Part shown: positions 1 to 64,000 of the stretch, piece after piece
Numbering within the stretch: the first letter of the stretch is position 1
Layout: every line of letters begins with the position of its first letter
Origin: Brachycybe producta
Taxonomy: Eukaryota > Arthropoda > Diplopoda > Playtdesmida > Andrognathidae
DNA length: 64,000 bases
Direction: 5' to 3'
Assembly: GCA_036925085.1 (NCBI GenBank)
Contig: JAUPFP010000046.1
Span: 875,501 to 939,500 of the forward strand
The notes under the pieces: generated by a model
The model's input: the letters and a program-made list of their open reading frames with translations, nothing else
The model's database searches: none
What the model was told of the DNA's origin: nothing
Made by a program: the position numbers and the translations under genes

Positions 1-29
1 GAAGTTCTCTCCGATTTGTAACTGCCTGT
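1..29. mobile_element. Right end of a truncated hAT-like MITE
   Basis: The window opens inside a repeat. These bases match the right end of the complete element at 15244-15451 (ending in the arm that finishes ACTGCCTGT). The left part lies outside the window. It is a non-autonomous fold-back element with no coding capacity visible. Confidence 0.7.
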
Positions 30-551
30 CGAAAAATAACCTGCATTGCAAATATTAAAAATATAAATGCAGAGAGTCATGAAAATTTAAACCCACAATT
101 TATTAATGTCATAACCAAGGTTATAGTTAACTGCAGACAATCTAGATGTGATATTTTTGTGTGTTTCCATTTTTAAGACAATTTTATAAATGTGGTTAAA
201 TGATTTTGTGTCACTTCCTGTTCGCAGTTTCACTTCCTGTTAAAACAGTTGTGCATTTTGTAAAATATTCATTATTCCTCATTCAAGTTACAAATTGAGT
301 TGCTCTCATTTATCCGCCATGTTTGTTTGTAGGCTAAATTTATTTGAACACCGGAAGTGATGTATTTAACCATTCAATAATGTGGTTAATCGTATCTGTG
401 TTAACCTCCAATGCTTCAGAAATTTAACCATGGTTAATGTAACCCACATGGTTAACTTGCAGTTAATTTTTGTAGTGGAAATGAGGTGGATGGAGGGCCA
501 TATACGATGTCTGGATATCATAACTCAATATGGGACCTTTTTTGCCCTAAA

Positions 552-553
<2 letters not shown>

Positions 554-590
<37 letters not shown>
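554..590. repeat. (CT)n microsatellite
   Basis: About 18 uninterrupted CT dinucleotides. Similar CT/GA tracts occur at 2285-2303, 29721-29738, 42270-42288, 43339-43378, 54236-54255 and 61429-61457. Confidence 0.95.
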
Positions 591-594
<4 letters not shown>

Positions 595-1209
595 GTCACT
601 GAACTTGAGACAACAACTAACTTCTTCCTTTAAGTTTGTCTTTTATTTGATTTGTGTTTATTGTTGTTTGGTTTTTAAAACTTCTTAAAATTTTAAAGAG
701 ACTTAAAAAAAGCTTTAAAAAAATGATCCTAATTTGAAAAAACCTATAAAATAACAGTAATTTTCGCCCCTATTTATTTTGGAAAATTGTGTTTGAAGTT
801 ATTTTTCTTGTTTTGTTGTTTGTAAAATAAACAAAGGCGTTGTTTACTTGAACATCCCCTCCCCCCCTTCTTCAACCCAAAACAAGAAAAATACAAACAT
901 TTTTATTTCAAATAAGTTTCTCCACCCAATTTACACTTTAAAAAATTTAAATATTAAACGATCGCTAATTTTGGCTTTCGGGCGCTTAAAAAAATACTTA
1001 AACTTTAATCCTAAATTATCATCTTGTGGTATGTTTGAGAATTCCACTTAATAAAACGAATTCATGTCACAAACGACGACGAGGGTTGGAAGTAGAGGCT
1101 AGCAATGTGTCTAGGCAATTGGACTGCCCCCTCCTCATCACAAGAAAAGCACATTTAACCCCAATAACAGTTAATCTGGGGTTAAATTGATGGTTAAAAC
1201 GGTGTAAAA

Positions 1210-1695
1210 TGAAAAGATACTAGAAAATATTGAAAAAACTAGATTTCCATGTTGTGGTATCTTTCAACATATATTTTAATTTTTGTTCATAAAAAGTTTA
1301 TTTTGAAAGATAACACCATGAAAATACCTCTTCTACTAAAGCTACCCTTCTAGTTTCTAAAACACTTTCTAGTTTCCCTGCATTATTAAAGTGTAAACGG
1401 TGCCTTTCTCAATTTGGTTTTTCTGTTTTTCAGAATAGCATAATAAAGAGAAACTTGAAAATATTTTTAAAAAAACTAGAAGGGTAACTCAATCACCTAA
1501 CAAGGTATTTCCATATTGTGGTATCTTTCAAAATAAACTTTTTATAGACTTTAAAAGTTATGTCATTTTCAAATTGACATAAAAAGCTTATTTTGAAAGA
1601 TTGCAAACATGAAAATACTACTTAAGTGAGCCATCGAGTTTCTAATAAACTTTCTAGTTTCTTTTCTGAAGAAAAACAGATAAATTGAGTTCGAA
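1210..1695. mobile_element. Two adjacent copies of the TAGAAGGGTA fold-back family
   Basis: Two palindromic units lie side by side (about 1210-1402 and 1435-1695). Each has a left arm with ACTAGAAGGGTA or a degraded form, then ATCTTTCAAAATAAAC, and a right arm that is the reverse complement (TTATTTTGAAAGAT, then ACCCTTCTAGTTTCTAAAAC). No coding capacity. They belong to the most abundant repeat family of the window. Confidence 0.85.
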
Positions 1696-2565
1696 ATTCA
1701 ACTGTTTACAAACCATCTTTAATAATGAAACATAATTTTTGTTGTTCATATTTCATTTCACACCTTTAAAACTTTAAAAATGTGAAGTGTATTAAATAAA
1801 TTTACAAAAAACACTGATTTAAAAAAAATGCATTTAAAAATGTTAAAAGTTCATTTTTTAACATCGGTTTTTGGAATTTTTCTTTTCTTCTGAATTAATT
1901 TTTTTAAGATAAGAGAAATAATAATAATAAAATTTTAAAGTTCGTGTTTTTCATTTTTTCCGTTTGAAATTCATTAGCATACACTTAAGTGTTAAGTTAA
2001 GTGTGTTCGTGCGTTGTTGTTGTTGTTCTGGTGAGGAAAATAACACACACCTTGTGATTTATGATGATTGGTCGGACAAATAGTTGAAAATACAAAAAAA
2101 AATGTGTTCCGTTACAAAGAACACAATTTTATTTTATTATTATTATTGTGTTCCGTTGTTTGTTCGGGTTTTTTTTAGGTAAAAATAACGTCAAAATGTA
2201 GTAGGGTTGGTTATGGGGGGGGGGAGTTGCCCTGGTTGGGGTTGAGTGGTAGCAGCCTTCACCGTGTCTCTCTTTAAACCACATTCTCTCTCTCTCTCTC
2301 TCGATTCCCTTTTTTTTTACTTGTATTGGGTCTCAAAGGGTGGTTTTTTATAGGAAGAAATGAAAAATGACTGGCCTTCAGATTTATAAAAATGCTGTCA
2401 GAATTAAAAGTGAGAGAAAAACGAAACAATATGATCTATAAATATATATATTTCATAAAATATGAATTATTAAAGTGACCTCTCCTCTTCCTCCTCCGCC
2501 CCACCAATTTCTACAGCCCTTTTTAGGTAAAAACAAAATCAAAATGACGTCAAATTGTAGCGGAA

Positions 2566-2875
2566 ATTCATGTTTTGGTCAAGTATGGCGCTGTCAATTC
2601 ATGTTTTGGTCAAGTATTGTGCTGCCAATTCATGCTTTGGTCAAGTATGGCGCTGTCAATTCATGCTTTGGTCAAGTATGGCGCTGTCAATTCATGTTTT
2701 GGTAAAGTATGGCGCTGTCAATTCATGCTTTGGTCAAGTATGGTACTGTCCATTCATGCTTTGGTCAAGTATGGCGCTGCCAATTCATGCTTTGGTTAAG
2801 TATGGCGCTGTCCATTCATGCTTTGGTCAAGTACGGCGCTGTCAATTCATGCTTTTGTCAAGTATGGCGCTGTCA
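2566..2875. repeat. 31-bp minisatellite, ten units
   Basis: The motif ATTCATG(T/C)TTTGGTCAAGT plus ATGGCGCTGTCA recurs exactly every 31 bases, starting at 2566, 2597, 2628, 2659, 2690, 2721, 2752, 2783, 2814 and 2845, with few substitutions. Because 31 is not a multiple of three, the array creates overlapping open frames in all forward frames; these are not genes. Confidence 0.95.
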
Positions 2876-3029
2876 ATTCTTTTAACAGCTTACTACATGC
2901 ATACAAATTTATTACGACAAGTTTGCATTGTTGTGGTTGTATAATTGACACAAGTATGTTCCAACTTAAACAACGGTTGGAGCTTGGAGTTGGAGGCTAG
3001 CAGTGCTTCTTATTACAAGAAAGGCCTCG

Positions 3030-3235
3030 TAAAGTTATTTTATGACTGTCAAATTATTTTGTATACTCAGTGAATGACAGTCATATGACAGTATTTTGTT
3101 ATATGTTGTAATTTGTTTTTGTGACTGTTACAAAATTATAAGCAAATTACAAAATATTAACAAAATACTGTCATATGACTGCAATCAACTGGTGTGCAGC
3201 ATAATATGACAGTCATAAAGTAATAGCGAACAACC
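3030..3235. mobile_element. Fold-back element with TATGACAGT arms
   Basis: Left arm carries TTATGACTGTCA and GACAGTCATATGACAGTA; the right arm carries the complements (TACTGTCATATGACTG, ATATGACAGTCATAAAGT). The whole stretch can fold on itself. No coding frame; no clear target-site duplication. Confidence 0.65.
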
Positions 3236-4079
3236 AGTGACATCATAAGGTACAATTTTATGACTTATTTTATGACTCGTCCAATCCTCGTTTTCATTTT
3301 AGATATAGCCCTTTAAATGTCATTCAGTCAAGGTTATTTGACGTCATTTTAGTGTCACAAATTGGGCTACCATAATATATGGCCATCATATGATCTATCC
3401 GCCTTGAGTATACTTGACCTGAGCAATTACGATCCGACCTGATCTGTGGTAGCAATTTAAATACAAATAAATAACAGTCATCGGCGAAAATGCACACCTA
3501 TAAACGCGGCATAGATTTTAGCATTATTTTATATTAAGATTCTAGTTTTTAACAAACTTGTTGTAATTTCTATTTTAAGTAACTTCTTTTTTAAGCAAAT
3601 TTACTAAGGTATTTTTAGACATTTTTTTTAAATGAACCCCCCCCCCCCCCAAAAAAAAAGGGGGTCAAAAATTTCTAATCTTTTAAAACTATCAGATAAT
3701 TGTTAGATTAATATTAGTTATGTTGGTTATGTTAATTAGGTTCGTTAAGTTGCTGTATTGTGTGTACGTGTCAGTTTAATAACTAGTTGTAATTAATGAA
3801 TCGGTTAAACAAAAGTTTGAAAACTTTTGTTGTTGTTGTTTTTGTTCCATTTTTTTCATTTCTTTGCAAAATTCTATAACTAGTGAGCTCCATCTTTGAC
3901 CTTACTACTTAACTACTAACTAACTAACTAATAATAAAATATAATCAAGTTTGTTATCATTAGTATTGTTTTTCAACATAATCACGAATTAAATTTAAAA
4001 GGTCCAAGTTTTTATATTAAAAAGTCAAGATCTTTTTATACATAAATTTCCCCCCCAAGTTTAATTTCTAATTAAAATG

Positions 4080-4633
4080 TTAAGTTTTGATGAACGCCGT
4101 TTGAGGGCGCTCAAATTCCACCATTATTAAATCAAGGCAACCAAAAAAATGCTTTTTTCTTTTCTTTCAAAGAACACCACCTGGTTAGAGGTTAGAATTC
4201 AGAGGCTAGAGGTCCAACTAGCATCTCAAAACTATGAGTTAAATGAATTCAAATTAAATGTGTTTAGGTCAATTATACGGAATCCAGTTAAGGACATGAA
4301 CACCAAATAAAAATTGACTTTAATTATTAATATTTTAAATTGAAATACTAAATCAATATTTTAATGTCAATAGTTTATCTGATTATATTTAAGTTTTAAT
4401 CTAAATATTTTCAGATTATTAACTGAATAAATTGAATTCGACATATTGTGTGTTTGTCCTTCACGGGACTCTGTAGAACACATTTATTATTTAAATGCAA
4501 TTAAATTATCAGGTGTGTGTGTGTGTGTACTAGGTATAATCGAAGATCTTTGACTGAAAAACGCATTTTTCAGATTATCTCTAATAATGTGAAGAAATTC
4601 GAAGCGCCCTCAAACGACGTTCATTAAACTTAA
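4080..4633. mobile_element. Element with ~30-bp terminal inverted repeats
   Basis: The left terminus (TTAAGTTTTGATGAACGCC, then GTTTGAGGGCGCT) is matched in reverse complement at about 4600-4633 (AGCGCCCTCAAAC, then GACGTTCATTAAACTTAA). The interior of about 500 bases is AT-rich without an open frame. Both sides are flanked by AAAATGT-like sequence, compatible with a short target-site duplication. Family not assigned. Confidence 0.6.
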
Positions 4634-5695
4634 AAAATGTTAAACTAGATCAATGAAAGACAATGAAAAATTCCTTGTTTTGTACAGAAATAATTTAACA
4701 AAAAACAACCCTCTCATCTTTTTCATGTGTTTTTTTGTTGTCTTCAAATTTTGTGTCCTCGAAAATCTTTATTTGAACCTTGCCACAAAATTCGATTTGT
4801 TATAGACACAAAGTCAAGAAAATTCACACCTGAATCACGAAATATAATCAAAATTCCACTGAAAAAGGAGGTTCTTGTCTCTCTTTCATTCTATCCTAGG
4901 TATGACATGCTTAACCTTGCAAAACAAATTATGACCGATTTAAAACAGTTCCTTGATTTTCACGAAACTCATTTTTTTTCTGTATATTTTTATACAATTT
5001 TAATAAAAAATAACCAAAAAAAAACCATATAGGTATTTTATAAATGGGTTCAATCAAACACAAACAACACCTTTTTAAAGGCATTTTAAAAGTTAGAATG
5101 TCACTAGACTGACACTGACGGCAGAAAACGCAAACTGAAAACAGAAATTATCTCATTTTTTCTCTGTATATTTTTTGCTTTTTTTTCTGCTAATTTTCTT
5201 GTCAAATAAAATTATTTAAATTAATTAGAAATTTTTATTTTCAGTCGGCGTTTTTATGCGTGATGTGTGTGATAAATTTGAAAGTGTATTAAAAACTAGA
5301 AAAGTAAAACCAAAAACCCACACTTGCAGAAGAATATGCCAAACTGAAAAAGGGAACTGAAAATATAATTCATCTAATTCAAATTATATTCTATTTTTAT
5401 ATTTGGCAGAAAAGATATTCTGTTTTCAGTCGCATTTTAAGGGATGGATCACACATTCAGAAAAAAAAAGTCCACTGAAAAAGGAATTTCCCCTAATTTG
5501 AATAATTCTATTCTATTTATCTGGCTGAATTTTCTATTTATTTGGCTGAATTTGTCCTGAAAAAAAGACTGAGAGATCAAATACAAAAATCTTAAGAGAT
5601 TCATTTACTCTTCTAGTATTTTTTTAAACATTACATTTCTTCTTAAACACGGAATTATAACCAAAAAGTTATAATTTCTAGTGTTCTTTCTTCGT

Positions 5696-5951
5696 GGGTC
5701 ACGCTAAAACACGGAAACGAATGGAAAGTGACGGAAACACGCGGAAAAATAAATATTAGGCTACTATAGGCGATACACGGCACGGGAAAGTGCGGAAAAC
5801 CGCGCATTTCTGTGTGTTTTCCGCGTTTTTCCGTGCGTTTGTATGTGTTTTCCGTGCTTTAATGTACGTTGTATCGCCTATAGTAGCCTAATATTTATTT
5901 TTCCGCGCGTTTCATTCACTTTCCATCCGTTTCCGTGTTTTAGTCTGACCC
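5696..5951. mobile_element. Near-perfect 256-bp fold-back with 8-bp target duplication
   Basis: Termini are GGGTCACGCTAAAACACGGA and its near-complement ending in CTGACCC. Internal matches (TAGGCTACTATAGGCGATAC against GTATCGCCTATAGTAGCCTA) extend the palindrome almost to the centre. The flanks TTCTTCGT (5688-5695) and TTCTTCAT (5952-5959) agree at 7 of 8 positions, which fits the 8-bp duplication made by hAT-type transposases. Confidence 0.8.
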
Positions 5952-6730
5952 TTCTTCATTAGCATATATTTTCTAAAATAAAAAGGACCCCCAAAACTAA
6001 AGATGGCGGCTGTTCTTTCCATACAAATCTGAAGAAGACGACGACGAAGAAGAAAAAGTTGTCTTCTTATCATTAATTAAGAATAATAAATAATTGTTTA
6101 CCAATTTGAAATTGTATATAAACAATTGTAGTAAAATATGTTGAAGATAAGAAAAAGTGACCAGCCGGCCGTTTAAAGCAAACGTGGTCAAGAATCTCTA
6201 ATCTGTAATTACTGCTGCTGCTGCTGCAAGTGTTGTCTTGTCCAGAAGACGGCGGCCGAGGAACAACCAACCAACAAAAAAAAAACCCCCATTTGTCCCT
6301 CACCTCAACTTCTTTCTTAGAATATTTCAAACTTCACGATTTGCCTCAAGATTGTTTTTTTTTTTTGGTTTTTCATTCTAGTTTTAAAAAGATGGATGGA
6401 GAGAGAGACATGTTTACACACCCTTAAACATTCCAAAACCTATTTAATATCATTAATAAATAATAATAACAATAGCAAATTCTAGTATTTTAAATATTAA
6501 AATATAATCATACAAAATTACAAACTTACAAAAATACAAAAGTAACTTACAATTACTTCTCAATTTCTTTTCAACTTAGATGACAAAAATAAAATTAACT
6601 AATTAGAAGTAACCAGTTACTTTCATAACATTCTTGGGTCCATTTTTTTTATAGAATTGAACTAATTACATTCAAGACAGTCAAGTCTTCATTTGAATCC
6701 ATAAAATTTAACATTTTTTAGTTATTAATA

Positions 6731-7031
6731 GGGCTCGGATTTATATACAATATCAAGCAACCGTTTCTCAACCTGTGGCCCAAGAGCCAATTATATATGA
6801 ACTAACACACCCGTGTAGATCAACCAACAATTATGGTTTTAAAAAAAAAATCAAAAACACTAATTAGAGGCTAGAATTCTAGTTGACAATTGATAATAAC
6901 CAAGACGTTTAGCCTCTAACCAGCCTTTTTGATTAAAAAAAAGCTTAATTGCAGTTGCTAACTTCATAGTTGGCACTCGGGCCACAAATTGAGAAACGTT
7001 TGTAAACGTAGTTGCATAAAAATCCGAGCCC
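6731..7031. mobile_element. GGGCTCGGA fold-back with long target duplication
   Basis: The element runs from GGGCTCGGA to TCCGAGCCC, with further paired blocks inside (TTTCTCAACCTGTGGCCC against GGGCCACAAATTGAGAAA, and GAGGCTAGAATTC against TAGCCTCTAAC). It is bracketed by identical 12-base copies of TAGTTATTAATA (6719-6730 and 7032-7043), a duplication of roughly 9-12 bp as made by Mutator-like elements. A diverged second copy lies at 22912-23146. Confidence 0.8.
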
Positions 7032-7557
7032 TAGTTATTAATAATTAAGGGTGTAACAAGAGAAAGGTACTCAGGGCGAGGAGGGTAGGACAAAGGGGCT
7101 CTTTTTTCTTCTTCTTCTTCTTCTTATTGAAATAATTGTCCCATTTCTTGTAATCGGCGCCATTTTTTCTATAATGGCTCTTCAACAACGAAGTGTTTTG
7201 TAAAATTACCATTAATTTTGAATTACAGGTCGCTTAAATGTAATTACGATTATTCTACAAAAGACAGAAAGAGAGTATTTTTTTTATATAGAAAAAAACC
7301 GAACCCCCTGAGGAGGATAATTACAGATTTATAATAAATAATGAAAAAGTAACACACAAATGGCTAATTGAAAGAGTGGTCATAAAAATGGGCATAGTTT
7401 TTCTTTCTCATTTTTAAAACTGGACCAGAACCCAACCCTTTTGCCTGAAACGAACTAAGAAAATAATCTAAAAAAAAACAAGAGAATAGTTTTTGATCAG
7501 AAAAATGACCATATGTAGTTGAGTGAGTGGACATTGGTCAAGAATGTATGTTTCCCA

Positions 7558-8036
7558 TCTCGCACGACGACCATCAGGGTTGGAGTTGGAGGCTAGCTTT
7601 GCACGCACACTCTGTATTCTAATCCTCTCTCTAGTAGGCTAGCTAGCCTCCACCTCCGACCCTCGTTATTGTACGAGATGAGTAGCCTACAGCCAAGAGT
7701 AAACCACTTAAGACCCAAAATCAAGAAGAAAATTTGAAACTTGAACTTCGATTTGAACCCTCTGTGTTTGGTCTCAACATAAAAAACCACCAGTTTTTAT
7801 TAAATAGCCTCTTAATAGGGGTTTTTCTATGTTACAAACCCTGTACAGAGGGTTCAAGTTGAAGTTCATTTGTCAAGTTACCTTCTTGTATGTGGGTCTA
7901 AGTCGGTTTCTTTTTGGCTGTAATGATAACGAGGGTTGGAGGTGGAGGCTAGCTTATTAGATTATTTGAAAGTAATGAATGTATTAAATAGAAGCACTGC
8001 TAGCCTCCGCGTCCAACCCTCGTTGTCGTACGAGAT
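7558..8036. mobile_element. Two GGTTGGAGGCTAGC fold-backs
   Basis: Two short palindromes (about 7558-7680 and 7926-8036) share arms containing AGGGTTGGAG(T/G)TGGAGGC followed by TAGC and the complement TAGCCTCC..CC(G/A)ACCCTCGTT next to a GTACGAGAT motif. Half copies occur near 1070-1105 and 2970-3035. Between the two palindromes is part of another fold-back with arms reading AGGGTTCAAGTTGAAGTTC. Confidence 0.7.
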
Positions 8037-9138
8037 AAAACACTTCCTTGACCAGTGTCCACTCTAGGACTTTTTTTTCAAACCATTTTTAACCAAGTTT
8101 CCTTCTTGAATTTGGATTTTAGGAACCGGACTCTTTAATAGCAAAAACCTGAAACCTGAGGCCTTAACCCCTTTTTTCAGAAAAATAAAACAGGATCCAT
8201 AAACTAACTTTGAAATTTCATTTCCATTATATTTTTACCTGTTGCTGAACCCAATTAAATAGCCATAAAATGATTTCGTGAGATAATTAAGTTTTTCTTT
8301 TCCTCATTTGTTTAAAATGTTTTAATTTATGCAATTTTTTTTTTAAATTTCATATTGTTTTATAACCAAGAGAGAGAGAAAAAAATTATCTTAAAATATA
8401 AAACTAACTAAGAAATTTTCTATTGTTAGATTTGAAAAGATTTTTTTTGTTTCATGAAAACTTTTATTTTGTAAGATAAAAGATCTTTTTTTTTTTAAAT
8501 ATTACACAAAAAAATTATAAAAAAGGTATTGGAAAAAAAAACCGAAATTCAGGTAATTTCAGATTGTAATCAAAAACCGGAATTTAAATCAAGAGTAGAA
8601 TAATAATTGGGCCATAAGATATCATATATGAGAGAGACATCAAGGTTAACGAAATTACGCCACCATCCGCCCAGAGTTGGAAACAAAAGACGTCAATTAA
8701 AATAGGCGAACTTGGGTTGGAGGGTTGGGAGGTGAACTATTAAAAATCCGGATGGAAATAATTATTCCAGACACGGATTTTTTAAAAAATAACTGAAAAA
8801 ATTGTCTCAAAAGTCAGGTTTACAAAAAAAACCCAAAACCGTTAAACTATAATGGAAACCGTTTAACACGAAATAACTAAGACCAAAACATTTTTTGTGT
8901 TAGACGAATATCGTATTCTAATTTTCTAAAAGGGATCCGGACCGAAATATATTTCGTGTTATCCGTTTAAGTGCTGAACAGTTAGTTTCTTCAAAAATAT
9001 TGTGAAAAAATAAATCGTAATTTTTGGATTTTAAAATTTTTGTTTAATTTTATGTATTTTTTTAAAAATATATTCTGTAAATATTTTTAAAAAAACATAT
9101 ATTAGGTAGGTTTAAAATTTCCAGGTTACAATGTTAAT

Positions 9139-9520
9139 AACTAGAAGGGTAATTAAAATCACATTTTGTCTACAGAAAAGTTTATTTTGAAAGATAGCAG
9201 CAACATGAAATTGAAGACGGTTTACAAATAGCTGATTTTCAAACTCTGAATATTCGTAGTCTTTCAGGAGCAAAATTGAAGAGAAACTTGAAAGTGTTTC
9301 AGAAACTAGAAGGGTAATCAATCACTTAAGAGTATTTTCAGGCAGCTTTCAAAATAAGCTTTTATTTCTGTTTGTAACTGACCCAACTTACAAAATAAAC
9401 TTTTTATAGACAAATATGTTTTAAACTGACACAAGTTTATTTTGAAAAATAGCAAAATGAAAAATACCCCCTTAAGTGATCAAGCTACCATTCTAGTTTC
9501 TAAGACACGTTGTTCACGTT
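9139..9520. mobile_element. TAGAAGGGTA-family copies, one partial and one whole
   Basis: A half copy (about 9139-9205) precedes a full palindromic copy (about 9232-9515) with both arms. The second copy ends about 80 bases before the first recognised exon of the fibrinogen-domain gene, so it lies in an intron or the 5' flank of that gene. Confidence 0.8.
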
Positions 9521-9599
9521 TTTCTTAGTTTTGTTCCTCAGACACTTGACACTGACTATTGACACTTAAAGTTTCTTTTTTTTTTGTTCTGCTGGACAG

Positions 9600-12500
9600 A
9601 AGTGACCAGTACATTTACGACTTGATGGGATCGTTGATGACGACGATACACGAGAAACTAAAACGATCCGAAACTCTAGAGAACACATGCCGGTCTATGC
9701 TGGACCAGATGACACGGCGACTGGACACCATGGAACAAAAGTTCGACTATCACAACAATCGCATCGACGTCGCAGTGTCCAAACTACGGTCAATCGATAG
9801 TAAATTAATGCCGCAAATAGGCGGTGGAACGCTAGATGTAAAACTACAGGCGATTGGTTCCAAAGTGGACAATTTGGGAACTAAATTATCCGAACTGAAA
9901 AACGACGTGGTCAGAGACAAGAGAGGGACCGCCGTGGTTCACGGTGGTGTTTCCGATATCGTCGGTGGCGATTTATCGGCTCAGAGCAGCGAACGTCGAG
10001 ACATCGTTCGAGACAAATCGGGACGAATGGTCGTCATACCAATGGCGAACGTAGATGCCGAAGAAAGGGTCACAAAAGACATCGAATCGGTTAAAGACAC
10101 GCTCGATAGTCTCGACAAAAAAATTCAGGGCTGGATGCAGCACGTTTCCAATACGGCCAATAATATTGCGGTTAACATTGGCGATCTACACGACGCCATT
10201 ATCGAACCGGGATCCGTTTCGTCGAGTAATAACAATAACTTCACGCTGTCAGATCTCGATATTTCGGCTTCGTCGTCTAGAGAAACAGTGACCAAGGGGT
10301 TAAACAACAACACGACAACCTCGGGATCGGCGTCCGATTCTTTCGGACTAACGGGAACACCGAACAAGGTGCCTCTGAACACGTTGAAAGTGTCCCCTTT
10401 GACGCCAACAGCCTCCAAGGAAACCAAACTGGACAAACTGTTTCGAAAGATCAATCCCGTGCTAAGAGTGACCGAAAAAATGGACGAAATGTGGGACGTC
10501 GTTCTCGGAACTCAACGACTGGTGGACGATTCCCTTCAGAAATCTGATCAGCTTCTGACTAATTCGTATCGTCAAGTCCAGTCCCTGGCCGACGTCAAGA
10601 CTTATCTTCAACGACAGACCGGTAAAATTATGCAGAACTTGGAACAAGTGGAAGAATGGCTCAAAGAACAGGGAGGAGCCTCTTCGGCCTCCAACATCGA
10701 CCCTAAGGTTCTAACTCAAGGGATCAAGGATATTCTTAACAAGACCATGCAGTTCAATACGAATAAGGAACCGGAAAATAGTCCCGTTTCCGGCAGAGCA
10801 AAGCCGCAGGCTCTAGAAAGGTTTGCAAACGTCCTTCTAACTTTTTGTATTCATTTCAGCTCGCGCCCTCTGGTGGATGGTTCAGATTGCTTCTCTAACG
10901 TGATTCCATCTGTCTCCTTTCTTCCATGCTTGAGAACTGAGAACCGTTCCGTCCCTGCACTCTCTGTTTTTGCATTGCCCTAGGTGAAGAAGTAGCCTGA
11001 ACTGAACCTCCTACAAGAGGGCGCTGCAGACATCGGGATGAAAACTTTGATTAAAGCTAAACTCCTGCTTAAAAGGGGTGTTTTGATATATTTGTATTTG
11101 AAAAATTACTCTGTAAGCAGTCAAGAAGGCCTGTGGCAGAGAGACAATAGTCCAATTGCAGAATACAAGATGCAGAGTTACTAATAAATGTTATGTTGTT
11201 CCTGATTCAGGTCATCAGAGCCTCAGTTATATCCAGGTGATGATGCCTATCACAGAGACAGTGAATATGCTCACGATAAGAGAAAGACTCAAACTCTGGA
11301 ACCAAAGACGACAAGCAGCAGTAGCAGCAGCAGTGGCGTTGCTCCTGGTGGTGGTGTGGTCAGTGTGATGAACGTGACCACCACAAGTCGGATGAGTTTC
11401 ATCCCAATGTTCAAAAGGAAACAACTGGGAACACCTATTCCGAACATCGGAACGAATAAAACAGGATACGGACCCACAGATCAGTGTCCATTTCAGGGTC
11501 CACCTGGAATCAACTGTGCTGACCTTCGAACTCGTGGAGTCACCAAAAGTGGAGTTTATTACATTCTCATCAAAGGAACCACTTATTGGTTTATGAAAGT
11601 CTACTGTGACATGGAAACGAACGGAGGTGGATGGACGGTAAGTGGACTTCCATCAATTATTGGGACTTAATTCTCTCTTGTTTGTTCTTATTGTTCTCAC
11701 TAAATTTTTAGAAAACATTTTATTTTTTTTTTAATTTTATATAATTTAGGACAGAAAAAGTAATTAATGAAATAGCGTGACAACAATATTTTCTGCTTAT
11801 TTTTTTGTTTCTTCATTTCTGCAAGTTCATTGCACCTGTTTGTTGTGATACAAAAATGTATCACAAGGAAGGGGGAATTTACCTGTGTTAATTTTCAGGT
11901 GTAATTTTTTTTAGGGTGGATTTTGTTTGTTTGTTTCTTGAAATTAATTTATAACAAAAGACAGAAAATTAACAATTGTATCTTATCCACCAAGAGAAGA
12001 GGTGTCTTGTAACACAAACTCATCAATCAATTGATATCAATTTAATTGGAAGAAACAATGACAACCCAATCTTACCCTCCTCCTCCTCCACCTCCTCAGG
12101 GGCCCACACCACTTCTGGCAACTCTTCTTATATAAAGCAATCTCACAACACACGACAACAATTGATCGAGAAGAAGAAACAAACAAAAAAAAAACAGTCA
12201 TTACTCTCTAAATTCACCTGAAAAAATCCCTTTAATTAAAGCGGAAAACAACAGTTGAACAAAAGACACCGGTTACTAAATACAGGGTGTGGTGGATGTT
12301 GAAGACAAATTTGGTTTTCATGATTTTTTTCGTCAGTCAAAATAGCCCCCTTTAATGAACGAAAAAGCCTCTCGATCGCTCTTCATTATTCTGTCTTTAA
12401 ATTGTCCTTAAATTGAAGAAACACTTCAATGTGTTTTAGAAAGTAGAAGGGTAATTCAATCACTTAAAAGGGTATTTTCATGTTTTTGTTATCTTTCAAA

Positions 12501-15500
12501 ATAAACTTTTTAATTTTTTTTTATAAATAAACATTAAAAACTGCTTAAAGTTATGTCATTTTTTTAACTCACTCAAAAAAAGCTTATTTTGAAAGATATA
12601 TTCAACATGAAAACACTTTTAAGTGATTGAGTTACCCTTCTAGTTTCTAAAACACACTCAAGTTTCACTTCATTTTGCTCTTCTGAAAGACAGGCCTCGT
12701 TTACACTTAAAACCGACGCGATTTGGACGTGAAATCCTGAAAAAAATCTTCCACCAGATACATTTACTAACATAACAAATTTACTCTTCTACTTTCTAAT
12801 TTTCTAACAAATTTTCAACTTTTTAAAAAAAAATAATATCAGTAAAGAAGTGGGTTTAAAAAAAGTCTAATGTAATGTACTCTCTTTAAAATTGCGTGTC
12901 TATTCATATATTTCTTAATTAATATCGTCTTTTCTAATATTTAATTGTCCCATTTAATTAATTATTATTAAGAATGTCAAAAAACGAAAACGGATCCAAA
13001 TAACCGAACTGGGTCCCTATAAAGTCAATGTTCGTATAACAATACGAACAATATCCGATAAATGGCAAACGTAACCTCATCATCATCAGCATAATTGGAA
13101 ATACGTTAATTAATAGTAAACCTTTTATTAATTAATTAATTAATTAATGAATGAAAGAAGAAAAATCTAAATCAAATTAAGAAGAAAACGATCGTCTCGA
13201 TCGTCAATTTTAATGACGTAATTTTATTATCCGGTTCTGCTGGCAACTTGTTTGTGCTGCGACCAAAAGGCACCCATTCCCCTCCCTCCCCTCCCCCAAT
13301 TAATTAATTTAATTAATAATCGTAAAATGTTTTAAGTAATTTTAATTTCATTTAATTTTAGGTGATGCACAACCGAGACAATTACGGTCATCCTAGAGAA
13401 AACTTCATTCGAGACTGGAACGACTACAAGAACGGATTCGGAGACATGAACAGAGATTTCTGGTTGGGAAACGAAAACGTATTCATGTTGACCAATCAGG
13501 AGGATTACGTTCTAAGAGTCGACCTCGAAGATTTCGATTCACATAAACGGTAATCGAGCTGATGGTTAAGTACTTGCTCTGGTCAACTATACTTTTCATA
13601 ATATAATTATTAATAATGTTGCCTGATGCTTCTTTACCCTTACTATAACCTGAATAAGTGATAAGGCAAAGTGAATAGCCCATCCATGACGTCAAATGGC
13701 ATTGACTGGAGATGACTATTGAATGAACTTCAGTGGAAATCACTAGCAAGCCATAAAGCTGAGCAAAGCGCTGCCCTTTCTTGAACGTTTGCTAGCTGTT
13801 CCAAAACAGTGCTTTGTTAACTGGAATTCTTACAAGGAATGGCCATCCAAAGACAATTAATGTCTAAACTTTGTCTAAGGTCCTTGAAATCCAAACCACT
13901 TTTGGAGATGTTGAGTTCGACTGAAAAATGAAGTCGGCTTGTCGAACGAAACCGACCACTCGAGTCGACTACGGTGGTTGAAAGGTGATCCAAGTGTAGA
14001 TCAATTGGAAAGTGGTTCGTGTACAAAAAAAAGGAAATATTGTCACCGCGGTGGCAGCGATCGACCACTTTCTCATTGTTGAGAAGCCGCTCGTGTGAAA
14101 CGGTCCGAGCATCTTTCCATAGCAATACATTGTCAACCGACAGCCCAGTCACCTGCAACAGTATTTTGTTGTCGAACTGGACCACTCAAAAGTAGTTCGT
14201 GTGACAACGCACTAAATAACAATCATTTATGATTGGATAATATATCAACCGAGGCTCCCCCAACTTAATTGCAGTTGTACTGAGAGTTCAATTGAATTGT
14301 TTTGTATAATAATGCACCTCTCTTAAGACTGGAATACACAAGACCACTTTTTGACTTGCAATAAAACGGAAGTCAAAGGTGGTTTTGCTGTGGTTGCACT
14401 GTATATTCTATAGAAACACTCAAGGTGGTCGGATTTGGCGACTAACAGACTTCATTTTGCAGCCGAATCACGTTACTCCTTTTCTCAGAGCTAACGTTTT
14501 CTTCTCACGTATTCAGGTTATACTTAACCGCAGCATAATAATCATATTTCTTTAAACGATGCATTCTAGTGGGGGGAAAAGAAAGTGAGTTAGAAAATGA
14601 AAACAAATAAATTTCTTTTCACAGTTATGCAATTTACACCAAGTTTAAAATCTTCAGTGAGGCTGAAAACTATAAATTGGAGATCGGTAACTACGAAGGG
14701 AACGCCGGAGATTCGCTTAACGATCCGTGGTACGGAAGCAACCTCAACCCTTTCTCCACTTACGACAGGTAACCAAACGGATCACTTTTTCATTCATTTT
14801 ATTCATTCTCTACTTAACACTGTAATAACAACTTGAGACAAATCATAATTAAAGAAATGAGGTTTTTATTTCTCTCTTTTTTCAGCTCCGTAAAATTTAA
14901 GTTTCGTAAAATTTCTTTCAATCTCATTTTTCTCAGAAAAAAAAAACCTGTTTTCTAAATTTTGAATTCGTTAAGAAAAATTATCCCCTTTAGAAATAAA
15001 AATGAAAAATAATAATAAAAAAATACCAGTTTTACTATTTTAAATAAAAAGAATTAATAATAAAAGACAGAAAAACCCCCCAAAAAAAATCTAGAAAACA
15101 AGGAAAGGAATTGAAAGTTAATTAAATCTAAGCCACAATTTGAAAAAAAGAAGAAGAAAATTATAACCTGAATAATACAGACCTCACATGTGTACTCTCA
15201 GCCATATCTGAGAGTCAACTCTCACACTTAATTGACTCTCAACACAGGCAGTTAGAAATCGGGGAGAACGTCAGTTGGCTCCGCCCTTGTTATGACGACT
15301 GGCAACTTCTAATTGGTTGGTTATCTAGTCTGACGTCGCATGCTCCGCCCCCTTTTCAACGTCGAACCACACAACAAACCAATTAGAAGTTACCGGTCGT
15401 CGTAAAAAGGACGGAGCCAACTGAAGTTCTCCCCGATTTCTAACTGCCTGTCTCTCAACAATGTTATTTATCTTCTTATTAATAAGGCAAAAATAATTAG

Positions 15501-16070
15501 CTCCTTTTTAAATCAATGAAGCTGTTTAGAGGCTAGAGATCTCCTAGCATGAACATGCAACTAAAGATTGCATCCTAGCCTCTATCCAACCAGTTTTTTT
15601 TCCGATTGCAAAATGAATTATGCGTTTTTCAATCAATGAGACTTGTTTCGAGGCTAGAATTCAAGGAACTTCCTACCTCCACCAACCTTAAATTACTTTT
15701 GAGCATATTAACCTCTAAACAGTCTCGTTGATTGAAAAACGCATAACTAATTAAGAGGCTTTGTGCATTTCATTGTCAATTTTTAACCTTAATTATCATT
15801 TTACGTTTTATTCATTTGAAAAACAGAGATAACGACCGATCGTCACTGAATTGCGCCTCCATGTTACGAGGAGGTTGGTGGTGGCGAAGTTGCGGCCGAG
15901 GACTTAACGGAATCTACCTGACCAACCCCACCGACCTGGCAGCTCGCCAGGGAATAGTCTGGTTCAGATGGAAGGGATGGGACTACACATTGAAACGAGC
16001 TCGAATGTCGATACGACCCAAAGCATTCGTACCTCCAGTAACCACCACCACCACCACCACAAAGGGCTAA
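9600..16070 (+). CDS. Coiled-coil protein with C-terminal fibrinogen-related domain (5' partial)
   Basis: Five exons are joined in phase: 9600-10820, 11211-11637, 13362-13549, 14625-14768, 15827-16070, giving 740 residues to the stop. The first 500 residues are heptad-rich and polar (ENTCRSMLDQMTRRLDTMEQ near the start, a second helical block near VKTYLQRQTGKIMQNLEQ) with Ser/Thr/Asn-rich linkers. The last 220 form a fibrinogen-related domain: CADLRTRG, then CDMETNGGGWT, FWLGNENV, VDLEDF, the calcium-site region YDRDNDRSSLNCA and GGWWWRSCGRGLNGIY, WKGWDYTLKRARMSIRP. The tail is threonine-rich. The protein is probably extracellular and oligomeric, like angiopoietin-like proteins or insect scabrous; I cannot choose between these. 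The signal peptide and start must lie on upstream exons I did not find. An upstream TTG in frame at 9559 is intron read-through. Confidence 0.9.
12350..12720. mobile_element. TAGAAGGGTA-family copy in the fibrinogen-gene intron
   Basis: Full palindromic copy with outer arms (GCCTCTCG near 12369, CGTTTACACTTAAAACC near 12699) and inner arms (GTAGAAGGGTAATTCAATCA; TGATTGAGTTACCCTTCTAG). It sits inside the 1.7-kb intron 11638-13361, which otherwise shows only AT-rich sequence. Confidence 0.85.
13800..14220. repeat. Probable unclassified MITE remnant in intron
   Basis: Recurrent GACCACTT/AAGTGGTC motifs in both orientations, for example CCACTCGAGTCGACTACGG and AAGTGGTTCGTGT, suggest a fold-back repeat. 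The minus strand is open for 122 codons here but shows no family I know and its composition follows the repeat. Related fragments continue to about 14450. Confidence 0.4.
15244..15451. mobile_element. Complete hAT-like MITE
   Basis: Terminal inverted repeats read ACAGGCAGTTAGAAATCGGG on the left and the complement on the right, and the match continues inward (CTTCTAATTGGTT against AACCAATTAGAAG; GGCTCCGCCC against GGACGGAGCC). An exact 8-bp duplication CTCTCAAC abuts both ends (15236-15243 and 15452-15459). Length 208 bp, no coding frame. Related copies are at 1-29, 43633-43823 (diverged) and 63582-63748. Confidence 0.9.
15525..15760. mobile_element. Pair of GAGGCTAG fold-backs in the last fibrinogen-gene intron
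   Basis: Two small palindromes with arms TTTAGAGGCTAGAGATC / CCTAGCCTCTATCC and GAGACTTGTTTCGAGGCTAG / AACCTCTAAACAGTCTCGTT. The flanking ATGCGTTTTTCAATCA and its complement TGATTGAAAAACGCAT show that the second unit extends at least from 15620 to 15750. The last exon starts 67 bases further on. Confidence 0.75.
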
Positions 16071-16257
16071 CTGTTAGCCCCATAATGTGCATACGAAAAA
16101 CGAAAAGGGCAGAAAAGGAGTCGCATGGGCCAGAAAGGGGCAGACACACTTCAAGGAGGAAGGGAGGCCCACTCGGCTCCAGTCTGATTTCTTTGTAGAA
16201 ATAATTCTAATTACATATTTCAATCATATCACATTTAAATTTCGCGGTTTTCTCTTC

Positions 16258-16263
16258 AATAAA
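16258..16263 (+). terminator. Poly(A) signal of the fibrinogen-domain gene
   Basis: AATAAA lies 188 bases after the stop codon at 16070, the first such hexamer downstream. A palindrome around two GTGACGTCAC motifs (about 16265-16365) follows directly. Confidence 0.6.
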
Positions 16264-16365
16264 TAACTGCACATTCATCTTTATTCATTGATGTATCCAT
16301 CAGTGTGACGTCACGTCCATAGAGATATGCACAAGTGACGTCACACTGCTGAATAAATCAATGAA

Positions 16366-17111
16366 TAATGAAATAAATATAAGATTAATACAACGCCATC
16401 TAGTATCATCATTAGCAATTAATCGTAAACACCTAAACACTCCCCTCCCCTTTTTTTATTAGCATTTACACGAGGGGAACGACATAAATAGAAAATCATG
16501 TACGAGATTCACACCAGTGCGGATGTACAGCAAACCACTTTACTTTTATCCGCGTTTTACTAGAAGTCCAAAATAGAATAGAATTCTGAAAATTCATTAA
16601 AAAAAACCGCAGATAGAAAGTAAAACAGTTTTAAATATTGTACGAGAATGACCCCTCTATGTCTCCTCCTTGCATTTACATCATTACCAATACATCACCC
16701 AGTAAACATGACATTAGTTTTCATTCTTGAAGCAGCTTTTTTGTCAGTACAATACGGCACTTTAAATAAAATCGCCATATTCGATCACCCCCACCCTTGA
16801 GTATATTAATTGAGACTCAAGACTGTCAGACAACAATGGGTGCTTCAAGTTTTATATAGCTGGCAATTTGTTTGTGCCCTATCACACGCTAGATAGAAAG
16901 TCTAGAGAAGTTAGTATCGAAGGGTGTAGCGCCATCTATTGGTCACCATAGGAAACTAATAATTCTTCCTATTCTAATGAAATGCATTTTTCTTATTTTC
17001 TCATTATATTCTTATATCATTTTTTTTTCTTTTGTTGTACAGAAATTTATGTTGTTTTTTTCGAATAAAATAATTTCAAAGTATTAAAAAAAAAACTAAA
17101 ATTGTACTTAC
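16366..17111. other. Spacer between fibrinogen-domain gene and small minus-strand gene
   Basis: AT-rich sequence without a recognisable repeat. It should contain the last exon of the minus-strand gene at 17112-17528, because the exon ending at 17112 is followed by a strong donor (GTAAGT). Candidate acceptors around 16945-16965 on the minus strand would give only a few more residues before a stop; I could not decide among them. Confidence 0.5.
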
Positions 17112-17528
17112 CGAAACGAAGAACTTTCCTTTTTCGTTTTAGATTTTGTTGTAAATTAGACGAAACTGAACTTTTGACAGGACTTTTAGATTCTTTAGAA
17201 TCAGAATTCAATTTATAATCAGCGTTACGTAACTGAAAACAACAACAGAACGAATTATTAGAATAGCAAAACGAATGAACGTAAAGAAAAAAATACTCCT
17301 TCAAAAAAACATGGTTCAAAAATCAAAACTCACCTTTTCTTTGAGAACGTCAATCGATTGCCACGCTTTATTAATATCTAGAATGCAAAAGAAAATTATA
17401 ATTAAACTAATTAATAACAAAAAAAAGCAGTCAAAAAATGACAAACCGTGAATAATGTTAAGGCTTTTATCACGATAAGGTGGACGACTGTATGTTATTT
17501 TGACATTTCCTTGTTTTTTTGAATTCAT
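17112..17528 (-). CDS. Small basic protein of unknown function (3' end uncertain)
   Basis: Three exons on the minus strand join in phase: 17447-17528 (ATG at 17526-17528), 17334-17377 and 17112-17232, all with GT-AG borders. A 5' non-coding exon probably ends near 18570, where CAAG|GTATGT occurs on this strand, pairing with the acceptor before 17544. The visible 83 residues begin MNSKKQGNVKITYSRPPYRD, include the helical INKAWQSIDVLKEKLRNADY, then a Ser/Lys-rich part and a basic patch LKRKRKVLRF that could be a nuclear localisation signal. I do not recognise the family. The last exon is not established. Consistent exon phases and splice sites make a real gene likely. Confidence 0.6.
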
Positions 17529-17609
17529 TTTTCGTGTGAAATACCTAAAAGATTAAACAAAAATCATTTAGAAAAAACAGCTGATTTTCGAATTCTTAAT
17601 TATCTCTTT

Positions 17610-17990
17610 GTTTTTCAGGAAAAAGAAGGAAGTGTTTTAAAAACTAGAAGGGTAGCTCAATCATTTAAGGTGATTTTTAAAATGTAAACGCCTCTCGAAC
17701 TCTTGATTATTCTGTCTTTCGCAGCAAATTTATGAGAAACTAGAAAGTGTTTTAGAAAACTAGAAGGGTTAAGTATATTTTAATGTTGATATCTTTCAAA
17801 ATAAGCTTTCGTTTTTATGCGAGTTTCAAAATGACTCAAAAAGTTTGTTTTGAAATATATCTAAAATGAGAATACCTCTTAAATGATTGAGTTACCCTTC
17901 TAGTTTTTAAAACACTTTCTTTGTTTCTCTTAATTTTGCTCCTGAAAAACAGAATAATCAAAGTTCGATTGGCGTTTACACTTTAAAAAC
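17610..17990. mobile_element. Full TAGAAGGGTA-family copy
   Basis: One of the best-preserved copies: outer arms GTAAACGCCTCTCGAACTCT at about 17685 and the complement ending GGCGTTTACACTTT near 17980, inner arms AACTAGAAGGGTTAAG and TGAGTTACCCTTCTAGTTT. It lies in the probable 5' UTR intron of the small minus-strand gene; a partial left arm at 17620-17670 suggests a second, truncated copy. Confidence 0.85.
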
Positions 17991-18609
17991 AAACTAAATT
18001 ACAAACGAAACGAAACAAATGAAAGAAAAGAACCAAAACACAAACTCTCCCGCCAAATATTTTGTTTGCGTTTGCGTTCTTTAAGTAAGCATCATGAGAT
18101 AATTTATTAAAGAGTCGTATTGTGACGTCTTGCGGAGTTTACCGAAGCAAACCATGTGGGCGTCATGACGAAATAAGATGGCGTCAATTAGGCGCCAAAA
18201 TAACCAATGTCCAATGCCTTTAAATCCGCCTTTTTAACAATAAACCCAACAAAACCTAATGATTTCACGGAGTAGTTTATTCGAATTTCGTTAAAACAAC
18301 CCTAAAATTATCAAATAAACCCAAAACTTGGCGCAATTTTACAACTTTTAGCCGGTTGTAAACAAATAAGATAAAGGAGAACGCAAATGTCACATTATTA
18401 CGCGAAAAACAAAATCATTTTAAACACTTTTTAAGCGTAAAAAATGCAAATTGTGACATTTGCTTATCAAATAACCAATAATTTACATTTTAATCGCTAA
18501 ATAAGGTGATAAATAATTAAAATTAATTAAGAAAAATGAGAAAAATCGCTTAAACATACCTTGAAAAAACGACTAAATCTAAAAGCCAATGGCCGCCAAA
18601 ACAGTTGTA

Positions 18610-20204
18610 GTGCCACCTAGCGGACCAAATCGAAAATCTAGAAATTTAAAATAAAATTAATCTAATAGCGCTTTAACAAAAAGACAAACTCCGACAAAGC
18701 GTAAAAACTGAAACATTAAATAAGTTATAAATAATAAACATTGTAATCACTTTAAATGATCTAAAATATTTAAAAAAAATGGCTATAAAAACGAGAAGTT
18801 TCACTTAAAATTTACGTGAAAACGTCTAAACAAATAAACTAAATTTTAAATTTGAATAACAATTGCCGCTTAAAAAAATAGTAATGCCACTTATTGACTA
18901 AAACACACAACTTAAAAGCGCTTTAGCAAAAGGACAAATAACCATAAACTCAAAAATCTACTCTATATTTTTATACTAAGTTACTAAATTGAAATACAGT
19001 ACATTAATTTTAAAAGATTAAATTAAAATATTTAATGCAACAATTTAAAACTGTTTCATAATTTATCACGAAGTTAAGAAAAGTTTTTAAAATAAAAATA
19101 TTTTACAAATAATAAATTTTTAATAATGTCAATTCAATTGTTTTATGTGCAGCTGATTTAGGAGAAGACAAATTAAAAAAAAATATTGCTTTAAAATTGG
19201 ATTATTTTCAATCTGACATAAAAACAGCTTATTTTAATATATACACAACATAAAAATAAACTTAAGTGATTGACCTACCCTTCTAGTTTATAAAACATAT
19301 TCAAGTTTCTCGTCAAAGCCCAAATACACATGTAATGAGAGTTCGAGAAATGTTTAAATTTTTTAAATTTAATAAATTAGAATAAAAATAGTAAAAATGT
19401 ATTTAATTATTAAATATATTTACATTAAAAATATTTCTTTACCTTTTTCTAAAGGTACTAACTCCCCCCCCCCCCCAAACACCCCCACAAAAACATAAGG
19501 CTATTAATAAGAATAAATAAATCAATAAGGAAATAAAAAGCCTTTGTATATAAAATGCATTATTAAACATGTCACATATTGACACACATACTAAAAGTAG
19601 ATGTTATGTTGTTTCCATGGAAACAATTACGCAAATTAATAAAATATTTATGTAAATCTGTACAGCTGTGGTCAGGAAAAGTGGACATACACTAAAATGT
19701 TTCTAGTAAAAACAATTGGACAAATAAATTACAAGTTGGAAGTTACTGTCAGTCATTTAACATGTTTAATGGATTCTTTGAGAAAAAACTCAACTTACTT
19801 CGGTATTTATTTTAAGAAACCATTCTCATTTTATTTTAAATTTACATAATTATTACAATTATATAAACATTATTATTAAAAATAATAATAGCAATTATAA
19901 TAATTAAGATGTTTTATGAATTCTTGGTTATTCTGTATTTCAGAAGCAAAATTAAAACAAAAACAAAAACTAGAAAGTGTTAGAAACTAGAATGGTGGCT
20001 AAATTATTTATTATTATTTAAATGTTGGTATTTTTCAAAATAAACTTTTATCTAGATAAATTAAGCTACCATTCTAGTTTTTTATTTTGCACCTGAGAGA
20101 CTGGAATAACCAGAGTTCAATAGACGTTTCCACTTTAAAACCACAATAAATATAAATTATTAATATTAAATAATAATATTTAAACACAAGAAATACATTT
20201 TCAG
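18610..20204. other. AT-rich spacer with partial repeats, upstream of WDR31
   Basis: Very AT-rich. It holds a half copy of the TAGAAGGGTA family at about 19195-19330, a fuller degraded copy at about 19905-20145 and a C-tract at 19466-19477. One or more N-terminal WDR31 exons should be here (about 45 residues are missing by comparison with the human protein) but none could be supported. Confidence 0.5.
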
Positions 20205-22765
20205 ATTCAAAGAAAATCCTAATCGTATATTTGAAGTTGCTCACGAAGGACCAGCGTTATGCTTGACCAGTGCCAAATGTGGACATTGTCTAAGTGGAGG
20301 TTACGACCAAGTAAGTGGACATAACCACTTCAAAGCTTTTCAATTTATTTTAATTTACTCCATTTATTTGAGATTTACCTTTTTTAAATTTATTTCTAAT
20401 AACAAACATGAAGACAGTGGTAGTTTATGACTACTATAATGGTAAAACAGTACAGAAATGGACTGGTCATCAACAGCAAGTGACCACAGTAAGAAAAATA
20501 AACAATTTGCAACAATATTTTTTTTTTTAAAAATTAAATTTTTGATATATTTTTTTATTAAAATAATTTCTAAAGATATCTTATGGAAATAATTGCGATT
20601 TGATTGCAAGTGGTTCCAGAGATAAAACGATCAAAATTTGGAAATATGACCAAGAGGACGCAGTGGACACAATAGATGGCCACGAACTGACCATCACCGG
20701 ATTAGATTTTAATTTAGGTGTGGATAATCTTAAACGCACTGTTTGAACCAATTACTTTTTCAAAATAATTAATTAATGAGTGTAATTACATGAGTGTACT
20801 TAAAGTGAAAAATGAAAATGAAGAATTTAAAACACAAAAAGAAAAGTAATTTGCAATTCTACATTTGAAAATGTAATTAACTACAATTACAAAGTTTCAA
20901 AATCATTAATTACTTGAAAAGTAATTTAATTCATTACTTTTGTTAAATTACGTCCGAACACTACTTAAAATTGATCCAAATTTAAATTTATAAAAGATAA
21001 TACGATTCTGTGTTCGGGATCGAGAGACAACTGCATCAAACTCTGGGATGTTTCGACCGGAAAATTGATTACATCTTCCAAAATAACTCGTAATCTGGAA
21101 AGTTACTTAAAAAATTCTCTCAGAAAATATTTCTAATGTTTGTAAAATAAATTTACCGTTCGACAGATTACTCATTTAAAGTTCACGAATAATACGAACA
21201 TGGTTATTCAGACCAGTGAAGACAAACAATTGCGGTAACTGTCAACGAACTCTGATTAATTATGTTTTTCAAGAGCAAAATTAAGAGCTGCATGAAAGGG
21301 TATTAGAAACTAGAAGGGTAGCTCAATCACTTAACATGTTAACATTCAAAATAAGCTTTTTACGTGAGTTCATTTTGAAAGAAATCAACATGAAAATACT
21401 ACTAAGTAACTCAGCTAAAGTTCTAGTTTGTAACACACTTTCAAATTCTCCTTATTTGTTGTTGTTGAAAATGCAAAACAACCTTGTTATAAAATCAGCT
21501 GATCATAAAACATCTTAATTTCATTCATTGCAGTTTATGGGATGCAAGAACGTTGCAAGTGTCCATTTGTTTTCCTGCAAAACAACACATGCAAATGCAC
21601 TGCGACGTAACATCGAACGATAATTATATTTTAACATGCAGCAATGGAACAAACGGCAACGGATGCGAATCAACAGTTAAGTTTCAAACCTCACCATTTA
21701 CAGCTCCACTACAGTTGTACCTTATGCTAGAATTTTACAATATTAACCGAAACCTAGTTATGGGATGTCCGTAAATGCAAGTTACTTCGAGAGTACAGAG
21801 GCCACCAACAGACCGTCAACTCTTGCTCGTTCTTCAAACTTAGCGAGTACGGACACTATCAAATAGTGACAGTGTCACAAGACAACACTTTAAGGCTTTG
21901 GAGCTACGAAACATCAGGTCCGAGAAGTGGTCAAGGGCTTTACGTCCAAATTTCATGAAGGAAACTTAAAAGACACTTCAACTTGAATCCTTCAAGCACT
22001 GCTGGTCTAACATAGAAAAATCCTTTTTATTAATACAAAATAAAATAGGATTTTCCACTTAGAAACTCTGCTTAGAGGGTTCAAGTGCCAAGTTCCCTCT
22101 TGATATTAAGTTTAATGAAGAGCAGTTTGAGAAGTTGCATAAGGTATTTCGTAAGGTTTATAGACATAAATTAAAAATATCATCTGCTTGAAGTTGGGTC
22201 ATTTTCAAAATGACATAAAAAGGTTAAGTTAAAAGATATCAAACATGAAAATACTATGAAGTGATTGAGCTACCCTTCTAGTTTCTAAAACACATTCAAG
22301 TTTCTCTTCATTTTGCAGCTGAAAGACAGAAGAAATGATGCCATTTATGCTTTAAAAACACCTTAATTTTCTTTTCAGATTGTTTGTTCATTTTAACATT
22401 GGATGGTTCAGGTGCTCTCAATGACGTCACTGTCCTAGACGAAGACAGGTGATTATGGCCCGAATTAAAAATAAAAAAACCTAACACTTGAACCCTCCAA
22501 ACAAGAGCTCCAAATGCAGAAAGAAAATGCTATTTTAAACAGCACCCATTGCACAGAGCTCTTTTTCTATGTAGAAACCTTACTCGGAGAGTTCAAGTGT
22601 GAAGTTTCTTTTTGGAGCTCCAAGTAAAACATGCTAATATGCAGATTTTAAATGCTCCTTTGAGATAGTTTGAGCGTAGCCACTTATCATAACGGAATTC
22701 ATCGCATCATTCGAGGATTTCTATACATGGGACAATGGATATTAAAGAAAGTTTCAAACTTCTAA
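20205..22765 (+). CDS. WDR31: WDR31, WD-repeat protein (5' partial)
   Basis: Nine exons: 20205-20310, 20414-20488, 20576-20717, 20997-21097, 21167-21234, 21534-21675, 21758-21917, 22379-22448, 22669-22765; 319 residues to the stop. The order of WD repeats and local motifs match human WDR31 as I remember it: ASGSRDKTIKIW, CSGSRDNCIKLWDVSTGK, VIQTSEDKQLRLWDARTLQV, FPAKQHMQMHCDV, CSNGTNGNGCES then LWDVR, and LTLDGSGALNDV near the end. WD proteins of this type are scaffolds; WDR31 is linked to cilia. The N-terminal ~45 residues are missing because upstream exons were not identified. Odd point: the exon ending at 21097 joins in frame only if the intron 21098-21166 begins GAAAGT. A fold-back repeat sits in the intron 21235-21533. 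Confidence 0.9.
21240..21520. mobile_element. TAGAAGGGTA-family copy in WDR31 intron
   Basis: Both arms are present (AACTAGAAGGGTAGCTCAAT near 21308; TAACTCAGCTAAAGTTCTAG near 21405, degraded). It fills most of the 299-base intron between the exons ending 21234 and starting 21534, leaving only splice-site sequence at either side. Confidence 0.8.
21955..22370. repeat. Two repeat remnants in WDR31 intron
   Basis: The intron 21918-22378 contains a fold-back with arms CACTTCAACTTGAATCCTTC and AGAGGGTTCAAGTGCCAAGT (about 21965-22105), followed by the right half of a TAGAAGGGTA-family copy (about 22150-22370). The next intron (22449-22668) holds another fold-back of the first type (arms CACTTGAACCCTCC and GAGAGTTCAAGTGTGAAG). 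Confidence 0.7.
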
Positions 22766-24674
22766 CATCAACTTTTTCTTTTAATTAATAAGTTAATAAC
22801 AACTGGATCCCTGTTTAAATGGAAATTTGTACAGTTTGAAAACAAACAAGAAACAAAGTTATATTTACATAAAAAATAATAATAGTAATAATTAATAATT
22901 ACAGCTCGGATTTCTATGCAAATATCAAGTAAGTTTTTCCCAACCTGTGACCTAAGAGCCAACACTTTTTCATGCATAATAATGCTGTTTAGAGGCTAAA
23001 CTCTAGTTGACAAATACAGCCTTTTTGATAAGAAAAAGCATAATTATTGCAGTTTGCTCCAATGATGATGATGATTACTTAACGATTGAGACTTGAGCCA
23101 CAAATTGAGAAACATTTGTTTGATAATTGCATAAAAATCTGAGCCCGAAAAATAATAATAATGCAAACGTTCAAAACGAAAGCATTTGCAAAAAAAAAAA
23201 CATGATATAAACGGCAAAAAGATAAAAAAGGAAAACTTGTCCTCCTTTTAACACCTTTAAATCTACTTAATTTGCATTGAAGAAGCCGATTTATAGAAAT
23301 ACAGCTTCTTTTCACTTGTCTCACTTGAGGCGTTTTTTCCCCCCTGCACTCGTGGTCCAACAACCACTATGAAGAACCATTAATGTCAAAATGTCCCAAT
23401 ATGTTGGATATCAATAATTCCATCTGTAATTTAAATATAGATAGGCACGATTTATTCGCAATTAAATTGTAGATATATTCGTAACTGTATTGTGAATATC
23501 CATCATATCCGTAATTGAATTAGGGGATAGATAAAATTCGGGAATTTTGCCATAAATGGCCCCTTCATAACGGGTCACGAATGCATCGACCACAAGCGTA
23601 GAAAAAACCACGCACCTTTGATTTTATTGTTTGCCGTAATTCTTCTCCAATCGTAATAGCACCTTATTTTTGTTTAAAAAAATATAAACCGTTGCCGTTT
23701 TTAAACAACTACCGAATGACAGAAATCAAGAGTTTAAAATAAAAGGAAATTCAATTGCAATCTTTTTTTAAGTACAGAAAAGAGAGAGAAATTATTTGTA
23801 AAAAAAAAAGTTAAAAAAGACAAGAAACGACAAAAAATTGAGAGGAAAACTTTTTTTTTCTATGTGCTTCATGTTTTTTAAATTCGAAAAGAAGTTTCGA
23901 AATGAAAGTAAAAACGTCAAAACTTAAAATTACGATTCATATTCGAAGAATTAATTATTAGAGCAACCACAATTATGGCTTTTTATAATCTCCCCCACAA
24001 AACTCTGAATAGAGGCTAAACGTTCGACGTTCTCTACAACACACGTAAGCTTTATAGATTATGGCGCTGAATAAGCGCCAATTAGAACAAACAACAAACT
24101 TAATAAGCGTCAAATTGAACATACACCAAATGGAATAAGCGACAAACTAAACGAACACCAAACAGATTGTCGTTTGTTCAATTTGGCGCTGATTCAGTCG
24201 CCTCTTTATATGTACAGGTGAATATAGAATAAAATAGTCTTTTTGCCAGTTTGTGGCCCACTCGGCACTTTAAACCTCTTCCAAACGGCTGAGAATCCTT
24301 GCTCTATGAATCAAATCCAAATTAAGCCATAATTGTGGCCGCTATAATTAGTAAGTAAGCAATAAAAAAGACTGTTTAGAGGCTAGAATTCCTGCAGAGA
24401 TAATCATTATTGAACGAAGAGTTTTCCTAGAATTTAGCCTCTAAAAAGTCCCTTTAATTTAAAAAAGACAATAATTTTGTTTGCTTTAATTATTATTTTT
24501 AGAAAGAGAAAAAGAGAGCGAGAAATAGAAACAAAAACGAAGATTTTCAGGTCGTCGTTTTCAAATGTAGCCGTCCCGCAGCTTCTCGAATAACCACCTC
24601 CCGAAAATTCTTCCAAACAACAACCTCTTTCGTTAGCAACTTACCGAAAACAAAAGACGACGCCCGAATTACGA
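22766..24674. other. Convergent 3' spacer between WDR31 and COP1
   Basis: No coding sequence seen. It contains a second copy of the GGGCTCGGA fold-back (22912-23146), a palindromic patch of GGCGCTGAATAAGCGCC-like repeats at 24060-24205, and a GAGGCTAG fold-back at about 24365-24455. The rest is AT-rich. Confidence 0.6.
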
Positions 24675-27600
24675 TCATACGAGTTCTAAAACTTTTATAG
24701 TACCCTGACTATTAGCAGCAACGACGACGTTAGAACCCTAATAAATAGAAAATTCAAGACCAGGAAAAATTGAGTTCAAAACGAGAAGAAAAGTGACGAC
24801 GAACTAGAGTTACGCACCTGCCTCCAGCAGACGGCGCTCACGAATTCGTTCGCATCCTCTTCTTTCTTCTCCTTATCGAGGACGCTACGAACGGTGTCGA
24901 ACTTCATCGTGAGCAGCTGTTTCGACAATCCCTTGTAATAGACAAACAGAGAATTGTTTTCGCTTCCTGATCGATAAAGAAAAAACCGTAAAATCGATTT
25001 ATAATGAAGCCGTTTTTAGTTAAAAAGCGACTGAACTGAAAAGAAAAAAAAAAAACACAGACCACAAACGATGTAGTCGCCGTCGGTCGCTAACCCGACA
25101 AAGTTCTTTTCGTTAGTATGACCTTTAAACGATCGCAACGAATAAGACTTGTTGATGTTCCAGAGTTTCAGTTGGCTGTCCGTCGAACTGAACGTTCAGT
25201 TTAAAATGAAAACGTAAATAATTGAATCAGAAGCAACAGTCAGAAGAAAGTGAAAGTGTTTTAGATACTAGAAGATCAACTAAATCGTATAAAACCTTTT
25301 TCGACCCAACGACCCAATTTAAGCTTTTCAAAGTTGGTCGACAATTTTATATTTTTAAAAGTATCAACATAAAAACACTGTACGCGATTCAGTTACTCTT
25401 CTAGTTTCTAAAACATATTTAAGAAGCAAAATGACGAGAAGGTTCAAATTGTTTCAGAAACTAGAAGAGTAGCTACATCATTTACGTTAGCTATCATCAC
25501 ATGATGATATTTTTCAAAATTTGAAAATGATCCAATATTAAGCCGCCGATATTTTTTCCGTTTTTTGTCTTAAAAAAAAGTTCATTTTGAAATATAACAG
25601 CATGAAAATAATATTAAGTGATCCAGCTACCCTTCTAGTCTCTAATACACTTTCAATTTCTCCTCAAGTGCTGCTACTAAAATGGAAAAGCAGAATAAAT
25701 ATCGCAATAGTAGCAAAAGTGAACGTACGCAGAGACAATTTCGTCCGTATTCAAGAACTTTGCGTACGAAACGGCTTTACGGTGTCCTTTGAAGACACCG
25801 AGTGGTTGTTTCAAGTTTCGTAGATCATAATAATGAACACAGTGATCTACAAGAACGGAAAACGATACAAAATACGGTTCGTTACGTTACAACGAAGAAA
25901 AAACGGGACGAAGCCCAGACTTGGATCTGGTTTTGCAAAAAAAAAACTTAAAAGATACGAGACAAATAGAAAAAGAAGAAGAAGAAATTGGTTAGTTAAG
26001 AAGTTAAGAAAAGATTGATTAATACCGAGTCTGGGCTGTCCCGTCTCGTTTAGTATTTCCACTTTTATCATAAAAAGTAGCAGCAAGTGGGTTAGAAACG
26101 AGAGGAGAGAAGAAAAAAAAATAGCATAAAAGATAAAACAAAAAAAAAATTACTTTATCAGAAAATAAAACTCATCTTAACGCAGAGTTAAGAAAAACTT
26201 GCATAAGCACAACGGTCTCCCCACTTTTTCGCAACTGTCAATAGTTTTTCGTCGCTGACATTTTAAAAACTTAACATTCGATCACACCCGTAAAGAAGCA
26301 AAAGAAGAAGTTCTTGAAATTTTTTTCTTTGACGAGACATTTTTCCATGTATTTTAAAAACTACTACTCGATCGCACGAAAAAAATACTATCTTGTTAGA
26401 ATTTGTAACTAGTCTTCGTCTAAATTTTAAAAAATATAGTTGCACCCACAACGTAGCAAAAGTAGTAAGTTTTCGTCACTTTTTGCACTTGTCGATAGTT
26501 TTTCGTCTCAATTTTAAAAACTATCATTCGATCAGAAACGAAAAAGTACAACACTTTCGACCCTTTTTCGCACTTGTCAATAGTTTTTTTTTGGCTCAAT
26601 TTTAAAAACAACTGTTTTTAGATTTTTATAACTATCGTTTAATTCCACCCACAAAAAACCTACCGGCCGATCCGAACGCAAGATGATATCGGCTAGAAGG
26701 GCTAAATTTAACGCAGCAAACGTTTGCTTTTGCTTCGAGAGAAGCGATAGAATGATCACGGTCGGTTGCCCAGAGTTTAACTGAACAAAGAAAAAAAACG
26801 AAGATGAATCAAGAAACGTTTCTTGTGAGCAAACCCTCTTTATAAAAAAAAAACCTCTTGCATCATCCGATCCGGAAGCTATCAGTTTCGTATCGACACG
26901 ATTAAAGTCAACACTCCAACACCTCTTCTCGTGTTCCTGAAAAACTCTCGCTTTCTGACCGGTAAAAGCGTCCCAAACGGTGACGGTTCCTTCGTAATCG
27001 CTGCTTGCCATCGTACCCTTGTGATACGAACTCCAACTCACGCAACTAAACATGAACAGTAAAGCCATAAGAACAAAAAAAACCCGCCGAAGAGCCTCGC
27101 GACTCGACGAACAACCTGATCTTTGAATTGCAGACCATTTCGTTAACCGGATAATGAATGTCGACCGCATCCTGAACGACCATTCCGTACTCGAAGACCT
27201 GAAACGAAAATTGCGTTAAAAAAGCCTGAAAAGTGGAATTGCCCCTCAAAATTAAGAAGAAAAACAGACCTTTATCTTCTTCGTAACGCCGGCGATCGCA
27301 AAAAACTCACTATCCTTATCAAACTCGATGCTAAAATATAGTTTAAAGAACGTATGAATAAATAAGAAGACGAAATTCGACAAAAAGGTGAACGTAGCGA
27401 CACCTAGATACGATGCTGGAACCGTTGAAAATATCACAGGCATAACTGAGAGTGGCAAGTGTCCGCATGCCGCTGTATCTCGTAAATTTGGCTAAACTAT
27501 CTTGAAAGTCGTCAAGACCGTCACCCGATCCGTCGCCGCTATCTAATAAAAACCAGAAAAGAATCGATTCTTAACGTCGTTCGGCTGCAGAGGAGGGAAG

Positions 27601-30600
27601 AGAAAACGTCGTCGTTTGTACCAAACTCCTTGTTTCTCAAACTAAAATAACACTGTTCGAGATCATCGAAATGTACGTGCATCCTCTTCCGCCGTGCTGC
27701 CAAAGTATTTTGTGGCAAAAGATTTAACCGATCGGTCTAAAAAAAATTGAACGAAACCAATAAGAACAAAAAACGGTGGAAAAAAGTTCGGTCATTCGAT
27801 TATTACGCTCTTGTTTCCGTTAAAACTATCCTGAGAATTATTGGCGGTAGATGTCGTCGTCATTTCATCTCCGTTTGTGATTGCGACTAAATCGCTACCA
27901 CTGACACTCGGTGAATACTGATCAGGTACGGACGAAGGATTCGCCACATTGTGGCTATTACAGTACGACTGAAACGAAAAACATTTCAGATGTACTCGAA
28001 AGAAAAACATACAAACTGTAAAATGAGATTCTTAGACGTTTTCGAAAAAACTTTCAAAAGAAATTCGTAGTTTATTTAAAACTAGTAGATTAACAGAAAG
28101 AACCAGCGGTGTTTTCGGCGATGTTATCTTTCAAAATAAACTTTCAATGACAAATTTCATCTTTTATTGACATTTTTTAATTTAAAACTCATTAAGAAAC
28201 GTTGGTTTTCAAAGATATCATTATGAAAATAAAATTAATTATCATATTTTACTCTTATGAATTGAAATAAAAGTATTAAATTTCATCTTCCACACTTTTT
28301 AAATCGACATTAAATTAATCTCATAGAAATCGTCGTGAAAATTAGAATTATTTCATTCGTGAAGTTTCAATTAAAAATTTCGTTTTAAAAACTAAAAAAT
28401 TCAACGAAAAGTATTAAAATTTCATCTTCGAGACTTTTTCAAATGCGAAAATCAGCATTAAAAGTTCGTTTTTAAACATATCGCCATGAAAAAACCACAA
28501 TTGTGTGCTCCTCTTAATTTCTTTCAAAAATTGTATTTCAAAATGCAAATATTTTTTTTATTAAATGTCGTTTCCAAGAGACTTTTCTCAATTTCCAAAT
28601 ATTTTCACAAATATTGTCACGAAAAGAACATTATTCTAGCTTCATAAAAGTTTGAATTAGTAATTCAAAGTTTCTTTATAAAAACTAAGAACCTCAATCA
28701 CTGCACTTGTTTCGTACCTCGACTTTTTTCGAATCGTCATCTATACAAGTAATCTCTTTGGTGAGCCGATCCAGTTGCTCCTGTTTGTGTTTCCTAACCT
28801 GATGAAGGAACTCACGGAGCAACTGAAACTGAGCTGCCTTGCAGTCCTGCGTAAGAAAAAAAAACCACGATTAAAACGACTAATCTCTCTCTTTCAATCG
28901 GTTATTTCGAGTTAACCGCTTCCAACTGCTGTTTCTTCTGCACCAAAACTTCCAACATGAAATTAACGTCGGCCAATTGCAAATTATCCGCTTCCTGAGA
29001 CAAGAATTCCTGCAATTCGGATACCTGATGCCCATTCTAGACAAACGAGGAACACATTTTAGTTTAGGTGAGAAAACCGATGAGATTCAATAAACATCGT
29101 AAACCATTTTCTCCATTCGACGTTTCTTTTCGTCCATCTGTTGCTTATGTTTGAGGATCAATTCGTTAACTAAACAAAAAATAAATAAACAAGTTTCAAA
29201 AAGAAACGCGGAAGGAAATAATTTAAAGAGGAAAAGAGAAACTTACGTAAGAAGTTTGGAAATATCTGATCTTTGCTCTCGACGGTGAAATTACATTTGG
29301 GACAACGATTACTTTGCTCCAGACTTTTCAGAATACATTTGCAACTGTTGACAGTTCAGAAAGAAACAAGACAAGTTGTATAACCAGTGAATTACAAGTA
29401 AATCAAGTGCCTGCGCTTCATGAGAAAAGTGTCTCAAGAAACCAAAATTCATTGTGATTTCTTCAGGATCCCAGACATAAATCCCTTCCAATTTCGAGAG
29501 GGTTTTTCTCTCTATAAAATCACCCTTATTCCAAATATTAGAAAAAGAGAAAAGAGGGTCGCGGTCGGGTGGAACCTGTTCTCCCTCCTCCTCCTCCTAT
29601 TGTTATGTGTGTTTTTTTTTCATCTAGGGCTCCACCCAAACACGATGATTTCTCTCGTACCGGGACATACCCAAATAAGAATGTTATATAGATTTCGAGG
29701 GCAATTTTATTAAGGGTGGGTCTCTCTCTCTCTCTCTCAAAATATAATATACTATATCATGTTATCTATTTGGTTCGAATTGATGTCAAATGTTCTAAAT
29801 AGAAAATTAACATTTACTAACACTTGTAACATCGAAATCAGAAAACAAATTAGAGCAACAAATAAAAAAAAACATATCTGGAGATTCAAGTTTTCTCTTT
29901 TTTTTTTTGTAGTTTTTCCTGTAATTCTTCCCTTTCCTACACATTTGAGCAATTTCGACCAGCATATTTTTTGTAAGTTTCCTGCATATTCTTCCGCTAT
30001 TTGGTTTCCCTGTAGATTTCTCACGGTATTTTTTTTTCGTTGCTATTTTCCTGCGTATTATATACTTTGAGGTGTGACTAATTTGTGTGAACAACAACAA
30101 CATGATTAAATGTCTCATAGAAAATTTGTCATTTTACCATACTTTTTGTTATCAGTTTCAATAATTTGCTGAAATTGTGATGCATTTCATGATTTTCAAT
30201 ACGTTTCATCGTTTTGTACGTTTAGTCAAACCGCAATTTTTGCATCCGTTTCGTGAATTTAATGAAATTCTTGCGCATTTCATGATTTTCCAAGCATTTC
30301 ATCAGCTTGGTTAAACTCCATTTTTGCATCAGTTTCAACAATTCGATAACATTTTCGTGTAATTCATGATTTTTCATGCATTTCTCCACTTCATCAGTTT
30401 AGTCAAACCCCAGTTTTGTCAATTTCAACAATTTGATGATATTTTTTTCCCATGCAATTTCATCATTTCGATATAAAACCCAAATATTTTTCTTTAATTT
30501 GATGTAATGAAGTTTGCAATTTCTCTCCATATATATTATTTCGTTATTTTATTTTGTTTTTTGTTTCTTTGTAAATTCCTCGCTTATTTTTTTTAGCTTT

Positions 30601-31463
30601 ATTGCTAAGAATTTTACAGTTTGTCAGCATCTTTCATATTTCTGTTTTATTTTATGCAATTTTCTCAAAAATATTTCTTCATTTTATATTTCTAAATATA
30701 AATAAACCCGCCCCCCCCCCCCAAAAAAAAAGAGAATTGTTTATAAATTCTACCTTTTCTCCATCACTTGCGTATACGTTTGCACGACTAATATAATCTA
30801 ACAGATACGGATATTAATAAAACTTACCAAAAACTGTGTCCACATTTCGTCATGTGGGCCTCTTCAATGACATCAAAACAAATTGGACTTAAAAAAACAT
30901 AAAACAAAAACCATTAACCCGTTATTAAAAAAATTAATTAATTAACGTAACGCGCGTCTGATTATGACGTCACGTTAAACACGTGCACAATATTTTTCTT
31001 CAATCATAGAAAACACAAACACGCGCCAGAAAATAAAAATGCAAGCACGTGTGACGTTATATAAGCGCGAAATGAAGACCGCCAAAAAAAAAACCACATG
31101 AATGACGTCACGACGTTTGTTCTGAACAGACGTGGATGACGTCATCCGTTCCACATTTGACGTCATAATTATTATGAAATGTTAAGAAAAACCGCATATT
31201 TGCATGTGTTTTATAAAATAAAATGAGTTCGTGGCTGAGTTTTTTTTTCTTTCGTAGTTTTAAGCTAAAAATGGATTTTTTCTGATTGATAATACACTTA
31301 TAATTATGTAAAAACTTAATAAAATTTACCATAAGAAGTCATTGTTCCGGTCTTCGTACGAATATTCGACTCCGTTAAAGACGGGAGGATGTTGTCTCTT
31401 TCTCGGTCTACGAGAGTTCGAAGCAGAAATAGAACGATTCGCCAATGCGTAGAAATCATTCAT
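24675..31463 (-). CDS. COP1: COP1 (RFWD2) E3 ubiquitin ligase
   Basis: Seventeen coding exons on the minus strand: 31330-31463, 30828-30887, 29247-29344, 29105-29169, 28917-29036, 28718-28846, 27807-27968, 27622-27736, 27404-27542, 27270-27330, 27116-27198, 26855-27045, 26664-26780, 25729-25846, 25063-25187, 24818-24966, 24675-24737; 642 residues (human about 731). The RING finger starts [20 protein letters not shown] (residue 45 on) and ends RCPKCNF. A coiled coil follows ([20 protein letters not shown]). The C-terminal WD40 propeller carries diagnostic stretches: [81 protein letters not shown]1 ubiquitinates transcription factors with Tribbles or DET1 adaptors. All introns are GT-AG. The N-terminus is shorter than in vertebrates. 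Transcription is divergent from XRCC2. Confidence 0.97.
25240..25680. mobile_element. Two tandem TAGAAGGGTA-family copies in COP1 intron
   Basis: Copies at about 25245-25430 and 25435-25675 lie head to tail in the intron 25188-25728. Right arms read TACTCTTCTAGTTTCTAAAA and CTACCCTTCTAGTCTCTAA. They occupy nearly the entire intron. Confidence 0.8.
26200..26650. repeat. Degenerate ~90-150-bp tandem repeat in COP1 intron
   Basis: A block containing TTTTTCGCACTTGTCAATAG followed by TTTTTCGTC..ATTTTAAAAACTA and CATTCGATCA recurs at about 26220, 26330 (weak), 26478 and 26566. It lies in the intron 25847-26663 and produces short open frames on both strands that are not genes. Confidence 0.6.
28040..28680. 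repeat. Diverged fold-back repeats in COP1 intron
   Basis: Fragments such as ATCTTTCAAAATAAACTTTC and AAAACTAGTAGATTAACAG resemble arms of the TAGAAGGGTA family, strongly diverged, in the intron 27969-28717. Confidence 0.5.
29721..30760. repeat. Low-complexity and degenerate tandem sequence in COP1 intron 2
   Basis: The large intron 29345-30827 holds a CT tract, then between 30120 and 30470 about three to four diverged copies of a ~110-base unit with TTTCATGATTTT, GTTTAGTCAAACC and TTTTGCATC(A/C)GTTTC, and a C-tract followed by an A-tract near 30711-30731. A similar unit recurs in a TSEN15 intron. Confidence 0.6.
30965..31165. promoter_or_regulatory. Cluster of CRE-like and E-box motifs in COP1 intron 1
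   Basis: Four perfect TGACGTCA palindromes (30965, 31103, 31137, 31158), a CACGTG at 31046-31051 and a plus-strand TATATAAG at about 31058-31065 lie within 200 bases of COP1 intron 1. CREB/ATF-type and bHLH factors bind such sites. Function here is inferred. Confidence 0.45.
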
Positions 31464-32638
31464 TGTTTCGTCTCTTCTGTTAGTTTCAACTTATGAAACA
31501 AATTCGAAACAGAAGAAGAAAAAAAAACACACAAGCTAAAAAACTAGAAGGAGCTAAAACTAAAAAAAATATGAAAATTTATCCGAATAAATTCATCATT
31601 TGATGAAACGACCAAAAAAAAAAACACCGCAAAAATCACAAATTATTTCGTTGAATTCAAAGCGATATCAAACGATGACATCTCAATTATTAAATAAAGT
31701 TATTTTATCAATGAAAAAAACATACTTTTTCTTAGTTTCTGTGTCGTTTATGCACCTGTGTAACGACGCCATTTTAATTACAAAAAAAAAAATGAAATGC
31801 TTATAATATGGAAAAAAAAATCGACCAATCACAATACCACATCCGGTATTAGCCGCAGCCACTGTAAAAGTTGAATCTATGCGCCGCCAATGGATATTTT
31901 AAAATTAAAATTTTCTTTTTCAACAGTTTGCTAAAATCACATTTTTTAAAAAATAACAAAAACAAACTTTATAATGAATATTACAAATTAATTTTAGAAA
32001 ATTTTTCTAGATTTCAAAATTCTCGAGCTCCGCCGTTATTAAAATACCAATTAAGCGGCCGCGAAAAAAAAAACGACCGGAAATGATACTAGCGCCCTCT
32101 CTCTCTTTAGAGTCCTAGATATCTGGGGCTCTATAATTAGCCTATTTTCATTCAGCAATTTACCGGTTTTGATCATAATAATCCAATGGATGTCGTTTGG
32201 GAAACGGGAGTTCAGGTGAATCAGTAATTAAAAGGGATGAATAACATCAAAGAATGTATCGTAAACTTTAAATTAGAACAGCGCCACCATCGGCGAATGT
32301 CAAAATAAAAGATGGCCGCCATAGTTTTCTAGCAGACGAAACTTTTAACACGGAAGTCTGCGAGATTTAATTTTACAAAGTAAATATGCAATAAATTTAA
32401 GCAAATTTTCAATAAAAGTGAAGTAGAAAGAACGTTCTTTCAGAATCCGTAGTTATTTCTCTGATTGGATTTACAGTTTTGATGTTATTTTAATTTTAAT
32501 TTCAAAATTGTCAAAATTAACATTTTTCTGCAAAAAATGTATATTTAGAAAATTCAAAATAAAACGAGAGGTGCATTAAAATCCTCATAGACTTCTATGT
32601 TACAGTTTCATCTCCTGAGAGAATAAAGGCCATTATAT
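31464..32638. promoter_or_regulatory. Divergent promoter region between COP1 and XRCC2
   Basis: No coding sequence was supported. YY1-like motifs occur on both sides: GACGCCATTTT at 31765-31775 (minus-strand AAAATGGCGTC) and AAAAGATGGCCGCCAT at 32306-32321. These probably mark the two start regions, which would be about 300 bases upstream of each start codon. Confidence 0.4.
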
Positions 32639-33478
32639 ATGAAAACAATAATTAACAACCAACGTTTCCACTTACGTTCGAAGTTTTTAGATCGACTTGA
32701 AGGTCGCCATTCATTGAAATACCTCGAAGACAGATTGTTTGATGGAAAACTCGAGGCCGGAAGTTTCGTCGAAATCAGTGGAAAATCAGGAATCGGCAAA
32801 TCGGAACTATTACTTAATTTTGTTTCCAGATGTCTTCTACCTTCAAAAATGGGCGGTCTTTTAGTACGAACCGTCTATATCGATAACGACCACCACTTCA
32901 GTATGTTACGCCTGGTGTCCCTCCTCGGCGCTCGTATCGCCGAATCCCTTTCAAACGACGGTGCAATGAATGCGGACAATCTAAAGCTGATCGATTCAGC
33001 TCTGAAGAACCTCAAGATAGTACGATGCATGAGTGGGATCCATTTTCTGACTACCCTTCATTACCTTGAGACTTTCACGATGAACGAAGATCCATTCTCA
33101 TTATTGATCATCGACAGTCTCTCGGCCTTCTACTGGGAGGATCGAATGATTCATGAATCTCAGAGGAATCTCGATGGACATCATCATAAAATTGCGTCCA
33201 TTCTGAACAAATTAATGACAGAACATAAAGTGACTGTTCTTTGTACCAATCAGGACCTAATGAAACAGAAAAATAAAGAAAACCCAGATGAAACTGAGGC
33301 TTCGGAGAAATTTTGTTCGGTACTCGGACAAGAGCTACAAAACTTACGGACATTTACAATTCGATTGAATCGAGATTCTAATTCTGACTGTAATCGAGTC
33401 GTAGCTAAAATTACGCATAAGAGTTCACGCCAAGTATGTTTTCAAATAAAGGACACTGGAGTCGTTTTTGATTCGTAA
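32639..33478 (+). CDS. XRCC2: XRCC2, RAD51 paralogue
   Basis: Single open frame of 279 residues with its own ATG. It is a RecA/RAD51-fold ATPase: Walker A GKSGIGKS at residues 48-55, Walker B LLIID at 155-159 followed by SLSAFYW, the same stretch seen in vertebrate XRCC2. DRLEGRHSLK near the N-terminus, RCLLPSKMGGL and DNDHHFSMLRLV are also family marks. XRCC2 works with RAD51D in the BCDX2 complex to assist RAD51 loading in homologous recombination. Length matches the human 280 residues. It is intronless, unlike its neighbours and the human gene. It lies head to head with COP1 and 505 bases upstream of NELF-E on the same strand. Confidence 0.96.
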   Translation: MKTIINNQRFHLRSKFLDRLEGRHSLKYLEDRLFDGKLEAGSFVEISGKSGIGKSELLLNFVSRCLLPSKMGGLLVRTVYIDNDHHFSMLRLVSLLGARIAESLSNDGAMNADNLKLIDSALKNLKIVRCMSGIHFLTTLHYLETFTMNEDPFSLLIIDSLSAFYWEDRMIHESQRNLDGHHHKIASILNKLMTEHKVTVLCTNQDLMKQKNKENPDETEASEKFCSVLGQELQNLRTFTIRLNRDSNSDCNRVVAKITHKSSRQVCFQIKDTGVVFDS

Positions 33479-33499
33479 CTATTTTGGAAAATAATAGAA

Positions 33500-33540
33500 G
33501 GTAAACCTAGAGTTCCTTTATGGAGAACTCTAGGTAAACC
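33500..33540 (+). other. Short hairpin just after the XRCC2 stop
   Basis: A perfect 10-bp stem (CCTAGAGTTC at 33506-33515, GAACTCTAGG at 33525-33534) with a 9-base loop, flanked by a direct repeat GGTAAACC, 22 bases after the stop. It would be in the 3' UTR. Confidence 0.5.
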
Positions 33541-33983
33541 CATCTCCAAACTGTAATTGGTCAAAAGATTATAGAAGATTGTTTTTTAAGTGTTAAACGC
33601 CCCCAAATTTTGCTTAAATTTTGGCCGTGCTAGTTTTTAACAGAATTTCAATTTTTAATCAAGATTGTTTCTGAAACACATGAATAACCAGAATTCAAAA
33701 ATCATTTATTCATAGAATGATTGTGTTTTTCAAGTTTTTTTTTTTTGAAAAGTTTTTTTTTGGCGGTAAAAACCGCAGTTTCTCGTAGTTTTATCGCCAT
33801 CTATTGAGAATAAATGTAAACTAATTTGTAATTATACAGTACCATCTATTGGCAGAATTTATAAAACCTAATATTTTTAGTTTTGTTATGTCTTATTTTT
33901 GTTGTGTTTTTTGAAGTTATAACCCCGATTTTTTTGTGAATATTTTATGTTTCTGTTTTATATATAAAGTTCTAATATTGAAA

Positions 33984-35889
33984 ATGGTTTATTTAACTTT
34001 TCCCAATAACTACACCGAAGAAGAGCAAATGCTTCAAAATAAGTATCAGAAATTACGAAAGAAGGTAAATTTTATAAAATGAAAAAAAAAGCAAAATCTC
34101 ACCTTTAAATAATAAACGTTTTCTATTAGAAAAAGGCCCTTCAGCAACTAAAAGCACCGAAACCAGAACCAGAAAAACCAGCTGCAATCAAGAGACGTAA
34201 AAAGAAAACCTCACACTTTCAGCTCCGCTAAGAATGAAAACAATTATTAAGACGTGTTTTATCGTTTTTCAGCTTCAGAAGGAAAAGACGCGAAGGAAGT
34301 TGCAAAGAAACTGCTGAAATCAGGAGTAAGCCCATCAGAATCGCTGGGTATTTTTTGATTAGCAACCGCTAGCCTTGATAGAAAGGCTCGAAAATGTTAA
34401 ATAGGTTGCATCGATGGTTCGCAATAAAGGAAAAAAAGGCTAACTAATCACCTGCATTGAGGCTAAGTGGCTGCTAATGGAAAGAATATCCGAATAACAG
34501 ACAGTTCAATGTCACGACTCACCGTTGACTGTTAATTCTTAGGCAATCAGTGCAATAAAAGTGGAAAACAAAGAAAAACAGGGATTTAAGAGATCGAAGA
34601 ACTTGGAGCGGAAACTGAGTTCGTCCGAGAAGTCGATTAGTGGCTATCAGCCTTTTTCGCAAGCGCATCCGAGTGAAGAAGAGGCTACAGATCACGATGC
34701 TGGAGTATTAAGCTGCAAATAAGTAAAAAGGCATAATAATATATTTGATTTGAATGTTTTAGAATGAACCTGGAAGTTACCGGCCTCCAATGAAGAGTCT
34801 CTATGATAGTTTCGTCAGTGCTCGTGAATTTGAGAGCAAAGAACGATCGACTGGAGGAGGAGGAGGAGGAGGAGGAGGCGGCGGCAGTGGAGGAGACGGT
34901 CGACCCGAAAGACCAAGACAAGGAAACACGATTTATGTACACGGATATGGAGTCGCTGAGGAAACTCTAAGAACGGGATTTTCATCGTTTGGAAGCATAA
35001 TTAATATATCTATGGAAATGGATAAGAAGTAAATTCTTGTTTTCGGTCAAAATTCAATGAGAAGAATTTATAGAAATCAGCTATTTTTGAAAACGCAAAT
35101 TAAAGGGAACATTTTAATATAACTCTGGTTATTTTCTGCGTTTCAGAAGAAATTGAAAGTGTGTTAGAAACTAGAACGGTAGCTGAATGACAATAGTATT
35201 TTCACATTGATATCGTTTAAAATAAACTTTTTATAGACAAAAATAAAAAAATATCATCTTGTTTAAAGTTGGGTCATTTTCAAAATGACGTAAACAGCTT
35301 ATTTTTAAAAATATCAACATAAAAATACCGTTTAGTGATTGAGCAAACCGTTTAGTTTCTAAAACACATTCAAGTTTCTATTCACTTTGCTTCTGAAAGA
35401 CAGCATGATCAGAGTTCAAAGGCCTTTTTAAACTTTAAAATTACCTTTAAGAAATTTGTGTTTTGTCAACAATTTCTTCTTTAAGACGGTTTTAAAATTA
35501 TACGTATTTTACAGCTGTGGTTTTGTGACGTTCGAAAGAATGGACTCTGCAGAAAAAGCCATTAACGAGGTGACTAATTACGGGTAACTTTTATAAATGG
35601 TGCCAATTTTAAACTTGGAATTCTTGTTACAATCTAGATGAATGGTAGCATGGTTATGGGAATCCAGCTGAAAGTGTCGTTAGCACGACGGCAACCTGTT
35701 ATCGAACCGGGAAATGAGACTAGTTCATCTTCCAGTTGGTCCACGATAGGTACTTCTGACGAACATCTGCCAACAATTTTCGTTTTTAACCAGATTTTTT
35801 TCGGTTCCATTTCAGCTGCAAGCCACTCGCAGAAAGGTTGCCATAAAGACAAAAGAGATTTAATCGCATACGACGAAGATTTCTTTTAA
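33984..35889 (+). CDS. NELFE: NELF-E, negative elongation factor subunit E
   Basis: Eight exons: 33984-34064, 34130-34196, 34273-34325, 34543-34704, 34763-35028, 35515-35569, 35638-35749, 35816-35889; 289 residues. The N-terminus (EEEQMLQNKYQKLRKKKKAL) is the helical region that binds NELF-B in the human protein; KSGAISAIK and KSLYDSFVSA are conserved. An RRM follows (NTIYVHGYG as RNP2-like start, CGFVTFERM as RNP1-like), split by the intron after 35028, then the invariant tail KGCHKDKRDLIAY. NELF holds RNA polymerase II near promoters together with DSIF. Odd point: where vertebrate NELF-E has its long Arg-Asp (RD) repeat, this protein has a run of about 11 glycines near residues 153-164. The gene ends 127 bases from the convergent HMCES stop. 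Confidence 0.96.
35120..35440. mobile_element. TAGAAGGGTA-family copy in NELFE intron
   Basis: Complete palindromic copy (left arm AACTAGAACGGTAGCTGAAT, right arm TTTAGTGATTGAGCAAACCG, outer part CTGAAAGACAGCATGATCAG) within the intron 35029-35514 that splits the RRM. Confidence 0.85.
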
Positions 35890-35919
35890 AACGGTTTAAT
35901 TGTGTTAACATAAAAACGA

Positions 35920-35925
35920 AATAAA
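35920..35925 (+). terminator. Poly(A) signal of NELFE
   Basis: AATAAA 30 bases after the NELFE stop; a second copy follows at about 35955. Both lie in the 127-base gap before the convergent HMCES stop, so the two mRNAs may overlap at their 3' ends. Confidence 0.65.
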
Positions 35926-36016
35926 TGTTTGCTGTATAATATTTTTCATTAACGAATAAAACAGAACTTTTTTTTAAACTTCAGAACTTTAAACGTAAAT
36001 TAACAACAACAACACT

Positions 36017-37956
36017 TTACTTTTTCTCCTTTTTTATCGGCTTTTCGGGAGTCGAAGACGATCTTCTTTTTTCGCCTTTATTGTCCTCATCTTCCGTTGA
36101 CTTTTTGCCTTTTTTCTCATCGTCTTTACCATCCTTTGACCTTTTGCCTTTTTTGTCCTCGTCTTCATCGTCTTTTGAATTTTTATCTTTTTTGTCATCA
36201 TCTTCGTCGTCCTTTGATTTTTTGCTTTTTTTCTCCTCGTCGTCCTTTGACTTTTCGTCTTTGCTCTTAGTGTCTTTCTTGTCAGATTTCATCTCTTTAG
36301 TCGGCGTCGCTTTTTTCAACCAATTAGCCATAAATTCACTACTTTTAGAATTAGTTTCTTTCTTGACACTAAGACATACAAAAAAATTCTAATAGTTTTA
36401 CCATTTCTAAACACAAGAACAGAATTAAGAAAAAATTGAAAGTGCATTAGACACTAGAATAGGTAGCTGAATCATTTAATAGTATTTTTCATGTTGATAT
36501 CTTTCTGCTTAAAGTTTTGTCATTTTCAAACTGAAACAAGAAGCTTATTTTTAAAAATTTAAACATTAAAAATACCCCTTAAGCGAAAGAGCTACCCTTT
36601 AGTTTCTAAAGCACATTCAATTTCTTCTTATTTTTTGTTAAAAAATGTAGAATAATCACTAGTTCGCTTAAAAACCATTATGATTTACGTTAAATCGATA
36701 GGAAGGATACAGTCAGCTTCTTTATAGCGTGAATTTCCGACGCTTTTCGTCACGGGATGATAAACGAGCGACATCACAGGAACCAACGAATTTACAGCCT
36801 TTTAATCAGTAAAAAGCTTAGTTACAACATACCACAGTTTTGTCGATCTCATAATACGTTAAACTAACTTACATCATTTAAATCCACATTCTGTACATCC
36901 AACCAATTCTCAACAGCTTTTTCACCGTCCAAAATAGCCTAAAGATTCGTAAAATGTGAACGATAAACTCGTAAAATCGTGTTTTAAACAAGTGGCATCC
37001 TCACCGGCATCCGATCGTGAATGAACGACATTGTCGGAGACGAATCCATGGTTACGACTGCATAACTATAGAACTCACACTCGTCCTGAAAGATAATGAG
37101 CCGTTAAATGAGCGAAAGTGTTTTTTTTGTATGCATCGTACGTTTGGATCCTTCCATATATCGTAGACACCGGCCATCGTAAGCAATTTCGGACCACCCC
37201 ATCCATCAGTTTCCGACCAAAGTTTCGAGCCTCGTTCCTTCCAAGACGTATCTCCAACTTTAATATCGTCCGGTTGACGAAAATAAATGTAATACGGCTG
37301 TTTCGGTCCATTTTCTTCACTTTGCCACTCGTAGTAACTATAATCACAACAAAAACCAATAATTAGATCACTTTCGACGACTTTCAAATGCTTAAAGAAT
37401 CAAACCCATCGGCCAAAACAACGCATCTTCGTCCTTTACTCAACGGCACTTTGAAAATCTGCTTCGTTAGGAGCGTTTCTATCCTAGCATTGTTTGTTTC
37501 GAATTCCACATCACGAATGCTTCCTTTATGCCAGAAAGGAATTAGACCCCAGTGCATCGGCTGCACAATACGTTCCAGATCCGTTTCTTCGTTCGAAAAC
37601 AAAACAGGGCTAATAAATACAAAAAATACACTTTACGATGATTCAGAGACAGAAAATAAATCGCTCTAACGTATGGCTTGACGGTGCGACGTTGTATGAA
37701 GGGAAATACTGATTTCCTCGCGGACAATCGTTCCATTTAGGTAACTTCCACTTTTCATTGTGGTCCTTGTAGCTACACGCACGACAAACGTCATCAGGAT
37801 CCAAAGTACTTGAAAAAGAAACGTTTAAGGTGTTAATAAAACGTAACAGCAAGTAAAATCAGTTAAGAAAATGTTCGTAAGTCCAATATTTCAAGGTTAT
37901 ACTACAATGTAATGTACAATCGTCATTATAAATTACCACGCTGTTCTACCACACAT
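36017..37956 (-). CDS. HMCES: HMCES, SRAP-domain abasic-site shield protein
   Basis: Eight exons on the minus strand: 37937-37956, 37671-37808, 37406-37609, 37142-37337, 37005-37085, 36873-36938, 36689-36798, 36017-36368; 388 residues. The start MCGRTAC supplies catalytic Cys2, which crosslinks abasic sites after Met removal. Other SRAP active-site marks are Asn46 in PSYNVAPSS, Glu124 in DGYYEWQ and His209 in FIHDRMPAILDG; GRRCVVLADG and LLTMAGVYDIW are also conserved. HMCES protects single-stranded DNA at replication forks. After the domain and a basic DLTVKKE stretch, the last exon adds about 90 residues of Lys/Asp/Ser-rich repeats (unit like KKSKDDEDDDKK). The vertebrate tail is longer, with a PCNA-binding motif that I do not see. 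Divergent from PKN, convergent with NELFE. Confidence 0.95.
36410..36680. mobile_element. TAGAAGGGTA-family copy in last HMCES intron
   Basis: Palindromic copy with arms ACTAGAATAGGTAGCTGAAT and AAGCGAAAGAGCTACCCTTT, filling most of the intron 36369-36688. Confidence 0.8.
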
Positions 37957-38806
37957 ATCTTCAGTTATTTATCTTCTTTTGCCTCGAATACTGAAGATTA
38001 TGATGAAAACTTGCGTAAAAACCACAAAACAACTTAAAGTTTTGGGAATCAAAATGTAAAAATGACAAAAAACAAAATTCAAGAAGTGCGCAATTCAACA
38101 ATTTACTCCGAGTAATCTATTTATCAAAAAAATGTATAGAAAGTAACGAGAATTCAATTGCTCCTAGTGCACCAATTACATTCTAATGTCAGCCGCCGAC
38201 TTACTGCCGCCAATTTTAAAATGCTCAAGCCGCCAATTGATAATTGAATAAAAAAAAACTTTTTTTTGCTACTTAGTAGCATAAAATACATAATATTTTT
38301 ATATGATATTAATAGAAAATTAAAACATAATAGTAACATATTTTCAGCAGAAAATTTAAAGTTTCATAAATTCATATAATATTTTAACACGCTAATAAAA
38401 TTAGTCGCTACGCCACCATTTAAAAAATCAGCTAAGAAATATATCGATATTCCAATATGATCGATTGTCATTGAAAGTTTTTCTTGTATTATCGTTCCTG
38501 TATTTTTTTTCTTCTCTATGGGATGATGGGATTGATGGCAATGGGACTGTTGCGCGGCGCTGTTCATCATCATCGTCGGAGAAATTAAGAAAGTAAACAC
38601 GGTCAACAACTTAACATTGACGGCTGGACCCATAAAGGCGAAGGGGAAGCGAGTGTCGGGCATGTGACGTAGTCTTAGTGTATTTTTGTCGGTTTTAAGT
38701 GTGTGAATCATCAAGAATGTGCGACTGGAACTCGTTAGCGAACTTTTGATTACTTTGTGCGCCTGAATTTCTTTTTAGATCGTTAACTGTGAGCGCGCTC
38801 GTGAAA
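37957..38806. promoter_or_regulatory. Shared upstream region of HMCES and PKN
   Basis: The two start codons are 850 bases apart in divergent orientation. A minus-strand open frame of 116 codons at 38364-38714 has no recognisable content and is treated as chance. The PKN start codon itself lies in a YY1-like AAAATGGCGG. Confidence 0.45.
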
Positions 38807-54009
<15,203 letters not shown>

Positions 54010-55638
54010 AAGAAGCCGTCCGTTGTGACGTCATTTCTCGGATGATAAAAACCTGGACTTATGCTCAAAACGAGGAGCCGAACCGATTCCTTTTTTTTTT
54101 TAATGGAAGAAAAATCTAAGATCCGGGAGGAATCTCTTAGATTTTTTTTGTACTTCGAATCATTTGGAACTCTGAACCTTCTCTTGTTGCTCCAAGTTTA
54201 CTTTTGTGTTCTTCTGATTTCGGTGTTTTGAGAGAACGAGAGAGAGAGAGAGAGGAAGGTAAAAAGTTGCTTTAGGCTCAAGATACTGTCTCTCACGTGT
54301 ACCAAGCCAAACGACATGAAGAAAACATTAAAACGGATCTTTTGAGCGTTTTTCAAGACTTTCGATCGCGTTGATTCTCCTATCGAGTCTTTTTGTTTCT
54401 GCCCGTTTTGTGTTCCGTTCTCGTTAACCGTTTTTACTTCGAGGGGCATTTCATTCGAAATAAGAACAAAACGAGAGAATCTCGTGGTTATTTTTTAGAT
54501 AAAGAGATGATACTTTTCAGATTAAAAAAACTATCTTCACTCTTGATAGCGAAAGAGAATTGAAAATAAAGATGTTATTGCTGCGTTTATAGTCGGTATT
54601 TCTAAATTATAAAACAGATCTGAGATCACGTGATCTTTAAGATAAAAATTGTTTTGTTTTTTTCCTAACAACGATGCTGGTTAGAGGCTAGAATTATTCC
54701 AGAATTAAAATACAATTGAATTAAGAGCTGGAGGTCAATTCTAGCCTCTAACCAGCCTTTTTGTTAGCAAAAATCTTTTGCATTAGTGATGGTTAGGGTC
54801 AAAAATTGTATTTTTGATCCACGAGACTGTTTCTAGGCTAGAATTCAAATAGAACTAAATTGCAAAGTTGTGCACTTAGTACTTCCATTTACCAGCTCCA
54901 AAGTAATTTTAAGAATTATAGCCTCTAAACAGTCTCCCACAGTTTGAAAAACGCATAATTCTTTCATCCTTATTGATATCACTAAAAAAAAAGAATTATG
55001 CTTTTTCCAATCAAAGATGCTGGTTAGAGGCTAGAGTTCTTCTGGAATTAAAATACAAGTGAGTCAAGAGTTTGTAAGTTAATTCTAGCCTCTAACCAGC
55101 CTTTTTTTTACTGTAAACAGCAAACAGGATGTTTGCCATTAGTTATTGCAAAATATCATCTATAGTTATATAAACGCAGCCATTACTTTTCTCCTTTCCC
55201 TTTCCTATCCTCCTCCCAGTCCCCTTTTTCTGTTATTAAATTATTTGTATGCTCACATGCAGTTGTTACGTTTTTTTCCGCAGCAACGGGCCGCGCAAAA
55301 AGAGAATTGCAAATTTTACACCGGGGGGGAAAATGAATGAAATAAAGGATCAAGTGGAGATTTGTTTTTTTTGTACAACTTAATAAAGAAAAAGAACTCA
55401 ATTATATTATAATTTTTGTTAAATGTGATTGTGAATGTTGAAACTGTGATTTTGTGTGTCGCGCATAATCACGAGCTCTTAATTGATTTATAAATATATA
55501 TATATACATGTATAATTATATACATAAATAACTTTGTATAACGATATTTTTTGTGTAGAAGTAAAAAACCAAAAAAATTCGAAATTTTTTTATCTAAAAA
55601 AAATGATGGAAATGTTTTCTTACTTTCGATTCTTCTTC
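54010..55638. other. PKN 3' UTR and spacer to TSEN15, with fold-back cluster
   Basis: AATAAA at 54565-54570 is the likely PKN poly(A) signal. Three GAGGCTAG-type palindromes follow: about 54665-54775, 54815-54965 and 55005-55115. Beyond 55.1 kb the DNA is AT-rich without recognisable content. Confidence 0.6.
54665..55115. mobile_element. Cluster of three GAGGCTAG fold-backs
   Basis: The first and third share arms GATGCTGGTTAGAGGCTAGA and TCTAGCCTCTAACCAGCC; the middle one has AGACTGTTTCTAGGCTAGAA and TATAGCCTCTAAACAGTCTC like the unit at 15620-15750. Each is 100-150 bp, non-coding. Confidence 0.8.
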
Positions 55639-56915
55639 TTAAGTTGTGACGTTATCTTCGTTTTCTTTGGATGATCCTACGTCCAATGATCGAAGGTTCG
55701 TGCTGGCTTGATTCCGTATTCCTTCTTCTAGCTCATAATAAACGATTGTCAAATCCTGATCGACGAAACCGAGAATAACGCTGAAAGTAAAATAGAAAAT
55801 GTATAAAAAAAATTGAAGCTCATTCAAATTTCATGAAATTGTTGAAACTGATAAACAAATTTAAAGATTTGACTAAATTGCGCTCAAACTTTGTATATCG
55901 TTTATTCAATTTAGTCAAACCACAGGGTTTTTTTTTTCGTTTTAACATTTTCATAAAAAAATTTCAGTGAAATTCATTATTTTTCTACGTATTTCAACAT
56001 TGTCAGTTTTGTCAGACCACAGTTTTTTCAAGAAATTGTTGAAATTTTCACAAAATTCGTGACTTTCATTGCATCTCATTAGTTTCGGCCAGTTTGTGCC
56101 AGAAATAGTCACTGTTTGAGATTTGATTTATAACAGAATTTGCGATTAATGATTTATCACCACCTTCCATTCGTTTGAGGACAGATTCTTTGAAACGTCT
56201 TCAAGTCATCAAAAGTCAGTTGACGCTGAACATGAACAGGAACAATCACTTTAAACGCCGACTGTGACGACGCCTGTTTGTCGTCATCTTCAGGACGATA
56301 ACCAGTAACATAGGCAACATTTAATTCCTTACTGAAACACAGTTCAACCTCATGCCATTTCCGAACTGTTTTAAAAAAATTAGAACAAATTCAACTATTT
56401 CTTCAATTTACAATGGAATTTAACTGTTTGACCTTTAGTTAATTCGAGATAAACTTGAGTTGCCATTAAGGCTATGTCAATGTCAATGCATCCCTTTTGT
56501 TGCAGTTCAGATAACTATAAAAAAAAGAACTAACGTATTTTATCAATTAGGAGCAACGCTAGCCTCAAAGCTAAGGCTTCTGAAGGCACATAATAACGCC
56601 AAAACTGCTTATAAGATCCTACATGGAGGCTAATCGATATATTATCTGAAAATTTATGTTTCTAGGAAAGTTTTTTCGTTTAGGAGCCACCAGCCTCCAA
56701 GCAAAGGCTGCAAAGTTGTTGCTAAGATTGCGCAGTGGGCGCGTAAGAAGGTGAAGTATCTGTAAAACGTCGTGCGTAGAGAGGCTCAGTGGCATCTAAT
56801 CGAAAGAATTTCCTAAATCGTCTCGAAAAACACCATTTATTTGAGAAATTAACACACGTTTCAACATAATAATAACCTTAGGATGTCTGTCTAAAGTCAG
56901 TCCATCAGCTGACAT
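55639..56915 (-). CDS. TSEN15: TSEN15, tRNA-splicing endonuclease subunit
   Basis: Four exons on the minus strand: 56877-56915, 56433-56514, 56164-56365, 55639-55780; 154 residues (human 171). The sequence starts MSADGLTLDRHPK and keeps the family pattern: DIDIALMATQVYLELTK, RKWHEVEL, FKVIVPVHVQRQLTFDDL, WVILGFVDQDLTIVYYEL after joining. The last block, TIVYY, matches human TSEN15 closely. TSEN15 is the non-catalytic partner of TSEN34 in the tRNA intron endonuclease. All introns are GT-AG and exon phases close exactly. The intron 56366-56432 is short; 55781-56163 carries a diverged tandem repeat, and 56515-56876 holds two GAGGCTAA-type fold-backs. A YY1-like GCCGCCATCTTT lies 115 bases upstream of the ATG. 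Confidence 0.93.
55840..56100. repeat. Degenerate tandem repeat in TSEN15 intron
   Basis: Two to three diverged units with TTTAGTCAAACCACAG, TTTTGTCAGACCACAGTTTT and GAAATTGTTGAAA. The unit resembles that in COP1 intron 2 (30120-30470). Confidence 0.5.
56540..56825. repeat. Two fold-backs in TSEN15 intron 1
   Basis: Palindromes at about 56545-56645 and 56670-56820 with AGCAACGCTAGCCTC / GGAGGCTAATCG and GGAGCCACCAGCCTCC / GAGAGGCTCAGTGGCATC. A related copy lies in the NELFE intron at about 34345-34495. Confidence 0.6.
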
Positions 56916-59016
56916 AATTTCATAACGAAAATCGAACGTAAATTTTCAAAAATGACAGAAATTTGATGGAAAAATCACGTCTTTTTCCTCTTGCCTATTG
57001 AACCCATGTGATATTTTATAACATGGGCGCCGCCATCTTTGAGGCGGAGCTCGAAAAATCAATCGACCAATCAGCGATTGTTTACGTCATAAGCGAAGCA
57101 CGTGTTCTTCATCCTTGTTTGTAAACAAAACAATCCCCCCCTCAGATTTCAATGGCCGATGTTAGATGTTTTTTTTTCCACTAAAGAGGAAAAAAATTGA
57201 ATTTCGACCTCAAAATCCTTTGTTTTTTTGACATTCGATTGATTACATGTAAACCATGCAATCAAATCGAATGTTAAATAATGAAATGAACATCAAAACA
57301 AAAGAAAAATCCCTCATTCTTTGTCTCCCCCCCCCCCCTTTACATCAAGAACAAAAAACATACAATAAAAATTGCATAATAAAATGGCCAGTCTTTACAG
57401 CATTTATAATTATTAATTATTAATCATAAAATGTCCAACGAAAACACACGTATAATTAAATGTTTTTTTTTAGAAAACAAAAAGCGATGTCAGAGCAATT
57501 ATGCCTCGTTTCTAGTACGCAATTTTAATCTAAATACAAATATATTTGGACACATTACCTTGGAATTTCAACTATAATATCGCAATGACAGTTTATTCAT
57601 AATAATAATAATAAGAGAGAATGACAAATAATGCACGATGATGTCATTCAAGATTTTGTACTTGATCGTAACATTTCGACTATAAACGGAGCATATCTCT
57701 CCCTCTACCCATCTTACTATCCTTCTTTCTCGCTCTCCCTCTATATCTTTCTCTTCTTCTATCTTTCTCCAAATCAAGAAGAATACTTGACACCTGACCC
57801 TTGAACCCGTGTATTTAGCTAAGTTAGATCCCTTCCGTTTCATAGAAAGAGAGGGAGGGGGGTTCAGGTTGAAGTTCAAGTGTCAAGTTTCCCTTCTTGA
57901 ATTTGAACCTTATTGTTGTCATATTTGACGTGAGGGAGGGAAATGGGGAGGATTGAAATTCGCTCTCAGCTGATCCTCATCAGCTGGCTTCAACGACGCA
58001 GTCGCACAAACAACACTTTTACAGCCGAACGAAAGAGAGGAACAAAGAAGAGCGAGAGAAAACCACACCATTGACTCAACCTGAAAGAAAGAAGAAAAAA
58101 ACCAACTAAGAGAGAGAGAGAACGTGCGTGCGTATGTTTGTGTATTATTCATAATATATATATATTAAGAAATAGAAGAATCCATTTTATATATATTATA
58201 TATAACACAAAAAGATATTCGACATTTTTTTTGCATAGGAAAAAAAAGAATCAAGGACCAAAGCAAAAAAAAAAGTGTGGTGAGTTTTCATTCTAATAAT
58301 GATGATGATTATGATGGACGAAAAAAGACACATTGTGTGTGTGGATATGATGTGTGTGTGTGTGGGAGGATAGAAAGAAAAACGGGCATTGAGGGTAGGT
58401 AGGCCCCCTTGATAGAGAGGTGGAGGTCCTTCTAGTCTCATTATATCTAAATGACTCATTGTTGAAATGTATATGATAAATGTCATATTTAAAAACGTGA
58501 GCCTTTTGTTTATGTTCTCTTTTGTCTGATGTGACAATCGTCACAAGTGATTTTTTATGTCACTGACACACACAAAGGAAAGATATGGGTTTGTGGGTGG
58601 GTGGGTGGTGGCTTACTGAGGGCCCTCGATACGAGAGGGCGGGCGGGCCCTCTAGGAGGAAAAAATAGAACAAGGGGCACACTCTCAAAAGATATGATTT
58701 CAATTCTCTTTTCTCCGTCAAGGCCAAAAAATATATAAGAGAACAAGGAAAATTGCAGTTCAGTGAACAGCATAAGCATAAATATATATAAAAAGGGAGA
58801 GTTGAATACCAATCACAAATATTATTATTATAGGATGTTCCCCACCACCATGATGGGAACACTGCCCTCGGAGCATCATAATATTATATAGGCTCCTCTT
58901 ATCATTATTATCGATCTCTAAGGACTAACAACTAATGTTCGATATGTGTATCGATAAACATCGATGTGGCCCGCAAGTGACGTCACTTTTGTCGTCTGCT
59001 AGTTATAGAAAGCAAA
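56916..59016. other. Divergent spacer between TSEN15 and the RING gene
   Basis: It contains the TSEN15 upstream region with the YY1-like motif at 57028-57040, a fold-back of the CACTTGAACCC type (57780-57905), and a minus-strand open frame (about 57919-58070) reading like a signal peptide. From 58.2 to 58.9 kb it is simple-sequence rich. A GTGACGTCAC site near 58977 precedes the proposed RING-gene start. Confidence 0.45.
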
Positions 59017-59966
59017 ATGGCCGCCAAATTAGGGTCGTGGAAGGAAAACAACAGAAATTTTAAAAAAAAAAAAATTTCAAAAGAAAAAAATAATTGTTTT
59101 AGAAACTAGAATAGTAAATGAATGTTTTAAAAGTATTTTTATGTTGATATCTTTTAAAATAAACATTTTATGGCAGTTTGAACTTGAAAAAAATACAAAA
59201 TTTCATTTTGCAATTGTGATAAACAAGTTTATTTTGAAAGATAGCAACATGAAAATACTTTTAAAAGATTCATTTACTATTCTAATTTCAAAAACGCTTT
59301 CAATTTATTCTTAAAATGTGAAATAAAATAGAACATTTTGAAGTTTTATCTTGATATCTTTCAAAATAAGCATTTTATGCCAGGAAAAATGCAAAATGTC
59401 ATTAGTTGTTAGCAAAATGTGTATCCGGGGTTTCAAAACCTTCTATGGTAATTTAAAGGTTTTTTTTTTAAAGAGTACCTTGGGTCTCGAGAGAGTTTAT
59501 CACGAGAGTGGTCCGTAACCGTTCCCTTTTGTACGATTCGTATAGACCTGGACTCGTAATAAACCTGATGAGCGCTCGTGTCTGTGAAGACTTCGCCATA
59601 ATGCAGCCCCACACTTTGCATCCGGAGAACATCCCTCCAGACCTGGATTCGGACCTCGCCACTCAGTTGATCCAGTTACAGCTACGAGAGCTTTCGGCAC
59701 TCGACTACGAGGTTCTCCTTCGTCTCGACGATCGACTTAAACCGAAGACCTTAGCTGCAACGCAACTGGCCGCTTTCATAACGGAAGTGGTGACCGATCC
59801 CTCGTCCGGTAACCTGTGCTCCATTTGCAAGGAGGAGTACACGGTGGGACAAGTGAGGAAGTTTCTTCCATGTAACCACGGATTCCACAAGGAATGTATC
59901 GATCGGTGGCTGAGTCAGTCTTCGGTCACTTGTCCACTCGATGGACTAGCGATCGGAATGTCTTAA
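59017..59966 (+). CDS. Small RING-H2 finger protein
   Basis: The main exon 59474-59966 ends in a canonical RING-H2 finger: CSICKEEYTVGQVRKFLPC, then NHGFHKECIDRWLS and TCPLDG, with the C3H2C3 ligand order of an E3 ubiquitin ligase. Before it come a helical LDSDLATQLIQLQLRELSAL and DYEVLLRLDDRLKPKT, which remind me of the region before the last RING of ZSWIM2, but I cannot confirm this. The frame is open upstream to the acceptor at 59473. A 17-base first exon is proposed: ATG at 59017 in AAAATGGCCGCC, donor GG|GTCGTG after 59033. It gives the right phase and a 169-residue protein. If that is wrong, the start lies on another upstream exon. The intron is filled by fold-back repeats. Confidence 0.65.
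59090..59420. mobile_element. TAGAAGGGTA-family copy and a half copy in RING-gene intron
   Basis: A full copy (about 59090-59330; AACTAGAATAGTAAATGAAT and TTTACTATTCTAATTTC arms) followed by an arm fragment (ATCTTTCAAAATAAGC at about 59355). They make up most of the intron 59034-59473. Confidence 0.8.
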
Positions 59967-61425
59967 GGGGGAAGGAGAGGGGAGGGGAAGCTTTCGATTT
60001 AGACTGGGATCGGAATCGATCATTTCAATCAGATCCGATCTCCAAAACACCTATATATAAAAACTATTTGTTCCAAACTGTTAATCGCTCGAAGCGTTTT
60101 AGGTGAGACCCCTTTTGTTATGCGAGAGTACGGTCCACTTGAGAGTGAATCCGATCTTTGGTTAACCATCGAACCGTTAACTATCGAACAGATTTTACTC
60201 TCATGTGGACCACAAATGGCTCCCTTTTTTCCCTTTCCTTATTCCAAGTTCTCTTCAAAAGGATCACAAATCCCTAAGATGTTTTTACGATTTTAATCGT
60301 AAGTCAATTGAAAATGCGTTTTGTCAAGACTTAAATTCTCTTGATCACCTTTTTAAAAACGAAATGTGTGTTTGAATGTCGGTTATTCGTTTTGAACTAA
60401 GTAGGAGAATTGCATTCGGAAGGATACCCAAATTTACGAAGGAAATTTGGCACTTGAACCCTCGGAAACAGGGTTTCAATATGTAGAAAAATCTTATTAT
60501 ATCGAGTTGTCTTTTTAAGTTTTTCTTTCTGTGTTTGGAACCAGACTTTTGAGGGTTCAAAGCTTTAAGTTACTCTTTTGAATTTGGACCTTATGTAGTT
60601 CAAATACATGAAGGAAACGTAACACTTGAATCCTCTGAATCCCTCTTTGAATTGGCTGCGGTTTTCTCTGTTGGAACCCTGTTTAAGAGGATTCTTCATT
60701 GAATTTGAAACCTTGAGTCGTTTCTGAAGTTTCCGAGTGTGTCGTTAGACAAACAATTTCGTTATTTTTCTTTTCGATTTTTAGGTTTTTTGTATTATTT
60801 TCATGTGGTTTTCCTTTTTTTTTAAAAAAATTGTAAAATGTGTTTTTAAGTTAAGAAAAAGCACAAATTTAAACAAAACATGTTTATGTATAAATTGGAA
60901 TCTGTCGACCAACACAAATAATTAACATTTTTTTTTATAAGTTCCTCGTTTTTATCTTAATTATTTTATATTCGTTAATTTATAGTTTTTTTTTTTTGGC
61001 ATATTTGCAAAAAAACGATTGATTTTGTTTTAAAGATTTTTTTTGTTTTTCATTAAAACAACAAATTTCTTGAGCAATTTTAATGAATTCAATTTTTGTG
61101 ATGCAATTTTGTTTTATTTACTTAAGCTTCATTTTTGTTTTAGTTTAATTTTTCTAAAAAAAAAAGAGAAATTGTCAAATTATTCAGAAGAAAAAAAAAG
61201 AGTGAAGAAGAAACTTCATTTTCTTTTAGTACAGTAAAAAATGTAATTACATAATTAATTACTTTGTTATGTTATGTATTCATAATAATAATAATCTCCG
61301 ATTGTACTCCCTTTTTTTCTGTACAGTTTCAAATATTAATAGTTATCAAAAACAAAATGTAAATAATAAGCCGTAAGAAGAAAGTTGGTTAAAAACGAAG
61401 TTTGTATTCGTGATGATAATTATCA

Positions 61426-61462
<37 letters not shown>

Positions 61463-62079
61463 ACTCCTTTTTTCTTGTTCGTTTTTCAAATATATTACAA
61501 ATTTCTGATCAATTCTGAGATATTTTTTTCTTTCGTATCTGCCAAATCATTTAGGAAGGAATAACGAAAGTGTTAGAAACTAGAACGGGTAGCTGAATCA
61601 CTTAATATTATTTTTTATGTTGATATCTTTCAAAATAAACGTTTCATATATAACAAAAATTAAAAAAAGTTGAGTTTAAGTGATTGAGCCGCTCTTCTAG
61701 TTTCTAAAACACCTTCTCGTTTCTCTTAATTTTGCTCTTCTGAAAGACAGAACACCATCCAGAGTTTAAGGGGCGTTTAATATTTAAAACCACTGTAACA
61801 AGAAGTCGACAGTGTTAGAAACTAGATGGGTAAGTGAATCACTTAATAGTATTTTTCATGCTGTTATTTTTCAAAATAAAGTTTTTATAAAAAAAATTTA
61901 AAAAAAAATATCACCTACTTATTTTAAAAGATATCATCATGTGATTCCGCTACCCTTCTAGTTTCTAAAACACTTTCAAGTTTCTCTTATTATTATGCAT
62001 TTTGAAAAAAATAGAATAACCAGACACAAACCATAAAACAACAAAAGACGAAACTTATTCGAGAAATTTACCATTTGGT
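59967..62079. other. 3' spacer between RING gene and SSNA1
   Basis: No coding sequence supported. It has two fold-backs of the CACTTGAACCCTC type (about 60420-60590 and 60600-60720), an AT-rich centre, a (CT)n tract (61429-61457) and two tandem TAGAAGGGTA-family copies (about 61555-61800 and 61800-62035), the last ending 45 bases from the SSNA1 stop. Confidence 0.6.
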
Positions 62080-63000
62080 TTAATCTCTCATTGTGGGTTT
62101 AATTATCATATTGTCCATCTTTTCTCCGAGGGTAACCGATTCCTTCTTGAGTACCGTGAGGAGCGCCTGAGATCCTTCCAAAATCTAAAAGGATTCGAAA
62201 CATCTCGGTCCTATTAAAAAACCCCAGAGCGGTGAGGCTCATCTTACCTTGTTGTAAGCAGTCTGTGTCTCGTTCAGGATCGTGTCATATTCCTGTTTCA
62301 CTTTCAACTTCTTGTCCAAATTTTCATCCACCGTTTTCAACTGCAATTGAAGGCGTGAAATTTCATCCGTCAGCCGTCGTTTCTCTGTCACCTCTGATTC
62401 TATTTCTCTTGACAGTAATTCCTTTTTTGTGTTCAATTCTTCGAAATCTTGAAATAAAGAAAAAAGAAAGAGAAGACAATTTTTGATAACTTGAATAACG
62501 TGAAAAAGCTGCAGAAATCGAGTTTTTGACAGAAATTTTTTGCAGAATTCTAAAGTTTTGTAAACTTCTCGCGGATTTTTTAAAGTTTTCTGCATGTTTC
62601 ATGCAGATTTTGAGAATTCTCGATAGTTCTGTACATATTTCTTGTCGTTTTCTACTGATTGTCAGTTTTCTACATGTTGATTTCGTGAGTTTTCTGCAGA
62701 TTTTCTGAGTTTCCTACAAATTTCATGTTGATTTTGTGAGTTTTCTGCCCATTTTGTGTAATTCTTTGCAGATCTATGAGGTTTTTTTTTTGTAGTTTTC
62801 TATATTTTTCTGCTTGTTTTTTGCGTAATTATCTGCATACTTCGTGACTTATATATTTATTTTTCGTATTATTCTACGTTTCAATGGTTTGTTTGACCCT
62901 GAAATGAAAGAATTATCATAAATCTACAAAATAAAACCATGTCCGTACACTTGACCAACTCATTGTTGTATTTCTGTAAAGTAGCTCCTTGTCTCGACAT
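62080..63000 (-). CDS. SSNA1: SSNA1, 14-kDa coiled-coil protein of centrosomes and cilia
   Basis: Three exons on the minus strand: 62949-63000, 62248-62447, 62080-62184; 118 residues against 119 in human. The N-terminus MSRQGATLQKYNNELVK matches the human start closely, followed by the long helix FEELNTKKELLSREIESEV, VDENLDKKLKVKQEYD and ILEGSQALLTVLKKES, all recognisable from the family. SSNA1 self-assembles into fibrils, branches microtubules and sits at basal bodies. Introns are GT-AG and phases close exactly. The 501-base first intron (62448-62948) carries a degenerate T-rich tandem sequence with repeated GAGTTTTCTGCAGATTTT-like motifs. SSNA1 is absent from some insect lineages, so its presence is mildly informative about the host. 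Confidence 0.95.
62510..62880. repeat. Degenerate T-rich tandem sequence in SSNA1 intron
   Basis: Loose ~30-40-base periodicity of TTTTCTGCA / TTTCATG / GATTTTGTGAG motifs, similar in style to the tandem blocks in COP1 and TSEN15 introns. Confidence 0.5.
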
Positions 63001-63374
63001 TATAAACACAATCAAAAATGAGATTTCTGTGAGAATCCGAGTGAAATTGTAAGTTTTTCCAAAGGTTGAGGCAACAACAACTAACAACTTCCGTTTCTAT
63101 AGCAACGACATCGGTTTCCAAAATACGACAACAGATGGCAGTGCCATCACAATTTGTAACAGCGCACACCGCAAACGGCTAAAAAGCTAGCCACTAACAA
63201 ATCAAATGGCGCACATTTCAAACTAACTCAAAATAAAACTGAATTTTGCATTTTCAGTTCAATGCAAACGACTACATTTTTTGTTAAGTTTATTTGAAAA
63301 AGAGAATTTAAGATTCAGTGAAATTCTATTTGGAAATTTACTTTGAATTCAAATTAAAACATTAGCGACTAAAA

Positions 63375-63910
63375 TTAAGAGAAAGTTGAAGTTATTTTGA
63401 AAACTAGAGTATTTCAGAGTATTTTCATGTTGATATCTTTCAAAATAAGCTTTTTACGTCAGTTTAGAAGTGACCGGTTATTCTTTCCATAAGCAGCTGC
63501 TTAGCCTCTATGCAGGAAATTGCATAGCTTTTTGTCTTATTTCGCACGTTCGGCGCAACCTAGTCAACACCTCCAGTCTCCACAGGCAGTTAGAATTAGG
63601 CGAAAACTTATTGGCTGGTTATGTAGTCTGACGTTGAAAAGGGAGGAGCATGTGACGTCAGACTTCATAACCAGCCAATTAGAAGTTGCCAGTCGTCATA
63701 ACAAGGACGGAGTCCACTGAAGTTTTCACCTAATTCTAACTACCTGTCCATTCTCCAGAGCATTAGATAAGAAGCTATACTTGGCTGACAGAACTTTAAA
63801 TGACTGAGTTACCCTTCTAGTTTCTAAAACATTCAAGTTTCTCTTCACTTTGCATCTGAAAAACAGAAATAATCTGGAGTTCCAGAGGGTTTATTTAAAA
63901 CCATCTTAAA
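63375..63910. mobile_element. TAGAAGGGTA-family copy split by a later insertion
   Basis: The left arm (about 63375-63470, to AAAATAAGCTTTTTAC) and right arm (about 63790-63910, from AATGACTGAGTTACCCTTCT on) belong to one element. Between them lies about 320 bases including the hAT-like MITE at 63582-63748 and flanking AGCTGCTTAGCCTCTATGC-type fold-back sequence. Confidence 0.75.
63582..63748. mobile_element. hAT-like MITE nested in another repeat
   Basis: Terminal repeats ACAGGCAGTTAGAATTAGGC and the near-complement ending CTAACTACCTGTC, with inner CCAATTAGAAGTTGCCAGTC and GTCTGACGTTGAAAAGGG matching the copy at 15244-15451. Flanks CAGTCTCC and CATTCTCC agree at 7 of 8 positions, consistent with an 8-bp target duplication. 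Confidence 0.85.
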
Positions 63911-64000
63911 AATGCAATTTATCCATTATATTGGTTCATTTTTTTATACAAAACCTGAAAAAAAGCGCAATAAACAACTGAAGTCTACGGCCACACTTGC

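Follow-up and report, generated by a model that had tools for sequence, protein, structure and literature searches.

A candidate GA-AG intron in a WDR31 orthologue of Brachycybe producta

Introns with a GA 5' splice site are known from several animals. In the copepod Eurytemora affinis, 10-12% of the introns in the examined genes have GA/GG donors, and an AG before the donor is called obligate among 36 such donors (PMC5714493). The upstream AG is likewise described as highly conserved at the GA donors of both E. affinis and Oikopleura (PMC7072748). In human, 14 GA-AG introns are counted in work cited in PMC5714493, and the one in ITPR1 was confirmed by RT-PCR (PMC4176328). Donors altered in human minigenes, as described in PMC12805630, show how +2 changes fare: five of six +2T>A variants produce no normal transcript, ATM c.6347+2T>A, in the context CAG/GTAAGa, leaks 12% full-length transcript, and PALB2 c.3201+2T>C, in an ATG/GTAAGT donor, gives no normal transcript. 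A far drift of donors is reported for the tunicate Fritillaria, whose most frequent classes are AG-AC and AG-AT (PMC13326754).

The window, by which we mean the whole 64-kb stretch of DNA that was analysed, has 34.7% GC and no N, and resembles animal nuclear DNA with intron-bearing genes. The names COP1, PKN, HMCES, SSNA1, XRCC2 and NELFE are applied to its genes provisionally, and the reference sequences used to judge their junctions are likewise provisional. On the plus strand, nine coding exons of WDR31 could be placed between 20205 and 22765 (Table 1), amounting to 961 nt including the stop, with neither a frameshift nor an internal stop. The product contains WD40 repeats by Pfam, matches 632 distinct sequences of solved structures, and is identical at 114 of 274 positions (42%; E 2e-81) to a provisional human WDR31 sequence. 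This similarity over nearly the full length agrees with the gene name given in the original prediction, and we accordingly treat the gene as the probable WDR31 orthologue. A 130-residue piece of it gave 25 pattern hits in bacterial and archaeal genomes, with no relative among them. By eye, the WDR31 acceptors AAACATGAAG, TTATAAAAG and GAAACCTAG lack the T-rich tract common at the acceptors of the other genes.

Table 1. Features placed in the window (a slash in a motif marks the exon-intron boundary)
Feature	Position	Strand	Remark
WDR31 exon, first one found	20205-20310	+	first base is the end of a codon
WDR31 exon	20414-20488	+	
WDR31 exon	20576-20717	+	
WDR31 exon 5' of the GA-AG intron	20997-21097	+	ends ACTCGTAATCTG
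Weak GT site CTC/GTAATC	21090-21095	+	8 nt upstream of the GA donor; 0.82 bits; out of frame
69-nt intron, GA donor and AG acceptor	21098-21166	+	GAAAGT...TTCGACAG
Weak GT site AAA/GTTACT	21102-21107	+	4 nt downstream of the GA donor; 3.16 bits; out of frame
Possible branch point CTAAT	21133-21137	+	about 31 nt before the acceptor; motif match only
WDR31 exon 3' of the GA-AG intron	21167-21234	+	begins ATTACTCATTTA
WDR31 exon	21534-21675	+	
WDR31 exon	21758-21917	+	
WDR31 exon	22379-22448	+	
Probable last WDR31 exon, with stop	22669-22765	+	SLSVATYHNGIHRIIRG...SNF, stop
COP1-like gene	24678-29337	-	name provisional; Pfam WD40
XRCC2-like gene	32627-33475	+	name provisional; Pfam Rad51
HMCES-like gene	36302-37858	-	name provisional; Pfam SRAP
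PKN-like gene	40104-53934	+	name provisional; Pfam HR1 and kinase
SSNA1-like gene	62083-63000	-	name provisional

The junction of concern reads CTG/GAAAGT...TTCGACAG/ATT, the upstream exon ending in AATCTG at 21097 and the downstream one starting with ATTACT at 21167. Joining the two yields SKITRNLITHLKF, which is gapless against both WDR5 and the provisional human WDR31, and the peptide DNTILCSGSRDNCIKLWDVSTGKLITSSKITRNLITHLKFTNNTNMVIQTSEDKQLRLWDART produced by this join aligns with WDR5 at 63 of 63 positions of a WD40 blade stretch, again with no gap. The intron originally proposed here, starting with GAAAGT and ending with CAG, is in this respect borne out in the sequence; the gapless fit claimed against human WDR31 holds with that provisional sequence and extends to WDR5. 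Between conserved anchors we listed the joins to an AG acceptor that stay in frame, trying GT, GC, GA, GG and AT as donors, and obtained ten. Two of these are GT-AG joins, both from the GT at 21050, and they keep the frame but lose 16 or 21 residues of the blade. Against the provisional human WDR31 the GA-AG join fits with a score of 296, and the two GT-AG joins with 240 and 223; it is also the best against WDR5, at 125 as opposed to 114 or less for the alternatives, although having been picked for its protein fit it is favoured by that selection. When used as donors, the GTs at 21090 and 21102 run into an early stop within about ten residues, after HYSFKVHE or ENYSFKVHE. The original prediction was right about these two and passed over the in-frame GT at 21050.

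No single GT-AG join was found that preserves the WD40 blade, and the boundary implied by the protein coincides with a donor-like context that has no usable GT. Retention would introduce an in-frame stop from within the 69-nt intron, and pairing the GA donor with the acceptor further on, at 21182, costs the residues ITHLK. The consensus of U12-type donors is (G/A)TATCCTT, of which 21081-21120 holds no exact match; an AT-AC reading of 21093/21165 stays in frame and lacks the U12 motif, falling one residue short with a score of 278 versus 296. The junction sequence, with any base allowed at +2, gave 0 hits in viral contigs.

Scored without its +2 base, the GA donor reaches 6.46 bits, a value that 31 of the 42 GT donors do not exceed and that is attained at 0.17% of the positions in the window. 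The contention that it lies one base from GTAAGT stands in that the site is otherwise consensus-like, with the T at -2, in the exon, as a further departure. The full AAGT at +3 to +6 is seen in 5 of the 42 GT donors. The exon ends in TG (as part of CTG), as is the case at 4/42 GT donors, while AG stands there at 16/42. Its predicted pairing with U1 is -4.4 kcal/mol, ranking 31st of 43 from the strongest and exceeding 12 of the 42 GT donors; a T at +2 would bring this to -9.1 kcal/mol. The acceptor TTCGACAG is of the AG type with a branch-point-like CTAAT upstream and a weak polypyrimidine tract, and the length of the intron is typical, 26 of the 42 GT introns being shorter than 100 nt (median 79.5).

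In the six genes of our census 44 introns were placed, comprising 43 with GT donors and the GA donor of WDR31, the introns of the XRCC2-, NELFE- and RING-like genes being set aside. GT-AG boundaries characterize 42 of the 43 scored introns and also the 44th, the last intron of WDR31, and all six gene models can be read through the last of their junctions without meeting a stop (6,579 nt in total). The earlier assertion that all other introns begin with GT agrees with these figures, albeit from a count that was not blind: a GT join was taken wherever several were possible, and the census therefore leans towards GT. For each junction we also looked, up to 9 nt away, for a GT-AG pair that maintains the frame and alters the length by no more than one residue. 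Such a pair exists at 43 of 44 junctions, the GA-AG junction being the sole exception; since 11.8% of random position pairs have one inside the same tolerance, and the check started from junctions already chosen, it does not establish the other junctions one by one. Less certain junctions, in weakly conserved stretches, are PKN 51821/51979, COP1 29104/29036, 28717/27736 and 27621/27542, and HMCES 36688/36368. The last of these, a GT-AG join in frame, was used in place of one between the anchors ENDKTLSRKIS and SSEFMANWLK, which no GT join connects and the first of which was judged intronic.

No second GA donor was encountered among the 44 introns placed in the window. The chance of one or none among 44 is 5.7% at a GA rate of 10%, 2.5% at 12%, and 59% at 3.2%, the last being the RNA-supported GA rate in PMC7072748. 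Among the introns placed, nothing points to a relaxed spliceosome. It appears decidedly improbable that we are dealing with a further lineage tolerating GA donors devoid of an upstream AG, in which recognition of +2 had been loosened in a novel manner. Neither a tRNA scan of the window nor an Rfam search at gathering thresholds, aimed at splicing RNAs, returned a hit.

Compared with the described systems, the WDR31 site shares with the GA/GG donors of E. affinis (PMC5714493) the G at +1, the A at +2, the A at +3 (present in almost all of them), the AG acceptor, and the dependence of the full-length protein on splicing; it differs from them in that its exon ends in TG instead of AG, and in that GA is found at one of 43 introns here. 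The GA-AG introns of Oikopleura dioica have the terminal dinucleotides and the downstream A in common with it, but their upstream AG, highly conserved there (PMC7072748), is missing here; the exon end CTG thereby sets the site apart from the Eurytemora/Oikopleura class of GA donors. The parallel originally drawn with copepods and larvaceans is weak, inasmuch as the donors described in PMC5714493 and PMC7072748 follow AG. The engineered ATM c.6347+2T>A is similar in being a one-base change at +2 of a strong donor, but its exon ends in AG in the context CAG/GTAAGa, whereas the ATG/GTAAGT donor of PALB2 is nearly the context of WDR31, with the change being T>C (both PMC12805630).

Taken together, the protein fit, the join check, the donor score and the GT-AG census make an ordinary U2-type intron with A for T at +2 a well-supported reading of the sequence, and it is very likely that the WDR31 intron at 21098-21166 is real with a donor one base off a good one. 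We propose, with a probability of roughly 0.4, that this intron is truly spliced as GA-AG. In such a scenario, a genuine intron of the major spliceosome would have acquired its GA 5' splice site by a T-to-A change at +2 of an ordinary GT donor, the A being truly present in the genome; U1 snRNA would keep recognizing the site via the G at -1, the G at +1 and the complete AAGT at +3 to +6, and U6 would pair with the same stretch. Removal of the intron from 21098 up to the CAG at 21166 would then furnish the one message keeping the WD40 blade, possibly at lowered efficiency, with leakage to the GT at 21090 or retention giving rise to early-stop messages. The complete AAGT, the documented human GA-AG introns and the intact reading frame speak for such use of the site, and the TG at the exon end, in place of the AG reported before the GA donors of E. 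affinis and Oikopleura, speaks against it. These assessments are a matter of judgement: GA donors, erroneous bases and splice-null alleles all occur at low and similar rates, and the evidence from context pulls both ways.

Foremost among the alternatives is a sequencing or assembly error at 21099, where the A would conceal an ordinary CTG/GTAAGT...CAG intron; this we regard as somewhat unlikely. Base error and polymorphism were both named as alternatives in the original prediction. The site is one base away from a donor with the strong U1 pairing predicted for T at +2, its TG is found before several GT donors of this window and is absent from the described GA donors (PMC5714493), and by our own estimate base errors in draft assemblies occur at about the same low rate as true GA donors. 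That six models stay in frame and stop-free through 44 junctions indicates a sequence that is not obviously error-rich, although this is a weak test of substitutions.

Alternatively, the A might be real and represent a polymorphism, or else a mutation of recent date, that destroys splicing, in other words a null allele or the onset of gene loss, with intact GT copies existing elsewhere. The abolition of normal splicing in most of the human +2T>A changes of PMC12805630 is in line with this, and WDR31 is reported to be functionally redundant with ELMOD and RP2 (PMC10200814), for which reason its loss may be tolerated. Moreover, a search of the plus strand in 14900-20204 for a first WDR31 exon combining a start codon with a phase-2 GT donor yielded no convincing candidate. 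Against this, the remaining coding sequence is intact and well conserved and the other seven placed WDR31 introns are all GT-AG. We deem a null allele rather unlikely. In view of the TG context and the losses in human minigenes, base error and null allele jointly are about as likely as true GA-AG splicing.

Another conceivable arrangement is that of human FGFR1-3, where a GA 5' splice site likewise has a GT a few bases upstream (PMC4176328 and PMC2423196). The use of GA in FGFR reportedly depends on that GT, 6 nt away (PMC4176328), and the choice between GT and GA has been linked to U6 compatibility (PMC2423196). By analogy, the GT at 21090 might recruit U1 while cleavage occurs at the GA with its AAGT, the GT products being non-productive. 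However, the FGFR pair is alternatively used in frame, whereas the WDR31 GT lies 8 nt away, a spacing at which the two products differ in frame, and it scores below all 42 GT donors with a predicted U1 pairing of -1.7 kcal/mol; a functional GT of the FGFR type is consequently not what is found, and a mechanism of this kind seems very unlikely.

Homopolymer errors are common in some sequencing technologies, and an A overcounted in the GGAAAG run would make the GT now at 21102 the donor of an in-frame GT-AG join, with the exon one codon longer (RNLE/ITHL). This is highly improbable given the resulting one-residue insertion, which lowers the fit from 296 to 285 against the provisional human WDR31 and from 125 to 114 against WDR5, and the poor donor (3.16 bits as the sequence stands). 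Finally, a reading with two very short GT-AG introns (34 nt and 29 nt) that enclose a microexon of 14 nt can practically be dismissed. Four in-frame readings with two introns were obtained, and this is the one that retains the upstream exon as far as the GT at 21090; the shortest of the 42 GT introns, however, has 56 nt, and the peptide gains two residues, scoring 282 versus 296 against the provisional human protein.

If confirmed, the WDR31 intron would add another rare GA-AG intron of a known kind, unusual in that no AG precedes the donor. Being a natural GA donor in a context other than the AG/GA of the known lineages, it would provide a useful test of the tolerance of U1 and U6 at +2. It would also caution that gene prediction restricted to GT and GC donors breaks the WDR31 model at this point. 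If it is instead a base error or a null allele, the site is an ordinary one.

Elsewhere in the window, Pfam supports WD40, HR1, kinase, SRAP, fibrinogen, Rad51 and RING domains, and retrieves nothing for the SSNA1- and NELFE-like pieces. The sequence TAGAAACTAGAA occurs 44 times in the window at up to one mismatch (0.8 expected), for example at 19981-19992 (+), 21304-21315 (+), 22276-22287 (-), 51061-51279 and 61574-61967, partly in inverted pairs such as the 81% complementary arms 21255-21332 and 22259-22336; its copies, some of which lie in WDR31 introns, have the appearance of a dispersed family of MITE-like repeats. At 2466-2941 (+), a short tandem repeat array has translations that repeat motifs such as SCFGQVWRCQF in several frames.
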